Shown one piece after another: positions 1-64,000 of a stretch of DNA of 64,000 bases (the first letter of the stretch is position 1; each line of letters starts with the position of its first letter). Origin of the DNA: Campylobacteraceae bacterium (GTDB lineage Bacteria > Campylobacterota > Campylobacteria > Campylobacterales > Campylobacteraceae); the NCBI GenBank assembly GCA_012519705.1, contig JAAYPR010000022.1, forward strand, positions 1 through 64,000. The letters are read 5' to 3'. Below the pieces are notes generated by a model that saw nothing but the letters and a program-made list of their open reading frames with translations, made no database searches and was not told the origin of the DNA. A program made the position numbers and the translations under genes.

Positions 1-738
1 ATTTACACTCTCTCCGTAAAGTGCATCAAGCAGAGCAAAAACAAAGAAATCACTCGCTGCTTTTACATCAAAAAAGGCAGGAACATTTTTGTTATTTTGT
101 CTAAAAATAGCGTTTAGTTTTAAATTTAGCACCGGTTTTTCATAGCTAGACAAGGCGATATAGCTTTTTTCATCCATTATAAAGGCTTTTTCAACGCTTT
201 TAAAGCTTGTTGGCATTACAAAGTCACTATCAAACTCAAGTCCATTTTTTAGGATAAACTCACCATTTTTATCTTTCAAAACCACAGCTTGATTATGAGT
301 TAGGTTTAAAACTAAAGTTTTGATTAGCTCTTTATAGTTTGTCTCATTTACTTCTACAAACTCGCCGTCTAAAAGAACTGAAATTTCACTAAAAATACCG
401 CACTCATTTTCTAAACTATCGCTATGATTTACATAGTTTTTAACAACGTTTGGGGTTAAATTTGGAAGTTTTAAGCTTGGAATCTCTAAATTTGACTCTT
501 TCATCTCATCCACAACCAAAACTTCGCTTTTTGTTAGAAAAACTGAGTTTGGTATGAGTATCATCCACTCATCGCTAAATTTCAAAAGCTCTTCTTCTTT
601 ACCTTCTACAAATAGCGATATAACGTCATTTTCTTTATATATGGAGTAAGGAAGCTTGCTTTTTTTGGCATAAAAATCCAAAAAATAAGCCAAAAGATTT
701 GTTTTGTTAATATAGTTAAATTTAAACTCTAGTATCAT
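1..738 (-). CDS. hydE: Hydrogenase operon protein HydE (3' part missing)
   Basis: This reading frame begins with ATG at 738, overlapping the TGA stop of hydD in an ATGA arrangement, and runs off the left edge of the window without a stop, giving 246 codons. The protein starts MILEFKFNYINKTNLLAYF and shows no signal peptide, no metal-binding cysteine pattern and no membrane segment. Its place as the last gene after hydABCD matches the hydE gene of Wolinella and Helicobacter hydrogenase operons, a protein of poorly defined role needed for active hydrogenase. The name rests on position and general resemblance rather than on a recognised motif. Translational coupling to hydD is likely. Confidence 0.62.
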   Translation of the reverse strand, partial: MILEFKFNYINKTNLLAYFLDFYAKKSKLPYSIYKENDVISLFVEGKEEELLKFSDEWMILIPNSVFLTKSEVLVVDEMKESNLEIPSLKLPNLTPNVVKNYVNHSDSLENECGIFSEISVLLDGEFVEVNETNYKELIKTLVLNLTHNQAVVLKDKNGEFILKNGLEFDSDFVMPTSFKSVEKAFIMDEKSYIALSSYEKPVLNLKLNAIFRQNNKNVPAFFDVKAASDFFVFALLDALYGESVN

Positions 739-1277
739 ACTTTACCTACTTTTTCAAATTCATTTGCTATATCTTGAGCGTCGAAATTTGCAACTTTCTC
801 ATACTCAAAACCAAGCTTTTTTAGGTGGTTTAAAACTACTTTTTCCATCACTTTAGTTGCCTTTATAACCTCTTCGCTTAACTCAAAAGTGATAGGCTCT
901 ATCCTTTTTGGGATGACACCTAAAATTTTAGTAGTTGGCATATCTCCGCTAAGTTCCATCATCTGAAGAGTTTGAAGCATCTCAACTTCATGAGCTGAAC
1001 CGCTCCATTTTATCATCTTTGGCATATCTAAGTAATCAAAAAAATAGACATCTCCAACTTCACCGTCATCAGCATCTATACAATCAACTAAGATAAGATA
1101 GTCATACTCATCTATTATATGCATTAAAAAGTGAGCCAATGCTCCGCCATCTATAAAAGTAATTGAGTGTGAGTTTGAGTGAAATTTATAGTTTTTTTCA
1201 AGCTGCTTTACAAAATGTACTCCGATGCCTTCATCGGAGTACAGTACATTTCCAATGCCTAAAACTAGTACTTTCAC
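735..1277 (-). CDS. hydD: [NiFe]-hydrogenase maturation protease HydD
   Basis: A 180-residue member of the HyaD/HybD/HupD endopeptidase family, which removes the C-terminal tail of the large subunit after nickel insertion. The N terminus has the family signature GIGNVLYSDEGIG; Glu in DEG, an Asp in LVDCID and the His in GSAHEVEM fit the nickel-sensing ligands. The start is GTG at 1277, directly after the hydC stop codon (TAAGTG), and the end overlaps hydE by four bases, so translation is probably coupled. Its substrate should be HydB upstream, which still carries the cleavable tail after its DPCIACAVH motif. Confidence 0.93.
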   Translation of the reverse strand: MKVLVLGIGNVLYSDEGIGVHFVKQLEKNYKFHSNSHSITFIDGGALAHFLMHIIDEYDYLILVDCIDADDGEVGDVYFFDYLDMPKMIKWSGSAHEVEMLQTLQMMELSGDMPTTKILGVIPKRIEPITFELSEEVIKATKVMEKVVLNHLKKLGFEYEKVANFDAQDIANEFEKVGKV

Positions 1278-1955
1278 TTAGTCTTCTTTTGGAAATTTAT
1301 AGCCACTTATGACAGCGTCCATTCCGCCTTCTCTACCTTTAATAGCGTTAAATACTGCCATATAAACGTGAGCTAAGATAAAGATTAAAAGCACATTCAT
1401 ACAAACATGGTGAATCGCTCTAACGTTTGCAAGTCCGCCCATAGAAACTTCAAGTGGTCTTAACATATCATAAATCGCCCCACCAAAACCTTCGTGGTAA
1501 ACGTGCATATATAAAATAAGCCCTGTGATGATAAGCAAAAATGCTATAGCGTAAAACATTATATAAGCAACGAATTGCAAAGGATTATAAACCCCTCTTA
1601 AGTGCGGATGCTCATCGCTTAGATAAAGATAGTATTTTATCTGGGCTATCCAAACTTTAGGGCTTAAAAAGTCCTTTATACTAACTCTTTCTATCTTGCT
1701 CATACCATCAAAAACAAATAGATAGCTTTTGTAAATAACAGTTGCTATCATCACAAATCCAGCAACTATATGTGCAAAACGCCATTTTGCTTGTAAAAAT
1801 AGCACAGGCTCACTACTAACTTCAGGGCTTTGAAATACAAATGAGATATAGTAACCACTCACGATAAGAATCATAATAGCAAAAAACCTTATCCAGTGAG
1901 ACGCTCTATACCCTATAGAAAACTCATATTCAGCCGTTCTATTTCCTTTTTTCAT
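1278..1955 (-). CDS. hydC: Ni/Fe-hydrogenase b-type cytochrome subunit HydC
   Basis: A 225-residue integral membrane dihaem cytochrome b that anchors the periplasmic hydrogenase HydAB and passes electrons from hydrogen to the menaquinone pool. Hydrophobic segments are visible near residues 20-45, 60-80, 125-150 and 185-205, with histidines in or beside them (for example RASHW, AHIV, HHVCMN, LAHVYM) as expected for haem ligands. The start ATG has a strong GGAGG Shine-Dalgarno sequence a few bases upstream, and the gene lies 13 bases behind hydB. Length and order match the HupC/HyaC/HydC family. Confidence 0.93.
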   Translation of the reverse strand: MKKGNRTAEYEFSIGYRASHWIRFFAIMILIVSGYYISFVFQSPEVSSEPVLFLQAKWRFAHIVAGFVMIATVIYKSYLFVFDGMSKIERVSIKDFLSPKVWIAQIKYYLYLSDEHPHLRGVYNPLQFVAYIMFYAIAFLLIITGLILYMHVYHEGFGGAIYDMLRPLEVSMGGLANVRAIHHVCMNVLLIFILAHVYMAVFNAIKGREGGMDAVISGYKFPKED

Positions 1956-1968
1956 TTTTGCCTCCTTA

Positions 1969-3693
1969 TTAGCAGCAGATATTAGGATCTACCTTGTACG
2001 AGCCAAGCTCATTGCCTTTTGTATCCATAACGTGAACAGCACAAGCGATACAAGGGTCAAATGAGTGAATTTTTCTAATAACCTCTAGCGGCTGTGTTAA
2101 GTCATCGATTTTAACACCTATGATACTTGCTTCATAAGGTCCCATTTTTCCATCTTTATCTTTTGGACTAGCATTCCAAGTTGATGGAACTACAGCTTGC
2201 CAATTTTCAATAACACCGTTTTTGATTCTACACCAGTGACTTAAAGCACCTCTTGGAACGTTACCGATATATCTGCCTTTATACTCTTTTTTCTTGTCTA
2301 TTTTGTATTTAGCACAAGTTTCAGTATCGCCTGATTTGATGTTTTCAACCATGTTGTTAAACGCAGTTAGTCCATTATCAGCTACGATTTTTGCCTCTAG
2401 CATACGACAAGCAGTTCTTCCAAGAGTTGAAAGCACCGCACTTAGTGGAAGTCCTGTATCTTTTAGGAACTTATCAACCACAGGAACAACGTATTTATTT
2501 CCTTTTGCATAGTTTACAACTATATTTGCTAAAGGTCCAACTTGAAGTGGCTCTCCATCATATCTAGGAGCTTTTATCCAGCTATATTTGCCTTTAGTAT
2601 CAAGAACTTTTGTATCTACCATTTCGCCTTGAGCATTTAGAGTTTTTTCAACTTTAAATCCTGTGTAGTTTGGCTCTTGTTCGCCGTCATATGGATGAAG
2701 TGCTTTGTCGTTTTTATACCAAGCGTGAGTTGCTTCTTCTGTGATTTTATCTTCATCAAGCTCTAGAACTTTTGATAAGTCGCCATTTAGTATAAGACCA
2801 CTTTCAAACAGCCACTCATTTGCACTTAGTGGGCACTCTTCATGAGTCCACAAATTCGCAGTTCCAACGTCATTTAAAACGCTTGGCTCGTTTGCATAAG
2901 CTCTGCCTGCCATAACAACGTCTGGATAGTAAGCTCTGTTTATAAAGTCAGCTACTTCTTTAAATTTAGTTAGATACTCACCTAGTCTTGATGGACTTAA
3001 GATATCCATTACAGATGTCACACCGCCAACGGTTAAGCTTTGTGGGTGAGGCTGTTTACCGCCAAATATAGCCATCATCTGAGCAGCTGTTCTTTGAACT
3101 CTTAGGTTTTCTAAGTAGTGACTTAGAGCGATTAGGTTTTGCTCAGGTGTAAATTTGTAAGTTTTATGTCCATAGTATGCGTTTGCAAAAGGTCCTAAGT
3201 TTCCTTTATCTACAAATTTTTGAACTCTTTCTTGAACTGTTTTTAAATGGTCTGCCCCGCAAGCGTAAGGGTTATCTGTGTATTTAAACGCCTCTTCACT
3301 AGCTGCTTTTGGATCAGCACTTAAAGCACTTACTATATCAACAAAGTCAAGTGCGTGTAGTTGGTAGAAGTGAACTGCGTGGTCATGCATGATTAAAGCA
3401 CAACTCATCAAGCTTCTTGTAAGAACTGCGTTTAAAGGAGGAGTGATTCCTAGAGTATTTTCAACCGCCATAATGCCTGCTTTATAGTGAGAGTATGTAC
3501 AAACACCACAAATTCTTTGCATAAAAAAGCCAGCATCTCTAGGGTCTCTGCCTTTCATGATGGTTTCAAGTCCTCTCCAAAGAGTTGAGCTAGTATAAGC
3601 ATCAGTTACAACGTTATTATCATCTACTACAACATCTACTCTTAAGTGACCCTCTATTCTAGTAATCGGGTCTATAACTATTTTTTGACTCAT
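1969..3693 (-). CDS. hydB: [NiFe]-hydrogenase large subunit HydB
   Basis: The 574-residue catalytic subunit of a group 1 uptake hydrogenase. Both nickel-binding motifs are intact: RICGVC at residues 60-65 and DPCIACAVH at about 546-554. The 20 residues after the last His (VMDTK...NICC) form the C-terminal extension removed by the HydD-type protease, so the gene encodes the full precursor. The start ATG lies two bases after the hydA stop and has an AGGAG site. With HydA it forms the periplasmic hydrogen-oxidising heterodimer, exported by hitchhiking on the Tat signal of HydA. Confidence 0.97.
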   Translation of the reverse strand: MSQKIVIDPITRIEGHLRVDVVVDDNNVVTDAYTSSTLWRGLETIMKGRDPRDAGFFMQRICGVCTYSHYKAGIMAVENTLGITPPLNAVLTRSLMSCALIMHDHAVHFYQLHALDFVDIVSALSADPKAASEEAFKYTDNPYACGADHLKTVQERVQKFVDKGNLGPFANAYYGHKTYKFTPEQNLIALSHYLENLRVQRTAAQMMAIFGGKQPHPQSLTVGGVTSVMDILSPSRLGEYLTKFKEVADFINRAYYPDVVMAGRAYANEPSVLNDVGTANLWTHEECPLSANEWLFESGLILNGDLSKVLELDEDKITEEATHAWYKNDKALHPYDGEQEPNYTGFKVEKTLNAQGEMVDTKVLDTKGKYSWIKAPRYDGEPLQVGPLANIVVNYAKGNKYVVPVVDKFLKDTGLPLSAVLSTLGRTACRMLEAKIVADNGLTAFNNMVENIKSGDTETCAKYKIDKKKEYKGRYIGNVPRGALSHWCRIKNGVIENWQAVVPSTWNASPKDKDGKMGPYEASIIGVKIDDLTQPLEVIRKIHSFDPCIACAVHVMDTKGNELGSYKVDPNICC

Positions 3694-3695
3694 TT

Positions 3696-4841
3696 TTACT
3701 CTCCTTTATTTTTCTTAACCATACCAACAGCAGCATGAGCTGCTATAGCAACACCTGCTACACCTAAAACACCTATGCCTATTTTATCAGCAGTTGCATC
3801 TGCTCCAAGACCGCCAAACACAGAGTGATATAGTCTATCAGCTAAAGGCTCTTCAAATGGTCCCATCGTATCCCAGAAATCTGGCTCCGAGCAACCTATA
3901 CAGCCGTGTCCTGCTTGAATCGGCCAGCTAGTATGTTGGTTAAATCTCTCTTGTGAGCAGTTGTTAAATGTATATGGACCTTTACAGCCTACTTTGTATA
4001 AGCAGTAGCCATCTTTCGCACCAGCGTCGCCAAAGTGTTGAACGAACTCACCAGCGTCAAATCTACCTCTTCTTTCGCAAAGATCGTGGATTCTAAGCCT
4101 GTAAGCCCATTTTGGTCTATTGTAAGCATCAAGGGAAGGAAGTGTGCCAAACAGAATGTAGTGTAAAACGTTTCCAACGATGTTTTTCTCACTTGGAGGA
4201 CATCCCGGGACATTTATAACTTTTTTATTTGTGATTTTACTAAGTGGTTGAGAGTTAGTTGGGTTTGGAGCAGCTGCTTGGATACCGCCAAAGCTTGAAC
4301 AGGTTCCTATGGCAAAGATTGCCGCGGCGTGTTCGCTAGCTATTCTACAATGTTCAGCTCCTGTTGTACCGTGTGGTCCAACTGTTAGATAAAACTCATC
4401 AGAGCCAGCTGGGATACCACCCTCAACCATTAAAATATACTGACCTTTGTATTTTTCAATAGCTTGTTCTAGGTTCTCTTCAGCTTGCCAACCACTTGCT
4501 GTCATAAGCGTTTCGTGGTATTCAAGTGAGATATAGTCAAAGATTAAGCTATCAATCGAAGGTGCATCAGTTCTGATTAAGCTCTCACTACAGCCTGTAC
4601 ACTCAGCCATATGAAGCCAAATAACTGGAAGTCTATCGCTTAGCTCAGCAGCTCTTGCGACACTTGGGATAAAAGAAGCAGGAAGTCCAACTATAGCAGT
4701 CATCGCTCCAGCCCATTTCATAAAGTCTCTTCTAGAAAAATTACCGTTAATTTCATCCTTTAAAGACTTCTCTTTTAACTTTGGTAATTTTTCAACTTCA
4801 TCTAATCTACGAGCAATTTTTGCCAACAAATCTTGATTCAT
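3696..4841 (-). CDS. hydA: [NiFe]-hydrogenase small subunit HydA, Tat-exported
   Basis: The small subunit carries the iron-sulfur clusters that relay electrons from the nickel site to cytochrome HydC. The twin-arginine motif SRRDFMKW sits at residues 36-43, followed by a hydrophobic stretch and an ARAA cleavage region. Cysteine motifs include ECTGCSE and GCIGCSEP, and the C terminus has a hydrophobic helix ending in KKNKGE that anchors the protein in the membrane. I chose ATG at 4841, preceded by AGGAGT. An in-frame ATG at 4913 lies upstream of a -10 hexamer (4899-4904), so it should not be transcribed. First gene of the hyd operon; 381 residues. Confidence 0.95.
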   Translation of the reverse strand: MNQDLLAKIARRLDEVEKLPKLKEKSLKDEINGNFSRRDFMKWAGAMTAIVGLPASFIPSVARAAELSDRLPVIWLHMAECTGCSESLIRTDAPSIDSLIFDYISLEYHETLMTASGWQAEENLEQAIEKYKGQYILMVEGGIPAGSDEFYLTVGPHGTTGAEHCRIASEHAAAIFAIGTCSSFGGIQAAAPNPTNSQPLSKITNKKVINVPGCPPSEKNIVGNVLHYILFGTLPSLDAYNRPKWAYRLRIHDLCERRGRFDAGEFVQHFGDAGAKDGYCLYKVGCKGPYTFNNCSQERFNQHTSWPIQAGHGCIGCSEPDFWDTMGPFEEPLADRLYHSVFGGLGADATADKIGIGVLGVAGVAIAAHAAVGMVKKNKGE

Positions 4842-4872
4842 AATTACTCCTTTATGGATAGTTGCATATATC

Positions 4873-4904
4873 ATGCACAAAATGCATAATTTGAAGGAAT
4901 TATA
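4873..4904 (-). promoter_or_regulatory. Probable hydA promoter with adjacent palindrome
   Basis: On the minus strand a TATAAT hexamer occupies 4904-4899. Just downstream, around the expected start of transcription, is the perfect inverted repeat ATGCA-N5-TGCAT (4873-4887). The palindrome is placed where a repressor could block transcription. Its binding protein cannot be named from the sequence. Confidence 0.5.
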
Positions 4905-4966
4905 TCGAAACATATATTAAATTAACTTAAATTTATGAATAATATTTATTAAGAAAAAATAATACT

Positions 4967-5002
4967 TTAGGATAAATTTACTAAATTAGAAATTTATCCT
5001 AA
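4967..5002 (-). terminator. Inverted repeat after clpB, likely terminator
   Basis: A perfect 12-bp inverted repeat (TTAGGATAAATT at 4967-4978, complement at 4991-5002) with a 12-nt loop sits 24 bases beyond the clpB stop. On the minus strand it is followed within a few bases by a T-rich run, fitting a rho-independent terminator for clpB. Confidence 0.55.
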
Positions 5003-5025
5003 GCATTTTTTAAAGAAAAGTGTGT

Positions 5026-7599
5026 TTAGAAAACAGAGATTTTTATCTCGCCATTTTGAGCGTCTATTAGAATTTCATCCCCACTTTTTATCTCATCTTT
5101 TAGTATCATTTCAGCGATTTCATCTTCTATAAGCTCATACATAGCTCGTCTCAAAGGTCTAGCACCAAACTCTATGTCAAACCCAGCTTCAGCTATTAAC
5201 TTTTTAGCATTTTGGCTAAGAGTTGCTTTTATATCTCTATTTAGAAGAGTTTTTTCTAAGCTTTTAAACATAATGCCAACTATATCTACTAAGTTATCTT
5301 CATTTAAAGGATTAAATATGATGATATCATCAAGCCTATTTATAAACTCAGGCTTGAAGTGATTTTTGAGTTCATCTTTGATAAATTTCTCTCTTTGCTC
5401 GCCTTCAAATTCCATTATATATCTTGAGCCGATATTTGAAGTTAAGATGATGATTGTGTTTTTAAAGTCAACCGTAACACCCTTATTATCAGTCGCTCTT
5501 CCATCATCTAAAATTCCCAGTAAGATATTAAACACATCTTTATGAGCCTTTTCTATCTCATCAAAAAGTAGCACTGAGTAAGGCTTTCTTCTAACTGCTT
5601 CAGTTAGCTGTCCGCCTTCATCATACCCCACATACCCAGGAGGTGCTCCAAGAAGTCTTGAAACGCTATGTTTTTCCATATATTCACTCATATCAAATCT
5701 TATCATCGCCTTTTCATCATCAAAGAGAAATTTCGCCAAAGCTTTTGCAGATTCGGTCTTTCCAACTCCTGTTGGGCCCAAAAACAAAAAGCTTCCAATC
5801 GGACGATTTTCGCTACTAAGCCCAGCTTTGTTTCTTTTAATCGCCCTTGACATCGCGTGTAACGCCGCATCTTGCCCTACAACGCTCTCTTTTAGATGCT
5901 CTTCGATTTGCAAATATTTCTCTTTTTCACTTGTTAGCATTTTAGAGACTTGAATACCTGTCCATTTACTTAAAATTCCAGCTACTAAGTTCTCATCAAC
6001 TTCGTTTTTAAGAAGCGTTCCACTCTCTTGCATCTTAGCCCACTTCTCTTCAAGCTCTTTTATGGAGTTTGAAATTTCAGGGATTTTGCCATACTCTATC
6101 TCAGCAGCCCTGTTTAAATCCCCATTTCTACGAGCATGTTCAGCTTCATTTTTAAGCGAATCTATCTCTTTTTTAGCTAGAGCAATATCATTAAACACCT
6201 TTTTTTCGTTTTCAAACTGTGAATTTAGAGCGTTTTTAACTTCATTTAAATTTGCAAGCTCTTTTTCTATCTCATTTAGTCGTGGCTCGTTTTTCTCTTT
6301 ATCTTCCATTTTAAGAGCTTCTTTTTCAACTTGAAGTGTCACAATGTCACGCTTTGCTTTTGCTAGTTCAAACGGCTCACTTTCGATTTGCATTTTAAGT
6401 TCAGCTGCTGCTTCGTCGATTAAATCTATCGCTTTATCAGGCAGAAATCTATCAGAGATATATCTATCGCTTAGTTTTGCTGCCGCAACTAATGCACTAT
6501 CAGTTATACTAACGTTGTGATGAACTTCAAGGCGTTCTTTTATGCCACGAAGTATTTGTAACGCTTCATTTACGCTTGGTTCGCCCACATTTACAGGCTG
6601 AAAACGGCGTTGTAAGGCGGCATCTTTTTCAAAATATTTGCGGTATTCTTTTAGCGTTGTCGCTCCGATGGTGTGAAGCTCGCCTCTTGCAAGTGCTGGC
6701 TTTAGGATGTTTGCCGCGTCCATTGAGCCTTCACTTGCACCCGCTCCAACAATGGTGTGAATTTCATCGATAAATAAAATCACATTTTTAGATTTCACAA
6801 CTTCATCAATCACCGCTTTTAGCCTATCTTCAAACTCGCCTCTGTATTTTGCACCTGCGATTAAAGCACTCATATCAAGAGCGATAAGTTTTTTGTTTTT
6901 AAGGCTTGTTGGAACTTCATCTTTTACGATAAGCTGTGCTAAACCTTCGGCGATAGCGGTTTTTCCAACGCCTGGTTCACCGATTAAGATAGGGTTGTTT
7001 TTGGTTTTACGTATGAGAATTTGCATCATTCTTTGAATTTCTTCATCACGCCCGATAACTGGGTCAAGTTCGCCATTTCTTGCTTTTTCGGTCAGATCAA
7101 TTCCAAATTTAGCTAAACTATCCATAGTTTCATCAGCAGTTTGAGAGTCCACTTTCCTGCCACCACGAATAGCAACGAGTTCTTTTTTAAACTCGTTTAA
7201 ATCTATAAATTTTGAGAGTATTTCACGAATCGGCGAGTTCTCTAAATTTGCCAAAAGCCAAGTATCAACCGCGATATAGCTATCTCCCATCTTTGTCATA
7301 AGCCCTTTTGCACTCTCTAAAGAGTTTGCAAAGTCTATGCTTAGTTTAATGTTGTTTTTACTGACATTTGAGCTTGTTGGAAGAGATGAAATTTGACTTT
7401 TTATCTCTAGTTCAACAGCTTGTTTTGAAACGCTAAATTTATTTAAAATTTGATTTAAGATAGAGCTACTATCAACACTTAACGCCCAAAGCAGATGAAG
7501 TGGCTTAACTTCGCTATTTTTAGAGTGAAGTGCTAGTGAAACTGAGCTTTCAACTACGCCTCTCATCTGGTCGGTTAAAATTTCAAGTACATTACTCAT
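5026..7599 (-). CDS. clpB: ATP-dependent disaggregase ClpB
   Basis: An 857-residue Hsp100 chaperone that rescues aggregated proteins together with DnaK. It shows the full ClpB layout: an N-terminal Clp repeat domain, a first AAA+ module with Walker A GEPGVGKT, the coiled-coil M-domain rich in Glu/Lys/Leu (about residues 400-520), and a second AAA+ module with [15 protein letters not shown]. The coiled-coil domain and absence of an IGF-type ClpP loop separate it from ClpA/ClpC. AAAGGA precedes ATG 7599. Upstream lie a consensus sigma-70 promoter and a HAIR-like inverted repeat, consistent with heat-shock control by HspR as reported for C. jejuni clpB. Confidence 0.97.
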
Positions 7600-7627
7600 T
7601 TTTTATCCTTTAGTTTATAATGTTTGT

Positions 7628-7657
7628 ATTATATAACTTTAGTCTCTTAATGTCAAG
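7628..7657 (-). promoter_or_regulatory. clpB promoter overlapped by HAIR-like HspR operator
   Basis: Reading the minus strand, TTGACA (7656-7651) and TATAAT (7633-7628) are separated by exactly 17 bases, a perfect sigma-70 promoter. Overlapping the -35 box and spacer is CTTGACA-N7-ACTAAAG (7657-7637). It matches the HAIR operator CTTGAGT-N7-ACTCAAG at 11 of 14 positions with the right spacing. The promoter is clear; the operator is an inference. Confidence 0.68.
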
Positions 7658-7770
7658 TTTACTAATTAAATTTTCTAAATTTTAATAATATTTTAAAAAC
7701 TAAATATGGTTTATCTAATCTTTAGCAAAATATGATAAAATCACGCTTTATAATTTATTTGGAGACTATA

Positions 7771-9111
7771 TTGAAACATAACATAAAATTTTTAACAAAA
7801 CTCTCTTTGGTAGCCGTAACATTTTGTGCTACTTTATACGCAGAAGCCCCTAAAAAACCAGACACAGAAGAGACAAAACTAGAAAGCCTAGCTAAATTTA
7901 CAAGAGTTATCGCCACAGTTGAGAGCGACTATGCCGATGAATTAACATTTTCAGAAATTATAAACAAAGCCATAGCTGGACTTATGACAAACCTAGATGC
8001 ACACTCAAGTTACCTAGACGCAAAAGCTTTTGAAGATACAAAAGTCCAAACCGAAGGCGAGTTTGGTGGACTTGGTATAACTGTTGGGATGAAAGATGGA
8101 GCTTTAACTGTCATAGCTCCGATTGAGGGAACTCCAGCTGATAAAGCAGGCGTTAAATCAGAAGACGTGATTTTAAGAATCGATGGAAACGCAACTTTAG
8201 GCATAACTTTAGAAGAAGCAGTTAGCAAGATGAGAGGTACGCCAAATACACCTATTACCATTACCATCGTTAGAAAAGGTGAGCCAAAACCTTTTGACGT
8301 AAATATCATAAGAGATATCATAAAAGTCGACTCTGTCTATGCAAAAGAGATAGAAGACCACGATGTTTTATATCTTAGAGTTACAAATTTCGACCAAAAA
8401 GTAACAAACGAGTCAAGAAAATTTATAAAAGAGCATAAAAACGCAAAAGGGATAGTTCTAGACCTTAGAAACAACCCTGGCGGACTTTTAGACCAAGCTA
8501 TCGGGCTTACAAATCTCTTTGTTGATAAGGGTGCTATAGTTTCCCAAAAAGGAAGATATGAGAAAGAAAATATCGTCTATGAAGCAAAAAAAGGTGAAAA
8601 AATTACAGATTTACCTCTAGTTGTTTTAGTAAACGGCGGAAGTGCAAGTGCAAGTGAAATCGTAAGTGGAGCTTTGCAAGACCTAAAAAGAGCTGTGGTT
8701 GTAGGTGAAAATACATTTGGGAAAGGAAGTGTTCAAGCCATCATGCCACTAGGCGAGAAAGAAGCCATCAAAATGACCATAGCAAGATACTATCTTCCAA
8801 GTGGCAGAACTATCCAAAACACAGGTGTTGAGCCAGACTTAGTAGTTCACCCAGGAAAAGTGCCAGACAATGACAATAGCTTTAGCATCAAAGAAGCGGA
8901 CTTAAAACTCCACCTTGAAAGTGAGCTTGAAAAAATAGACAGTAACGCAACAAAAGTTGCTGAAGGTAACTTAACAGAAGGCAACGCCACAGAAGGCAAC
9001 GTAACCAAAAAAAATAGAGATAAAATCATCACAAAAGCTGATTTATACAATGACATTCAGCTTAAATCCGCAGTTGATACGATAAAGGTTTTATCTATAG
9101 CAAAAGAGTAA
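7771..9111 (+). CDS. S41 family C-terminal processing protease (CtpA-like)
   Basis: A periplasmic serine protease with PDZ domain, equivalent to C. jejuni Cj0511. After a Sec signal (hydrophobic segment ending CATLYAEA) come a helical N-domain, a PDZ domain (about residues 80-165, with GGLGITVG) and the S41 catalytic core. The catalytic Ser lies in NGGSASASEIVSGAL and the Lys in NTFGKGSVQ. The C-terminal region has an odd short Asn/Thr/Glu/Gly repeat (EGNLTEGNATEGNVT). I chose TTG at 7771, which has GGAG six bases upstream. The upstream in-frame ATG at 7732 has no ribosome site and lies before a TATAAT (7749-7754). The next gene starts three bases after the stop. Confidence 0.9.
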   Translation: MKHNIKFLTKLSLVAVTFCATLYAEAPKKPDTEETKLESLAKFTRVIATVESDYADELTFSEIINKAIAGLMTNLDAHSSYLDAKAFEDTKVQTEGEFGGLGITVGMKDGALTVIAPIEGTPADKAGVKSEDVILRIDGNATLGITLEEAVSKMRGTPNTPITITIVRKGEPKPFDVNIIRDIIKVDSVYAKEIEDHDVLYLRVTNFDQKVTNESRKFIKEHKNAKGIVLDLRNNPGGLLDQAIGLTNLFVDKGAIVSQKGRYEKENIVYEAKKGEKITDLPLVVLVNGGSASASEIVSGALQDLKRAVVVGENTFGKGSVQAIMPLGEKEAIKMTIARYYLPSGRTIQNTGVEPDLVVHPGKVPDNDNSFSIKEADLKLHLESELEKIDSNATKVAEGNLTEGNATEGNVTKKNRDKIITKADLYNDIQLKSAVDTIKVLSIAKE

Positions 9112-9114
9112 GTT

Positions 9115-10359
9115 TTGATAAGAGTTTTAATATTATTAGCAACCATTTTTCTAGGTCTAAAGGCTGAGAACCCAGACCTAGAGTTTTTAAAAAGCATTAA
9201 GCCAGTCTCTAGAGAAGAAGTCGCTCCAAAGGTAGAGAGTGCACCTTTAGGAGACGGGGCTTTAACACTGGAAGATTTAATCTACCTAACCCCAACAAAT
9301 GAGATGGAACTAAACGTAGATATGGCAAATTTATACCAGGAAGTTAGAGTAACTAACCTACTTCTATCAACTTTAAACGTTCCCAAGCAAATTTATAAAA
9401 ACCAAATTTTTAGTCTAAATTTCAAAGCTGACATCCAGCAAAACGTAACTTTAGACTTAAACTTAACTATGGATAAAACTCCAAGTCTTAAATGGCTAAA
9501 TGAAGGCAAACTTAACTGGAGCAAAGATATCAAAGGAGTTTATACTACAAAACTTTGGTTTGAAGCAAACGAAACTGACGCAAAGCTAAATGAAATTTTA
9601 GTTATAGCAAATAGAAACGGTGAGTTTTTCCAAAAAGCAAAAATAAAACCTAAAATGCCAAAAATCATAGAAGTTGAAGAAAAAGCCAACTACGCTCACA
9701 TAGTAGCTGATGAGCTAAAAGTTCTAAACTATAAAACATCTAAATTTGATGATAGTTCAAACATTATGACCATAGAACTATCTAGCAAAAATGCAAACTT
9801 AGAGTCATTTTATGTAAATAGTCCAGATATCATCAGGCAAGGTGTGGACTCGCTAAAAGGCTCTTTTGCAAACCAAAGAGGGTTTTACTTTGCAGTTGTT
9901 GAAAACGATAAAGAAAACTTTGATTTTAGCTATTTTAACATCCAAACAAAACAGTTTGAAAACTTCTCTTTAGGGATAAATTTAGAGCTTGATGACTTAA
10001 GCACTCAGACAAATTTAAACCCGCAAAATGACCCATTTGCTCTTTATAAAAAAGCAGCTATTTATCTAGGTGTGGTGATTTTACTTTTCTTATATATAGT
10101 CTCTCAAAACTCAAGCCCACTTATCTTTGCTTGTGCTTTGATAGCTCTAAATATCTATATCCAAGACCCTTATGAAAAAGGTGTAGTTGCAAAAGATGCT
10201 AAGGTTAAAATTCTGCCTATTAAAGACTCAACGGTGTTTTACATCCCTGAGCAAAATGAGATAGTTGAAGTCTTTACTGAAAATAACAACTACTATAAAG
10301 TCCTTTTTGCTAACCAAAAAATCGGCTGGGTTCATGAAGATTTTATAAATTTAAAATAG
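9115..10359 (+). CDS. Membrane protein with C-terminal bacterial SH3 domain
   Basis: A 414-residue protein with a TTG start three bases after the ctpA-like gene, so the two are probably co-transcribed. It begins with a signal peptide (IRVLILLATIFLGLKAE), then has about 300 residues of beta-rich extracytoplasmic sequence without a family I recognise. One or two transmembrane helices follow at about 325-362 (YLGVVILLFLYIV and the segment after it). The last ~55 residues look like a bacterial SH3 domain, ending GWVHEDFINLK. SH3 domains of this type often bind peptidoglycan. The function is unknown; a substrate or partner of the neighbouring protease is a reasonable guess. Confidence 0.72.
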   Translation: MIRVLILLATIFLGLKAENPDLEFLKSIKPVSREEVAPKVESAPLGDGALTLEDLIYLTPTNEMELNVDMANLYQEVRVTNLLLSTLNVPKQIYKNQIFSLNFKADIQQNVTLDLNLTMDKTPSLKWLNEGKLNWSKDIKGVYTTKLWFEANETDAKLNEILVIANRNGEFFQKAKIKPKMPKIIEVEEKANYAHIVADELKVLNYKTSKFDDSSNIMTIELSSKNANLESFYVNSPDIIRQGVDSLKGSFANQRGFYFAVVENDKENFDFSYFNIQTKQFENFSLGINLELDDLSTQTNLNPQNDPFALYKKAAIYLGVVILLFLYIVSQNSSPLIFACALIALNIYIQDPYEKGVVAKDAKVKILPIKDSTVFYIPEQNEIVEVFTENNNYYKVLFANQKIGWVHEDFINLK

Positions 10360-10467
10360 TGCGGCGGAAAAATAGCTTATGAAGATAAAAGTGTTTTTAA
10401 ATTTAGAACAACTTTATAGCTAAATTTAACCACTATATTTCTAAAATCGCCCAATCCCGCGAAACAT

Positions 10468-10502
10468 CGTCATTGCGAGGAGCAAAGCGACGTGGCAAAC
10501 CA
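10468..10502 (+). repeat. REP-like palindromic repeat, copy 1
   Basis: This copy has the conserved outer blocks CGTCATTGCGAG and CGTGGCAAACCA around a short variable centre containing GCAAAGC. The ATTGC and GCAA ends can pair. Related copies lie at 10583-10621 (inverted) and 24359-24399. The pattern resembles a palindromic repeat found in intergenic DNA of many bacteria. Confidence 0.72.
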
Positions 10503-10582
10503 TCAAATAAAGGCTTGATAAATTTATAAGATTTCTATTTTATAAAATTTTAGCTTTAAATTTAAATCAAAATTTATCAAAA

Positions 10583-10621
10583 TGGATTACCACGATGGAC
10601 TTCGTTCATCTCACAATGACG
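10583..10621 (-). repeat. REP-like palindromic repeat, copy 2 (inverted)
   Basis: On the minus strand it reads CGTCATTGTGAG, a variable centre ATGAACGAAGTCCAT, then CGTGGTAATCCA. The centre forms its own hairpin, with ATGAAC pairing with GTCCAT except for one mismatch. It faces copy 1 across an 80-base AT-rich spacer. Confidence 0.72.
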
Positions 10622-10679
10622 ACGCTACGAGGTTTCAACACTCTTTATTTTGCCCGTAATGACGTCCATATAGTTTTAA

Positions 10680-10728
10680 TGGCTTTTCACATCACAACAA
10701 CAGCCCTTACGAGTGATGAGAAAAGCTA
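10680..10728. repeat. Long hairpin, second repeat family, copy 1
   Basis: Arms TGGCTTTTCACATCAC (10680-10695) and GTGATGAGAAAAGCTA (10713-10728) pair at 14 of 16 positions around a 17-nt loop. A shortened relative lies at 26391-26427; there CATCA/TGATG is replaced by CGTCA/TGACG, a compensatory change. Confidence 0.6.
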
Positions 10729-10828
10729 TTTGCTTACTTGCTTTAAAACTCTTATAAAGAAACACAACATTTAAAACTAACTTGATATAAAGAGTATCAA
10801 CTTAGTTTATATTATTCTCCACTACTTC

Positions 10829-10857
10829 TTGCAAATTTCATCACAATAAGCTATAAT
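10829..10857 (+). promoter_or_regulatory. htpG promoter
   Basis: TTGCAA (10829-10834) and TATAAT (10852-10857) are separated by 17 bases, about 30 bases before the htpG start codon. No clear HAIR or CIRCE element was seen beside it. Confidence 0.6.
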
Positions 10858-10886
10858 CTGCTAAATTTAAAATTAAAGGATGAAGA

Positions 10887-12710
10887 ATGGAAAAACACGA
10901 ATTTCAAACAGAAGTAAGTGATTTACTAAATTTAATGATTCACTCACTTTACTCAAACAAAGAGATATTTTTAAGAGAGCTTATCTCAAACGCAAGCGAT
11001 GCACTGGATAAATTAAACTATTTAACCTTAACAGATGAAAACTACAAAACTCTTAGCTACACTCCAAAAATAGAAATAAAACTAGATAAAGAAAACAAAA
11101 CCTTAACCATAAGCGACACAGGAATTGGGATGAGCAAAGATGAGCTTGTCTCAAATTTAGGAACGATTGCAAGAAGCGGGACAAAAGGGTTTTTATCAAA
11201 TTTAAGCGGTGATGCTAAAAAAGACTCAAATTTAATCGGACAGTTTGGAGTTGGGTTTTACTCAGCTTTTATGGTGGCAAATAAAATAGAAGTTTTAAGT
11301 AAAAAAGCTTTAAGCGATGAGGCAAATGTTTGGAGTAGTGACGCTACAAATTTCAGCGTCTCAAGTGCTAAAAAAGAAAACCATGGAACTAGCATAACGC
11401 TTTACTTAAACGATGATGAGTATCTAAACGAATATAGAGTTGAAAGTATCATCAAAAAATACTCAAACCACATCCCATATCCTATTTTTATGGATAAGGA
11501 AGAGTATGTCCCAGCTGAGAAAGAAGGCGAAGAAGGCAAAACTGAGATTAAAAACACCCAGATAAATAGAGCAAGTGCTCTTTGGAGAATGCAAAAGTCA
11601 AGTTTAAAACCAAATGACTACAACGAGTTCTATAAACAAATCAGCCACGACAGCAACGACCCGCTTCTTTATATCCACACAAAAGCAGAAGGGAAAATCG
11701 AGTATAGCACCCTATTTTACATCCCTAGCGTTGAGCCGTTTGATTTATACAGGGTTGATTATCAAAGCGGAGTAAAGCTTTACGTAAAAAGAGTGTTTAT
11801 CACTGATGATGAGAAAGAGCTACTTCCTTCGTATCTACGCTTTGTAAGGGGGATAATCGACGTTGAAGACTTACCACTTAACGTAAGCCGTGAAATCTTG
11901 CAAGAAAATGCAATTATGAGAAGCGTTAAAGATGCAAGCGTTAAAAAGATTTTAAACGAGCTTGAAAACCTGCTTAAAAACGATAGAGAAAAATACATAA
12001 AATTTTACATACTTTTTGGAAACGTACTCAAAGAAGGGCTTTATGGCTTTACTCCATATAAGGAGCAAATTTCAAACTTACTACTTTTCAAGACAAATTT
12101 AAGAGATGAGTATATCACTCTAAAAGAGTATAAAGAGAAAATGACTGGCGATGAAATTTACTACATCACAGGAAAAAGTGCGAACAAAAACTCCCCTATC
12201 TTAGAGAGCTTTAACAAAAAAGAGATAGAAGTTCTGCTTTGTGACGAAGAAATCGACACTATCGTTATGCCGATGGTTCATGAATATGATGGCACAAAAC
12301 TAACTCTTGCTTCACAGGTTGAAGTTGAAGATGAAGGGCTTGATAAAGAGAAATATCTAGAACTTACTGCAAAAATCAAAGAAGCCTTAAGTGGCAAAGT
12401 AAAAGATGTTAGAGTTACATCTAGGCTTGATAAATCAGCATCTTGTTTAGTCTATGACAAAAACGACCCTGACTTTGCAACTCAGCAAATTCTAAAACAA
12501 ATGGGACAAGATAACCTGCCTGAAATTCTACCTATTTTAGAGATAAATCCAAATCATGAGATTATTAAAAAACTTGATGAGAATAAAATCATGATACCTG
12601 AAATTTCAACCCTACTTTTAGGCATGGCACAACTTGATGAGGGAATGGAGATAAAAGATAGTAAAGAGCTAACAGATGCTATTTCATCTATCATAAAACA
12701 AGCACTTTAA
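10887..12710 (+). CDS. htpG: Hsp90-family chaperone HtpG
   Basis: A 607-residue cytosolic Hsp90 homologue. The GHKL ATP-binding domain is intact: [13 protein letters not shown] (catalytic Glu and Mg-binding Asn), [15 protein letters not shown] and GQFGVGFYS all appear in the first ~130 residues. The middle domain includes the conserved SREILQEN segment, and the C-terminal dimerisation domain is complete. AAAGGA lies upstream of ATG 10887. Length agrees with other Campylobacter HtpG proteins. It stands alone, with a promoter of its own and a hairpin downstream at 12769-12798. Confidence 0.97.
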
Positions 12711-12768
12711 TTTAACGCATTGATTTTAAAATAAATAAAATTTAACTCCAAACTTCTTACAAACCCCC

Positions 12769-12798
12769 TAATTAGAGTGGCTTCAACCACTCTAATTA
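12769..12798 (+). terminator. Strong hairpin downstream of htpG
   Basis: A perfect 12-bp inverted repeat (TAATTAGAGTGG / CCACTCTAATTA) closes a CTTCAA loop about 60 bases after the htpG stop. No T-run follows on the plus strand, so it is a terminator of a weaker kind or an mRNA end-protecting hairpin. Confidence 0.5.
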
Positions 12799-12881
12799 TA
12801 AAAAATATATTAAAAATGAAAATTAGATATATAAACTTAAGTGTAATTTATATTTTTATTTTAGATTAATTAAAAATGTGT

Positions 12882-12887
12882 TATAAT
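12882..12887 (+). promoter_or_regulatory. aspA -10 box
   Basis: TATAAT preceded by TGTGT lies 30 bases before the aspA start, downstream of a long AT-rich stretch as is usual for Campylobacter promoters, in which a -35 box is poorly conserved. Confidence 0.5.
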
Positions 12888-12917
12888 GCGGTTGAATTTC
12901 AAAACAAAGGAGAATAG

Positions 12918-14327
12918 ATGGCTACAAGAAAAGAACACGACTTTATAGGTGAGTTAGAGATCTCTGATGATGTGTATTATGGTATACAGACATTTAGAGC
13001 GGTTGACAACTTCCAAATGACAGGGAGAAGGATTAAAGACTATCCTTTCTTCGTTAAAGCTTTTGCTCAGATTAAAAAAGCAGCTGCTTTAGCTAACAAA
13101 GAAGTTGGCGTTTTAGACGCTGAGAAAGCTGACGCTATCGCTAAAGCTTGCGATAAAATTATAGCTGGTGAGTATCTAGATCAATTCGTTGTAGATATGA
13201 TCCAAGGTGGTGCTGGAACTTCGACAAATATGAACGCAAACGAAGTTATTACAAACGTTGCGCTTGAAATTCTAGGACACAAAAAAGGTGAATACCAATA
13301 TCTTCACGCAAACGACCACACAAACTTAGGTCAAAGCACAAACGACGCATATCCAAGCTCTATCAAAGTTGCAGTTCATGCAAAACTAGGCGATTTACTT
13401 AAAGCAATGGAGCTTTTAGTAACTGAGCTAGAGAAAAAAGGCGTAGAGTTTAAAGATATGATTAAAATGGGTAGAACAGAGTTAGAAGACGCTGTTCCAA
13501 CGACTTTAGGAAATACATTTAACGCATTTGCAAGCTATGTTAAAGCTGATATTGAAAATGTAAAAGTTGCAAGAGAGCTTATGACAAATTTAAACATGGG
13601 TGCAACGGCGATTGGAACAGGTATCAACTGCCACCCAGCTTATAAAGAGGCGGTTCATAGAAAACTAAGTGAAATCACAGGTGCAAATTTCAAGCCAGCT
13701 GCTGACTTCATCGCTGCTACTCAAGACACAGGTGACTTCGTTCAAGTAAGCGGCACTTTAAAAACTGCTGCTACAAGACTATCAAAAATGGCAAGTGACT
13801 TAAGACTTATGAACTCAGGACCAAGATGTGGTCTAGGTGAAATTGATTTACCAAAAATGCAACCAGGTAGCTCTATTATGCCAGGAAAAGTAAACCCAGT
13901 TATAGCTGAAGTTGTAGGCGAGGCTTGCTACGAAGTTATAGGAAATGACGTTACTATCATGCTTTGCTCACAAAGAGGAGAGTTTGAGCTAAACGCGTTT
14001 GAGCCGGGCATTGCTTACGCACTATTTAACTCATTAATAGTTCTAGAAAATGCTTATATAACTTTAGCAAACAAAGCTATCAAAGATACTAAAGCTAGAC
14101 CTGAGGCGTGCTTACAATCAGTTCTTAACTCAGTAGGAATTGTAACAGCATTCAACCCAGTAATCGGCTATGAGAAATCATCACAAGTTGCTAAAGAAGC
14201 ACTTGAAACTGGTAAATCAGTTGGCGATATCGCGATAGAAAAAGGGTTCTTAACAAAAGAACAGGTTGATAAACTTCTAGATCCAAAAAGCATGTTAGAT
14301 CCGCATATGGAACATACAGGCAAATAA
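12918..14327 (+). CDS. aspA: Aspartate ammonia-lyase AspA
   Basis: A 469-residue member of the fumarase/aspartase superfamily that converts L-aspartate to fumarate and ammonia. The signature [12 protein letters not shown] and the motifs GGAGTSTNMNANEV and NDAYPSS identify aspartase. It differs clearly from the window's own fumarase, which has [13 protein letters not shown] and [20 protein letters not shown] precedes the start. It lies upstream of a DcuA-type transporter, an arrangement known from C. jejuni (aspA-dcuA), where aspartate is taken up in exchange for fumarate or succinate and feeds respiration. A terminator lies between the two genes. Confidence 0.97.
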   Translation: MATRKEHDFIGELEISDDVYYGIQTFRAVDNFQMTGRRIKDYPFFVKAFAQIKKAAALANKEVGVLDAEKADAIAKACDKIIAGEYLDQFVVDMIQGGAGTSTNMNANEVITNVALEILGHKKGEYQYLHANDHTNLGQSTNDAYPSSIKVAVHAKLGDLLKAMELLVTELEKKGVEFKDMIKMGRTELEDAVPTTLGNTFNAFASYVKADIENVKVARELMTNLNMGATAIGTGINCHPAYKEAVHRKLSEITGANFKPAADFIAATQDTGDFVQVSGTLKTAATRLSKMASDLRLMNSGPRCGLGEIDLPKMQPGSSIMPGKVNPVIAEVVGEACYEVIGNDVTIMLCSQRGEFELNAFEPGIAYALFNSLIVLENAYITLANKAIKDTKARPEACLQSVLNSVGIVTAFNPVIGYEKSSQVAKEALETGKSVGDIAIEKGFLTKEQVDKLLDPKSMLDPHMEHTGK

Positions 14328-14348
14328 GATTTAGAGCTAGCGTAGGTT

Positions 14349-14377
14349 AGGCGTGGCTTAAAATCACGCCTTTTTTT
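14349..14377 (+). terminator. Rho-independent terminator between aspA and dcuA
   Basis: The stem AGGCGTG / CACGCCT (14349-14355 and 14365-14371) with a 9-nt loop is followed by a run of T. It is a textbook intrinsic terminator placed only 24 bases before dcuA, so it should limit read-through from aspA. Confidence 0.8.
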
Positions 14378-14401
14378 GAGAAATTTATAAAAAGGATTCT
14401 T

Positions 14402-15775
14402 ATGGACATTATGATACTCCTACAACTCATAGTGCTTTTCGGTGGCATCTGGCTTGGCGTTAAGATTGGCGGTATGGGTGTTGGATACGCAGGTGGTTTA
14501 GGTGTTATCATCTTAACTATGGTTTTAGGTATGGATACCAAGATGAGCTACATCCCGATAGATGTTGTTTTAATTATCGCATCTGTTATATCGGCAATTA
14601 CAGCGATGCAGGTTGCTGGAGGGCTTGATTATTTAGTTCAAGTAGCTGAAAAAGTTCTTCGTAAAAACCCTAAGCACATCAACTACCTTGCACCTGTTGT
14701 TACGTATCTTTTAACGATTTTTGCAGGTACTGGTCACACTGCTTTTGCTATGCTTCCAGTTATTACAGAGGTTGCAAAAGGACAAAACATTAAACCTTCC
14801 GCTCCACTCGCACTAGCTGTTGTTTCATCTCAAGTTGCTATTACAGCAAGCCCTATTAGTGCGGCTTTTGTTGCTATGACAGGTGTTGTTGAGCCGCTAG
14901 GTGTAAGCTATCCACTACTTCTTGCGATTTGTATTTCAACTACTTTTACAGCTATGCTTATAACTGCATTTATTGTAAATAAGTTCTACAACCTTGACTT
15001 ATCAAGCGATCCTATCTATCAAGATAGACTTGCAAGAGGTTTAGTTGCAGAAGTTAAAGCAACAGAGTATAAAGAGTTAAAACCATACGCAAAAAGATCA
15101 GTTGCGATATTTGGTATCGGTGTTTTATGTGTAGTTTTCTACGCACTTGCTATCTCTCCAGCTGTTGGGCTAATCGGACACACTGACCCAGAAACTGGAA
15201 AATGGGTAGTTCATTTTGGTAGAGATTTAGCGATTATTAGCTTTATGCTAACAATTGGTGCTGTTATTACAATCTCATGTAAAGTTGACTCAGGAAAACT
15301 GCTTTCAACTAGCACATTCCAAAGCGGTATGAGTGCGATTATTTGCGTTATCGGTATCGCGTGGCTTGGAAGTACATTTGTAAACGGTCACTTAGACTCT
15401 ATTAAGGACGTAGCTCAAAATATAGTTGTTCAACATCCATGGACTTTAGCTGTTGCGCTCTATTTCTTAAGTTGTCTGCTTTACTCACAAGCTGCAACTA
15501 CAAGAGTTATGATGCCAGCTATTGCTTTAGCACTTGGTATGACAGGCCCAGAAAATGCACAACACGTTTGGATTTTAGTAGGATCATTCGCTGCTGTTTC
15601 AGGACTTTTCGTTCTGCCAACATACCCTACAACACTAGGAGCTATTGCAATGGATGACACTGGCACAACAAAGATTGGTAAGTATGTATTTAACCACTCA
15701 TTTATAGTTCCAGGAACTATAATGGTATTCTTATCTTGTCTATTTGCATTTGCATTAGCAGGAATGCTACTCTAA
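14402..15775 (+). CDS. dcuA: Anaerobic C4-dicarboxylate transporter, DcuA/DcuB family
   Basis: A 457-residue inner-membrane antiporter for aspartate, fumarate, malate and succinate. It has about ten to twelve hydrophobic segments and the family-typical stretches GTGHTAFAMLPV and SQVAITASPISAAFVA. AAAGGATTCT before ATG 14402 serves as the ribosome site. The partnership with aspA next door suggests aspartate uptake coupled to fumarate or succinate export. DcuA rather than DcuB is inferred from the aspA linkage. A strong bidirectional terminator follows. Confidence 0.92.
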   Translation: MDIMILLQLIVLFGGIWLGVKIGGMGVGYAGGLGVIILTMVLGMDTKMSYIPIDVVLIIASVISAITAMQVAGGLDYLVQVAEKVLRKNPKHINYLAPVVTYLLTIFAGTGHTAFAMLPVITEVAKGQNIKPSAPLALAVVSSQVAITASPISAAFVAMTGVVEPLGVSYPLLLAICISTTFTAMLITAFIVNKFYNLDLSSDPIYQDRLARGLVAEVKATEYKELKPYAKRSVAIFGIGVLCVVFYALAISPAVGLIGHTDPETGKWVVHFGRDLAIISFMLTIGAVITISCKVDSGKLLSTSTFQSGMSAIICVIGIAWLGSTFVNGHLDSIKDVAQNIVVQHPWTLAVALYFLSCLLYSQAATTRVMMPAIALALGMTGPENAQHVWILVGSFAAVSGLFVLPTYPTTLGAIAMDDTGTTKIGKYVFNHSFIVPGTIMVFLSCLFAFALAGMLL

Positions 15776-15778
15776 TTT

Positions 15779-15803
15779 AAAGCTGGAGATTTTCTCCAGC
15801 TTT
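15779..15803. terminator. Bidirectional terminator between dcuA and a convergent gene
   Basis: The stem AAAGCTGGAGA / TCTCCAGCTTT, with a TTT loop and a T-run on the plus side, lies between the convergent dcuA and phosphoesterase-like genes, and can serve both. Confidence 0.85.
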
Positions 15804-15816
15804 TTTTATCTCTATC

Positions 15817-16713
15817 TTACTCGACTTCTATAAATCCACCTAAATTTATATCTTTATAACTTAGCGGACAGCCGTATCCGAGAATTCTCTCTCTATAGGA
15901 AATTTGAGCTGGTGAGCCCTCTTCCCAAATTTCATCAAGATAGTTTAGAAATTTCTTTCTATCATATCTAAGCATGACAAGTTCTACATAAGCATCTTTT
16001 ATCTTTGTGCTATAAAGGGCGTTTTTATGCGGCTCTTTGCCAATCCTTGTCACAAGCCCTGTTATAAACTCGCTGAAATTTGGCATCCCAGTTGAACCGT
16101 TGTTTATAAAAGCGTTATTTCCTAGTTTCATAACAGCAGCTTTACAAGTATGAGTTGTGGCGATGATGTCAAATTTAGTTTTAAAAAACCACTCTTTTAT
16201 CTCATCAATTCTTTCATCTTTAGCTAAAACTTCATGGTCAAATCCCCAGCCATTTAGCATTTTCTCATCGCCGTGAGTTATAGCTACTTTAAGCCCCAAA
16301 ACTTCAGCAAAAAGAGCTGTGCCTCTATCTTTAAAAATAGAAAAATCAGCATCCATACTCTTTAATCTTTGGTGGATTAACTCTGCATTTTTAACGACAA
16401 TTTCCTCTTCCCACTCTGGATAGTTACATCCACAGCCAAATTTATCACTCTCTCTTGCAAGTTCTAGCTCAACGTTTCCATTTAGTTTTATACTATTTTT
16501 AGTTAGTTCTTCAACCTGGTTAAAATAGGCTGGATTTGCATCAAACCAATGCAAATCCCCATTATAAACTATTGTGCTATCCCCTGCTAGTTCATTTAGT
16601 TTTTCTATAGCAAAGATATTTCCATACACTCCGCCAGCTATCCAAATTTCATCACATTTGATTTCCGCAGAGTCTGAAAACTCTACTTTATAACTAATGT
16701 CGCAACTTTGCAA
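15817..16713 (-). CDS. Calcineurin-like metallophosphoesterase-like protein, degenerate motifs
   Basis: A 298-residue protein that recalls calcineurin-like phosphoesterases: IAGGVYGNIFAIEKL aligns with the usual DIHGN block, YNGDLHWFD with the GD block, AITHGDE and ATTHTCKAAV with the two histidine blocks, and NNGSTGMPNF with the end of the fold. The first block has lost both metal ligands (D-x-H is G-x-Y here). Activity is therefore uncertain, or it uses a different metal site. The start is TTG at 16713 with AGGAG six bases upstream. It overlaps the end of the symporter gene by 20 bases, so the two form one transcription unit. Confidence 0.6.
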   Translation of the reverse strand: MQSCDISYKVEFSDSAEIKCDEIWIAGGVYGNIFAIEKLNELAGDSTIVYNGDLHWFDANPAYFNQVEELTKNSIKLNGNVELELARESDKFGCGCNYPEWEEEIVVKNAELIHQRLKSMDADFSIFKDRGTALFAEVLGLKVAITHGDEKMLNGWGFDHEVLAKDERIDEIKEWFFKTKFDIIATTHTCKAAVMKLGNNAFINNGSTGMPNFSEFITGLVTRIGKEPHKNALYSTKIKDAYVELVMLRYDRKKFLNYLDEIWEEGSPAQISYRERILGYGCPLSYKDINLGGFIEVE

Positions 16714-18067
16714 TATATGCTCCTAAAAAATAGAGTGCAAAACATCCAAGAAGCCCGTAAACGTTTATCCCAAGAAGTCCTGCATAAGCTCCATCTCCGA
16801 TATATAAAGCCTTTGGAAGAATGCCTAAAACCTCCACAAACCCACAAAACAGCCCAAAGAAAAAGCTTAAATAAAAGCTAAGTTTGTTTATCGTAACAAC
16901 TCCGTGAAGCATAAATATAGGTGCCATTCCTATAACCATAGTTCCGCTTATCGTTGTAGCTTTTAAGATGTCAGTTCCTAAAAACATCGGGAAGTTTCCA
17001 ACGATTGATAAAACTACCATAGAAATCATACCGATGATTACAGACTTTGAAAGCCAGTTTGGATTGATAAGTTTAACCCAGTCGTGAGCGATTAGCTTTG
17101 AAAGACTTGCAAAAGTGCTATCTAGAGTTGAGCCAGCAGCACTTATCATAACTATATTCATTAAAAACAGAGCCCCAAGCCCAAAGCTTAGTGCCACACT
17201 TGCTGGGATGTTTGAGCCAGTTATGCCCTCAAAAGAAGCATAAACTCCGATAAAACTAAAGATAAAGATGGCTAAAAACCCAGTAATCCCAGCTATGATG
17301 AAGCTTATTAACATTCTTTTTGGTGAGCATAAAAAGCCCCTATCTGTTAAAACTGGGTCGTGAAATGGATAGCTAAAAATTTGAAGAAGTGCTACTAAAA
17401 GCAAATCAACCCCGCCAACTAAACTCCACTCTCCTGAACTTACTATTTCACCAACTGAGTATTTTGGCAACACAAAGGTTAAAACAAACCCAACACCTAT
17501 GACAAAAATCACAGCTTGAACGATGTCTGTAACTATACTTCCTCTAAGCCCTCCTTTTAGTGAGTAAATAAGAGTTATAAAAGTAAAAAGAAGTGCCGCT
17601 ATGATAAAGCTTGTGCTTCCACTCTCGCCATAATACCCACCAACAACAGAAGTATTTGACCAAACTTCGTTAAATAGCCTAATTAAAATCGCGATACTAA
17701 AACAAAAACTTGCAAGTCTGCCGTAGTTTGAGTTTAGAAATTCAACTAAACCAGTTGCGTTGTATTTAGTTCTAAGTCTGTAAAGGATGATGCCAGCAAC
17801 AGGGATACAAAGCCAGTAAGCCGCATAAGCAACGCCCCCAACTATGCCGTATTTCGCCCCTAAATTTGCAGCGTTTGTAACAGACTTGGCAAATATCCAG
17901 CTTATAAAAATACTAGTTGAAAGAAGCCAAACATTTACATCCCTGCCCTTATCATCGCTTCCTCTAAAAAAGCCATCAAAGCTTTTAACTTTAGGGCTTA
18001 AAAACCACAGGATTGCCCCGTAAACAAACAAAAAACCCCAAAAGGCTATGCTAAAAAGTGTTGTCAT
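16694..18067 (-). CDS. Sodium:solute symporter (SSS) family protein
   Basis: A 457-residue membrane protein with about thirteen hydrophobic segments, including the family-typical GGLRGSIVTDIVQ stretch after the fifth or sixth helix. SSS transporters couple substrate uptake to the sodium gradient; substrates range from proline to pantothenate, sugars and nucleosides, and nothing here decides which. The phosphoesterase-like gene downstream overlaps by 20 bases, hinting at a shared, perhaps nucleotide-derived or phosphorylated, substrate; this is only a guess. The gene is transcribed away from the rhodanese cluster and shares its upstream region. Confidence 0.82.
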   Translation of the reverse strand: MTTLFSIAFWGFLFVYGAILWFLSPKVKSFDGFFRGSDDKGRDVNVWLLSTSIFISWIFAKSVTNAANLGAKYGIVGGVAYAAYWLCIPVAGIILYRLRTKYNATGLVEFLNSNYGRLASFCFSIAILIRLFNEVWSNTSVVGGYYGESGSTSFIIAALLFTFITLIYSLKGGLRGSIVTDIVQAVIFVIGVGFVLTFVLPKYSVGEIVSSGEWSLVGGVDLLLVALLQIFSYPFHDPVLTDRGFLCSPKRMLISFIIAGITGFLAIFIFSFIGVYASFEGITGSNIPASVALSFGLGALFLMNIVMISAAGSTLDSTFASLSKLIAHDWVKLINPNWLSKSVIIGMISMVVLSIVGNFPMFLGTDILKATTISGTMVIGMAPIFMLHGVVTINKLSFYLSFFFGLFCGFVEVLGILPKALYIGDGAYAGLLGINVYGLLGCFALYFLGAYIAKLRH

Positions 18068-18195
18068 TTTTTTCCTTAAAATAATTAATATTCTAACCTA
18101 GAATCTTTAAGCTGAAATTGTATCTATTAAATTTTAAATTAGATTTAAATTATTAAATAAAAGTTCTTTTTAACATAGAATTTAACTTATTTTTG

Positions 18196-18228
18196 TATAA
18201 TTCCAAGCTAAAGATGACAGGCTGTCAT
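18196..18228 (+). promoter_or_regulatory. Possible promoter and operator for the rhodanese/ArsS-like cluster
   Basis: TATAAT preceded by TTTTTG (18191-18201) looks like a Campylobacter promoter. The palindrome ATGACAG-G-CTGTCAT (18214-18228) sits at about +6 to +20, a good place for a repressor. The regulator is unknown. Confidence 0.45.
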
Positions 18229-18310
18229 ATTACAAATCAAGGTACTATATGAGATAAATTTCTACTTTTTATTGTTTTAATTGTGTTTTTAAATTTTGTT
18301 GATTTGATAA

Positions 18311-18359
18311 ATTTGGCATAAATTTAGAGTTTTTAAAAAGCTTTTATTTTATGCCAAAT
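18311..18359. repeat. 12-bp inverted repeat in the cluster leader
   Basis: ATTTGGCATAAA (18311-18322) and TTTATGCCAAAT (18348-18359) are perfect complements separated by 25 bases, 42 bases before the rhodanese start codon. No T-run follows, so an operator or leader RNA structure is more likely than a terminator. Confidence 0.5.
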
Positions 18360-18401
18360 AGACTCAAATTTTGTTTTTTATAATTTTATTTAGGAGAAAA
18401 T

Positions 18402-19094
18402 ATGAGAATTAAATATTTAGTTTTAGCAGCGGTGCTTGCATTTTTTGTAGGCTGTGGTGATTCAGGAGTTGTAGCTGGCGAAAAAATGGCTGGTGAAAAA
18501 CTAGCAGCTATCCAAGCTGACAACAAAGAGAAAGAAAACTATTTAGTAATCGACGTTAGAAGCAAAGAAGAGTATGACCAAGGTCACTTAAAGCATGCTA
18601 TTAACATACCTTTTGAAGTTTTCTATGACAGAATCGATGAGATAAAAGGCTATGAAAATAAAAATATAGTATTCTACTGCACAAGCGGTAAGAAAAGTAA
18701 CAAACTAGCAGAAGAGCTAAAAGCAAAAGGCTTTACAAAAACTGCGGGTGCTGACAGCTTAAAAGAGTATAACTACGAACTATTTAAATTTGGAAGCATA
18801 AATGCAGCTGAGTATAACAAAATGGATAAGAGTAATCTTTTAATCATCGACGTTAGAGAAGCAAAAGATTATGAAGCTGGACATATAGAAGGTGCTATTA
18901 GCATTCCAGATGGACAGCCTTTAGAAAACTATAAAGATATCTTAGAAGCAAACAAAGGTAAAACTGTAGCTATTTACTGCTATACTGGAAACAGAAGTGC
19001 AAAACTAGCTGAAAAGCTACTGGATAAAGGCTTTGCAGGTGTTTATAATATGCTTGATGGAACAAAAGAATACGATTATAATCTAGTAAAATAA
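18402..19094 (+). CDS. Tandem-rhodanese lipoprotein
   Basis: A 230-residue predicted lipoprotein: the signal peptide ends at a lipobox-like FVGC with Cys18. Two rhodanese domains follow, with active-site loops FYCTSGKKS (Cys93) and IYCYTGNRS (Cys193), exactly 100 residues apart, suggesting internal duplication with both catalytic cysteines kept. Rhodaneses carry persulfide sulfur or bind oxyanions such as arsenate. It should sit on the outer face of the inner membrane or on the outer membrane. AGGAG lies before ATG 18402. Its stop overlaps the next start (TAATG), so it is the first gene of the ArsS-like cluster. Confidence 0.88.
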   Translation: MRIKYLVLAAVLAFFVGCGDSGVVAGEKMAGEKLAAIQADNKEKENYLVIDVRSKEEYDQGHLKHAINIPFEVFYDRIDEIKGYENKNIVFYCTSGKKSNKLAEELKAKGFTKTAGADSLKEYNYELFKFGSINAAEYNKMDKSNLLIIDVREAKDYEAGHIEGAISIPDGQPLENYKDILEANKGKTVAIYCYTGNRSAKLAEKLLDKGFAGVYNMLDGTKEYDYNLVK

Positions 19095-20575
19095 TGAAAA
19101 AAAACTGCTTAATTTTTTTTACAAAATCCCCAGAGTTAGGTAGATGCAAAACAAGGCTTAATGACTTTTTAAGCCTTGAGGAAGCAAGAGACTTGCAAGT
19201 TCATCTACTAAATAAAAACTTTGAGATAGTTAAGAAATTTAACTATCTCATCTTCTACGATGGGGATTTGGAAATTTTAAAAAACTCACTTTCCAAAGAT
19301 GAAAAAAACGAAATTCCAACCTATCTTTTTAAAAAACAAAGCGGCGAAAATATCGGCGAAAAAATGCAAAACGCCTTCAAAGAAGTCTTTGCATTAGGTT
19401 ATAAAAAAGCTGTGCTTATAGGAAGTGATTTGGATGATTTAAAATCATCTGATATCAAAACCGCTTTTAAAAACTTGGATAAATTTGACTCTGTTTTTGC
19501 CCCAAGTAGCGATGGTGGCTACTCACTAATCGGGCTTAAGTTTATGATAGATGATATTTTTGACATCAAATTTAGCACTAAAAATGTGATGAAAAACACT
19601 ATCAAAGCCCTTAAAAACCATAGTTACTTTTTATGTAGAGAGATAAAGGACATTGATACCAAATTTGATATCATCGCAAAATTTACAAAAAGTAGTGAAA
19701 TTTCACATCTTGCAAGTGGGGAGTATAACTCAAATTTCATCTTTAAAGATGGCTCTAAGAAAAGGATTTTTAGAGTAAATCACGCATCTCAAATGGAGTT
19801 AGATGAACAAATTTCTTATGAATACAAAGCTCTTAAGATTTTAGAGAGTTCTGGCGTTACACCAAAGGTTTATAAGCTTTTTGAAAAAAGCCCATATCTG
19901 CCAAACGGTGCTTTAACGATGGAGTTTTTAAAAGGTAAAAGCCTAGACTACAAAAAGGACATGAAAAAAGCGGCTTTTATCCTAGCTAAAATTCACACTC
20001 ATAAAATCCCTAAAAAACATAGCTTAATCGTCGCACAAAAGCCATTTTTAGAAATGTATAAAGAGTGTAAAAAGATGAGTGAAATTTACCTAAAAAACGA
20101 GTTAAGACAAGAAAATGTTGCTAAGTTTTTAGAGTTTGCTTTTAAAACTTGCGAGAGTTTAGGGCTAGAGAGTGAAATCTCAAACAAAGCCATCGTAAAT
20201 ACAGAACTAAATAGTTCAAATTTCATCATCGGTAAAAAACACTCTTATCTCATAGACTGGGAAAAACCGCTCATTAGCGATAAAGAGCAGGATTTAGGGC
20301 ATTTCTTAGCCCCAACTACAACTTTTTTTAAAACAGATGTTATTTTGGAGTTTGATGAGATTGAGAAGTTTTTAGATGAGTATGAAAAGTTAAGCAAGTG
20401 TGAGAGAAATTTGGTTTATAAATATATCAAATTTAACTGTTTAAGGGGGGTTAGTTGGTGTGCTATGGCAAGTGTCTCTCATCAAAACACAAACGCACCG
20501 ACCAATCCAAAAATCGCACTCTACTTAGAAAATGAGTTCTTAGATAGAGTAAAAAAATTTATGGAGAAAAAATGA
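19094..20575 (+). CDS. TIGR04282-like glycosyltransferase fused to an APH-like kinase domain
   Basis: A 493-residue two-domain protein. Residues 1 to about 195 match the DUF2064/TIGR04282 arsenosugar-biosynthesis glycosyltransferase type: FFTKSPELGRCKTRL at the start, ENIGEKMQNAF, LIGSDLDDL and SSDGGYSLIGL. Residues about 205-490 resemble the aminoglycoside/choline phosphotransferase fold, with a hinge-like LTMEFLKGKSLD and the IDWEKP metal-binding block. The catalytic loop reads NTELNSSN (about 372-379) where the canonical kinases have H-x-D-x4-N, so His and Asp are replaced by Asn and Glu. The start overlaps the preceding stop by one base and the end overlaps the next gene by four. It probably acts on a sugar-type intermediate; antibiotic resistance is unlikely. 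Confidence 0.78.
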   Translation: MKKNCLIFFTKSPELGRCKTRLNDFLSLEEARDLQVHLLNKNFEIVKKFNYLIFYDGDLEILKNSLSKDEKNEIPTYLFKKQSGENIGEKMQNAFKEVFALGYKKAVLIGSDLDDLKSSDIKTAFKNLDKFDSVFAPSSDGGYSLIGLKFMIDDIFDIKFSTKNVMKNTIKALKNHSYFLCREIKDIDTKFDIIAKFTKSSEISHLASGEYNSNFIFKDGSKKRIFRVNHASQMELDEQISYEYKALKILESSGVTPKVYKLFEKSPYLPNGALTMEFLKGKSLDYKKDMKKAAFILAKIHTHKIPKKHSLIVAQKPFLEMYKECKKMSEIYLKNELRQENVAKFLEFAFKTCESLGLESEISNKAIVNTELNSSNFIIGKKHSYLIDWEKPLISDKEQDLGHFLAPTTTFFKTDVILEFDEIEKFLDEYEKLSKCERNLVYKYIKFNCLRGVSWCAMASVSHQNTNAPTNPKIALYLENEFLDRVKKFMEKK

Positions 20576-21261
20576 GAAGTAAGCTAATTTTACTAGCTAT
20601 TTTTGTAGCTTTTATAGCGGTTTATTTTACCTATGAACCACTAAATTTGTGGATAAATAACTCGCTTTATATCATCAAGGAGGCTTCTGTTGACCTTGAT
20701 TTAGGAAAACTTGCTGAGTATCTTAGAGGCTTTGGGATGAAAGCTTGGATAGTGAGCTTTTGTCTGATGGTTTTAAGCTGTATCTTAGCACCGATTCCTG
20801 CTTTTATCATCACACTTACAAATGCTGCTGTTTTTGGCTTTTTGGGTGGGGCGTTTTTGTCATGGAGTAGTGCTATGGCGGGAGCGGTAATGTGCTTTTA
20901 TATAGCTAAAATTTTAGGTCGTGATGTGGTTGAGAAAATCGTTAGCAAAAACGCACTTAAAAAAAGCGATGAATATTTTGAGAGATATGGAGCTCATACG
21001 ATTTTAGTTTGTAGGTTGCTACCTTTTATCAGCTTTGATTTGGTAAGTTACGCTGCTGGGCTAACGGGCATGAGATTTTGGAAGTTTTTCATAGCTACTG
21101 GTATCGGACAGCTTCCAGCAACGCTTGTATATAGCTACTTTGGTAAGAACTTAGACGGCTCTGGAAAAATAGTATTTATAACTTTAATGCTTATATTTGC
21201 TTTAAGCATAGTGATTTATATTTTGAAAAATATCTATGAAAACAAAAGAAAAGCTGCTTAA
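20572..21261 (+). CDS. TVP38/TMEM64 family membrane protein (first of two)
   Basis: A 229-residue membrane protein of the SNARE-associated/VTT (TVP38, DedA-related) superfamily. Hydrophobic helices are visible near residues 5-22, 55-75, 80-110, 155-190 and 200-222. The VTT core includes a proline-rich re-entrant segment (APIPAFIITLTNAAVFGF) and a VCRLLPFISFDLVSYAAGL segment. Such proteins are implicated in lipid or polyprenyl carrier movement across membranes. ATGA overlap with the gene before and a 26-base overlap with the gene after show tight translational coupling within the ArsS-like cluster. Confidence 0.85.
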   Translation: MRSKLILLAIFVAFIAVYFTYEPLNLWINNSLYIIKEASVDLDLGKLAEYLRGFGMKAWIVSFCLMVLSCILAPIPAFIITLTNAAVFGFLGGAFLSWSSAMAGAVMCFYIAKILGRDVVEKIVSKNALKKSDEYFERYGAHTILVCRLLPFISFDLVSYAAGLTGMRFWKFFIATGIGQLPATLVYSYFGKNLDGSGKIVFITLMLIFALSIVIYILKNIYENKRKAA

Positions 21262-21832
21262 AACCCTAGTGGTTTTAAGCATTATAATATGTTCTATTTA
21301 CATTTACTACCATGTAAATACAATTAAAGATTTTATCTTAGAAAATAGAGATTTAAGCGTTTTACTCTACACTCTTGCATGGATAGTTTTGCCGATTTTT
21401 CTCTTTCCTGTGCCTATTTTAGCTTTAGTTGGTGGAGTGCTTTTTGGGCTGTTTTGGGGAAGTGTGATAACAACTTTAGCCGCTATGATAAACATAATAC
21501 TTATGTATTATATCGGCAGGTTTTTAGGCGTTAAAAACTTTACAATGAATGTCAAAGATAGCTTTATGAGCGTTTTGATTTTACGCTTTATCCCGCTTGT
21601 GCCTTATAATCTGCTAAATTACGCTTGTGGGTTTTTGGGCATCGGGCTTAAAAACTACATTTTAGCCTCTTTTGTAGGCATTATCCCTGGGACTGTGATT
21701 TTGATAAATTTAGGTGAAAATGTGCTAAATTTTGGCTCAAAAGAGTTTTGGCTTTCGCTTTTATATCTATTTATTTTAACAATTATCTCTTTATGGTTAA
21801 GACATGTCTATAATAATCATCACCCTAAATGA
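21236..21832 (+). CDS. TVP38/TMEM64 family membrane protein (second of two)
   Basis: A 198-residue paralogue of the preceding gene, with the same core: FPVPILALVGGVLFGLFWG and LILRFIPLVPYNLLNYACGFLG (shown in part). The N terminus carries one extra hydrophobic helix. It starts inside the end of the first TVP38 gene and overlaps the glycosyltransferase gene by 29 bases. Two adjacent, divergent copies suggest a heteromeric pair or different carriers. Its company, two glycosyltransferases and a radical SAM enzyme, hints that it handles a lipid-linked or membrane-bound product. Confidence 0.83.
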   Translation: MKTKEKLLKTLVVLSIIICSIYIYYHVNTIKDFILENRDLSVLLYTLAWIVLPIFLFPVPILALVGGVLFGLFWGSVITTLAAMINIILMYYIGRFLGVKNFTMNVKDSFMSVLILRFIPLVPYNLLNYACGFLGIGLKNYILASFVGIIPGTVILINLGENVLNFGSKEFWLSLLYLFILTIISLWLRHVYNNHHPK

Positions 21833-22475
21833 CCCAAATTTAGCTAAACTTTTAACTCAAATTTTTGCTTTAAACTTTGATGGCGAATTTGAGGTGATTA
21901 TAGTAAATGCTGGAGAGCCTTTAAGCCTAGAAAACAAAAAGATAAAGGTTATAGAAAACGCACCTAGAAACAGAGGTTTGCAACTAAACTTAGGTGCGAA
22001 TTTAGCTAAATTTGAAACTCTTTGGTTTTTGCATTCTGATAGCAGTATAGATAAAAACTCGTTAAATTTGATAAGCTCTGCTCTAAGAAGCTCAGAAATT
22101 GGCTGTTTTAGGGTGAAATTTGACAAAGGTGGTTTTTTTATGAAATTTATAGAACTTGGTTCAAATTTAAGAGTAATATTTAGAAATATTGCTTTTGGAG
22201 ATCAAGGAATTTTCATAAAAAAATCTCTTTTTGAAAGCCTTGGCAAATTTAGAGAAATTCCTATCATGGAGGATTATGACTTTAGTATGAAAGTTAAAGA
22301 GAGTGGATATAAATTTAAACTCGCAAATGGCTATATAACCACATCGGCAAGGCGGTTTAAAAACCCTTTAAAAACTCTTTTTAAAATGCAGGTTTTGCAA
22401 TATAAATTTAGAAAAGAGCGAAAAAAAGCAAATTTAAAGATGGAGAAATTTCAAAATGAGTATCAAAAGATTTAA
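21804..22475 (+). CDS. TIGR04283-like family 2 glycosyltransferase
   Basis: A 223-residue GT-A fold glycosyltransferase. It begins MSIIIITLND and shows RNRGLQLNLGA, LWFLHSDS, AFGDQGIFI, EIPIMEDYDFSMKVKE and TTSARRF, which together fit the TIGR04283 family named for arsenosugar biosynthesis. The HSD block supplies the metal-binding acidic residue. No membrane helix is evident, so it probably works at the cytoplasmic face. It overlaps the genes on both sides (29 and 20 bases). Family names rest on genomic association, so the real acceptor is open. Confidence 0.88.
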   Translation: MSIIIITLNDPNLAKLLTQIFALNFDGEFEVIIVNAGEPLSLENKKIKVIENAPRNRGLQLNLGANLAKFETLWFLHSDSSIDKNSLNLISSALRSSEIGCFRVKFDKGGFFMKFIELGSNLRVIFRNIAFGDQGIFIKKSLFESLGKFREIPIMEDYDFSMKVKESGYKFKLANGYITTSARRFKNPLKTLFKMQVLQYKFRKERKKANLKMEKFQNEYQKI

Positions 22476-23427
22476 GCTCAAAGAGACAAAAAACGACCCC
22501 CAGACCTGTATAGAGTGTGGGCTTTGCACGAAACACTGCGACTTTTTAACAAAGTATGATATCCATCTAAAAGATTTTAGTCACAAACCAGAGATTGCAA
22601 ATGAGTGCTGTTTATGCGAGCAGTGCTACAATGTCTGCCCTAAAAATATCAGCGGAATGGAGATCGCCCTAGCCCACCGTCAAGACGCGAACTTTAAAAA
22701 CCCATTTGTTAAAACTCACAAAAGCCCTTATCTTTTTAGAAATAACTCTGATAAAACTTGCGATGATCTGATCTTTTTTGGCTGTAATTTTGTAGGAGTT
22801 TATCCAAAAACAACTAAGCATATAGTAGAAAATCTTTGCGGTAAAAACGGCGATGAGATAACGGACTTTAGCATAGACTGCTGTGGAAAACCACTTCTTA
22901 TGGCTGGATACACAAAAGAACAGAGCCTTAAAAGCACAAAAGAGCTAGTTAAGAAAAAAAAGGTTAAAAGGATAGTAACCGCCTGTCCTAACTGCTACCA
23001 TTTCTTAAAAGATAGCCTAGGCGTAGAGGTCGTAAGCATCTACACAAAACTAAAAGAACTTGGGCTTATGAAGATGGTAGAAGATGAAGCTCATCTTTTC
23101 TACCCATGTAGCGAGAGAAACAGTAGAGCTATGTTTGATGAGTTTAAGGAGTTTTTGCCAAACAAACAAGATAGTTTTTTAGATATAAACTGCTGTGGGG
23201 CTGGTGGTGGCGACAAAGAGATAGCTAAAAACTACCCAGAAAAACTAAAAGCTAAAAATAAACCAAATTTATATGTTTATTGTGCAACTTGTGCTTTGGT
23301 TTATACAAAAGCTGGAGTTAGCGATGTGAAGCACTTAACGACTCTGTTTTTAGGTGTGGACGAAAAACCAAATTTAAGCTTTTCAAAAAATGTTTTAAAA
23401 ATGAAATGGTATAAGAAAAATAGATAA
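22456..23427 (+). CDS. Fe-S protein with two ferredoxin-type clusters and CCG domains
   Basis: A 323-residue (Fe-S)-binding oxidoreductase of the GlpC/HdrD type. Two ferredoxin-type motifs lie near the N terminus (CIECGLCTKHC at residues 18-28 and CCLCEQCYNVCP soon after). Two cysteine-rich CCG-type regions follow, DCCGKPLLMAG near residue 144 and NCCGAGGGDKE near 257, each with further cysteines. Such proteins move electrons to or from membrane carriers or thiol/disulfide substrates. It could supply electrons to the radical SAM enzyme encoded 27 bases downstream or reduce an arsenical or selenium species. It starts inside the preceding gene. Confidence 0.87.
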   Translation: MSIKRFKLKETKNDPQTCIECGLCTKHCDFLTKYDIHLKDFSHKPEIANECCLCEQCYNVCPKNISGMEIALAHRQDANFKNPFVKTHKSPYLFRNNSDKTCDDLIFFGCNFVGVYPKTTKHIVENLCGKNGDEITDFSIDCCGKPLLMAGYTKEQSLKSTKELVKKKKVKRIVTACPNCYHFLKDSLGVEVVSIYTKLKELGLMKMVEDEAHLFYPCSERNSRAMFDEFKEFLPNKQDSFLDINCCGAGGGDKEIAKNYPEKLKAKNKPNLYVYCATCALVYTKAGVSDVKHLTTLFLGVDEKPNLSFSKNVLKMKWYKKNR

Positions 23428-23454
23428 ATAAAAAATAGACAAGCAAGGAAAATA

Positions 23455-24345
23455 ATGGAGATAACTTTTAATAAACCCAAAATCATGCAACTAAACATCA
23501 CTAGAAAGTGCAATATGACCTGCTACCACTGCCACGTGGAAGCAAATCCATCAAGAACTGAAGATATAACAAAAGAAGTGGTTGATAAAGCTTACGCCGT
23601 GTTTAAAAAGTTTGGTTTTGAAAGCCTTGATATAACGGGTGGTGCACCTGAGATGAGTGAGCATTTAGAGTATATAATCAAGCTTTTTAAAAACGCGACC
23701 GATGATATCAGCGTTAGGTCAAATTTGACGATTTTACTTGAAGATGGATACTCAAAATTTATAGAAATTTATAAAAATTACGGCGTAACAGTCATCGCTT
23801 CTGTGCCATTTTATGAAGAGAAATTTAACGATGCTATGCGTGGAAAAGGAAGTTTTGAAAAGCAAATCAAAGCTCTAAATTTACTAAACGAGACCGGAAT
23901 TGAGAAAATAAATCTCATCTATAACCCAAACGGAGCATATCTGCCGCCAAATCAAGATGAACTTGAAAAAGTCTATAAAGAAGAGCTTGTAAAATATAGC
24001 GTTAAATTTGATAAGCTTTACTGCATCGCAAATGTGCCAATAGGCAGATTTAGAAAAATGCTAGAACGCTTTGATGAGTATGATGAGTATATAGAGCTTT
24101 TAAAAGAGAACCTTAAAGAGGAAAACTTAAAAGATGTGATGTGCACAACTCTTTTAAATGTTTCGCATGATGGGAAGCTTTATGACTGTGACTTTAACGC
24201 TGCTATTGGTCTCTCATCAAGTATCGGCTCACTTGATGAGGCTCTAAATTTAGGGAGTTTAGATAGAGTTATCAAAACAGACACTCACTGCTTGGCTTGT
24301 GTAAGCGGTGAAGGCTCAGGGTGTTTTGGAAGTATTAAAAAGTGA
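23455..24345 (+). CDS. arsS: ArsS-like radical SAM/Cys-rich protein
   Basis: A 296-residue radical SAM enzyme. The cluster motif CNMTCYHC (Cys19, 23, 26) is followed by HVEANPSRTE, close to the HVDAGPxRxE block of the ArsS/TIGR04167 family, and DITGGAPEM is the SAM-binding GGAPE equivalent. The C terminus has the extra cysteine block with HCLACVSGEGSGCFG, matching the CxxC...GxGSxC pattern of the family. ArsS joins a 5'-deoxyadenosyl group to dimethylarsenite on the way to arsenosugars. No in-frame TGA suggests selenocysteine. No ArsM methyltransferase is nearby, so the true substrate is uncertain. The start has AAGGAAAATA upstream. Confidence 0.85.
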   Translation: MEITFNKPKIMQLNITRKCNMTCYHCHVEANPSRTEDITKEVVDKAYAVFKKFGFESLDITGGAPEMSEHLEYIIKLFKNATDDISVRSNLTILLEDGYSKFIEIYKNYGVTVIASVPFYEEKFNDAMRGKGSFEKQIKALNLLNETGIEKINLIYNPNGAYLPPNQDELEKVYKEELVKYSVKFDKLYCIANVPIGRFRKMLERFDEYDEYIELLKENLKEENLKDVMCTTLLNVSHDGKLYDCDFNAAIGLSSSIGSLDEALNLGSLDRVIKTDTHCLACVSGEGSGCFGSIKK

Positions 24346-24358
24346 AAATCTACCCAGC

Positions 24359-24399
24359 AGTCATTGCGAGCCAGACGTTGTCCGGCGTGGCAATCTAGA
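24359..24399 (+). repeat. REP-like palindromic repeat, copy 3
   Basis: The same outer blocks as at 10468 (GTCATTGCGAG and CGTGGCAATC) enclose CCAGACGTTGTCCGG. In this centre CCAGAC pairs with GTCCGG apart from one mismatch. It sits between the ArsS-like gene and the C_GCAxxG gene, so it may separate the last gene from the operon. Confidence 0.75.
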
Positions 24400-24458
24400 C
24401 TTTAAAGATTTAGGCTATATTTTTGTAAAAAGTTAAAATTATATTAAAAAGGTAAAAA

Positions 24459-24857
24459 ATGGATATAAAAGAGTATGTAAAAAACGAGTTTAAAACTAAA
24501 AATTGTGCTCAGATAGTTTTAGGTTATTTTTATGATAGTGATGAGTTAAATGCCCTAACTGCTGGGTTTGGTGGTGGGTTTGGTACGGCTAAACTTTGTG
24601 GGAGTTATGCTGGAGGCGTAGCAGTTTTAGGACTTAAATTTAGAGATAAAGCAACTCTTGATAACAAGATGAAAGAGTTTGAAAACGAGTTTTTAAAGGT
24701 TTATAATAGCCTAAATTGTAGTGAAATTTTAGGAGCTGATTATAGAGAAAAAGAAGGACTTAAAAAAATAGAAGATGAAAATCTTTTTGGAACAGTGTGT
24801 GTTGATTTAACGGCGAATTGTATAGAAATTTTAGAGAGTTTGATAGCTAGGGGCTAA
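24459..24857 (+). CDS. C_GCAxxG_C_C family redox protein
   Basis: A 132-residue protein that fits the C_GCAxxG_C_C family: NCAQIVLGYF near the start, the glycine-rich TAGFGGGFG, then LCGSYAGGVAVLGL in place of the usual CGAxxG, and later single cysteines (LNCSE, TVCVD, ANCIE). The family is thought to be redox-active and often accompanies Fe-S and electron-transfer proteins, and is found near arsenosugar-type clusters. It is 113 bases behind the ArsS-like gene with a REP-like repeat between, so it may be transcribed less than the rest. Its stop codon lies in the convergent terminator shared with fumC. Confidence 0.85.
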   Translation: MDIKEYVKNEFKTKNCAQIVLGYFYDSDELNALTAGFGGGFGTAKLCGSYAGGVAVLGLKFRDKATLDNKMKEFENEFLKVYNSLNCSEILGADYREKEGLKKIEDENLFGTVCVDLTANCIEILESLIARG

Positions 24858-24867
24858 AAAGCCCCTA
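24848..24867. terminator. Convergent hairpin between C_GCAxxG gene and fumC
   Basis: A perfect 7-bp GC-rich stem (TAGGGGC / GCCCCTA) closes a TAAAAA loop, covers the stop codon of the plus-strand gene and lies 13 bases beyond the fumC stop. Confidence 0.6.
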
Positions 24868-24879
24868 AATTTATCAGCC

Positions 24880-26271
24880 CTACTCTCTTGGTGCGACCAT
24901 TTTTTCTGGTACTACATATCTATCAAATTCCTCAGCTGTAAGCAAATTTAGCTTAATAGCTGCTTCTTTTAAAGTTGAGTTATCCTCAAACGCTGTTTTG
25001 GCAACTTTTGCTGCGTTTTCGTAGCCGATGTGTGGATTTAGTGCGGTTACAAGCATTAAAGAGTTGTTTAGGTTATGCTCAATTTGTTCTAAATTTGGAG
25101 TTATACCATCCACACAATGAACCCTAAAGCTCTCCATCGCATCGGTTAAAAGCCTAACTGATTGTAAAAAATTATAAACTATAACTGGTTTGAATACATT
25201 TAGCTCAAAATGCCCCTGACTAGCCGCAAAGCCGATCGCCGCGTCATTTCCATGCACTTGAACCGCCACCATAGTAAGAGCCTCGCTTTGCGTTGGGTTT
25301 ACCTTGCCTGGCATGATGGAACTTCCTGGTTCATTTGCTGGGATGTTAATCTCCCCTATCCCACATCTTGGACCACTTGCAAGAAGCCTGATATCATTTG
25401 CTATTTTCATCAAATTTGACGCCAACGCTTTTAACGCCCCACTTGCAAAAACCATCCCATCATAACTTGTTAGAGAGTGGAATTTATTAGGAGCTGTGAT
25501 GAACTTTTTACCACTTAGTTTAGTTAGTTCGTCCGCTACCATTTCGCCTTGTTTTGGATGAGCATTGATACCCGTTCCTACAGCTGTTCCGCCAAGTGCC
25601 AACTCTCTTAAATCATCCAAGCTCCTCTCAATCTGAGAGTAAGAGTGCTCAAGCATAGACCTATATCCGCTAAACTCCTGCCCTAGAGTTAGAGGTGTTG
25701 CATCTTGCAGATGAGTTCTGCCGATTTTAACGATACTCATAAACTCATTTTCTTTTGCAAGAAATGAGTTTTTAAGTCTTTCTAAGCTTGGCAAAAGCTT
25801 ATCTGTGATTTCTAAAACTGAGGCGATATGCATAGCTGATGGGAAAGTATCGTTTGAGCTTTGACCCATATTTACGTGGTCGTTTGGATGGACTAGTTTT
25901 TCTTTTCTAAAGTCCCCGCCTAAAATTTCAGTCGCTCTGTTTGCGATAACTTCGTTTAAGTTCATATTTGTTTGAGTTCCGCTTCCTGTTTGCCAGATAG
26001 CTAGTGGAAACTCTTTGTCAAGCTTGCCAGCTATGATGTCATCAGCTGCTTTTATGATGGCATTTGCCTTTTCATCATCAAGTTTTTTTAGGTCGTTATT
26101 TACCTTAGCAACTGCTTTTTTAAGTAGAGCAAAAGCTTTGATTAGTTCAGGTGGCATTTTTTCAACACCTATTTTAAAGTTTTCAAAGCTTCTTTCTGTT
26201 TGAGCTCCAAAGTAACTATCATACGGGACTTTTACTTCTCCCATAGTGTCTTTTTCTACTCTATATTTCAT
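24880..26271 (-). CDS. fumC: Class II fumarate hydratase FumC
   Basis: A 463-residue fumarase catalysing fumarate to malate interconversion in the citric acid cycle. The motifs [30 protein letters not shown] and the superfamily signature [13 protein letters not shown] are all intact. The start ATG has AAAGGAG upstream. It stands as a single gene. It is a true fumarase, separate from the AspA at 12918, and together they link aspartate to the cycle. Confidence 0.97.
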
Positions 26272-26390
26272 AAATTTCTCCTTTAAATTTTTTATATATC
26301 ATAGTAAAAGTTTTCAAATAGATAAAAACAAAATGAAATTCATTATTAAAATTTAATTATTTGTATTTTTTATAATATTAAGGATTAAAT

Positions 26391-26427
26391 CGTCATAACG
26401 ACAAGCTGCCTAATAGTGACGAGAAAG
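26391..26427. repeat. Second hairpin repeat family, copy 2
   Basis: CGTCA (26391-26395) pairs with TGACG (26417-26421). The loop and right flank (ACGACAAGC, CCTAATAGTGACGAGAAAG) resemble those at 10690-10727 (ACAACAGC, CCTTACGAGTGATGAGAAAAG). The outer arms seen in copy 1 are missing here. Confidence 0.5.
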
Positions 26428-26440
26428 TAGATATCTAAAT

Positions 26441-26473
26441 TTAAAAAAGGGATGAGTCATAAACCCATCCCTT
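26441..26473 (-). terminator. Terminator of the autotransporter gene
   Basis: On the minus strand the hairpin AAGGGATG / CATCCCTT is followed directly by TTTTTT, a rho-independent terminator 41 bases after the autotransporter stop. Confidence 0.8.
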
Positions 26474-26514
26474 AAAGAGTTCTTATAAGTTAGTCTCTTT
26501 TGGCTGGTTATAGT

Positions 26515-29277
26515 TTAAAACCTATACTCAGCTTTAACACCGCCACTAATTCCCTCTTTATCTCCTAGATATCCTTGAAGATTAAGTCCAAGGTTTAAGT
26601 TTTCTATTGCTAAGAAGTTAGCACCTAGTTCTAAAACTGCACTATCGCCTTTTAGTTCAGGAGCTTCTATCTCTCTACCTCTATGGTCATATCCTTTAGC
26701 TTTACCATCAAACTCTCTTTCATAAGCAGCACCAAAGTATAGTGTAGAGATATCACTTATACTGTAGTTATATCTAGCACCTATCTTAGTTCTTATAGAG
26801 TCTATACTATCAAAGCTAAACTTTTGATTGGCTACAACTACATCTGTGCTTTCTAAGTTAGTATAAAGTAGTTTAGCATAAACATCAAGGTTTGAGTTGT
26901 TGTTTATATCTATGATATTACCTACTCCTATATGAGCACCATAGTATCTTCTATCTAAGTCAAACTCTACTGGTATACCAAAGTCACCACTTTTATACTC
27001 TGTATCTGTTTTACCTACTCTTAAACTTCCTTCTATATAGAAATTATTAGCTAGATTACTATGTAGCATAATACCTAGACCATAGTACTCTGTATCTCCA
27101 GCTCCTCTTACTACACTACTATTAGCAAAGCCATTGAAGCTATCATACTCACCCTTACCTGCTTCTATAAATGCAGAGTAAGTTGTATCATTAACTGATG
27201 ATGCTACACCAGTAAGAATGCTTATACCTTTAACATCTACATATGAGCCAGTTTTGGTTTTAACATCACTTCCAGCTACAGCTAAGAATGCTCCTAGGTT
27301 ATCACTCTCATCTATAGTGTGTATCATAGTACCAGCATTATCAGCTATTAAGTCAGCTCCACTATTTACAAAAGATACAGATGCAAGTCCTGCTTCTAGG
27401 AAGGATTTAACTTTAGGGTTTTGCTTAGAGGCTGGTGTTTGTGGTTTTTCTGGTGTTGGAGGTGTTGGTAGAGTATCAGGTGATAAAACCTCTGCATATA
27501 GATAGTTAGCCTCATCATTTTTTAACTCAAATGTATAGATATCACCTACACCAGCCATAACATCCATATGGTTAGTCATATCTGTTGGATGGATGACATT
27601 AGCATTTTCTGAGTGGATTAAATTTACTCTATCTCCTGTTAGTAGTTCAGGTATATCACCTTCTAATACTCCTACTCCCACTTTAGACTTAGATAAGTCA
27701 GTATCTTCTGTATCAGTTAGAGTAAGCATAGTATCGTTTGCTTTAGTATTAGCCGGGAGATAGAAATTTATAAACTCAAAGTTAGCTATGTTTTTAGCAC
27801 TTAGTCCATTTGAGTAGAAATTTAGAGTGTTGCCTTTGGCTAGTCTAGTAAAGTCTCTATCTGAGTAATCATCATAGTTTGCACCACCATAGATGATAGC
27901 ATTAGTAAAAGATGGAGTTCCTTTTATAGTTACTATGTTATCTGTAGCTAACCCCGATATATTTCTTATTTGACCTCCAACTATAGAATCTCCTGATATA
28001 CTCCCACCAGAAATGATAATGCTATTAGAAATAGCTGACTCGTTGTTGCTATATCCTCCACGCACATTGGCATCTATATTTCCACCTAATATTTCTACTG
28101 TATTTTTAACCGCTTTAGCATCTTTAGATCTACCACCATAAATATTCTTTTTTATATTTCCGTCTAAGATTTTAATGCTATTTAAAGTAGCTAGACCTTT
28201 AGTGCTACGCCCACCATAGATATAGTTTTCTAGAACTCCACCCGATATAAAAACTTTGTTGTCAGAAACTAACCCATTCTCACTAAACCCACCATAAACA
28301 TAGCCATCCACTTGTCCTGCTGAAATTTCTACACTATTTAAAGTGACCGAACCACTATCACTACGCCCACCGTATATAAAGCCACCCACCTTTTCAGCAG
28401 ATATTTTTACAGTATTGTGCACTACCTTGCCGTCTGTATCGCCTTTTGACCTACCACCATAAACGCTACCTTTTATTATTCCATTTAAAATTTCAACCTC
28501 ATTATTACTGGCTAAATTATTTTCACTATAGCCACCATAAACCCAACCATCAATAGTCCCACTTGAAATTTTAACTATATTTTTATCTGCTAAGCCGTTT
28601 ATACTTTTACCACCGAAAACATCGCCTTGAATTTCAGCAATATCCACTTCAACTTTATTATTTTTGCTAGTCTCAGACCCGCCAGCATAACCGCCATAAA
28701 CTGAACCTTCTATCACAGGGCTTGAACTTTGAGATATACCAGTTATTTCAACTTCATTTTCAGAAACTTCATTTGCTCCGCTATATCCACCATAAACGCT
28801 TCCTTTGATTGTTGTGCGTCTTGTATCGCTGTCAGAATCTATGATAACTTTATTTTTTGTTACTTTGCCCATATAAGAATAACTACCGAAAACAGAGCCA
28901 CTATCCGCATCTGAGCCACCACCTATAACTGTGCCATCTTTTACAGTAACAGTATTATTTAAAAGTTCTGTATTTATATCGTTATGGATAGCTCCATAAA
29001 TAGCTCCTTTAATACGGTTTGTACTATCTTGTATAATAAAGTTATTATTAGAAATATCTATTGTTTGAAGTGTTGGAAAAAAGCTTTTATCTGGCGTACC
29101 ATAAATATAACCTAACCTACTATCGGGGCTACTATCGTTAAATGTATAATCTTCAGCACTAAGAGGTAGTATAAATGCACTAGCTATAATGCTAAGACTT
29201 AAAGCTTTTTTTAAAGCAACTTTTGATAAACTTCTCGTCCCTATATTAAGGGAGGGGGTAGTAGTTTGCAGTTTCAT
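26515..29277 (-). CDS. Autotransporter (type V secretion) with glycine-rich beta-helix repeats
   Basis: A 920-residue secreted outer-membrane protein. It opens with a long signal peptide (about 42 residues, ending LSAEDY). The passenger from about residue 80 to 440 has some twelve repeats of roughly 24-30 residues built round [IV]-x-G-x-[VI]-[YF]-G-G-x-S and N-x-V-x-I, as expected for a right-handed beta-helix adhesin. A proline-rich linker (PTPPTPEKPQTP) comes before the C-terminal ~280-residue autotransporter beta-barrel, which ends in aromatic KAEYRF. An exact AGGAGG ribosome site precedes ATG 29277. A complete IS element lies 60 bases upstream, within the promoter. Confidence 0.9.
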   Translation of the reverse strand: MKLQTTTPSLNIGTRSLSKVALKKALSLSIIASAFILPLSAEDYTFNDSSPDSRLGYIYGTPDKSFFPTLQTIDISNNNFIIQDSTNRIKGAIYGAIHNDINTELLNNTVTVKDGTVIGGGSDADSGSVFGSYSYMGKVTKNKVIIDSDSDTRRTTIKGSVYGGYSGANEVSENEVEITGISQSSSPVIEGSVYGGYAGGSETSKNNKVEVDIAEIQGDVFGGKSINGLADKNIVKISSGTIDGWVYGGYSENNLASNNEVEILNGIIKGSVYGGRSKGDTDGKVVHNTVKISAEKVGGFIYGGRSDSGSVTLNSVEISAGQVDGYVYGGFSENGLVSDNKVFISGGVLENYIYGGRSTKGLATLNSIKILDGNIKKNIYGGRSKDAKAVKNTVEILGGNIDANVRGGYSNNESAISNSIIISGGSISGDSIVGGQIRNISGLATDNIVTIKGTPSFTNAIIYGGANYDDYSDRDFTRLAKGNTLNFYSNGLSAKNIANFEFINFYLPANTKANDTMLTLTDTEDTDLSKSKVGVGVLEGDIPELLTGDRVNLIHSENANVIHPTDMTNHMDVMAGVGDIYTFELKNDEANYLYAEVLSPDTLPTPPTPEKPQTPASKQNPKVKSFLEAGLASVSFVNSGADLIADNAGTMIHTIDESDNLGAFLAVAGSDVKTKTGSYVDVKGISILTGVASSVNDTTYSAFIEAGKGEYDSFNGFANSSVVRGAGDTEYYGLGIMLHSNLANNFYIEGSLRVGKTDTEYKSGDFGIPVEFDLDRRYYGAHIGVGNIIDINNNSNLDVYAKLLYTNLESTDVVVANQKFSFDSIDSIRTKIGARYNYSISDISTLYFGAAYEREFDGKAKGYDHRGREIEAPELKGDSAVLELGANFLAIENLNLGLNLQGYLGDKEGISGGVKAEYRF

Positions 29278-29282
29278 GACTG

Positions 29283-29288
29283 CCTCCT
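29283..29288 (-). promoter_or_regulatory. Consensus ribosome-binding site of the autotransporter
   Basis: AGGAGG on the minus strand lies five bases before the start codon, a full match to the 16S rRNA tail, suggesting a high translation rate when mRNA is made. Confidence 0.8.
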
Positions 29289-29328
29289 TTTATAAATTTG
29301 AATATATACAATACATCTTTCTAATGAA

Positions 29329-29334
29329 ATTATA
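29329..29334 (-). promoter_or_regulatory. Autotransporter -10 box at the IS junction
   Basis: On the minus strand TAGTATAAT abuts the end of the IS element. Five of six bases of TATAAT lie in the duplicated target site and only the last T (29329) is outside. The natural upstream region (T-rich, ending TATATAG) is now on the far side of the insertion. Confidence 0.55.
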
Positions 29335-29337
29335 CTA
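29330..29337. repeat. Target-site duplication, left copy
   Basis: TTATACTA directly flanks the left inverted repeat of the IS and is identical to 30085-30092. Eight bases is the usual duplication length of the IS1595 family. Confidence 0.92.
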
Positions 29338-30084
29338 GGCTCAATGGAACTTAAGCGGGTTTTCACTTATTAATTTTTAGTAATGTTTTATACAAATCTT
29401 TATTATCTTTTTTGATATTGTATCTATATTCACACTCTTTTAAGTGTAAGATAAAATTATCTCTTTTTATGCCTTTAAATTTGCTTAGCCTGTGCTTACA
29501 GTATCCCCAGAAGTTTTCTATACCATTAATGTGATTTCTGCCATTTGCAAATTCATCTTTAGAGTGTTTTGCTCTATAGTGAGCTTTAGCACCATAATCC
29601 ACAAGTCCGTCATAAGCTTTCCAGCTGTCAGAATAAATTACACTCTCATCAAGATTGCTAAATTCCTTTAAAATAGGCAGTAATTCTTTGCTAGAGCAAT
29701 TTTTAACAACTTGGGTATAGACCTTGCCATCTCTTTTAAGCATTCCAAACACAGGTGTTTTATTGCTTGCACCCCTGCCTCTTTTACCACGAACTCTTTT
29801 AGCTCCGAAGTAGCTCTCATCTACTTCTATTTCGCCTGAGAATTTGCTTATCTTTTCACACTCATTCATCATTAAAACTCTAATTTGTTTAAATATTTTA
29901 CCTAGTGTTTTTTCTGAAACGCCTGTTAATTCTGATATTTTAACTGCCTCTATATCAAGACAGAAATACTTTAAAATTTCTCTAAATTTAGTCTCTGAAA
30001 TTCTTGAACGATATATATACTTGTTTTTCATCCTTGAAATCATAGTTTGAAGCTCCTTTATTAGAGCTTAAGTTCTATTGAGCC
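29338..30084 (-). mobile_element. Complete IS1595-family element, IS1016-like group
   Basis: A 747-bp element bounded by 19-bp terminal inverted repeats that match at 18 of 19 positions (GGCTCAATGGAACTTAAGC at 29338-29356 and the complement of GGCTCAATAGAACTTAAGC at 30066-30084). Perfect 8-bp direct repeats TTATACTA flank it. It contains one intact transposase gene. Clean ends and an undamaged gene point to a fairly recent insertion. It sits in the promoter of the autotransporter and in the same orientation. Confidence 0.95.
29363..30043 (-). CDS. IS1595 family (IS1016-like) transposase
   Basis: A 226-residue DDE-type transposase. The catalytic region shows GEIEVDESYFGAKRVRGKRG (first Asp), VIYSDSWKAY (second Asp) and HINGIENFWGYCK (third acidic residue or Asn), as in the ISXO2-like domain. 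It is short and lacks the N-terminal zinc ribbon of longer family members, fitting the IS1016 subgroup. The N-terminal ~70 residues contain a helix-turn-helix-like segment (AVKISELTGVSEKTLGKIF). AAGGAG lies nine bases before ATG 30043. No frameshift or stop interrupts it. Confidence 0.95.
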   Translation of the reverse strand: MISRMKNKYIYRSRISETKFREILKYFCLDIEAVKISELTGVSEKTLGKIFKQIRVLMMNECEKISKFSGEIEVDESYFGAKRVRGKRGRGASNKTPVFGMLKRDGKVYTQVVKNCSSKELLPILKEFSNLDESVIYSDSWKAYDGLVDYGAKAHYRAKHSKDEFANGRNHINGIENFWGYCKHRLSKFKGIKRDNFILHLKECEYRYNIKKDNKDLYKTLLKINK

Positions 30085-30092
30085 TTATACTA
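30085..30092. repeat. Target-site duplication, right copy
   Basis: TTATACTA directly follows the right inverted repeat and is identical to 29330-29337. On the minus strand it reads TAGTATAA next to the IS end, so a near -10 box (TATAAG) faces the transposase gene. Confidence 0.92.
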
Positions 30093-30174
30093 TATAAAAA
30101 AATAAATTTAAATGAGTTTATAACAAATTTTTTAGAAAAAATAAATGTTTTTGAAAGTAGTAAATTTTGGGCTT

Positions 30175-32208
30175 TTACAGTCCTTCGCTCACCATCCCAG
30201 CCTCAACTAAAAACTGGCTTGGCTGATAGGTGATTTTCCTGATTTTGTCGTATTTGGCATAGCTTAGTATAAGCTCATCTCTAGCTCTTGTAACTGCTAC
30301 GTAAAAAAGCCTCCTTTCCTCTTCAATGTTCCCACCCATCGCCATTAGTTTTGAGTTTGGGAAGCGGTTTTGAGCAAGATCAACTATAAAAACCTGCCCA
30401 AACTCTAGCCCCTTACTTGCGTGTATGCTTAAGAGATTTACCCCCTCACCCTCGTCCATCTCGTTTGAGCCAAGGGTTAGGAAGTTGTAAAACTTATCTA
30501 AATCACTATAATTCCTTGCCATCTGTAATAAAACTTCACTTTTTTGATAGATGTTTTCTATATGGCTTTGTTTTAACTCCTCATCAACTTTGCCGTTTTT
30601 TAGAGTTGCTCTTTTTGTAGCTATTTCACTTGCAATGATGGCAAAAATTTGAGAGCTAATGACGGCTCTTAACACTTCAAAACTCCTTGTTAAGCCTCTA
30701 GTTTTTAGAAGCAGGTTATAAAACTCACTAAGCATTAAAGCCCCGTGTTCGCTTAGTTTTGAGTATCTCAAAACTGGATTTCCCCTAAACTCACTACTCA
30801 TCTTAACGCCCTCAAACCTAGCACTCTCATCAAAGATATCAAACTCATCAAAAAGCCCTAGTTGATAGTTCTTTTTCCTTGCTTCATAAACACGAACACT
30901 TTTATCAGGCGATAAAAAACCTTTTATGATATTTCCATGCCCTAAGCCACTAAGTGCTTCGTAAATTTCTTTAATAGACGCCGCCCCTAAGCCTTTTGCA
31001 TACTCTAAAATCTGCATAAATGCCATCAAATCTTTTGGATTTATAAGAACTCCGATGAAATTTATCAAAGCTTTTATTTCTCTGTTTTCAAAAAAGCTAA
31101 TGCCCCCTTTTCTTTTAGAACTTATACCAACTTCCCTTAAACTCGCCTCTACACCGTCCGCACTTGAGTTGTTTCTAAAGATAACGGCGATGTTGTCTTT
31201 TTCAAATTTAGAGTTTTTTATCATCTCGGCGATTTTTGAGTACTGGGCATAAAGCTCGTCAAATACTAAAAGCCTTGGGTTTTTAAACTCACCATCTCGG
31301 TGCACAGTTAGGTGCTTTTCATAAAGGCGGGGGTTGTTTTCTATGACTTTGTTTGCAAGAGCTAAAATCCCTTTAGTTGAGCGGTAGTTTACATTTAAAG
31401 CGTAAATTTTAGCGTCTCTGTAACGCTCCCTAAAAGAGCCGATTATCTCTATATTTGCCCCGTTAAACGCGTAAATACTTTGGTCGAAGTCCCCTACGCA
31501 AAAAAGGCTTTTTGTATTAAACGCATCTATCAAACTTCCTTGAAGTGTGTTTGTGTCTTGATACTCATCAACTAAAATTTCTGTGAAATTTAGGGGTGCT
31601 CCTTTTTTAAGCTCTCTTTTCATATTCAGAAGCAAGTCGTTAAAGTCAGCATAACCAAATTTTGCTTTTTCTGCTTCAAACTCAGTTAAAATATCATCAT
31701 AAATTTCAGCATAAACACTTTGCTCATCGTAGTTTTCGCTAAACCACTCATAAAAACTTTGGTTTATTATCTTGTTTTGAAAAAACGAGTAGATATCATA
31801 AAGATAAGCCCCGCTATATGGCTTAACATCGCTTATATGGTCAAACCTTCTTCTTGATGCGATTGAGCGAAGCAGAATTTTAAGTTCGCTTGGTTGCTTT
31901 AAAGTGACACCTTTGCCTAGACTTCTTAAAAGAGAAAATGAGGTTGAGTGGAAAGTCCCAGCTGTGATTTTAGCGATGATTTCTTTATCAAAGTAACGCT
32001 CTAGCCTACTTATCATCTCGCTTGCCGCTTTGTTTGTAAAAGTAAGAAGCAGTATTTTCTCAGGTGCAACGCCTAAATTTAGTAGATGTGCAATCCTAGC
32101 AACTATAGTTGAGGTTTTTCCTGTTCCAGCACTTGCTATGACTAAATTTCGCCCCAAAGGTGCGGTTGCTGCGGTGTATTGGTCTCTATTTAACTTTGAA
32201 AGTGGCAA
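30175..32208 (-). CDS. UvrD/Rep-like superfamily 1 ATP-dependent DNA helicase
   Basis: A 677-residue SF1A helicase similar to UvrD, Rep or PcrA and to C. jejuni Cj0777. Visible motifs are Q-motif LNRDQYTAAT, Walker A ASAGTGKTSTIV, LTFTNKAASEM (Ia), VDEYQDTN (II), GDFDQSIYAFNGA (III), LNVNYRST (IV), LLSIHASKGLEF (V) and LFYVAVTRARD (VI). The start is TTG at 32208 with AAGGAG six bases before it. It unwinds DNA in repair or replication restart. It is divergent from pbpC. Which of UvrD or Rep it replaces cannot be told from the sequence. Confidence 0.92.
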   Translation of the reverse strand: MPLSKLNRDQYTAATAPLGRNLVIASAGTGKTSTIVARIAHLLNLGVAPEKILLLTFTNKAASEMISRLERYFDKEIIAKITAGTFHSTSFSLLRSLGKGVTLKQPSELKILLRSIASRRRFDHISDVKPYSGAYLYDIYSFFQNKIINQSFYEWFSENYDEQSVYAEIYDDILTEFEAEKAKFGYADFNDLLLNMKRELKKGAPLNFTEILVDEYQDTNTLQGSLIDAFNTKSLFCVGDFDQSIYAFNGANIEIIGSFRERYRDAKIYALNVNYRSTKGILALANKVIENNPRLYEKHLTVHRDGEFKNPRLLVFDELYAQYSKIAEMIKNSKFEKDNIAVIFRNNSSADGVEASLREVGISSKRKGGISFFENREIKALINFIGVLINPKDLMAFMQILEYAKGLGAASIKEIYEALSGLGHGNIIKGFLSPDKSVRVYEARKKNYQLGLFDEFDIFDESARFEGVKMSSEFRGNPVLRYSKLSEHGALMLSEFYNLLLKTRGLTRSFEVLRAVISSQIFAIIASEIATKRATLKNGKVDEELKQSHIENIYQKSEVLLQMARNYSDLDKFYNFLTLGSNEMDEGEGVNLLSIHASKGLEFGQVFIVDLAQNRFPNSKLMAMGGNIEEERRLFYVAVTRARDELILSYAKYDKIRKITYQPSQFLVEAGMVSEGL

Positions 32209-32282
32209 ATTTAACTCCTTAAAAAAAGAAAAGATTATATCTTGTGTGGCTAAATTTAAGCCTAAAATTCACAAAAGTTTTA

Positions 32283-32288
32283 TACAAT
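32283..32288 (+). promoter_or_regulatory. Possible -10 box giving a near-leaderless pbpC mRNA
   Basis: TACAAT preceded by TTTTA ends six bases before the pbpC ATG. A transcription start seven bases on would coincide with the A of ATG at 32295. No ribosome-binding site is visible before this ATG. Confidence 0.35.
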
Positions 32289-32294
32289 TTTAAA

Positions 32295-34448
32295 ATGAAA
32301 ACTAAAACTCTAGCTTGTTTCACACTCTTTTTAGTGGCTCTGTTTTTCGTGCTAAACTTAGCATTTCCGCTAAAACTTCCAAATTTACATACATCATCAA
32401 TACTTTATGATAAAAATGGACTCATTATTAGAGAAAAACTCTCCTTAAAAGATGAGTGGCTTTTTGAGGCAGATGTTATTCCACCCATTATAAAAAAGAG
32501 TGTTCTACACTTTGAGGACAGATATTTTTACTACCATTTTGGTATAAATCCTTTTTCTATCATAAGAGCTAGTTTTCACAACCTTGCAAGCCCCAATAAA
32601 ATCGGTGCTTCAACCATAACTATGCAAGTTGCTAGGATGATAGAACCAAAGGAAAGAAGCTATAAAAATAAAATCATTGAAATTTTTAGAGCCATTCAGC
32701 TAGAGCTTAACTACTCAAAAGATGAAATTTTAAACTTGTACTTTAGCCTTGCCCCATATGGTGGAAACATCGTTGGGATAAAAGCGGCAAGTAGGTTTTA
32801 CTTTAACAAAACTCTTGATGAGTTAAGTTTGGGTGAAATCGCCCTGCTCTCAGTCGTGCCTAAAAACCCAAACAAAAACCGCCTTGATAGAAGTAGAAAT
32901 TTAAACCATCTAAAAGATAGAGTTTTAACAAGTCTGTATAAAAGCAGGGTTATAGATGAAAGTATGTATAAAAGAGCTTTAAATGAGAGCTTTAAACCTA
33001 AAAGATACGAGGCGTTAAATTTGGCTTATCACTACTCAAATTTAGCTTTTGAAAATAGTAGTAAATTTGGCGACATAACTTCAAATTTAGACCTAAATTT
33101 ACAACTCGAAATTGAAAAAATAAGTAGAAATTTAATGCTTAGTTTTAGCAAATTTGATATAAATAACGCTAGTGTTGTGGTTATAGATAACGAAAAAATG
33201 GAAGTTATAGCCTACCTTGGAAGTCATAACTTAAAAAGCGATGAGGGTTTTAACGACGGAGTTATGGCAAAAAGAAGTGTTGGTTCAACCTTAAAGCCTT
33301 TCATTTACGCCCTTGCTTTAGAAAACGGGCTTATCACGCCAAAACAAAGGCTAATTGATACAGAAATTTTTATAAACGACTACTCGCCACAGAACTTCAC
33401 AAAAGAGTTTATCGGTGAAATCAGTGCCATAGATGCCCTAACTTTTTCACTTAACACACCTGCTGTTTTTCTAAACTCAAAGCTTGGAGAAAACTCACTC
33501 TATGAGCTTTTATCAAAAGCAAATTTAGCAAAAGAAAAAAAAGAGTTTTACGGAGAGGCGATAGCGTTAGGCTCTATTAACTTAAGCCTTTTAGAACTCA
33601 CTCATCTATTTACAATTTTTGCAAATGAAGGGGTTTTAAAACCTCTTGAAGTTGCTGGGAAAATAGTAGGCAACGATACAAAACTTTTAGAAAAAGAGAG
33701 TTCTTATCTAGTAGGTGAGATGTTAAAAGAAAGCCCAAGAAGCTATCTAAACTCAGTTTGGCAAAACACCTTTGATATGCCTGTGATTTCCTTTAAAACA
33801 GGAACAAGTGCAAACTCTGTGGATTTACACACCATAGCGTTTAACAAAAACTACACCGTTGGAGTCTGGCTTGGAAACTTCAGTGGAAAACCAACAAGTG
33901 GCTTAACAGGGCTTGAAAGCTCTGCAAAAATAGTCTTTGAAATTTTTAGATATCTAAGTAAAAACTATAACTTAAATAGCGTAAAAAAACCTGATGGCTT
34001 AGTTGAGGCAAGAGTCTGCACTGATGCTTTTATTTATGATGAGTGTAAAAGCTATGAAACTGACACTTTGATACAAAACGTAACGCTTAAAGATAGATGT
34101 GGACTTATCTCAAATGAGCAAATTCACTACCTTTTTATAAACGATTTTATAGATAAAGATGACATCATAAATAGTCCTTGTTTTGAAACGTTTAAGCATA
34201 TCAGACCGTTAGTTGCTTACCCTGCTGATGGAAGTCAGATAGTTAGTTTTGACAGCATAATAAATGTTAAATGTATAAGCTTTTTAGGTGATGAAATTTA
34301 CCTAAAAATCAACGAAGAAGAGTATAATAAATTTAGAAGTGGTGAGAACTTGAAATTTAGTCTGGATTTTGGTTATCACACTATAAAATGTCTTGATGAA
34401 AACTCAAATTTAGCCACGTCTAAAATACAAATAAGGAGTTTTGAATGA
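32295..34448 (+). CDS. pbpC: Penicillin-binding protein 1C
   Basis: A 717-residue bifunctional peptidoglycan synthase. After one N-terminal membrane helix (LACFTLFLVALFFVLNLAF) comes a GT51 glycosyltransferase domain with HFEDRYFYYHFGINP (catalytic Glu) and GASTITMQVARM. The transpeptidase domain has SVGSTLKPFIYAL (Ser-x-x-Lys) and SFKTGTSAN (KTG). The C-terminal ~100 residues form the PBP1C-specific tail. The start ATG 32295 is chosen because it precedes the membrane helix directly; the upstream in-frame ATG (32244) adds 17 residues with no ribosome site. It overlaps the alpha-2-macroglobulin gene by four bases, the classic pbpC-yfhM pairing. Confidence 0.93.
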   Translation: MKTKTLACFTLFLVALFFVLNLAFPLKLPNLHTSSILYDKNGLIIREKLSLKDEWLFEADVIPPIIKKSVLHFEDRYFYYHFGINPFSIIRASFHNLASPNKIGASTITMQVARMIEPKERSYKNKIIEIFRAIQLELNYSKDEILNLYFSLAPYGGNIVGIKAASRFYFNKTLDELSLGEIALLSVVPKNPNKNRLDRSRNLNHLKDRVLTSLYKSRVIDESMYKRALNESFKPKRYEALNLAYHYSNLAFENSSKFGDITSNLDLNLQLEIEKISRNLMLSFSKFDINNASVVVIDNEKMEVIAYLGSHNLKSDEGFNDGVMAKRSVGSTLKPFIYALALENGLITPKQRLIDTEIFINDYSPQNFTKEFIGEISAIDALTFSLNTPAVFLNSKLGENSLYELLSKANLAKEKKEFYGEAIALGSINLSLLELTHLFTIFANEGVLKPLEVAGKIVGNDTKLLEKESSYLVGEMLKESPRSYLNSVWQNTFDMPVISFKTGTSANSVDLHTIAFNKNYTVGVWLGNFSGKPTSGLTGLESSAKIVFEIFRYLSKNYNLNSVKKPDGLVEARVCTDAFIYDECKSYETDTLIQNVTLKDRCGLISNEQIHYLFINDFIDKDDIINSPCFETFKHIRPLVAYPADGSQIVSFDSIINVKCISFLGDEIYLKINEEEYNKFRSGENLKFSLDFGYHTIKCLDENSNLATSKIQIRSFE

Positions 34449-37400
34449 GAGTTTTAGCGATTTTCTTTTTGCTTTTTAGCTCTATCTTTGGACTAAATAT
34501 CAATAGTTCTTTAGTTCAAAAAGATAGCATTCGCTTTGGTGTGAGTGATGTTGACTACAACAAAATAGGAGAAGTTTATAGTAGCTCTCTTATGGAGTGT
34601 AGTCCCAAGCTTGATGGGGTTTTTCACCTTGAAAACGCCACGGATTTAGTCTTTTATCCTACTAAAAGTCTGCCAACTTCTTCGTCTTATAGTTGTACAT
34701 TTAATGGTGCAAAGATAGACTTTAAAACTGATGAGTTTAAGGTTGTCGCTTTTGAGAGCATTAAAAAAGATAGTTTTGTAATTGCTTTTAACGATGAGGT
34801 TTTAAGCTTAGAAAAGCACATTAGACTAAGCGATCAAACCTTAAAATTTAACATCTCAAAGGTAGATAGTAGCTCATATGTTATAGATGTAAATAACCCA
34901 AATAGCTTGAAATATGAGATTTTTATAGACTCAAAACTTGCAAACTCTAACTCAAAAACTTTAGGTAAAGAGATAAAGCTAAGCCAGATGAAATCAGTTA
35001 ATCTTGACAAGCTAGAAACTCTTGATTTAGATGTTTCAAATGTAAAAGGCATAGCATATAACGGCAAAGTTCTTGGGTTTAGACTTATCTTTAATAGCTA
35101 CATTGACCTGAACTCACTTCTTTTAAAAAGTGATGGGATTAGTAACTTTAGCGTTAGAGATAGTGGCTACTCATACGATAGCGTTAATGAGACTTATAGC
35201 TACTACGCTGATATCGTAAGTAGAGAATTTAAACCAAACACTAGCTATGAAGTTACCCTACTTGAAGGGTTTGGAACTGTTTATCCTAGTTGGGGAAATG
35301 TGATAAAAGATGAAACAACTTTTAGCTTTACAACGCCAAACTATAAAAAAGAGGTAAATTTCATAGACCAAAAGCCTTATATCTCAAACAAAGGCGGAGT
35401 TTTTATAAATAGCACAAACGTTGATGAGATAAAGACAATGCTTTCCAAAGTTGAGGATGAAAACATAAGATACTTCTTAAACTTTAACACTACAGATGCA
35501 GTTTTTAGCGAGTATAAAACTAAAAATTTCACTCTTGATAGCGTACTAAATGAGGACACAAATAGCACTGTTAAATTTGACGGCATAAGGGATGGAATTT
35601 ATAAATTTGATGTTTTTTATAAGGACGGCGATAACTTAAATAGTGTAAATAAATATCTCTATTTTAGCGATATAGCTATAAATGCTAAGGTTTTTGATGA
35701 TAGTGTTTTTGTCTTTTTAAACCGCTTATCAAGCAGTGAGGTTGTAAGCGGAGCTAAAGTCACCCTATTTTCTGATAAAAACAAAGTCTTAGCAACTGGC
35801 ATAAGTAATGAAAACGGAGTTTTTAGTTTTGATAAAAAAGATCTCTCAAAAGAAAATCCAAACTCTTTACTTGTTGAACTTGGCGATGAGAGAAACTTTT
35901 TAATATTTAGTGAGAAAAACGGTGATGGCTTATATAAATCAGCCGTTAAAAAACCAAAATCTTACGTCTATCTTGCAAGTGATATCATCCGCCCAAATAG
36001 CGAACTTCAAGGCGTCATCATCGTAAAAGAGAACTTTAAAAGCCTTAAAAACCTGCCTGTAAAAGTTCAAATTTATGACCCAAATGATAGCAAGGTTTAT
36101 GACAACGCCGTGAGCTTAGATGAGTTTGGAACTATTAAACTACATCTTAAAGATGGCTTTACCCTAACTGGAAAATACTCTTTAAAAGTAGTTTTTGAAA
36201 ACAAAGTTTTAACTACAAAAGAGTTTAGCGTTGAGTCTTTTGTCCCGCAAAACTTAAAAGCAACTGCAAAGTTTAGCAAGGATAAATTTAAAGGTGGTGA
36301 GAATTTAGGTCTGAACTTAAGTGCGGCGTATCTATTTGGTCAAAGTGCTGCAAATTTAAGCGGAAATTTAAACGTTCTTATCCATAACTCTAGCTTTGAA
36401 AATGAGAAATTTAGCGGATATAAATTTGATGATGAGAAAGAGTTTGGAACGCCTATTTATAACTATAACGCCCCTATTTTACTTGATAAAAAAGGAAATG
36501 TAAGCTTTTTTATAAAGCCAAATTTCAAAACTAAACTTAACTCAAAACTTGAAGTTAAGACAAATTTCATGGTAAATGATAGTGGCAAAAGCTCATCAGA
36601 CTACGCAACTAGCGTGATTTATCCATTTGAAAGCATAGTTGGGATAAAGCAAGATGAGAATCTAAATTTCAAATTTGTAACTCTAAATCCTTTTAACCTA
36701 AAAGAGACAGACTCTAAGATAAAAGCAACTCTTTATGAAGAGTCATGGAACTATAACTTTAACGAAAAAGGCTATATATCGTGGTTTGTAGATTACAAGC
36801 TTATAGATGAGTTTAACGTTGAAAATGGTGTTTTAAATATATCAAATTTAGGTTATGGTAGTTATAAACTTGTGGCAAAAGACTTAACAAGCACGCATGA
36901 GTCGGCTATTAGCTTTAGCACAGGTGGTGCTCTAAGTCCAAGCGATAGGCTAAATCTTGCAAATATCACTCTAAACAAAGCAAGTTATAACCTAGGCGAT
37001 ACCATAGTGGCAAACATAAACTCACCTCTGAAAGAGGCTCTACTTTTAGTAACTTTGGAAGATGAGAAAGTTTTAGAGTATCAAGTTGTACAAGTTAGCA
37101 ACTACTCAGCAACTGTTAGCTTTGAGATAAAAGATGAGTTTAGCGGTATGTATCTAAGTGCTAAGGCTTTAAGAGTGGCAGATACACCAAGCCTATTTTT
37201 ACCATTTAAAGCTGAGAACTCTGTCTATGTTGCAAAAGATAACTCAGATAAAAAGATAGAGCTTAAAATGCAGCTGATAGAGCAATCTAAATCAAATGAA
37301 GACTTTAACGTTGCAATCAAAACAGAGCCGAACTCTAAAGTTTATCTTTTTGCAGTGGATTATGGTATTTTAAATATCATCTCTCAAAAAATTCCTGAGG

Positions 37401-39424
37401 CATTTGAGTACTTTAACACTATAAAAGAAAAGCTATTTGCAAACTTTGATATTTACAACGAATTAACTCACTTTAAAACAGGTGGCAAAACCCTTGCCTT
37501 TGGTAGTGGTGGAATGCTTATGAGTTTAGAAAAATATCTTGACCCAGTTGATCCAAAAGATACATTTATCAAGATGTATGATGCAGTAAGTGATGCAAGC
37601 GGTATAGCAAATTTCACTCTAAATGTTCCTATAAATACAAAAGTTAGAGTTGATGCCATAGCTCTAAATGATGAAAAAATCAGCCAAATAAGCAAAAATG
37701 TCGTTATAAAAGATGATATTTTAGTAAAAATGCCAAGCGTTTTATACCTGCTAACTGGCGATAGTGTGGAACTACCAATAAGAGTGTTTAACAACACAGA
37801 TGAGAACAAAGTTATAAACTCTAGCATTATAGCATCGCCAAATTTAGAATTAAGTAGCGATAGTGTGAACCTAAACTTAGAGCCAAATAGCTTTGAAACT
37901 CTAAATTTAGTAGTTTATGCAAATAATGCAGGTGATGCTAAAATCAGCATTTTAGATACAGATATGAGCTTTAAAGTTTTACATAACTCAGCTCTAAATA
38001 CAAAAGTTCTAAGCGGGGTTTTAGATAAAGATAAAAGTCTAAGCTTAAATGATAGTTATAAAGTAGCAAAACTAAGCTTTACAAACTCACCTGCTGCACT
38101 TTTCTTTAAAGATAAAGAAAAACTTATAAGCTATCCTTACGGTTGTGCTGAGCAGACTAGTTCAAGGCTTTTTGCCCTGCTTTACTCAGAGCCTAAAACA
38201 GAAAGAGAGACAAAAGATAGAGTTAGCTTTATAAATAGTGGCATAAAATCTCTTATCCAAAAACAGAAAAAAGATGGAACTTTTGGCTACTGGGACGCTG
38301 ATAGTAAGACTCATAAATACTCATCAGTTTACACTCTAGATACTCTTTTAACTCTAAAAGAGGCTGGATTTGAGGTTTTTGACTTTGTTATAAAGGACGG
38401 TTTAAAAGCACTGCAAAACCAAGGTATGAGTTCAGAGTTAGCAGATATTTACGCACTTTATCTACTTAGTCAAAACGGCATTATAGATGAGAGTAAGATA
38501 AATATATTCTATGATAAGAAGTTTTATAAAGACTCACTTGTAGCTCACTATATGATGGCTGCTATTTTGCAAAAAGCAAGCTTAACAAATGAGTTTAACA
38601 AAGTTAAAAAAGAGATAGATAGTTACAACCTTAAAAACTACAAAGAGGACTATGATAGCTTTAGCTCTAAGGTAAGGGATTTAAGCTTTGCATTCTATCT
38701 ACACTCAAAACATTTTGGTGAGAAAAACGAAGCTCTACTTAAAGAAATCATCTCTTTAAGACATACTATCTCATCAACTCAAGATAGAGCTTTTGTTTTA
38801 AGAGCGTTAAATGAGTTTGAAAAAGATAGCGAGGTAAGTGTAAAAGTTGTAGATGGAAAAAATATCTATCAAATAGATGAGGTGGGAACTCTGGATCTAA
38901 ACTTAACAAGTAGCACTTTAAAACTAAGCCCAATTAGCAAAAACCCATACTACTCTTTTGTAAGTTATGGCTATGAAGAACAGCCCATCAAACATCAGTT
39001 TGATAATAAATCTTTAAATATCTATAGAGAGTTTGTTGATATGGATGGAAATTTAGTTGATTTAAGCTCTATCAAGCTAAATAACATCATCTTTGCCAAA
39101 ATCACACTAAGTTCTCTTGCTTACTATAGCGATGTTTTAGTTCATCAAAAAGCCCCATCTTGCTTAGAGATAGTAAATGAAAGGATAGTTCAAAACATCA
39201 GAACTAACAAGCATAGAGACAGTGCATACTTCTCATACACTGACATTAGCGACACAGCTATAACAAATTTCTTAGAGCCGTTTTCAGGCGAGAGAGTTTT
39301 CTATGTTCCATTTAGAGCGGTTCTAAAAGGAAGTTGTGTGTTGCCTGAAGTAAGAGTTGAGAGAATGTATGATGAGACTATAAATAACTACGATTTAGAG
39401 CGTAGATATATACAGGTGTGGTAG
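34445..39424 (+). CDS. Bacterial alpha-2-macroglobulin (protease trap)
   Basis: A 1659-residue periplasmic protein of the bacterial alpha-2-macroglobulin family, paired with PbpC. It has a signal peptide (MRVLAIFFLLFSSIFGLNIN), MG-type beta domains through the N-terminal half, and the thioester motif YGCAEQT near residue 1232, followed by an alpha-helical toroid (TED) domain and a C-terminal MG domain. The thioester would link covalently to attacking proteases. No lipobox Cys is present after the signal, so it is soluble or only loosely attached, unlike lipoprotein YfhM of E. coli. Starts in an ATGA overlap with pbpC. Confidence 0.92.
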   Translation: MRVLAIFFLLFSSIFGLNINSSLVQKDSIRFGVSDVDYNKIGEVYSSSLMECSPKLDGVFHLENATDLVFYPTKSLPTSSSYSCTFNGAKIDFKTDEFKVVAFESIKKDSFVIAFNDEVLSLEKHIRLSDQTLKFNISKVDSSSYVIDVNNPNSLKYEIFIDSKLANSNSKTLGKEIKLSQMKSVNLDKLETLDLDVSNVKGIAYNGKVLGFRLIFNSYIDLNSLLLKSDGISNFSVRDSGYSYDSVNETYSYYADIVSREFKPNTSYEVTLLEGFGTVYPSWGNVIKDETTFSFTTPNYKKEVNFIDQKPYISNKGGVFINSTNVDEIKTMLSKVEDENIRYFLNFNTTDAVFSEYKTKNFTLDSVLNEDTNSTVKFDGIRDGIYKFDVFYKDGDNLNSVNKYLYFSDIAINAKVFDDSVFVFLNRLSSSEVVSGAKVTLFSDKNKVLATGISNENGVFSFDKKDLSKENPNSLLVELGDERNFLIFSEKNGDGLYKSAVKKPKSYVYLASDIIRPNSELQGVIIVKENFKSLKNLPVKVQIYDPNDSKVYDNAVSLDEFGTIKLHLKDGFTLTGKYSLKVVFENKVLTTKEFSVESFVPQNLKATAKFSKDKFKGGENLGLNLSAAYLFGQSAANLSGNLNVLIHNSSFENEKFSGYKFDDEKEFGTPIYNYNAPILLDKKGNVSFFIKPNFKTKLNSKLEVKTNFMVNDSGKSSSDYATSVIYPFESIVGIKQDENLNFKFVTLNPFNLKETDSKIKATLYEESWNYNFNEKGYISWFVDYKLIDEFNVENGVLNISNLGYGSYKLVAKDLTSTHESAISFSTGGALSPSDRLNLANITLNKASYNLGDTIVANINSPLKEALLLVTLEDEKVLEYQVVQVSNYSATVSFEIKDEFSGMYLSAKALRVADTPSLFLPFKAENSVYVAKDNSDKKIELKMQLIEQSKSNEDFNVAIKTEPNSKVYLFAVDYGILNIISQKIPEAFEYFNTIKEKLFANFDIYNELTHFKTGGKTLAFGSGGMLMSLEKYLDPVDPKDTFIKMYDAVSDASGIANFTLNVPINTKVRVDAIALNDEKISQISKNVVIKDDILVKMPSVLYLLTGDSVELPIRVFNNTDENKVINSSIIASPNLELSSDSVNLNLEPNSFETLNLVVYANNAGDAKISILDTDMSFKVLHNSALNTKVLSGVLDKDKSLSLNDSYKVAKLSFTNSPAALFFKDKEKLISYPYGCAEQTSSRLFALLYSEPKTERETKDRVSFINSGIKSLIQKQKKDGTFGYWDADSKTHKYSSVYTLDTLLTLKEAGFEVFDFVIKDGLKALQNQGMSSELADIYALYLLSQNGIIDESKINIFYDKKFYKDSLVAHYMMAAILQKASLTNEFNKVKKEIDSYNLKNYKEDYDSFSSKVRDLSFAFYLHSKHFGEKNEALLKEIISLRHTISSTQDRAFVLRALNEFEKDSEVSVKVVDGKNIYQIDEVGTLDLNLTSSTLKLSPISKNPYYSFVSYGYEEQPIKHQFDNKSLNIYREFVDMDGNLVDLSSIKLNNIIFAKITLSSLAYYSDVLVHQKAPSCLEIVNERIVQNIRTNKHRDSAYFSYTDISDTAITNFLEPFSGERVFYVPFRAVLKGSCVLPEVRVERMYDETINNYDLERRYIQVW

Positions 39425-39486
39425 TTTTTATATAGATAAAAGCTAATTTTGGGTAAAATCTACTCATTTTATTTAAGGAAATTTAA

Positions 39487-42252
39487 GTGAGTAAAGATTT
39501 TTATAACCCAAAAGAGATAGAAGAGAAATACTACCAAATTTGCGAAAATCGCGGATATTTTGAAGTAGATGGAAACAAAGATATCCAAACTGGCAAAACA
39601 TTTTGTATAATGATGCCACCTCCAAACGTTACAGGAGTGCTTCACATCGGGCACTCCTTAACCTTCACCCTACAAGACATAATGACTAGATATAAAAGAA
39701 TGGATGGTTACAAAACCCTGTATCAACCAGGGATGGACCACGCTGGCATCGCCACTCAAAACGTAGTTGAAAAACAGCTCCTTGCAAAAGGTGTGACAAA
39801 AGAAGAACTTGGCAGAGAGAAGTTTTTAGAACAAGTTTGGAAATGGAAAGAAGAAAGTGGTGGAACTATCCTAAAGCAGATGAGAAAACTAGGCATCACT
39901 CCGGCTTGGTCAAGACTTAGATTTACCATGGATGATGGTCTAAAAAGTGCTGTTAAAAAAGCTTTTGTAAATTTATACAACGACGGTCTTATCGTTAGAG
40001 GCAACTATATGGTTAACTGGTGCACACATGATGGTGCACTTAGTGATATAGAGGTTGAACATAAAGAAAATCAAGGAAAGCTTTATCATTTAAGATATTA
40101 TTTGGCGGATTCCACTAAAAATGAGACTAATTGCAGTGATAAGGCACAGTATCGTGCGGTAGATTTGGAAAATTTAAGCGATGAACAAATGAGATGCACT
40201 ACTGGTGCTTCGCAGTGCAGTTCGAGTGAGAATTTTTCAAAGATGCCGTACGAGACAAAGCCTTATGTTGTAGTGGCTACAACTAGACCTGAAACATACT
40301 TTGGTGACACCGCTGTAATGGTAAATCCAAACGATGAGAGATATAAGCATTTAATCGGTAAAAAAGTTGTTCTACCTATCATAAATAGAGAGATAGAAAT
40401 CATCGCTGATGAGTACGTTGATATGAGCTTTGGAACAGGTATAGTTAAAGTTACTCCTGCTCACGATCAAAACGACTATGAGGTTGGAAACCGCCATAAT
40501 TTAGAGTTTATAACTATCTTTGATGAAAAGGGGATTTTAAACAGCGAGTGCGGTGAGTTTGAAGGACTAGAGAGACTGGAAGCAAGAGACGTGGTCGTTA
40601 AAAAACTAGAAGAGCTTGGAAATATAGAAAAGATAGAAGATTATGTAAACCAAGTAGGATACTGCTACAGATGTAAAAACGTAGTTGAGCCATATATCTC
40701 AAAACAGTGGTTTGTTAAAAAAGAGATCGCAGATAAAGCTATAGTTGCTGTAAACAACGGCGAAGCTGAGTTTTACCCAACTCACTGGATAAACAGCTTT
40801 AACGCTTGGATGAGAGAGCTAAAAGACTGGTGTATCTCAAGACAACTTTGGTGGGGACATCAAATTCCTGTATTTTACTGTAAGAGTTGCGGTCATGAGT
40901 GGGCGGATGAGGCAGATGAGCCAAAATGTTGCCCAAAATGTGGTAAGTCAAATTTCCATCAAGACCCAGATGTTCTTGATACTTGGTTTAGTTCAGGTCT
41001 TTGGCCGTTCTCAACTCTTGGCTGGGGAAATGATGAGTTTTATAAAAATGAAAAATGGTTTGAGAGTGATTTAGATGAGTTTTATCCAAACACTATGCTT
41101 ATAACTGGGTTTGATATTTTGTTTTTCTGGGTTGCTAGGATGATGTTCCAAAGTGAAAATGCACTTGGAAAAATCCCATTTAAAGATATCTATCTTCACG
41201 CTTTAGTTAAAGCAGCCGATGGGGCGAAGATGAGTAAAAGCGTTGGAAATGTTATCGACCCGTTAGAAAAAATAGATGAATATAGTGCCGATATACTTCG
41301 ATTTACTCTAACTCTGCTTTGCATTCAAGGAAGAGATATTAAGCTAAGTGAAGAGAAAATGGTTCAAGTTAGAAACTTCACAAACAAACTTTACAACGCT
41401 CATAAATACCTGCTTTTAAATGCAGAAAAATTTGATGACTTAAGCACATGCGAGACAAAACTTGGAAAGTATATGCTAAGTAGATTTAACGCTTGTGTTA
41501 ATGAAGTTAGGGCAAATTTAGATGTGTACCGTTTCAATGATGCGGCAAATACCTTGTATAAATTCCTTTGGGATGAGTTTTGTGACTGGGGAATCGAGCT
41601 AAGCAAAGCTGAAAAAGAGAGCGTTGGCGAACTTGGGTCAATCTTTAAAGAAGCGATGAAACTACTAAGTCCGTTTATGCCATTTTTAAGCGAGTATCTA
41701 TATCACGAATTAAGTGGCTCAAATTTGGAAAATAGCGACTCTATCATGGTAAAACCATATCCTAAAACGAGCGTTATAGACGAAGAAATAGAGAGTGTTT
41801 TTGGAACCGTGATAGAAAGCATTGTTGCCATAAGAAGAGCAAAAGCAACCATCGACTTAGGAAACTCAAAAACACCACTTGCTTATATCAAGCTAAACAG
41901 CGATATGGATTTAAGCTGGGCGATTAAATTTATTTCTCTTCTTGCAAAGTGCGATGAAGTAAAGCTAACTGATAAAAAGATAGAAAACGCAGTCGCTGAT
42001 GTAAGTGAGAACTTAAGCGTTTTTGTGCCACTTGAAGGGGTAGACTTAAGCGAAATTTTAAAAAGACTAAACGCTCAAAAAACTAAACTTGAAAAAGAAG
42101 TTGCTAAGCTTGAGGGTATGCTAAATAATGAAAACTTTGTTAGAAACGCCCCTGAGAGCGTCATACAAACAAACCGCGACGGACTAAACTCAGCAAAAGA
42201 GCAACTTGCAAAAGTTGAGAGTGAGATAAAGAGTTTGGAAAACAGTAGATGA
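39487..42252 (+). CDS. valS: Valyl-tRNA synthetase with unusual internal insertion
   Basis: A 921-residue class I synthetase that charges tRNA-Val. HIGH motif PNVTGVLHIGHS lies near residue 48 and KMSKS motif GAKMSKSVGN near 580; the editing domain motif TTRPETYFGDTAV and a C-terminal coiled coil (about 855-921) are present. Between YYLADS and YVVVATTRP, about residues 207-257 (near DNA 40111-40257), there is a hydrophilic, Cys/Ser-rich insertion of about 45 residues not expected in the family. The whole frame is open, so it is an in-frame insertion, not a frameshift. The start has AAGGAAATTTA upstream (GTG at 39487). It overlaps the next gene by four bases. Confidence 0.95.
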   Translation: MSKDFYNPKEIEEKYYQICENRGYFEVDGNKDIQTGKTFCIMMPPPNVTGVLHIGHSLTFTLQDIMTRYKRMDGYKTLYQPGMDHAGIATQNVVEKQLLAKGVTKEELGREKFLEQVWKWKEESGGTILKQMRKLGITPAWSRLRFTMDDGLKSAVKKAFVNLYNDGLIVRGNYMVNWCTHDGALSDIEVEHKENQGKLYHLRYYLADSTKNETNCSDKAQYRAVDLENLSDEQMRCTTGASQCSSSENFSKMPYETKPYVVVATTRPETYFGDTAVMVNPNDERYKHLIGKKVVLPIINREIEIIADEYVDMSFGTGIVKVTPAHDQNDYEVGNRHNLEFITIFDEKGILNSECGEFEGLERLEARDVVVKKLEELGNIEKIEDYVNQVGYCYRCKNVVEPYISKQWFVKKEIADKAIVAVNNGEAEFYPTHWINSFNAWMRELKDWCISRQLWWGHQIPVFYCKSCGHEWADEADEPKCCPKCGKSNFHQDPDVLDTWFSSGLWPFSTLGWGNDEFYKNEKWFESDLDEFYPNTMLITGFDILFFWVARMMFQSENALGKIPFKDIYLHALVKAADGAKMSKSVGNVIDPLEKIDEYSADILRFTLTLLCIQGRDIKLSEEKMVQVRNFTNKLYNAHKYLLLNAEKFDDLSTCETKLGKYMLSRFNACVNEVRANLDVYRFNDAANTLYKFLWDEFCDWGIELSKAEKESVGELGSIFKEAMKLLSPFMPFLSEYLYHELSGSNLENSDSIMVKPYPKTSVIDEEIESVFGTVIESIVAIRRAKATIDLGNSKTPLAYIKLNSDMDLSWAIKFISLLAKCDEVKLTDKKIENAVADVSENLSVFVPLEGVDLSEILKRLNAQKTKLEKEVAKLEGMLNNENFVRNAPESVIQTNRDGLNSAKEQLAKVESEIKSLENSR
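40111..40257 (+). repeat. In-frame insertion with palindromic DNA inside valS
   Basis: The segment coding for the extra ValS residues contains small hairpins: GCAC-N6-GTGC at 40144-40157 and TGCACT-N13-AGTGCA at 40195-40219. It has a composition unlike a conserved domain (peptide RCTTGASQCSSSENF). This recalls protein-coding palindromic elements such as those of Rickettsia. Exact ends are approximate. Confidence 0.45.
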
Positions 42253-43301
42253 ATATGCAAAAACATCTAGGCAGGAATGAAACTATAAATTTAGGTAGCT
42301 TTTATACACCTAGATTTATAGTCCAAAAAGCCTACGAGATGCTAGAAAAACAGGTAAATTTAAAAGACTATTTGCTTTTTGATAGTAGTTGTGGGTATGG
42401 GGATTTTTTCTTATATAATGAACTGAATTATTTAGGTGCCGACATTGATAGTGTCGCACTCTCAAAAGTCTCACCAAATATTAGAACCATCCATACAAAC
42501 TCGCTTCATGATGTCGGTAGAGAGAAATTTGGTATAAAAAAAGATGAAAAACTGATTATAATCGGCAACCCACCATATAATGATAAAACCTCAATCATCA
42601 GAAATCACATTAAAAAATCGCTTTTTGAAATTGATAAAAACTTAGCTTTTAGAGATTTAGGAATTTCTTTTTTGCGGTCTTATGCTGTGTTAGAACCTGA
42701 ATTTGTTTGTGTATTGCATCCGCTTTCATATCTTATAAAACGTTCAAATTTTAATGGTCTAGCAAATTTTAAGTCAAATTATCGCCTAATAGATGGCTTA
42801 ATTATAAGTAGTGAAATTTTCACGCCAAACTCAAGTACATTTTTTCCAATTATCATCGCACTCTATAAAAAAAACAGGGCTGGAATGAACTATGAGTTTA
42901 TAAAAAATTTTGAGTTTAAAACATTAGAAAACCATAAATTTAGACTAAATGACTTTGATTTTATAACAAATTATGTAGGCAAATATCCAAACCCTAACGA
43001 TAAAAGAAAAGAAGTTGCATATTTCCACACCTTAAGAGATATAAACGCTCTAAAAAGAAACCAAACTTTTCAAACAAAAAAGAACTCAAATTCAATAAGG
43101 GTTTTTGCTGAAAATTTAAAATATTACTGTTACATCCATCATTTTAAGCAGTATGCAAACAAACTTCCATACTATTTTGGAAATTTAGATATTTTTATAA
43201 ACAACGATGAATTTCTAAAGATATCTAATGAATTTTTAGAGCTAAAAAGAAAACCAATTATAGAAAGCTATTTTAAAAACTTATTTAAGGAGCATATTTG
43301 A
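42249..43301 (+). CDS. N6-adenine DNA methyltransferase, putative R-M system
   Basis: A 350-residue SAM-dependent methyltransferase. It begins with LGSFYTPRFIVQKAYEML, typical of gamma-type N6-adenine enzymes. Motif I is FDSSCGYGDFF and motif IV is IIGNPPYND, the NPPY catalytic block. No target-recognition family is recognisable. It starts ATGA-overlapped with valS and ends four bases into the next gene, which is probably its restriction partner. It is located between valS and metN, which are neighbours in C. jejuni, so it was probably acquired. Confidence 0.83.
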   Translation: MNMQKHLGRNETINLGSFYTPRFIVQKAYEMLEKQVNLKDYLLFDSSCGYGDFFLYNELNYLGADIDSVALSKVSPNIRTIHTNSLHDVGREKFGIKKDEKLIIIGNPPYNDKTSIIRNHIKKSLFEIDKNLAFRDLGISFLRSYAVLEPEFVCVLHPLSYLIKRSNFNGLANFKSNYRLIDGLIISSEIFTPNSSTFFPIIIALYKKNRAGMNYEFIKNFEFKTLENHKFRLNDFDFITNYVGKYPNPNDKRKEVAYFHTLRDINALKRNQTFQTKKNSNSIRVFAENLKYYCYIHHFKQYANKLPYYFGNLDIFINNDEFLKISNEFLELKRKPIIESYFKNLFKEHI

Positions 43302-44014
43302 AAGTTTTAAATTATGAATTTCCATTAACAAGTGTTACAGGAAAAATTCGCATAAAGGAGAGGTTTGCTTTTAGTGACTATGGGCAACCTATAGCACCAA
43401 CCAAGACTATCATCACACCTAAGCACTATTTAGAATGGCAAATAGGCTATGATAGAGCTATAGAAAGTGGTGAAGAAACGCATTTTATCGGTGCAAATGG
43501 CAAAAATAAACAAATTTATGAACTAAGTGAATTTTTAGAATTTGGATTAGAAAACAGTCTTATATCATTTGAAATTTTAGAAAATTTAAAAAATGAAATA
43601 TTGGAAAATGAATTTTTTATAGATGAAAAAGAAGAGATTACTCGCTCTCATTTTGTCCCAGAAACCATAAATAATATAGAGTTTCTAAAATCAAAAGTAA
43701 GTTATCCACTTTTAGTTAGTAAATTTCAAGACGATGATTTGCTTTGTGAAATTATTGTTCGTGAAAAACAAAGAGCTGTTGGCACAATGCCTATGCTTTA
43801 TTTTTGTATATCTCTAGCAAATATTAGAGATAAGAATGGAAATTTTGGTTTTATTGGTCGCAAAATCAACAGCAAAGAGCGTGGATATTTACAGATAAAT
43901 AGTAAAAATATCTTAATTTTTGTTAAGATATTTAAAATATTTGGGCTTTTAAGCAGAGCTCATAAGCACGATTGTTTAGAAATTTTAGGATATCTTACAA
44001 GTGATAGAAGTTAA
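43298..44014 (+). CDS. Putative type II restriction endonuclease
   Basis: A 238-residue protein of no family I can name. It is soluble, begins [21 protein letters not shown], and near the middle has [25 protein letters not shown]. This E-I-I-V-R-E-K segment after the acidic run might form the (P)D-x(n)-(E)xK nuclease core. Its gene overlaps the methyltransferase by four bases and is nowhere else associated, which is the usual layout of a type II restriction-modification pair. The endonuclease call is from context; it could also be a methyltransferase accessory subunit. Its end overlaps the metN start by 14 bases. Confidence 0.45.
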
Positions 44015-44975
44015 AAATTTAAGCAAAAGTTACGGAAATGTTGAGGTTTTAAAAGCAATAAACTTTAATGTTCAAAAGGGCGAAATTTTTGCTCTTGTAG
44101 GTCATAGTGGTGCTGGTAAAAGCACCCTGCTTCGCTGCATTAACGGGCTTGAAGAGTATCAAAATGGAAGTTTGAAAGTAAACGGCGTCGAGATAAAAGA
44201 CGTAAAAGGCAAAGAGTTAAGAGAGCTAAGAAAAGATATCGGCATGATATTTCAGCACTTTGCCTTAATGAGTAGGAAAAATGTGTTTGAAAATATCGCA
44301 ACCCCGCTTAAATTTTGGGGTTATGATGATGAGTATATCCAAAAAAGAGTTGATGAGCTTTTAAAAATCGTCTCTTTAAGTGAGAAAAAACATGACTACC
44401 CCGCTTCGCTTTCAGGCGGACAAAAACAGCGTGTGGCAATTGCAAGAGCTTTAGCACTAAATCCTAGCATTTTACTAAGTGATGAGGCAACTTCGGCACT
44501 TGATCCAAACACTACAAAGCAAATCTTAGAGCTTTTAAAGCGTATCAACAAAGAACTTGGCATCACCATCGTCATCGTAACTCACGAGATGGAAGTTGTA
44601 AAAAGCATAGCTCATAAAGCTGTACTTTTAAAAGACGGCGTCATCACAAACAAAGGCGAAGTTCACGAGCTTTTCCTAAAACCTGATGCAAATATGCGTG
44701 AGTTTTTGGGCGATGATATGGTAGTCCCAGACACTGGGCTAAATATCGCTCTATATTTCCCAAAAGATGTTGCTTTTGAGTGCGTCATAACATCCATGGC
44801 AAGAGAGCTAGACCTGAATTTTAACATCGTTTGGGGTAAAATCGAGCAACTTAGCGACCTAGTTCTTGGACATTTGGTTATAAATATAGAGCCAAAAGAC
44901 AAAGAAAAAGTGGTTGAATATATCAAAAAAACAGGTGTGCTATGGGAAATTTTAGAGAGTAAGGAAACAAAATGA
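44001..44975 (+). CDS. metN: Methionine ABC transporter ATP-binding protein MetN
   Basis: A 324-residue ATPase that powers D/L-methionine uptake. Walker [13 protein letters not shown], signature [15 protein letters not shown] and Walker [13 protein letters not shown] are intact, and the last ~80 residues form the NIL regulatory domain seen in MetN. GTG at 44001 is the start, overlapping the end of the preceding nuclease-like gene by 14 bases; AGGA is upstream. This arrangement means metN has no promoter space of its own and depends on upstream transcription through valS and the R-M genes. Confidence 0.94.
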
Positions 44976-45802
44976 GCAAAAAATTAATTCTATTTTTAAG
45001 CACAGTTTTAGTTCTATTTTTCCTATACCCTTTTTTTATGGGTTCAACTATTTTTGAGACTATCGATAGCACGTTTTTTAAAGAAGTGCCATTTTTTAGC
45101 TCTTTGTTTGATGGCTGGAAAGTAAGTTTAACGGAAATTTTGGGTAGAAAAAACTATCAAATTTTGATAGATATCTTACTTGTTGCAACTTGGGAAACTA
45201 TCTATATGACTATAGTTTCAACTTTTTTTGCTACTATTTTGGGGCTTTTTTTAGCCATTATTTTAGTTCTTACTAGAAAAGGCGGACTTATGGCAAACGC
45301 CCCAGTTTACGCCGTGCTTGACTTTGTTATAAATGTCATTAGAAGCTTTCCTTTTATAGTGCTTATCATCGTGCTTTTTCCTTTTGTTAGGCTAATTATC
45401 GGCACAAGTATCGGCACGGACGCGGCTATCGTTCCCCTAACCATCGGCACAGCACCGTTTATGGCACGCCTTATAGAAAACGCTTTGATTGAAGTTGACG
45501 GCGGTATAGTTGAAGCAGCAAAAAGCTTTGGAGCTAGCAAGATGCAAATCATCTTTAGAGTTATGCTAGTTGAGGCAGTTCCCTCACTTGTAAATGTTTT
45601 AACTCTAACTATCATCGTGGTTATTGGCTTTTCAGCGATGGCTGGAACTCTTGGCGGTGGTGGACTTGGAGACGTGGCTATAAGATATGGGTTTCAACGC
45701 TTCCGTGGAGATATCATGCTTTATACGGTTATAATCTTAATCGCCATGGTGCAAATAGTCCAAATGATAGGAAACTCTATATATAAAAGAGTTAAAAAAT
45801 AA
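44972..45802 (+). CDS. metI: Methionine ABC transporter permease MetI
   Basis: A 276-residue inner-membrane permease with five to six hydrophobic helices. The EAA-type loop [20 protein letters not shown], which docks onto MetN, is well kept. The N-terminal ~60 residues form an extra membrane helix and periplasmic loop longer than in E. coli MetI. It overlaps metN by four bases (ATGA). Part of metNIQ. Confidence 0.93.
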
Positions 45803-45820
45803 TTGTTTATAAAAAAGATA

Positions 45821-45826
45821 TATAAT
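45821..45826 (+). promoter_or_regulatory. Possible internal promoter before metQ
   Basis: TATAAT lies 27 bases before the metQ start, followed by an AAGGAG ribosome site. It would allow binding protein to be made in excess over the transporter. Confidence 0.4.
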
Positions 45827-45852
45827 TAAAGCTTTAAATTTAAGGAGTATAT

Positions 45853-46623
45853 ATGAAAAAAATCATTACAAGTTTAGCGGCAGTTCTTTGCCTAAGCGGT
45901 TCACTTTATGCAGAAAAAATCGTAGTTGGTGCAACACCAGTTCCACACGCTGAAATTCTAAATGCCATAAAAGACGACTTAGCAAGCAAAGGTTTTGAAT
46001 TAGAAATCAAAGAGTTTAACGACTATGTTATCCCAAATTTAGCTACAGCGGACGGCGACTTAGATGCAAACTTCTTCCAACACACACAGTATTTAAATGA
46101 GTTTAACAAAAACAAAGGAACAGATTTAGTTCAAACAGTTGGCGTTCATATCGAGCCGATGGGAATTTACTCAAAAAAGGTTAAAAACCTTGATGAGCTG
46201 AAAAAGGGAGCAAAAGTTAGCATTCCAAACGACCCTACAAACGAAAGTAGAGCTTTGGATTTGTTAGAAAAAGCTGGACTTATAAAGCTTGATGATGTAG
46301 AGCTAAAAACCCCGCTTGATGTTATAGAAAACCCTAAAAACTTACAGTTTGTAGAGGTTGAGGCAGCTACTCTTCCAAGAACTTTAGATGATGTGGAAAT
46401 TTCAGTTATAAATACAAACTTTGCATTTGGTGCTGGTTTTAACCCTTCAAAAGACGCTCTTATGATAGAAGGAAACGATAGCCCGTATGTAAATATCATC
46501 GCTGTTAAAAAAGAAGACGTAGAAAAAGCAAAAATCAAAGCTTTAAACGAAGCTATCACAAGTGAAGGTGCTAAGAAATTTATAGAAGAGAAATACCAAG
46601 GTGCTATAATCCCTGCGTTTTAA
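45853..46623 (+). CDS. metQ: Methionine-binding protein MetQ (NlpA family)
   Basis: A 256-residue periplasmic substrate-binding protein. A signal peptide (MKKIITSLAAVLCLSGSLYAE) is followed by the NlpA-family start KIVVGATPVPHAEIL. ADGDLDANFFQH and IPNDPTNESRAL are family blocks around the methionine pocket. The signal has a Cys (LAAVLC) but the site is not a good lipobox, so cleavage at LYA-E to a soluble protein is more likely. It closes the metNIQ operon and may have an extra promoter. A strong hairpin follows. Confidence 0.92.
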   Translation: MKKIITSLAAVLCLSGSLYAEKIVVGATPVPHAEILNAIKDDLASKGFELEIKEFNDYVIPNLATADGDLDANFFQHTQYLNEFNKNKGTDLVQTVGVHIEPMGIYSKKVKNLDELKKGAKVSIPNDPTNESRALDLLEKAGLIKLDDVELKTPLDVIENPKNLQFVEVEAATLPRTLDDVEISVINTNFAFGAGFNPSKDALMIEGNDSPYVNIIAVKKEDVEKAKIKALNEAITSEGAKKFIEEKYQGAIIPAF

Positions 46624-46653
46624 TTCTATTTTTTAAACAAGCTTTTACTAAAT

Positions 46654-46685
46654 TTTAGTCCAAATTTAACCAAATTTGGACTAAA
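46654..46685 (+). terminator. Hairpin downstream of metQ
   Basis: A perfect 14-bp inverted repeat (TTTAGTCCAAATTT and complement) closes a four-base AACC loop. No T-run follows, but stem strength and place suggest that it ends or protects the metNIQ transcript. Confidence 0.55.
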
Positions 46686-46762
46686 CTCTCTAAAACCACC
46701 TAAAAATGCCATTTTTATATAGATAAATTTAAAAAATAACCAAATTATTAAGTATTTTTTTG

Positions 46763-46768
46763 TATAAT
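46763..46768 (+). promoter_or_regulatory. Promoter of the PEB4-like gene
   Basis: TATAAT preceded by TG after a run of seven T (extended -10 with T-rich -16 region) lies 28 bases before the start codon, a typical Campylobacter sigma-70 promoter. Confidence 0.62.
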
Positions 46769-46796
46769 CAAACGATTTTCATTTTAAAGGAAAAAT

Positions 46797-47627
46797 ATGA
46801 ACAAAATTTTACTTACAACACTTAGTTTAGCAACTGCTATCACACTTAACGCTGGAGTTTTAGCAACTGCTGGGGACATTACAATCACTGATGAGGACAT
46901 CGCTCCTTTTTTAATCGCACCACAAGATGATTTTCACGGTATGGGTGGCGAGCTTACAGCTGATGATAAGAAAAACATCGTTAACAACCTTGTTAAATAC
47001 AAACTTTTAGTTAAAGAAGCAAAAAAGAGCGGTGTAGAAAATGACCCTGCATACGCTAAAGGCTTAGAGGCAGCAAAAGATAGCTTGGCTTTCAATCTTT
47101 GGCAAGAAAAAGAGTTCCAAAAAGTTGAAATTAGCGACGAAGAAGCTAAAAAATTCTACGATGATAACATCAACCTTTTCATGAAACCAGAAGAGATTAA
47201 AGCTAGACATATCTTAGTTGATGACAAAGCAGAAGCAGAAGAAATCATCGCTACACTTCAAAAAGTTAAAAAAGATAAACTAAAAGAAGAGTTTGGCAAA
47301 ATGGCAGGCGAAAAATCAAAAGACCCAACTGCTGTAAAAAATGGCGGGGAACTAAGCTGGTTTGCAAGAGAGCAAATGGTAGCTGGCTTTGAGGATGCTG
47401 CGTTTGAACTAAAAGATGGTGAGATGACAAGTGCTCCGGTAGAAACTGAGTTTGGCTATCATGTAATACTGAGAGAAGAGACAAGAGCTGCTGAGCCGGT
47501 TGCGTTTGATGAAATCAAAGAGCCTTTAAAAGCTGATTTGAAAACTAAGAAATTTGGCGAAGAGTTTGAAGCTCTAGCAAACAAGCTTTTTGAAGAAACT
47601 CCAGTAGTTTTCACAGAAGGAAAATAA
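46797..47627 (+). CDS. PEB4-like periplasmic peptidyl-prolyl isomerase/chaperone
   Basis: A 276-residue SurA-like foldase, the counterpart of C. jejuni Cj0596 (PEB4/Cbf2). It has a signal peptide (MNKILLTTLSLATAITLNAG), an N-terminal helical chaperone domain and a parvulin domain from about residue 130 to 225. The latter is recognised by KARHILVDDKAEAEEI, NGGELSWFAREQMVAGFEDAAF and ETEFGYHVI. It helps outer-membrane proteins to fold. Its own promoter lies upstream and a terminator follows. Confidence 0.93.
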   Translation: MNKILLTTLSLATAITLNAGVLATAGDITITDEDIAPFLIAPQDDFHGMGGELTADDKKNIVNNLVKYKLLVKEAKKSGVENDPAYAKGLEAAKDSLAFNLWQEKEFQKVEISDEEAKKFYDDNINLFMKPEEIKARHILVDDKAEAEEIIATLQKVKKDKLKEEFGKMAGEKSKDPTAVKNGGELSWFAREQMVAGFEDAAFELKDGEMTSAPVETEFGYHVILREETRAAEPVAFDEIKEPLKADLKTKKFGEEFEALANKLFEETPVVFTEGK

Positions 47628-47636
47628 TCACTTATT

Positions 47637-47665
47637 AAAACAGACTTGCTAGGCAGGTCTGTTTT
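47637..47665 (+). terminator. Terminator after the PEB4-like gene
   Basis: The 9-bp stem AAAACAGAC / GTCTGTTTT with an 11-nt loop ends in a T-run, ten bases beyond the stop codon. Confidence 0.8.
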
Positions 47666-47707
47666 ATCTCCTACTTTTTATACCTATTCCAAATTTAAGG
47701 ACTTGTT

Positions 47708-48850
47708 TTGAGAAATTTTATAATGATTTGTGTTGTAAATTTCTGTCTTTATTTTTCAACATATTTAACTATGATAAGTGGCACAAACTACGCTAAAATC
47801 GCACTTGGTGCATCTACAAGCACAGCTGGGTTAGTCACACTTTTGTATATCTTAGGGCTTATTTTTAGCACACTAGTTTTTGGTAAGTTTATAGATAGTA
47901 TAAATTTAAAAAAAGCTCTATTTATAGTTATGGGGCTTGATGTGGTTGTTACATTTTGTTATTTAGTGGCAAATAGCACCCATATTTTACTCTTTTTAAG
48001 AGTGCTAACTGGGGTTCTTTTTGGGATAGGAACTTCTATTTGCAACACCACAATTTCAAAAATCATACCTGAGAGTAAAAAAGGCGTGGGAATTGGCTAC
48101 TACAATATGAGCGTTATCATCTCATCTGCCATCTCGCCGTTCTTTGCTATCAAATTTAACGCTAGCGGGCTTTATAAAGAGAGCTTTTTACTTGCGACAA
48201 CCGCGTTTGTGGTGAGCGTTTTAGCTATTTTGTTTATGAACTTAAAAGAGATAGAAAACTCTTGTACCGCTACAAAAAAAGAGTTTAGAGTTTCAGATTT
48301 TATCGAGCCAAAAGCCCTGCCAATCGCCACTATAGTTTTAATAGCTGGTTTTTCATACGGCGGAGTTTTAGCGTTTTTAAGCCTTTACACACAAAGCCTA
48401 AATTTAAGCTTTGCAGGAAGTATCTACTACCCGTTTTATTCGGTTTTTGCTCTTATTTCAGTATGGGTTTATGGAAAACTATTTGATATCAAAAAAGAAA
48501 ACTTAGCTTATATGCTGTCGCTTCTAGCATTTTTTATAAGCCTTATCTTGCTCTCAACCGCAAGTAGTAGTTTTGATATCTTAGCGTCAGCTTTTTTCCT
48601 TGCGTTTGGTTGGGCAAGTAGCAAAAGCTTGGCCCAAACTATAGCTATAAAACTCTCTCCTGAAAACAGAGTTGGACTTGCAAACTCAACATTTTTTATC
48701 TTTGTAAACTTAGGCATAGGTATTAGCCCTTATGTTTTAGGGCTCGTTGAGCCGATAGTTGGATTTAGCGGGGTATATCAAATTTCAGCCTTAGCTCTTA
48801 TTTTAGGGGCGATTTTATACTATCTTTTAGTTTGGAAAAACTTTAAGTAG
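47708..48850 (+). CDS. Major facilitator superfamily transporter
   Basis: A 380-residue protein with twelve predicted helices. The loop between helices 2 and 3 has GKFIDSINLKKALF, an MFS-A-like motif, and LRVLTGVLFGIGTSICNTTISKIIP is the typical helix 4-5 region. Substrate is not evident; drug or metabolite efflux and siderophore export are possibilities. The start is TTG at 47708 with AAGGAC about eight bases upstream. It is a single gene between two terminators or promoters. Confidence 0.82.
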   Translation: MRNFIMICVVNFCLYFSTYLTMISGTNYAKIALGASTSTAGLVTLLYILGLIFSTLVFGKFIDSINLKKALFIVMGLDVVVTFCYLVANSTHILLFLRVLTGVLFGIGTSICNTTISKIIPESKKGVGIGYYNMSVIISSAISPFFAIKFNASGLYKESFLLATTAFVVSVLAILFMNLKEIENSCTATKKEFRVSDFIEPKALPIATIVLIAGFSYGGVLAFLSLYTQSLNLSFAGSIYYPFYSVFALISVWVYGKLFDIKKENLAYMLSLLAFFISLILLSTASSSFDILASAFFLAFGWASSKSLAQTIAIKLSPENRVGLANSTFFIFVNLGIGISPYVLGLVEPIVGFSGVYQISALALILGAILYYLLVWKNFK

Positions 48851-48869
48851 ATATTTTACCCTTGTTTTG

Positions 48870-48875
48870 TATAAT
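48870..48875 (+). promoter_or_regulatory. -10 box of the DedA gene
   Basis: TATAAT preceded by CTTGTTTTG lies 22 bases before the TTG start, close to a strong AAAGGAG ribosome site. Confidence 0.5.
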
Positions 48876-48897
48876 TTAAGATTTTAAAGGAGAGTTA

Positions 48898-49506
48898 TTG
48901 GAAAATATAATCAGTTTTATAGTAAATTTAGTTGATAGCTGGGGGTACTGGGGGATATTTTTTATGATGTTTTTAGAGAGCACATTTTTCCCTTTTCCAA
49001 GCGAGGTTGCTATGATACCAGCTGGATACTTAGCTTTTCAAGGCAAGATGAATGTTTACATGGCATTTTTTGCTGGAACTATCGGCTCTTTAGCGGGAGC
49101 TGCTTTTAACTACTATTTATGCTACTTTTTTGGTAGAGGCTTGGTTGAGAAATATGGCAAATATGTTGGGATAAATGAGAAAAATATGCAAAAATTTGAA
49201 GCATTTTTTAACAAACATGGCGAAATTTCAACTTTTAACTGCCGTTTAATCCCAGGAATTAGACAGTATATCAGTCTGCCAGCGGGACTAGCAAAAATGC
49301 ATTTTGGAAGGTTTGCTCTATTTACAACTCTTGGGGCTGGAATTTGGGTAGCTATACTTATCGCACTAGGCTATTTTCTAGGGGCAAATCAAGAGCTGTT
49401 GTCTGAGAAACTTCACATTATAACTGTAGTTTTACTTGTTTTAGTTGCGATTAGTTTTGTAGTTTATTTTAAAATTTATAAGAAGAAGCACAAAAAACGA
49501 GACTAA
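48898..49506 (+). CDS. DedA family membrane protein
   Basis: A 202-residue inner-membrane protein of the DedA (VTT) family. It shows MFLESTFFPFPSEVAMIPAG, with the conserved acidic and proline residues, and FNCRLIPGIRQYISLPAGLAKM, the arginine-containing re-entrant part. DedA proteins recycle polyprenyl or phospholipid carriers across the membrane. The start is TTG at 48898 after AAAGGAG. It is distantly related to the two TVP38 proteins at 20572-21832. Its stop codon lies in the convergent terminator. Confidence 0.9.
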   Translation: MENIISFIVNLVDSWGYWGIFFMMFLESTFFPFPSEVAMIPAGYLAFQGKMNVYMAFFAGTIGSLAGAAFNYYLCYFFGRGLVEKYGKYVGINEKNMQKFEAFFNKHGEISTFNCRLIPGIRQYISLPAGLAKMHFGRFALFTTLGAGIWVAILIALGYFLGANQELLSEKLHIITVVLLVLVAISFVVYFKIYKKKHKKRD

Positions 49507-49536
49507 ATTTAAAGGGTGATTTTACCCTTTAAATTT
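49505..49536. terminator. Bidirectional terminator between dedA and lpxD
   Basis: A perfect 13-bp inverted repeat (AAATTTAAAGGGT and complement) with a six-base loop lies between the convergent genes and covers the last bases of the dedA stop codon. Confidence 0.8.
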
Positions 49537-49544
49537 CTTACTTA

Positions 49545-50498
49545 TCAAGACTCTTTATCAAAAAATCTTTTGATTTTAGCGTTTAGTTTTAGCCACTCTT
49601 TAAGTTCAGTTATCGGAAAACCGCCATATGTTTTAGAGCCCTCTAAACTTTTAGTAACTCCGCCTCTTGCGGCTATTTGAGCGAAGTCCCCTATTTCTAG
49701 ATGTCCTGCTGTAGCACTCTGTCCACCCATCACAACATTTCTTCCTAAGATACTAGAGCCAGAAACTCCAGTTTGTGACACGATGATACAGTTATGTCCT
49801 AGCTCGCAGTTATGACCTATCTGAACTAAGTTATCTATCTTTGTGCCACTTCTTAAAATGGTTGATTTAAACACGGCTCTATCTATCGTGGTGCACGCCC
49901 CAACTTCAACATCGTCTTCTAAGATAACATTTCCGTTATGATAAATTTTGATATGTCTTCCATCTTTTGTATGAGCGTAACCAAACCCATCACTTCCTAT
50001 AACGCTATTTGCATGGATATAGCATCTATTTCCTATAATTGTATCATTATAAATCACAGCGTTTGGGTAAATGATACACTCATCGCCGATTTTTACGTCA
50101 TCACCGATATATGCACCGCTCATTATAGTTGTGTTTTTACCGATTTTTACACCTTTTCCTATATAGGCATTTGGCATTATAGTAGCTGACTCATCCACCA
50201 CAGAAGCGGGACTATCTCTAAAAAGTTTTTTTGAGAAATGTTTACTTAAAATGGCAAAACCAAGATGTGGATTTTCATAAACTATCGCTTCACAGCCATT
50301 TGGCACATACTCAACCAAGCTCTCATTTACTAGGACAAATCCAGCACTTGAAGTTTGTAGAAATTTAGCATTTTTTGGACTATCGCAATAGCTAAGCTCA
50401 TCTTTTGTAGCCAAATCAAGTGAGTTTATCGAGGCTATCTCTTTATCAGCCCCGCTAAACTCTAAGCTCAAAATCTTATAAATTTCACTAAGTTTCAT
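49545..50498 (-). CDS. lpxD: UDP-3-O-acylglucosamine N-acyltransferase LpxD
   Basis: A 317-residue enzyme of lipid A synthesis that adds the second acyl chain. An N-terminal uridine-binding domain precedes a left-handed beta-helix of hexapeptide repeats (IGKGVKIGKNTTIMSGAYIG and many others) from about residue 100 to 275. The catalytic His lies in the LVQIGHNCELGHN segment. A C-terminal helix (LKEWLKLNAKIKRFF) completes the fold. It follows ilvH by one base, the order ilvI-ilvH-lpxD known from C. jejuni. Confidence 0.96.
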   Translation of the reverse strand: MKLSEIYKILSLEFSGADKEIASINSLDLATKDELSYCDSPKNAKFLQTSSAGFVLVNESLVEYVPNGCEAIVYENPHLGFAILSKHFSKKLFRDSPASVVDESATIMPNAYIGKGVKIGKNTTIMSGAYIGDDVKIGDECIIYPNAVIYNDTIIGNRCYIHANSVIGSDGFGYAHTKDGRHIKIYHNGNVILEDDVEVGACTTIDRAVFKSTILRSGTKIDNLVQIGHNCELGHNCIIVSQTGVSGSSILGRNVVMGGQSATAGHLEIGDFAQIAARGGVTKSLEGSKTYGGFPITELKEWLKLNAKIKRFFDKES

Positions 50499-50499
50499 C

Positions 50500-50970
50500 T
50501 TACATCTCTAAAAGAACAGATCCGCTTCTAACGATATCAATCGGGTTATATTTTTTCATAGTTTTTATAAAACTATCGATTCTATTTGCATCATCGCATG
50601 CCATGACGATGAGAATTTTATCATCACTATTTGCAACGCTTCCGTTGTATGACTTTAAAACCGCATCAAGTCCAGCTAAGTTTTCAGCTAAAGGAATTTT
50701 AATTAATGCTAGCTCTTTATCAACAAACTCCTCTTTTTCTATAACTTTATAGATGGGGATTAGTTTATAAAGCTGCTTTACTATTTGTTCAAACACTCTA
50801 ACATCGCCACTCGTTACGATACTTACTCTTGAGTACTCACTCTCAGGAATGGGAGCAACCGTAAGGCTATCTATGTTATACCCTCTACCTGAAAAAAGCC
50901 CAACTATCCTTGATAAAACACCGTGTTCGTTTAAAACTATTACTGAAATCAATCTTCTTGTATTCTTCAT
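50500..50970 (-). CDS. ilvH: Acetolactate synthase small (regulatory) subunit
   Basis: A 156-residue ACT-domain protein that confers valine feedback control on the large subunit. RRLISVIVLNEHGVLSRIVGLFSGRGYNIDSLTV (shown in part) is the N-terminal ACT domain, with NEHGVLSR the ligand loop. A C-terminal domain completes it. It lies 16 bases behind the large-subunit gene, so they are co-transcribed. Confidence 0.96.
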   Translation of the reverse strand: MKNTRRLISVIVLNEHGVLSRIVGLFSGRGYNIDSLTVAPIPESEYSRVSIVTSGDVRVFEQIVKQLYKLIPIYKVIEKEEFVDKELALIKIPLAENLAGLDAVLKSYNGSVANSDDKILIVMACDDANRIDSFIKTMKKYNPIDIVRSGSVLLEM

Positions 50971-50986
50971 CTTCTAACCTTTTGCC

Positions 50987-52675
50987 TTACTTAAGTATCA
51001 TGTTAAATAGTGCCCCACCAGCTGGAACCATCGGCATAACATTTTCAAATCTATCTATTCTAACGTCTAAAATAGCTGGTCTTTTACTCTCAATCGCCTT
51101 TTTTAACACACTTCTAAACTCATCTTTTGTAGTTGCCCTAAAGCCAAGCGCCCCAAAACTCTCAGCTAGCTTGATAAAATCAGGCTGTTTGCTAATGTCA
51201 GTTGAAGCAAATCTCTCTTCATAAAACAGACTCTGCCACTGTCTAACCATACCTAAAAACTGGTTGTTTAAGATGATAGTTATCACAGGTAAGCCGTTTT
51301 CAGCGATGGTTTGAAGCTCTTGGATGTTCATAAGAACCCCGCCATCCCCGTTGATGTTTATAACTGGCTTATTTTTATCTAAAAACTGAGCTCCAAGTGC
51401 TGCTGGAAGCCCGTAACCCATAGTTCCTAAGCCACCACTTGTTAAATTTGTTCTTGGAGCGTTAAATGGATAGTATTGTGCCACCCACATTTGATGTTGT
51501 CCAACGTCAGTTACAACTACCGCTTCATCATCGCCAACTATCTTTGCAGTCTCTTCTATAACCCATTGTGGTTTTAGGATTTCGTCGCTATCCTCATATC
51601 TTAATGGATAAATTTCATCATATCTTTTTAAAGTGTTTCTCCACTCTTCAAAGTTGCTGCTATCAACACCCTCTTTAACTAAAGGAAGCAGCTCTTTTAA
51701 AACAGTCGTAACATCCCCAACAACAGGATAGTGAGCATTTACTATCTTTGAAATCGAACTTGGGTCGATGTCGATATGAACGATGGTTGCCTCTTTTGCG
51801 AACTCGCTTAGTTTCCCAGTAACCCTATCATCAAACCTTGCACCAACGCTGATTAAAAGGTCAGTTTCGCTCATCGCCATATTTGCTGCGTATTTTCCGT
51901 GCATTCCAACCATTCCAAGATTTAGTTCATCATCTTTTCTTAAAACCCCTAAAGCCATAAGAGTTAAAACCGTTGGCATTTTTGTAGTTTCTACAAACTC
52001 GCGGATTAGCTCGCTAGCTTCTGAGCTTACCGCTCCACCGCCAACATAAAGAAGTGGTTTTTTAGCTTCGTTTATTAGGCTTGCTATTTTTTTAATCTGT
52101 CTAGCATTTCCCTTATAATTTGGTTTATAAGTTGGAATTGTAATCTCATCTGGATAGTTAAACTCGCCAATCGCAGCACTAATATCCTTTGGAACGTCCA
52201 CATGAACTGGTCCTGGTCTACCACTTCTAGCGATATAAAAAGCCTCTTTTAAAATACGTGGAAACTCTTCGATGTTTTTAACTAAATAGTTATGTTTTGT
52301 ACATGGTCTTGAGATCCCAACTGCATCGATTTCTTGAAACGCATCAGTTCCAATTTGTGCGTTTGAAACCTGCCCGCTTATTAACACCATAGGAACTGAG
52401 TCCATATAAGCAGTTGCAAGTCCTGTAACTGTGTTTGTAAACCCTGGTCCACTCGTCACAAGTGCAACGCCAACTTTCCCGCTCGCTCTTGCGTATCCAT
52501 CAGCAGCGTGAGTTGCAGCTTGCTCATGTCTTACCAAGACAAGCTCAAAATCTTTTTGTTTATAAGTTTCATCAAATATATTAAGAGCAGCACCGCCAGG
52601 ATAGCCAAATACAACCTCTACCCCTTCATTTTTAAGTGCTTGCATTATCATTTCTGAGCCATTTAATTTAGCCAT
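50987..52675 (-). CDS. ilvI: Acetolactate synthase large (catalytic) subunit
   Basis: A 562-residue ThDP-dependent enzyme that starts valine, leucine and isoleucine synthesis. It has VVFGYPGGAALNIFD with the catalytic Glu region (RHEQAATHAADGYARASG), an FAD-binding middle domain and the ThDP motif NINGDGGVLMNIQEL. ATG at 52675 has AAGGTG upstream. First gene of the ilvI-ilvH-lpxD set on this strand. Confidence 0.96.
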   Translation of the reverse strand: MAKLNGSEMIMQALKNEGVEVVFGYPGGAALNIFDETYKQKDFELVLVRHEQAATHAADGYARASGKVGVALVTSGPGFTNTVTGLATAYMDSVPMVLISGQVSNAQIGTDAFQEIDAVGISRPCTKHNYLVKNIEEFPRILKEAFYIARSGRPGPVHVDVPKDISAAIGEFNYPDEITIPTYKPNYKGNARQIKKIASLINEAKKPLLYVGGGAVSSEASELIREFVETTKMPTVLTLMALGVLRKDDELNLGMVGMHGKYAANMAMSETDLLISVGARFDDRVTGKLSEFAKEATIVHIDIDPSSISKIVNAHYPVVGDVTTVLKELLPLVKEGVDSSNFEEWRNTLKRYDEIYPLRYEDSDEILKPQWVIEETAKIVGDDEAVVVTDVGQHQMWVAQYYPFNAPRTNLTSGGLGTMGYGLPAALGAQFLDKNKPVININGDGGVLMNIQELQTIAENGLPVITIILNNQFLGMVRQWQSLFYEERFASTDISKQPDFIKLAESFGALGFRATTKDEFRSVLKKAIESKRPAILDVRIDRFENVMPMVPAGGALFNMILK

Positions 52676-52742
52676 AATTGCACCTTTATAATAAAATTAT
52701 AATAAAATTCTAAGATTATACCAAAAACAACTTTAACGACAC

Positions 52743-52943
52743 TTATATATCTTTCTCAAAACGAAATCTTAAGTATCCCTTAAACTCTATGCTATCCAAA
52801 AAGCTTTTCTCTTTTGTGATAGGTTCTGGGTTTGTGGGTTTAAAATGAATTTCTTTAGTTGAGTTTTTATCTTCTATTATATAAGTAGCGTTATTTTCCG
52901 CAAAAACAAAGCTGATCATTAAAAAAACAGTTATTTTTCTCAT
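52743..52943 (-). CDS. Small secreted protein of unknown function
   Basis: A 66-residue frame with a short signal peptide (MRKITVFLMISFVFAENN) and a charged, hydrophilic mature part ending EFKGYLRFRFEKDI. AAGG lies eight bases before the ATG. The mature part has no Cys and no known domain. It may be a genuine small periplasmic protein, or the remnant of a larger outer-membrane protein, since the C-terminal alternation (YLRFRF) resembles a beta-strand. Confidence 0.55.
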   Translation of the reverse strand: MRKITVFLMISFVFAENNATYIIEDKNSTKEIHFKPTNPEPITKEKSFLDSIEFKGYLRFRFEKDI

Positions 52944-53116
52944 ATCTAAAACCTTAAATTTTGTGCTAAATTCTATACTAAATTTCTAAATTTAGATAAA
53001 AAAGAGTAAATTTGTTACAAATAAATTTAATAACCCCAACAAAAGTAAATTTTTATCAGTTTATTAGAACTAGTTGATTACAATATACAAATTACGTTTT
53101 TACAAGGAGCTTATGT

Positions 53117-54592
53117 ATGACAAAAGGACTTTTCTTTTTAGCTGATGAAGAGGTTGAAAACCTAGAACTCATCCAAAATCTTTTAGCAACTAAATTTAAA
53201 AATATCACAACTTTATCGCTCGTTGGCGATGATTTAGAAAACGAAAAAGAGTTAAAAGTTTCACTAGTAGAAGATGGTGAAAAACTTACAAAACTAAAAA
53301 TCATGAGAAAGATAGAAAAAGCTTTAGAGGGAAGCGATTTTATCCTAGTTTTAGGAGATAAAGATAGATTTAACATCTCACTTGCAAAAGATATGAAATT
53401 TCTTATCTTAACCGAGTGTAGTAGCAAACTAGATGTAAACTTTGAAAAGTATAGATTTGACTTCCTAAACTCAAAAAGATTTGCCTATATTTTTGAAAAT
53501 CAAATAACTTTTGAAGAGAGTGGGAAATCAGTCTCTTTTGATGTGCTAGAAGTTAAACCTGAAATTTTTACAAAAGAGTTAAAATCTCCAAATTTAACAA
53601 CTCCGCTAAATTTTGAGTATAACCTTTACAAAAAAGCTGGCGAAAGTATCAAAACCGTAGTTCTTCCAGAGAGTGAAGATGAGAGAATACTAAGAGCATC
53701 TCACACACTTTTACAAAGTAGAGCTGTAAATTTAATCCTTCTTGGAGATGAGAGCGAAGTAAGAACAAAAGCTACAAATTTAGGGCTAAATTTAGACTTA
53801 GCAACCATCATAAATCCAAGTTCTAGTAAATTTCTAGATGAGTTTACGCAGGAGTTTTACAACCTTAGAAAACACAAAGGCGTTACTTTGGAGCAAGCAA
53901 GAGAGATGGTAAAAGATAGAAACTATTTTGGAACCATGTTAGTTCTGCTTGGAAAAGCTGATGCTATGGTAAGTGGTGCGGTTGGAACTACAGCTGATAC
54001 TATCCGCCCTGCCCTTCAAATCATCAAAACAAAAGCAGGAGTTAGCTCTGTAAGCGGTGCTTTTATAATGTGTTTAGAAAATGAAACTCTTCTTTTTGCC
54101 GACTGTGCGATAATGCCAGAACCAAGTGCGAGTGATTTAGCAGGTGTTGCACTAAGCTCATGCGAAACAGCTAAAAACTTTGGAATCGAGCCTAAAATAG
54201 CGATGCTTAGCTACTCAACAGGAGAAAGTGGCACAGGAGCAAGCGTTGAAAAGATGAAAGAAGCTACGGCTTTAGCAAAAGAGAGCTTTAAAGAAGCTGG
54301 ACTTGAAAACGTAGTTGATGGGCCACTTCAGTTTGACGCCGCAGTTGACGCAGTGGTTGCAAAGAAAAAGATGCCAAACTCAAGTGTAGCAGGAAATGCA
54401 AATGTCTTTATTTTCCCTGATTTAAACTCAGGAAATATAACTTACAAAGCAGTTCAAAGACTAGCAAATGGCATCGCTATGGGGCCTATACTTCAAGGAC
54501 TTAAAAAACCAATAAATGACCTAAGTAGAGGTGCTTTGGTTGAAGATATCATAAACACAGTACTTATCAGTGCGATACAATCAGGAGAGTAA
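53117..54592 (+). CDS. pta: Phosphate acetyltransferase Pta
   Basis: A 491-residue enzyme that converts acetyl-CoA and phosphate to acetyl phosphate. The first ~170 residues form the DRTGG/BioD-like N-terminal domain in a shortened form; the PTA domain follows, with LLGKADAMVSGAVGTTADT and SYSTGESGTGASVEKM as landmarks. ATG 53117 is chosen over 53113 as it fits the frame and lies six to seven bases after AAGGAGC. It is directly followed by ackA. Confidence 0.95.
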   Translation: MTKGLFFLADEEVENLELIQNLLATKFKNITTLSLVGDDLENEKELKVSLVEDGEKLTKLKIMRKIEKALEGSDFILVLGDKDRFNISLAKDMKFLILTECSSKLDVNFEKYRFDFLNSKRFAYIFENQITFEESGKSVSFDVLEVKPEIFTKELKSPNLTTPLNFEYNLYKKAGESIKTVVLPESEDERILRASHTLLQSRAVNLILLGDESEVRTKATNLGLNLDLATIINPSSSKFLDEFTQEFYNLRKHKGVTLEQAREMVKDRNYFGTMLVLLGKADAMVSGAVGTTADTIRPALQIIKTKAGVSSVSGAFIMCLENETLLFADCAIMPEPSASDLAGVALSSCETAKNFGIEPKIAMLSYSTGESGTGASVEKMKEATALAKESFKEAGLENVVDGPLQFDAAVDAVVAKKKMPNSSVAGNANVFIFPDLNSGNITYKAVQRLANGIAMGPILQGLKKPINDLSRGALVEDIINTVLISAIQSGE

Positions 54593-54593
54593 T

Positions 54594-55778
54594 ATGAAAA
54601 TTTTAGTTTTAAACTCAGGAAGTAGTTCTATCAAATTTAAACTTTTTGAGATGGAAAGCAAAGCCGTTTTAGCAAGCGGAGTTATCGAAGAGATAGGAAA
54701 TTCAAACTCAAAAGCAGCTATAAAAACAGAAAATGAAAAAATAGAAGAAAAAGTTGATATCCCAAACCACGAAGTTGGAACGGCTATCATGAACGAGCTT
54801 CTTCATAGAAGCGGGGTTTTAAAAGACTTTAACGAACTAAGTGGAATCGGACATAGAGTAGTTCAAGGCGGAGATAGATTTAAAGCATCTTGTTTGGTTG
54901 ATGATAGCGTCATAGAAGCTATTGATGAGCTTTCACTTCTTGCACCACTTCACAACCCTGGGCATTTAGCTGGGATAAAAAGTGTTATGAAAAAAGCACC
55001 AAATATCCCAAATGTTGTTGTTTTTGACACTGTGTTTCACCAAACTATGCCAGAGTATGCTTATATGTATGCCATTCCTTATGAGCTATATCAAAAATAT
55101 GACGTTAGAAAATACGGCTTTCACGGAACTTCGCACAAATATGTAACCGAGCAAGCTGCTAAGTTTATGGGTATAGAGTTAGATAAATTTAACGCTATCT
55201 CACTTCATATTGGAAACGGTGCAAGTGCAACCGCTATAAAAAACGGTAAAAGTGTTGATACTTCTATGGGGATAACTCCGCTTGAAGGGCTTATGATGGG
55301 AACAAGGAGTGGGGATATCGACCCAGCTGCCATCACCTACCTAGCTGAAGCACTAAATACTAGAAGCAAGGAAATTTATAAAATCCTAAACCACAATAGT
55401 GGACTTTTGGGAATTTGCGGTACAAGTGACATTAGAGAAGTAAATAGAAGAATCGTTGAAGAAAACGATGAGATGGCAAAACTAGCTTATAGTATGTATA
55501 TGTATAGGCTAGTTAAATATGTTGGCTCATACGTTGCGATTTTAGGAAGGGTTGATGCGGTGATTTTCACAGCTGGAGTTGGTGAAAACTACGCAAAACT
55601 AAGAAGTGATATCTGCGATAGGATTACGCACCTTGGCGTTCATATCGATGAGGAGCTAAACAACTCAGATAGTAGAGACATCAGATGTATCACAAAAGAA
55701 GACTCTGTTATAAGGGGTTTGGTTGTTCCAACTGATGAAGAACTAGCAATTGCTTTAGAGGTTAAACAACTTATCTAA
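54594..55778 (+). CDS. ackA: Acetate kinase AckA
   Basis: A 394-residue ASKHA-fold kinase that makes ATP and acetate from acetyl phosphate. Signature NSGSSSIKFKLFE at the N terminus, HIGNGASATAI and MMGTRSGDIDP are intact. ATG 54594 is the start, one base after the pta stop, with GGAG six bases upstream; an in-frame codon at 54570 lies inside pta and lacks support. The pair forms the acetate overflow pathway. Confidence 0.97.
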   Translation: MKILVLNSGSSSIKFKLFEMESKAVLASGVIEEIGNSNSKAAIKTENEKIEEKVDIPNHEVGTAIMNELLHRSGVLKDFNELSGIGHRVVQGGDRFKASCLVDDSVIEAIDELSLLAPLHNPGHLAGIKSVMKKAPNIPNVVVFDTVFHQTMPEYAYMYAIPYELYQKYDVRKYGFHGTSHKYVTEQAAKFMGIELDKFNAISLHIGNGASATAIKNGKSVDTSMGITPLEGLMMGTRSGDIDPAAITYLAEALNTRSKEIYKILNHNSGLLGICGTSDIREVNRRIVEENDEMAKLAYSMYMYRLVKYVGSYVAILGRVDAVIFTAGVGENYAKLRSDICDRITHLGVHIDEELNNSDSRDIRCITKEDSVIRGLVVPTDEELAIALEVKQLI

Positions 55779-55790
55779 AAGGAGAGTGAA

Positions 55791-56072
55791 ATGTTAAAAG
55801 ATTTGCTTTATATCGGTGCTGGCGGATTGCTTACAATCCAGGATAGAGTTAGAAAAGAGCTAAATGCTCTTGAAGAACGTGGGAAAATCACAAAAGAAGA
55901 TAGTGATGCGTTTATAGACAAACTTTATGATAGAGCCAAAGCTGAGCATGATAAAAATATGGAGTATTTTAGAGAGGTTGTAGGTGAGCTAAACTTAGCT
56001 ACAAAAGATGATATAGAAGCTCTTAAAGAAAAAATAGAAAGCCTTGAAAAACAGCTTAATGAGAAAAAATGA
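55791..56072 (+). CDS. Phasin-like / coiled-coil small protein
   Basis: A 93-residue helical protein. It begins MLKDLLYIGAGGLLTIQDRVRKEL, like the PhaF/PhaI-type granule-associated family, followed by a long charged amphipathic helix with a coiled-coil end (DIEALKEKIESLEKQLNEKK). Phasins coat polyhydroxyalkanoate granules, but members in Campylobacter have unknown roles and may bind lipids or membranes. AAAGGAG precedes it. It lies between ackA and aarF and overlaps aarF by 14 bases, so it is co-translated with a membrane-lipid-related kinase. Confidence 0.7.
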   Translation: MLKDLLYIGAGGLLTIQDRVRKELNALEERGKITKEDSDAFIDKLYDRAKAEHDKNMEYFREVVGELNLATKDDIEALKEKIESLEKQLNEKK

Positions 56073-57597
56073 GTATAATCCGCTTCGGATTTATAAGGTT
56101 TTTCGCCTACTTTTAACATTTTATCTACTCATCATGAGAAGAGAGAGTCTCTTCTTTTTTAAACCTATAAGCCCAAATGAGATATCTAAAACCATCAACT
56201 CTTTGGGCTCAAGTTTTATAAAAATGGCTCAAGTCTTAGCCACAAGAAGCGACTTTTTCCCTCCTGCTTATCTTAACGAGCTTAAAAAAGTTCACGACTC
56301 ACTGCCACCGATGAGTGAGAGTGAGTTTGAAAAAGTTTACGTGGGTGAAGATAAAATTTTTGCTAAATTTGACAAAATTCCAATCGCTTCTGCTTCCATC
56401 GGGCAAGTTCACGAGGCTTATTTAAAAGATGGCTTAAAAGTGGCTGTAAAACTACGAAGATATGGCATAGTTGAGAGAGTAAAAGCTGATTTGAAAATTA
56501 TAAATTTCTTTAACTACTTATTTAAACCACTCTTTTCTCACTATACAAAAAACTCACTTGAAGCTGTGATAAGCGAGTTTTCAAGCACAATTTTAAAAGA
56601 AGTCAGCATGACAAAAGAGCTTGAAAATTTAAAGAAATTTAGCGAAACCTATAAAAACTCAAATATAATTTTTCCTAAATTTTATGAAGATATCAGTAAC
56701 GATGATATGCTAGTAATGAGTTTTGAAGAGGGTTTTAGGTTTGATGATAGGGAAAATATCGAGAAATTTAGCATTGACATTAGAAAAGTTATAAAAGATT
56801 TGGTTCTGTTTTATGTAGAGCAGATGCTGATTCGTGGCTACTTTCACGCTGACCCACACCCCGGAAATGTATTTATAAACAAAAACTCACAGCTTATTTT
56901 GCTTGACTTTGGGATGGTAAAAAGCGTCCCAAACCAAACAAGGCTTAACATTATCGCACTTTTAAAAGCAGCAAATGAACAAAACTATGAGAAATACATA
57001 GTCGCTTGTAAGAATTTGGGAATTAGTGCTTACGAGACACCAACAGCTATGCTTGCCGAGTTTGTAGAGCAAATTTTTGCGATTTTTGCAAATGATTCAC
57101 TAAAGAAAAGCACTATGCAGGATTTAGCCTTTGAGGTGATGGAAAGCACCGCCAAGTTTCCTTTCAAACTCCCAGCTGAAGCTATTTACATCTTAAGAGT
57201 AAGTGCGATAATAGAAGGACTTGGAACAACTTACATCGAAAACTTTAACGGAGTTAAAGATATTTTGCCGATTTTAGTTGAGAATTTACCGCGTGCCATT
57301 GGGGCAAAAGATACGCTTGTTGATGCGATTTTTGACGAACTTGAAGAACTACCTGAAAACTTGCACCATATAAAAAATAGCTTCTATAAAATAAGCACGG
57401 GAGAAATTGAGACAAACATCTCAAAGCTCCAGCTTAGCTATTTTGAAAAAGCTATAAACGAAAAAATCAACTCTATAATTTTCCCATCTGTTTTGGTGCT
57501 AATATCTTTCTTTCTTCTTTTGGTAAGCGAAGAGAATTCAATCATTTCAACTGTTTTGTTTATCATTGGGATCATAAAGCTTATTTATAGGAAATAA
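56059..57597 (+). CDS. AarF/UbiB (ABC1) family atypical kinase
   Basis: A 512-residue ADCK/UbiB protein kinase-like membrane protein. It has the family's N-terminal FIKMAQVLATRSDFFPP (KxGQ block with Ala instead of Gly), PIASASIGQVHEAY (Ala-rich loop), VAVKLRR (Lys), HADPHPGNVFI (catalytic loop) and LLDFGMVK (metal-binding Asp). The C terminus has one or two membrane helices. UbiB acts in ubiquinone synthesis or lipid transport; Campylobacter has menaquinone only, so a lipid role is more likely here. Start ATG 56059 lies inside the preceding gene. Confidence 0.88.
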   Translation: MRKNEYNPLRIYKVFRLLLTFYLLIMRRESLFFFKPISPNEISKTINSLGSSFIKMAQVLATRSDFFPPAYLNELKKVHDSLPPMSESEFEKVYVGEDKIFAKFDKIPIASASIGQVHEAYLKDGLKVAVKLRRYGIVERVKADLKIINFFNYLFKPLFSHYTKNSLEAVISEFSSTILKEVSMTKELENLKKFSETYKNSNIIFPKFYEDISNDDMLVMSFEEGFRFDDRENIEKFSIDIRKVIKDLVLFYVEQMLIRGYFHADPHPGNVFINKNSQLILLDFGMVKSVPNQTRLNIIALLKAANEQNYEKYIVACKNLGISAYETPTAMLAEFVEQIFAIFANDSLKKSTMQDLAFEVMESTAKFPFKLPAEAIYILRVSAIIEGLGTTYIENFNGVKDILPILVENLPRAIGAKDTLVDAIFDELEELPENLHHIKNSFYKISTGEIETNISKLQLSYFEKAINEKINSIIFPSVLVLISFFLLLVSEENSIISTVLFIIGIIKLIYRK

Positions 57598-57602
57598 GCT
57601 TT
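57576..57602. terminator. Convergent terminator after aarF
   Basis: A perfect 11-bp inverted repeat (AAAGCTTATTT and complement) with a five-base loop covers the aarF stop codon and lies just before the end of the convergent EIIC-like gene. Confidence 0.7.
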
Positions 57603-57607
57603 AAATT

Positions 57608-58666
57608 TTATCTTATCTCAGCAAGTTTCATATCACCAAATTTTATCCAACCCTTTTTTCTCATATATTCACTAACTGCGAGTGCTATCACAGCGGGTAA
57701 GATAAAGTGCATAAGAGCTATTTGAACTAAAACTTCACTCGAAGAGCCCATAACTTCTATCATAGCAAACTGCCCAACTAAGCCACTTGTACCCATTCCA
57801 GCACCTTGAGCGTTTGAAGTCATGCCTAAAACTGCTGAAGAAATCGGACCAAGCACGGCAGAAGCGACAATGGCTGGTATCCAAATCTTTGGATTTCTAG
57901 CGATGTTTGGGACTTGAAGCATAGATGTACCTATGCCTTGAGCGATAAATCCACCCATTTTGTTCTCTCTATACGATGCCGTGGCAAAGCCTATCATATT
58001 TGCACAGCACCCAACAGTCGCAGCTCCTGCGGCGATGCCATCAAGCCCTAAAGATATCGCAAGGGCAGCCGATGAAATAGGAAGAGTCAGAATCATCCCC
58101 ATCAAAACCGAAACTATTATACCCATCGGGATCGGCTGAAGCTCGGTTGCTGTGTTGATGATAGCTCCAAGCCCTGACATCACACTAACCATCACAGGAC
58201 TAATAAACTGCCCAACTATGCCACCCACGATAATGGTGGTCATAGGAACTATAACGATATCAACCTTTGTTTTGCCAGCAACTAGCTTTGAAACTTCAGC
58301 TGCAACTAGAGCTGCTACAAACGCCCCAAAAGGCTCGCCTATCACAATTTTTGTGGTAGACGCATCAAACACTATACTCCCAGCCCCCACAGCTCCAACC
58401 GCCACACATGACATTATAGCTAGAGTCGGAGCTTTAACAGCGTAGGCTACACCAACTGCAATAGCTGGACCCATCAGTCTTTGAGCGATATTTCCAAAAT
58501 GCACAAGCATATCAATTCCCGCAAGCACTCCGATTTGCTTAATGATAAGCCCTATAAGAAGTGATGAAAAAAGCCCCCACGCCATGCCGTTTAGGGCGTT
58601 GATGATATAGTCGTTGATTTTAGAGCCAAGTGATTTTTCTTTTTTAGCTTCCATTGTAGCTTTCAT
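57608..58666 (-). CDS. Orphan PTS EIIC-like membrane protein (PfoR/EIIC_2 type)
   Basis: A 352-residue membrane protein with about nine to ten helices, glycine- and alanine-rich, that resembles the PTS_EIIC_2/PfoR-type membrane family (for example KAPTLAIMSCVAVGAVGAGS and GCCANMIGFATASYRENK). No EIIA, EIIB, EI or HPr gene is seen in the window, and Campylobacter in general lacks a working PTS, so it probably transports or senses without phosphorylation. GGCGGGAA lies before ATG 58666. The true substrate is unknown. Confidence 0.68.
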   Translation of the reverse strand: MKATMEAKKEKSLGSKINDYIINALNGMAWGLFSSLLIGLIIKQIGVLAGIDMLVHFGNIAQRLMGPAIAVGVAYAVKAPTLAIMSCVAVGAVGAGSIVFDASTTKIVIGEPFGAFVAALVAAEVSKLVAGKTKVDIVIVPMTTIIVGGIVGQFISPVMVSVMSGLGAIINTATELQPIPMGIIVSVLMGMILTLPISSAALAISLGLDGIAAGAATVGCCANMIGFATASYRENKMGGFIAQGIGTSMLQVPNIARNPKIWIPAIVASAVLGPISSAVLGMTSNAQGAGMGTSGLVGQFAMIEVMGSSSEVLVQIALMHFILPAVIALAVSEYMRKKGWIKFGDMKLAEIR

Positions 58667-58814
58667 TTCCCGCCTTTATTTTGAGTTTAAATATGAGATT
58701 TTAGCAAATTTTAGGTTTTTAATTAATAAAAGTTTGAAATTTAGATGAAAAAGTTTTGAAAAAGTAATTATATAGAGAATTTACCCTTTTAAAAGTAGCA
58801 AATTCTCCCTAAAC

Positions 58815-60245
58815 TCATATAAAATTCGGTGCATCATTTGAGAAAAGTATCAAATCCCCTGCCCTAGTTTTTTCGCCTAAAACTTTGGTTAGCTCGCTTT
58901 TATCTTTTAGTACTATAAGCTTTTTCTCATCTATTATGCTTTTAAAAATATCAGCGTTTAGCTCGCCTGTGATGATGACTAAATCAAAGACCTCATTTAT
59001 CCTTTTAGCTAAGTTTTCGTTCATCTCTTTTGTGGCTTCTACGATGCCAGGGGTTATGACGACTTTTCTATTTTCATACTCAACTACTAGGTTATAGCTC
59101 TCGCTCATCCCCTCTAAGTTGCCATTAAAGCTATCATCTATGATGAACTTCCCGCCAGCTTCAATCTTTTGAAGCCTATGCTCGACGCTTTGCAAATTTG
59201 CAACTTGGTTTTGGATTTCTTTTATATCCATACCGAGATATTTTGCTGTATTTATACAAGCGGCTAAATTTGAAGCGTTAAACTTACCTAAAATAGGTGC
59301 TTCAAACCTATAAATCTCGCCATCAAATTTCATATCAAACTTTAAAGACTCCAAATTTGCCTCAACGCCGCTTAAATTTGAGTTATAAATCACAGTCTTT
59401 TCATCTCCGCTGTCTTTAGCTGAGCTATGAACAAAAGCCATCTTTAAATTTGACGAAGCAAGGGCTTCAAGCTTAGTTTTTCTTATATTTTCTATGGTTT
59501 TGAAGTATTCGATATGTTGCTCGCCGATTTCGCCAACTATCACGATGCTAGGCTGTAAAAAACTAGTTATCTCTTCTATATCGCCGCTTTGTCTTGCCCC
59601 AGCTTCTGCTATGTAAATTTCAGTGTCTTTAGGCAACTCTTCATTTATATCTTTAACCAAACCCATCAATGTATTTACGCTTCTTGGGGTTTTGTAGCAT
59701 TTAAACTCTTTTTCTAAAATTTGATATAAGAAGTTTTTTATACTTGTTTTGCCGTAACTTGCGGTGATTTCTATAATGGTTAAATTTGGCATGCCTTCTA
59801 GCTTTTTAGCAGCTTGTTTTATGAAAAGTAAGGACTGGTATTTTTCAAAGCTAAAACTTATCAAAAACGTCACCGCCAAAGGCAAAAATAGTGGTAAAAC
59901 AGCAGCTTTCTCATAAAGTAAGATATCTATAAAAATAGTTGTCAAAACTAAAATAACAAAAAACCTTTTAACTCTAGCGGTAAAAACTAGCTTTTTATCA
60001 AGTTTTTTATGCCAAAAAAATAGAAGTGGCAGATAAATAAGATAAAAATAAGCGTAAAAATAGAGCTCATTTAAAGCATTTAAGCCAAAATATAAAACTA
60101 TCGGCAAAAACAGATAAAGAGCGTGCCAAAGCGGCTTTGTAAAGTGAAAAAACACCCTTTCAAACCTATATGAAAACCACTGAAGCGTGGTTATAAGGTA
60201 AAATCCAAGTGTTAAAATAAACAAAATATGAGTTATAAACATCAT
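58815..60245 (-). CDS. murF: UDP-MurNAc-tripeptide:D-Ala-D-Ala ligase MurF
   Basis: A 476-residue Mur ligase with an added N-terminal membrane region (about residues 1-135 with five or so helices), as in other Campylobacter MurF proteins. The ATP-binding loop TASYGKTSIKNFL, AEAGARQSGDIEE and GEIGEQHIEYF, and the substrate part DDSFNGNLEGM are recognisable. It adds D-Ala-D-Ala, made by Ddl nearby, to the peptidoglycan precursor. The start overlaps the hydrolase gene's stop (ATGA). Confidence 0.93.
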   Translation of the reverse strand: MMFITHILFILTLGFYLITTLQWFSYRFERVFFHFTKPLWHALYLFLPIVLYFGLNALNELYFYAYFYLIYLPLLFFWHKKLDKKLVFTARVKRFFVILVLTTIFIDILLYEKAAVLPLFLPLAVTFLISFSFEKYQSLLFIKQAAKKLEGMPNLTIIEITASYGKTSIKNFLYQILEKEFKCYKTPRSVNTLMGLVKDINEELPKDTEIYIAEAGARQSGDIEEITSFLQPSIVIVGEIGEQHIEYFKTIENIRKTKLEALASSNLKMAFVHSSAKDSGDEKTVIYNSNLSGVEANLESLKFDMKFDGEIYRFEAPILGKFNASNLAACINTAKYLGMDIKEIQNQVANLQSVEHRLQKIEAGGKFIIDDSFNGNLEGMSESYNLVVEYENRKVVITPGIVEATKEMNENLAKRINEVFDLVIITGELNADIFKSIIDEKKLIVLKDKSELTKVLGEKTRAGDLILFSNDAPNFI

Positions 60246-62479
60246 CTCTCTTCCCTCTCCATCTTCTCAATCGCTCTTTTTATTCTCTCGATATAAATAT
60301 CACTAAATCTTTTTACCGGCTCTTTTTTAGGAGTTTCTACAGGAGTTTCTGCTTTAATGGCTTCTTGCGTTTTTAAAATTTCATCTTCAAAAACTTCGCT
60401 GACTTCTTGGTTGTCAAGATAAGTTTTTATATCGGTTTTGGTTTTAAACTCTTCGTTGTCAAAGATTTCTTCTTTTTTATTTTGAGTCTCTTTTTTAGGC
60501 TCTACGGCTTTTGTTTCTACAGTCTCTGTTTTAGTCTCTATACTAGCTTCTTCTGTTTCATCGCTAATTGCAATTTCTTCTTTATACTCTCTTTCAACCG
60601 CCTCGCTAACATTTGAATAGAAAAGCTCCATTTGGGGCTCTATAATTTCTAGCTCATCTTCTAGTTTTTCTAAACTTTCTGTTTTACTCTCAGCAATTTC
60701 TAAAATTTCACTATCTAGCTCATCTTTTTCTAAAATTTCCTCTTCTTTATACTCTCTCTCTATAGCTTCACTTACATCACTGCCAAAACTTTCAAACTCT
60801 TCTTTTTGCTCAGAAATTTCTATAATCTCTTCTTTTAAATCAGTTTCTAAAATCTCATCTGCTGATTTAATATCTTTTAAAACTGGCTCTTTTGGTTTGT
60901 AATCTCTCTCAATTACATCGCTGACGTTGCCGTAAAAATTATCTATTTTTGGTTCAGCTGGCTTTATATCTAATTTAGTTTTTATCGTTTTTAGCTCTTT
61001 GTTATCTTTTTTATCTTCTATGTTTTCCAAATTTAGAGTTTCTTTAGGCTGGTAATCTCTCTCAACCACCTCACTAACATTTCCATAAAAATTGTTAAAT
61101 TCTTGTTTTTCAGGTTCTTTGATTTCTTCTATATTTTCTAAATTTTCGCTAGAATATATTTCCACCACTTCGCCTACTTCATCTCCGAATAACTCTAAGA
61201 CTCTATCTTCTTCATTTTCTATCTCATTTTCTAAAACTGCTTCTTCTAAAATTTCCACTTCTACATTTTCAGAAATTTCCTCTTCTATATTCTCTATTAT
61301 CTCCTCTTCTTCTTTATAATCTCTTTCAATAACTTCACTAACATTTCCGTAAAAGTTCTCTATTTTAGGCTCTTCTACTGTATTTTTTTCGGTTTCGATT
61401 TTTTTGGTTTCTAAAATTTCAATATTTATTTCGCTATCCGCCTCACCCTCAATGATTTCTGGCTCTGTTTCCAAGCCCGCATCTTTAGGCGAATACTCCC
61501 TTTCAAAAACATCGCTAACTCCACCAAAAAAACCGCTCTCAACAGTTTTTTTAACCTCTTCTTCTGTTTTGTATGGGTTTTTTTCTAAGTTTTTTTCTTC
61601 TTTAAAACTACTTTTTAAACTCTCTATTATGGCTTTGCTTTTTTTTGAACTCTTATCTAAACTATCTCTTTCAAAAATTCCCTCTATCCCAGAGTCACTA
61701 TCTAGCTCTATAACATCCGAAATTTCATCCAAACTATTGTCCACAACCTCGCTACTATCATCAACAAATTTAGCACTCACAGTTTGGGCTATAAATTTAG
61801 AGTGAAGCAAGAAGAAAAAGTGATCCCCGCTCAGCGGATAAAACTCACTTCCTTTTATAAGTCTGTTTATAAGTTCACCACTTTTTACACTTACTGCTTT
61901 ATCGCCCTCGCCCCAAAATATAAGAGTTTTAGAAGTTGTTTTTGCAAATATTTCTCTAAAGTCTTCATCCACCACATTTTTAAGAGTTTCATACATCTCT
62001 CTACTCATACCCTCTACATCTTTTGTAGCAAAAAGTTTGTATAAGCTTCCAAAACCAGCTTTTTTAAATGCTTTAAAAGTCTTAATTTTAGCTCTAACGA
62101 TAAAAGGTTTTTCTTCCACGATGCCAGCGGTACTTAGTAAAACTAAGTTTTTAGGCTTTAAAAGAGTTGCAACTTTACCACCAAAACTATGTCCCATGAT
62201 TATATGTGGCTCATTTGGCATAGTTTTTATAAACTCTTTTATGATAAATGCGTATTTTTTAGTATTAAGTGGATCAAACATATTGCTCCCACCAAAACCA
62301 GGTAAATCTACATAAATTTGCTTAATATTATCAAAATGCTTCTCAAAAGCTTTTATCATAAGCTCTTTGTTTGCACCCCAGCCGTGAAGGATTAAAATGT
62401 AGTTGTTAAATTTTGGGTTTTTTATCTCGTAGCTTATTTTATAAGTTTTACCAAATGCCTTTATCTCTCTAATTGCCAT
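60242..62479 (-). CDS. Alpha/beta hydrolase with ~500-residue acidic repeat tail
   Basis: A 745-residue fusion. Residues 1-240 are an alpha/beta hydrolase: LHGWGANKE oxyanion block, nucleophile elbow GHSFGG (Ser98), Asp193 in GEGDKA and His220 in SGDHF make a full triad. Residues 240-745 are low-complexity, very rich in Glu, Asp, Lys, Ile and Val. They hold six clear and about two degenerate copies of FYGNVSEVIERDYK (also GVSDVFEREY, SDVSEAIEREY, NVSEAVEREY) spaced roughly 50-80 residues apart. The C. jejuni counterpart, as I recall, is only the hydrolase domain. The tail ends with a basic helix (DIYIERIKRAIEKMEREER). It overlaps murF and the antitoxin gene. Confidence 0.85.
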   Translation of the reverse strand: MAIREIKAFGKTYKISYEIKNPKFNNYILILHGWGANKELMIKAFEKHFDNIKQIYVDLPGFGGSNMFDPLNTKKYAFIIKEFIKTMPNEPHIIMGHSFGGKVATLLKPKNLVLLSTAGIVEEKPFIVRAKIKTFKAFKKAGFGSLYKLFATKDVEGMSREMYETLKNVVDEDFREIFAKTTSKTLIFWGEGDKAVSVKSGELINRLIKGSEFYPLSGDHFFFLLHSKFIAQTVSAKFVDDSSEVVDNSLDEISDVIELDSDSGIEGIFERDSLDKSSKKSKAIIESLKSSFKEEKNLEKNPYKTEEEVKKTVESGFFGGVSDVFEREYSPKDAGLETEPEIIEGEADSEINIEILETKKIETEKNTVEEPKIENFYGNVSEVIERDYKEEEEIIENIEEEISENVEVEILEEAVLENEIENEEDRVLELFGDEVGEVVEIYSSENLENIEEIKEPEKQEFNNFYGNVSEVVERDYQPKETLNLENIEDKKDNKELKTIKTKLDIKPAEPKIDNFYGNVSDVIERDYKPKEPVLKDIKSADEILETDLKEEIIEISEQKEEFESFGSDVSEAIEREYKEEEILEKDELDSEILEIAESKTESLEKLEDELEIIEPQMELFYSNVSEAVEREYKEEIAISDETEEASIETKTETVETKAVEPKKETQNKKEEIFDNEEFKTKTDIKTYLDNQEVSEVFEDEILKTQEAIKAETPVETPKKEPVKRFSDIYIERIKRAIEKMEREER

Positions 62480-62696
62480 CTTTTTGCCTTTTTTGAGAAT
62501 AGAGTATATCTAGAAGATTTACAGCTTTTTCAAGTCTTTCATACTCTTTTAAACTAAGCATAACAGCTTCAAATTTGTTGTTTTTAACAATAACAGCTTT
62601 TTTTATCTCTCCGCTACTTACTTTTGTTAAAACTGAGCTAAAGTTTCTAACAACTTCAGTAGCGGTGTAAATTTCATCTTGTTTAAAACTAGTCAT
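62469..62696 (-). CDS. Phd/YefM family antitoxin-like protein, no toxin partner
   Basis: A 75-residue protein that fits the Phd/YefM type: YTATEVVRNFSSVLTKVSSGEI at the N terminus (shown in part) is the DNA-binding fold, and KKAVIVKNNKFEAVMLSLKEYERL is the linker and dimer edge. No toxin gene of RelE or Doc type follows; the next gene is the hydrolase, overlapping by 11 bases. C. jejuni Cj0797c occupies the same place, so it seems a fixed solitary regulator, not a recent TA locus. Confidence 0.82.
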   Translation of the reverse strand: MTSFKQDEIYTATEVVRNFSSVLTKVSSGEIKKAVIVKNNKFEAVMLSLKEYERLEKAVNLLDILYSQKRQKDGN

Positions 62697-62751
62697 TTAT
62701 ACTTCTTTACATAAAATTTTATGTATAATTTAGCATAAATTTCGTTAAAAT

Positions 62752-63777
62752 TTACTTATGAACTGAGATACTTTGTATATACTCATACCCCACTGGGATT
62801 TTTTGATACTCAGGCAAGCTATTTGCAAGAGAGTTAATCACATCGTTAAAATCATCAAAAAGATAGTAAGCAAGGCTTCCTGGGTTTGTATTTATCTCAT
62901 TTAGATACACTTCGCCATCTTTTACGAAAAAGTCGCATCTTGGGATACTTCCATCAAAACCGTAGTTGTAAAGCTTGCTAAATGCCTCTTGTAGTTTGCT
63001 CTCTAACTCTTCGCCAATATCAGCTTTTCTTATCTTTGAGCTTCCGCTAAAACTAAGGTATTTTTGATCAAAGTCTAGAATCTCATCACTTTTATTTGGC
63101 TCTTCTACGATTGAAAACTTTATCTCACCATCAATCTTACACCCAGCTAAGTTATACTCTTTTATGCCTTCAAAAAACGGCTCCGCCAAAATGATATCAT
63201 CATACTCAAACGCTTTATCTAGGGCATACTCAAGCTCATTTTTATCTTTTACGATTTCTATACCAATACTACTTCCAAGTCTTGCTGGTTTTAGGATGAT
63301 AGGTAGTTCTAGCTTCAAAGCATCGCCTCTTCTTAAAACCTGATGAGGAAGTGTTTTAACCCCCGTCACCTCAGCCAAAAACTTAGTTAGAACTTTATCA
63401 TAACTAAGAGCTGCTGCCTCTAAGCGTGAGCCTATAAATTTAATGTCAAAAAACTCAAACAAAGCTGATAGTTTGCCATCTTCGCCGTCGCATCCGTGGA
63501 TTAAATTTATATAAGCTTCAGCTTCAACTTTTTTTGAAAACATCCCCTCTGTGTAGAATCCACCTTGTTTTATGTTTAATTTCTTAGCTTTTTTATAGCC
63601 ACCACTACTAAAATAAGTAGCTTTCATATCTTTAGCTTCTATTAGATAAAACTCTCTATCTTTATCACAAAAAACATAAGCTACTTCGCTATTTATAACA
63701 TCTTTTAAAGTTATAGCTGAAACTATGCTTATCTCATGTTCATAACTTTGTCCACCAAAAACTATACCAAATTTCAC
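62752..63777 (-). CDS. ddl: D-alanine--D-alanine ligase
   Basis: A 341-residue ATP-grasp enzyme that makes D-Ala-D-Ala. It starts KFGIVFGGQSYEHEISIVSA, with the SYEHEIS substrate loop; ILKPARLGSSIGIEIV is the ATP-grasp Lys loop, and FVKDGEVYLNEINTNPGSLAY carries the Mg-binding Glu/Asn. The start is GTG at 63777 with AGGGAGAA upstream. It follows ruvA by 24 bases, and murF is three genes on, so the peptide precursor steps are near each other. Confidence 0.95.
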   Translation of the reverse strand: MKFGIVFGGQSYEHEISIVSAITLKDVINSEVAYVFCDKDREFYLIEAKDMKATYFSSGGYKKAKKLNIKQGGFYTEGMFSKKVEAEAYINLIHGCDGEDGKLSALFEFFDIKFIGSRLEAAALSYDKVLTKFLAEVTGVKTLPHQVLRRGDALKLELPIILKPARLGSSIGIEIVKDKNELEYALDKAFEYDDIILAEPFFEGIKEYNLAGCKIDGEIKFSIVEEPNKSDEILDFDQKYLSFSGSSKIRKADIGEELESKLQEAFSKLYNYGFDGSIPRCDFFVKDGEVYLNEINTNPGSLAYYLFDDFNDVINSLANSLPEYQKIPVGYEYIQSISVHK

Positions 63778-63801
63778 TATTTCTCCCTTTATATTTTAAA
63801 T

Positions 63802-64000
63802 TTATGCTAATTTTTTAAGTGCTTCTTTTATCAAGTCAGCTGTATTTGTCGCCGTACACTCAGAAATTATTTTTAAAACTCTATCTCTTTTAAACCCAAG
63901 ACTCTCAAGTGCTAAAATCGCATCACTTTTATAACTCTCCACACTTTCACTACTTATAAGTTTCGCATCGCTTAGCTCAGCGATGATTTTCCTAGCAGTT
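63802..64000 (-). CDS. ruvA: Holliday junction helicase subunit RuvA (3' end only)
   Basis: The last 66 codons of a minus-strand gene entering from the right edge. The visible protein runs TARKIIAELSDAKL and ends with the three-helix RuvA domain III (SYKSDAILALESLGFKRDRV, then ADLIKEALKKLA). It stabilises Holliday junctions with RuvB. The neighbour order ruvA-ddl is the same as in C. jejuni. Confidence 0.88.
   Translation of the reverse strand, partial: TARKIIAELSDAKLISSESVESYKSDAILALESLGFKRDRVLKIISECTATNTADLIKEALKKLA

Follow-up and report, generated by a model that had tools for sequence, protein, structure and literature searches.

Genomes that carry the radical SAM protein ArsS are routinely annotated as those of arsenosugar producers, and the adenosylation of dimethylarsenite is the established reaction of other ArsS members (as cited in PMC12159101). 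The closest described systems are loci in which ArsS occurs with ArsM (models NF038099 and NF008823) and with TIGR04282 and TIGR04283 transferases; in Pseudanabaena (locus L045), ArsM, ArsS, and TVP38 are linked. The locus described here lies in the first 64,000 nucleotides of contig JAAYPR010000022.1 of a Campylobacteraceae bacterium (GCA_012519705.1; this whole stretch is called the window). It shares with the ArsM-type loci an ArsS that exceeds the model cut-off and keeps every cysteine, a TIGR04282 transferase, and VTT/TVP38 proteins, along with a TIGR04283-type transferase that scores slightly below its cut-off. In contrast to them, it has no ArsM in the locus or the genome, and genes for a sodium/solute symporter family (SSF) importer and a degenerate metallophosphoesterase (MPE) stand in its place. 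It also adds genes for a kinase-transferase fusion, a CCG protein, a rhodanese, and a C_GCAxxG protein, and has an MTA/SAH nucleosidase (MTAN) where some loci have MTA phosphorylase. Loci of anaerobic Firmicutes (Lachnospiraceae L055, Muricomes L072, and Pelotomaculum L064) resemble the window in having VTT, TIGR04282, CCG and/or C_GCAxxG proteins, and a YdjY-domain lipoprotein around ArsS. However, they carry VTT-TIGR04282 and TIGR04282-TIGR04283 fusions and an AhpD-like TIGR04169 protein, lack SSF and MPE, and in L055 and L064 are accompanied by ArsM-like genes elsewhere in the genome.

Gene content of the locus

The eight plus-strand genes reported in the first-pass annotation were recovered with overlaps of 1, 4, 26, 29, and 20 bases between genes 1 to 6 and subsequent gaps of 27 and 113 bases. 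The boundary at 18402 did not hold, as the unit reaches down to 15817: two divergent genes overlooked in that annotation, encoding SSF and MPE, adjoin the cluster and belong to the system. The first plus-strand gene (18402 to 19094) encodes a lipoprotein, conserved in relatives, with two stretches matching the rhodanese family PF00581; each domain has a Cys loop (FYCTSGKKS and IYCYTGNRS), and the protein scored 109 bits against NF045521 (rhoda_near_glyco), below the cut-off of 145. Genes 3 and 4 (20572 to 21261 and 21236 to 21832) encode VTT/TVP38 membrane proteins (PF09335, 107 and 64 bits), the first of which is weakly matched by models of the undecaprenyl phosphate transporter UptA. They are followed by a TIGR04283-type family 2 glycosyltransferase (21804 to 22475; PF00535), whose TIGR04283 score of 171 bits is slightly short of the cut-off of 182, and by an Fe-S dicluster/CCG-domain protein (22456 to 23427; PF02754, 38 bits; NF045663, 77 bits) with counterparts in L055 and L072.

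The ArsS-family protein (23455 to 24345; DUF3641) scored 325 bits against TIGR04167 (cut-off, 300), which upholds its earlier assignment to the family. Its radical SAM motif CNMTCYHC and all C-terminal cysteines are intact, and the eight family cysteines (C19, C23, C26, C230, C245, C279, C282, and C290) are all present; the intact motifs described previously for the rhodanese and radical SAM proteins were seen again. The last gene (24459 to 24857) encodes a C_GCAxxG_C_C redox-type protein (PF09719, 69 bits; TIGR01909, 43.6 bits against a cut-off of 47.4). The core gene set recurs in 5 of the 60 relatives searched and in four more genomes of the same family, so the cluster is far beyond chance. 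Rfam and tRNA scans gave no match, and in a promoter scan the real sequence did no better than shuffles.

The second gene (19094 to 20575) encodes a fusion of a TIGR04282 transferase-like part (residues ~1 to 195; 153 bits, cut-off 134) and an APH-fold kinase-like part (residues ~200 to 490; PF01636, 39 bits, cut-off 23.2). The protein is related to PDB 3cgx, a "putative nucleotide-diphospho-sugar transferase" (E value, 1e-34). In the kinase-like domain, NTELNSSN replaces the H-x-D of active APH kinases, and N-T-E-L-N occupies this site in all six homologues. Since HxD is replaced by NxE, kinase activity of the fusion is uncertain, and the earlier reading of the domain as an active kinase found no support. 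The same holds for the earlier suggestion of a lipid-linked or exported product. The AF2 model is unreliable in the kinase half (pLDDT of ~30 at residues 361 to 416). Among 162 ArsS loci compared, the kinase fusion occurs in 10, none with MTAP, and MTAP occurs in 7 others. The genome of the window has MTAN and no MTA phosphorylase; that kinase and nucleosidase together take the place of the phosphorylase is offered only as an idea.

The SSF gene (16694 to 18067, minus strand; TIGR00813, 49 bits; PF00474, 33 bits) overlaps the MPE gene (15817 to 16713, minus strand) by 20 bases. Substrates of the SSF family are diverse. MPE, formerly a "hypothetical" protein, did not reach the gathering score of any Pfam family and matched nothing in PDB sequence searches. 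Its AF2 model (pLDDT, 91) has a calcineurin-like fold with the Ap4A hydrolase SapH (3qfn) as the top Foldseek match (E value, 8e-10; probability, 1.00). The overall fold is that of SapH and the YfcE/Vps29-type proteins (TM score of ~0.6 to 0.7 to the nearest), but identity is ~15%, the metal and catalytic residues are replaced, and four invariant cysteines (C4, C94, C96, and C190) have been gained. In 13 aligned sequences, the motifs GGxYGN, GNVE, and [ST]H[TS]C, equated by eye with the canonical ones, stand in place of DxH, GNHE, and GHTH. The fold is not obviously able to reduce or methylate arsenic, a counterpoint to the role considered for MPE below.

Absence of ArsM

The top NF008823 match in the genome of the window, which is 99% complete, scored 53 bits against a cut-off of 263, and this candidate is a DVU_1556-like methyltransferase and so not arsM. 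Of the 60 relatives searched, five carry the cluster, and no arsM was found in these either. The lack of ArsM first remarked for the window therefore extends to the whole genome and to these five relatives; an arsM elsewhere in the genome and consistently linked with the cluster in relatives, the sign of an ordinary arsenosugar locus, was not encountered. A search of the same genome for the organoarsenical efflux gene arsP was also negative. Of 49 ArsS genomes sampled, 21 had no ArsM or a weak one, so the annotation "arsenosugar biosynthesis" is used too broadly.

Alternation of ArsM and MPE

Of the 162 ArsS loci, 41 have ArsM and 47 have MPE, and none has both. Pit phosphate/arsenate transporters are confined to ArsM loci (15 loci), and SSF is beside ArsS in 33 of the 47 MPE loci versus 0 of the 41 ArsM loci. 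PhnD and PhnE occur in 6 MPE loci, so that SSF or PhnD/PhnE-type transporters are found almost only with MPE (39/47). The usual ligands of PhnD-family proteins are phosphite or phosphonates, which, like the diversity of SSF substrates and the lack of arsP in the window's genome, is a counterpoint to an arsenical substrate. In the remaining 74 loci, ArsM and MPE are both missing from the neighborhood, although some of these loci lie on short contigs and some have ArsM elsewhere. One genome (G015) contains the eight-gene core but no ArsM or MPE anywhere. MPE is therefore not strictly needed.

The same alternation was seen within lineages. In one betaproteobacterial family (74 genomes), MPE is present in 38 genomes, all of them ArsS positive, and in 0 of 15 ArsS-negative genomes. 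Linked ArsM is present in 0 of the 38 MPE-positive genomes versus 15 of 21 MPE-negative, ArsS-positive genomes (Fisher P = 1.4e-9, uncorrected for kinship); five MPE-positive genomes have an unlinked ArsM-like gene. The two alternatives use the same slot, with the orders arsS-[Pit]-arsM-VTT/FAD and arsS-[SSF or PhnDE]-MPE-VTT/FAD. In the taxonomic order to which the window belongs, MPE is present in 5 of 399 genomes, all five with ArsS, and in none of the six genomes with ArsS-ArsM fusions, the fusion protein being the alternative to MPE there. There were at least 13 ArsM/MPE switches on the tree, with ArsS identity across a switch of up to 89%. All ArsS cysteines are kept in both classes, with no clear class-specific residues. 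This identity across so many switches, together with the conserved cysteines, indicates that ArsS chemistry is probably unchanged between the ArsM and MPE classes. The alternation is well supported; we found no report of it in the open-access literature.

Proposed pathway and alternatives

We place about even weight on the explanation that the locus encodes an arsenosugar-type pathway free of ArsM, in which uptake and MPE supply the ArsS substrate, likeliest an arsenical that is already methylated, for example dimethylarsinate. The linked transporter/MPE module, found in the place of arsM in other lineages, supports the suggestion in the first-pass annotation that methylated arsenicals come from outside. 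The SSF symporter would bring in an organo-oxyanion, with dimethylarsinate or a similar methylated arsenical the most likely, and the Cys-bearing MPE would prepare it for ArsS. ArsS would then couple the 5'-deoxyadenosyl group to trivalent arsenic, a nucleophile of external origin instead of an ArsM product made from arsenite. Adenine may be taken off by MTAN, the pentose possibly phosphorylated and nucleotide activated by the kinase-transferase fusion, and the glycosyltransferase may join it to a membrane-side acceptor, with involvement of the VTT proteins. More tentatively, SSF or PhnDE with MPE may constitute an unrecognized second front end for ArsS, in which a new MPE reaction on the imported organo-oxyanion feeds ArsS either a methylarsenical scavenged from outside or a nucleophile without arsenic, leading to an undescribed class of 5'-deoxyadenosyl-derived sugars.

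It is rather unlikely that the product of the ArsM-free loci contains no methylarsenic, with ArsS joining the 5'-deoxyadenosyl radical to another nucleophile imported by SSF or PhnDE, e.g., one based on selenium, phosphorus(III), or sulfur. Neither PhnD-type nor SSF transporters carry arsenate, PhnD relatives match a selenate-binding model (below its cut-off), and the missing arsP and the frequency of ArsS genomes with absent or weak ArsM agree with such a product. The closeness of ArsS across the switches argues against it. L055 adjoins SelA, YedE, and YedF, but its genome has an ArsM-like gene, and the selenium genes may be there only for Sec insertion: the L055 ArsS reading frame ends exactly at GAGSS, where other ArsS proteins have Cys. 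Sec in this ArsS explains these neighbors at least as well, and selenium was rejected as the purpose of the cluster.

It is improbable that this is an ordinary arsenosugar locus receiving dimethylarsenic passively from neighbors, with SSF and MPE assisting the later sugar or lipid steps as transport and phosphatase functions, and the exclusion of ArsM incidental. In favor of that account, the other core genes are common to both classes, and ArsM and MPE are both missing from many ArsS loci. However, the complete lack of co-occurrence, the repeated switches, the shared slot, and the transporter type that tracks the class favor replacement over an accessory role. Also improbable is a reading of MPE as a genuine phosphodiesterase that releases the substrate from an imported ester (e.g., a glycerophospho-arsenical), in a pathway that recycles arsenosugars or arsenolipids instead of making them from dimethylarsinate: the similarity to SapH and transporters that fit organic anions would suit it, but the Asp/His of motif I and the catalytic His of motif III have given way to other residues (GGxYGN and GNVE), and Cys takes the place of the second His of GHTH in 13 of 13 aligned sequences, so ordinary two-metal phosphodiester hydrolysis is unlikely.

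By this analysis, ArsS genomes can be separated into ArsM-supplied, transporter/MPE-supplied, and undetermined classes, and a formerly hypothetical protein family can be named as an ArsS partner. It also makes it possible to ask directly, by genetics, whether methylated arsenic is scavenged by bacteria and built into larger organoarsenicals. Should the substrate be something other than arsenic, a large part of the annotations as "arsenosugar biosynthesis" would be wrong.

Gene content of the ArsS cluster and its flanks

The first-pass annotation had described eight consecutive plus-strand genes at 18402-24857 of the window, and eight ORFs were found at exactly those positions. The overlaps claimed for the first six genes measured 1, 4, 26, 29, and 20 bases, and the last two intervals in the ORF calls are gaps of 27 and then 113 bases. 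Family searches upheld the gene names: a lipoprotein with two rhodanese domains, a TIGR04282 and APH-family domain fusion, two VTT/TVP38 proteins, a TIGR04283-type glycosyltransferase (171 bits, slightly below the cut-off of 182), an Fe-S/CCG protein, ArsS (TIGR04167; 325 bits, cut-off of 300), and a C_GCAxxG protein. The functional unit is bigger than these eight genes, taking in an SSF symporter (16694-18067) and the metallophosphoesterase-like protein MPE (15817-16713), both on the minus strand, adjoining the core and divergent from it. The flanking genes (a Dcu C4-dicarboxylate carrier and fumarase) are unremarkable. Elsewhere in the window, a 920-aa protein (26515-29277, minus strand) resembles an autotransporter, having many degenerate YGG...N.V.I.SG repeats and a beta-barrel-like region at its C terminus, and adjoining plus-strand genes encode a bacterial alpha-2-macroglobulin (34445-39424) and a penicillin-binding transglycosylase (32244-34448), a PbpC-type pair.

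The absence of ArsM claimed for the window holds for the whole genome (99.2% complete), in which the top ArsM-model match, closest to DVU_1556 methyltransferases, reached 53 bits, the cut-off being 263. Among 60 relatives searched, true ArsS was found in five other genomes (G008, G009, G010, G011, and G015), none with an ArsM match at E <= 1e-10, and ArsS above the cut-off was absent from the relatives with stronger ArsM-like genes (G021, G030, G051, and G055). SSF and MPE accompany the eight-gene core in four of the five ArsS-bearing relatives, with a YdjY-domain lipoprotein and a small membrane protein as frequent further companions; G015 has the core but lacks both ArsM and MPE. At the locus level, four genomes from a second genus of the window's family (G250, G334, G448, and G466) have SSF, and mostly MPE also, in a single run with the core.

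Alternation of ArsM with MPE and SSF

SSF and MPE are partners of ArsS in other phyla too. MPE directly follows ArsS on the one Burkholderia glumae plasmid record inspected (L134), 46 of 72,556 plasmid records match MPE, every one from B. glumae, and ArsS is adjoined by MPE and/or SSF at betaproteobacterial loci L078, L088, and L096. Across 162 ArsS loci, labeled from genes <= 9 kb away, ArsM occurred in 41, MPE in 47, and both in none; the genomes and loci are drawn samples rather than complete sets, MAGs are partial, and labels vary with how far the contig extends. MPE/SSF and ArsM are mutually exclusive, and transporter type tracks class: Pit-family phosphate/arsenate transporters occurred at 15 ArsM loci and in no other class, SSF at 33 MPE loci, two loci with neither, and no ArsM locus, and PhnD plus PhnE at six MPE loci and no ArsM locus. 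A search of open-access papers found no description of this alternation.

Among the 74 genomes of one betaproteobacterial family, 38 carried MPE, all of them ArsS positive, as against 0 of 15 ArsS-negative genomes. Linked ArsM was found in none of the 38 MPE-positive genomes versus 15 of the 21 other ArsS-positive genomes (the p-values of Fisher tests on these counts ignore phylogeny and kinship). The arsM and MPE sets fill one common slot in betaproteobacterial gene order, which reads arsS-[Pit]-arsM-VTT/FAD-DUF547-T2-T1 or arsS-[SSF or PhnDE]-MPE-VTT/FAD-DUF547-T2-T1. In the order to which the window belongs, judged from gene content to be Campylobacterales, five of 399 genomes carried MPE, each of them ArsS positive, and six genomes encode ArsS and ArsM as a single fused protein of 663 to 705 residues, with no MPE (loci L153 to L158, e.g., L154:8000-9991, minus strand). 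Most of these fusions have TIGR04282/TIGR04283-type transferases and TVP38/oxidoreductase genes close by. Two further loci carry ORFs of 726 to 988 aa combining an ArsM-like methyltransferase with a radical SAM domain weakly related to ArsS (L159, 5439-7619, plus strand; L160, 5686-8652, minus strand); their neighbors include VTT, CCG, and rhodanese-like genes, and they possibly represent another organoarsenic pathway.

ArsS and MPE proteins

ArsS identity between the two classes is as high as 89%, and the conserved cysteines and core residues checked are kept in both with a few single exceptions; Ser replaces Asn-90 in six ArsM loci. This identity and conservation, together with the label changes on the tree, favor the same ArsS chemistry in both classes, with the substrate coming from a different source. 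At least 13 changes between the two labels are needed on a maximum-likelihood ArsS tree (quick search, SH-aLRT support), with many branches weakly supported, and an independent-pairs test was not significant, with too few informative pairs.

The AF2 model of MPE is confident (pLDDT 91, pTM 0.91), and Foldseek groups it with calcineurin-like phosphoesterases, the nearest structure being the Ap4A hydrolase SapH (3qfn). Set beside the usual motifs of that group, MPE has GGxYGN at motif I (DxH), GNVE at motif III (GNHE), and [ST]H[TS]C at motif V (GHTH); C4, C94, C96, and C190 do not vary across 13 sequences. From these residues we infer a candidate soft-metal or metalloid site replacing the two-metal phosphatase site.

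Other ArsS family members are known to adenosylate dimethylarsenite, from work of 2021 that PMC12159101 cites. Certain TIGR04167 proteins are selenoproteins (PMC13188914). A Lachnospiraceae ArsS (L055:9935-10888, plus strand) is probably another, judging from its frame, which ends GAGSS-stop exactly at the C-terminal Cys position; SelA, SelB-like GTPase, YedE, and YedF genes adjoin it. The same locus encodes a fusion of a YdjY-domain lipoprotein with an ABC solute-binding protein (11475-13490, plus strand), followed by two permease genes. A GCxxCLxSC motif is conserved among YdjY-like ArsS partners.

Proposed downstream steps and implications

The window genome has an MTA/SAH nucleosidase and, unlike several other ArsS loci, no MTA phosphorylase. 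The kinase-like domain of the window fusion might restore the 1-phosphate after the nucleosidase, a weak proposal because all six homologues have NxE as their catalytic motif. The VTT proteins weakly match models of the lipid transporter UptA, which would fit a membrane-linked product.

ArsM was absent or weak (<95 bits) in 21 of the 49 ArsS genomes examined, some of which are incomplete. The presence of ArsS by itself therefore gives no evidence for arsenosugar synthesis starting from inorganic arsenic.
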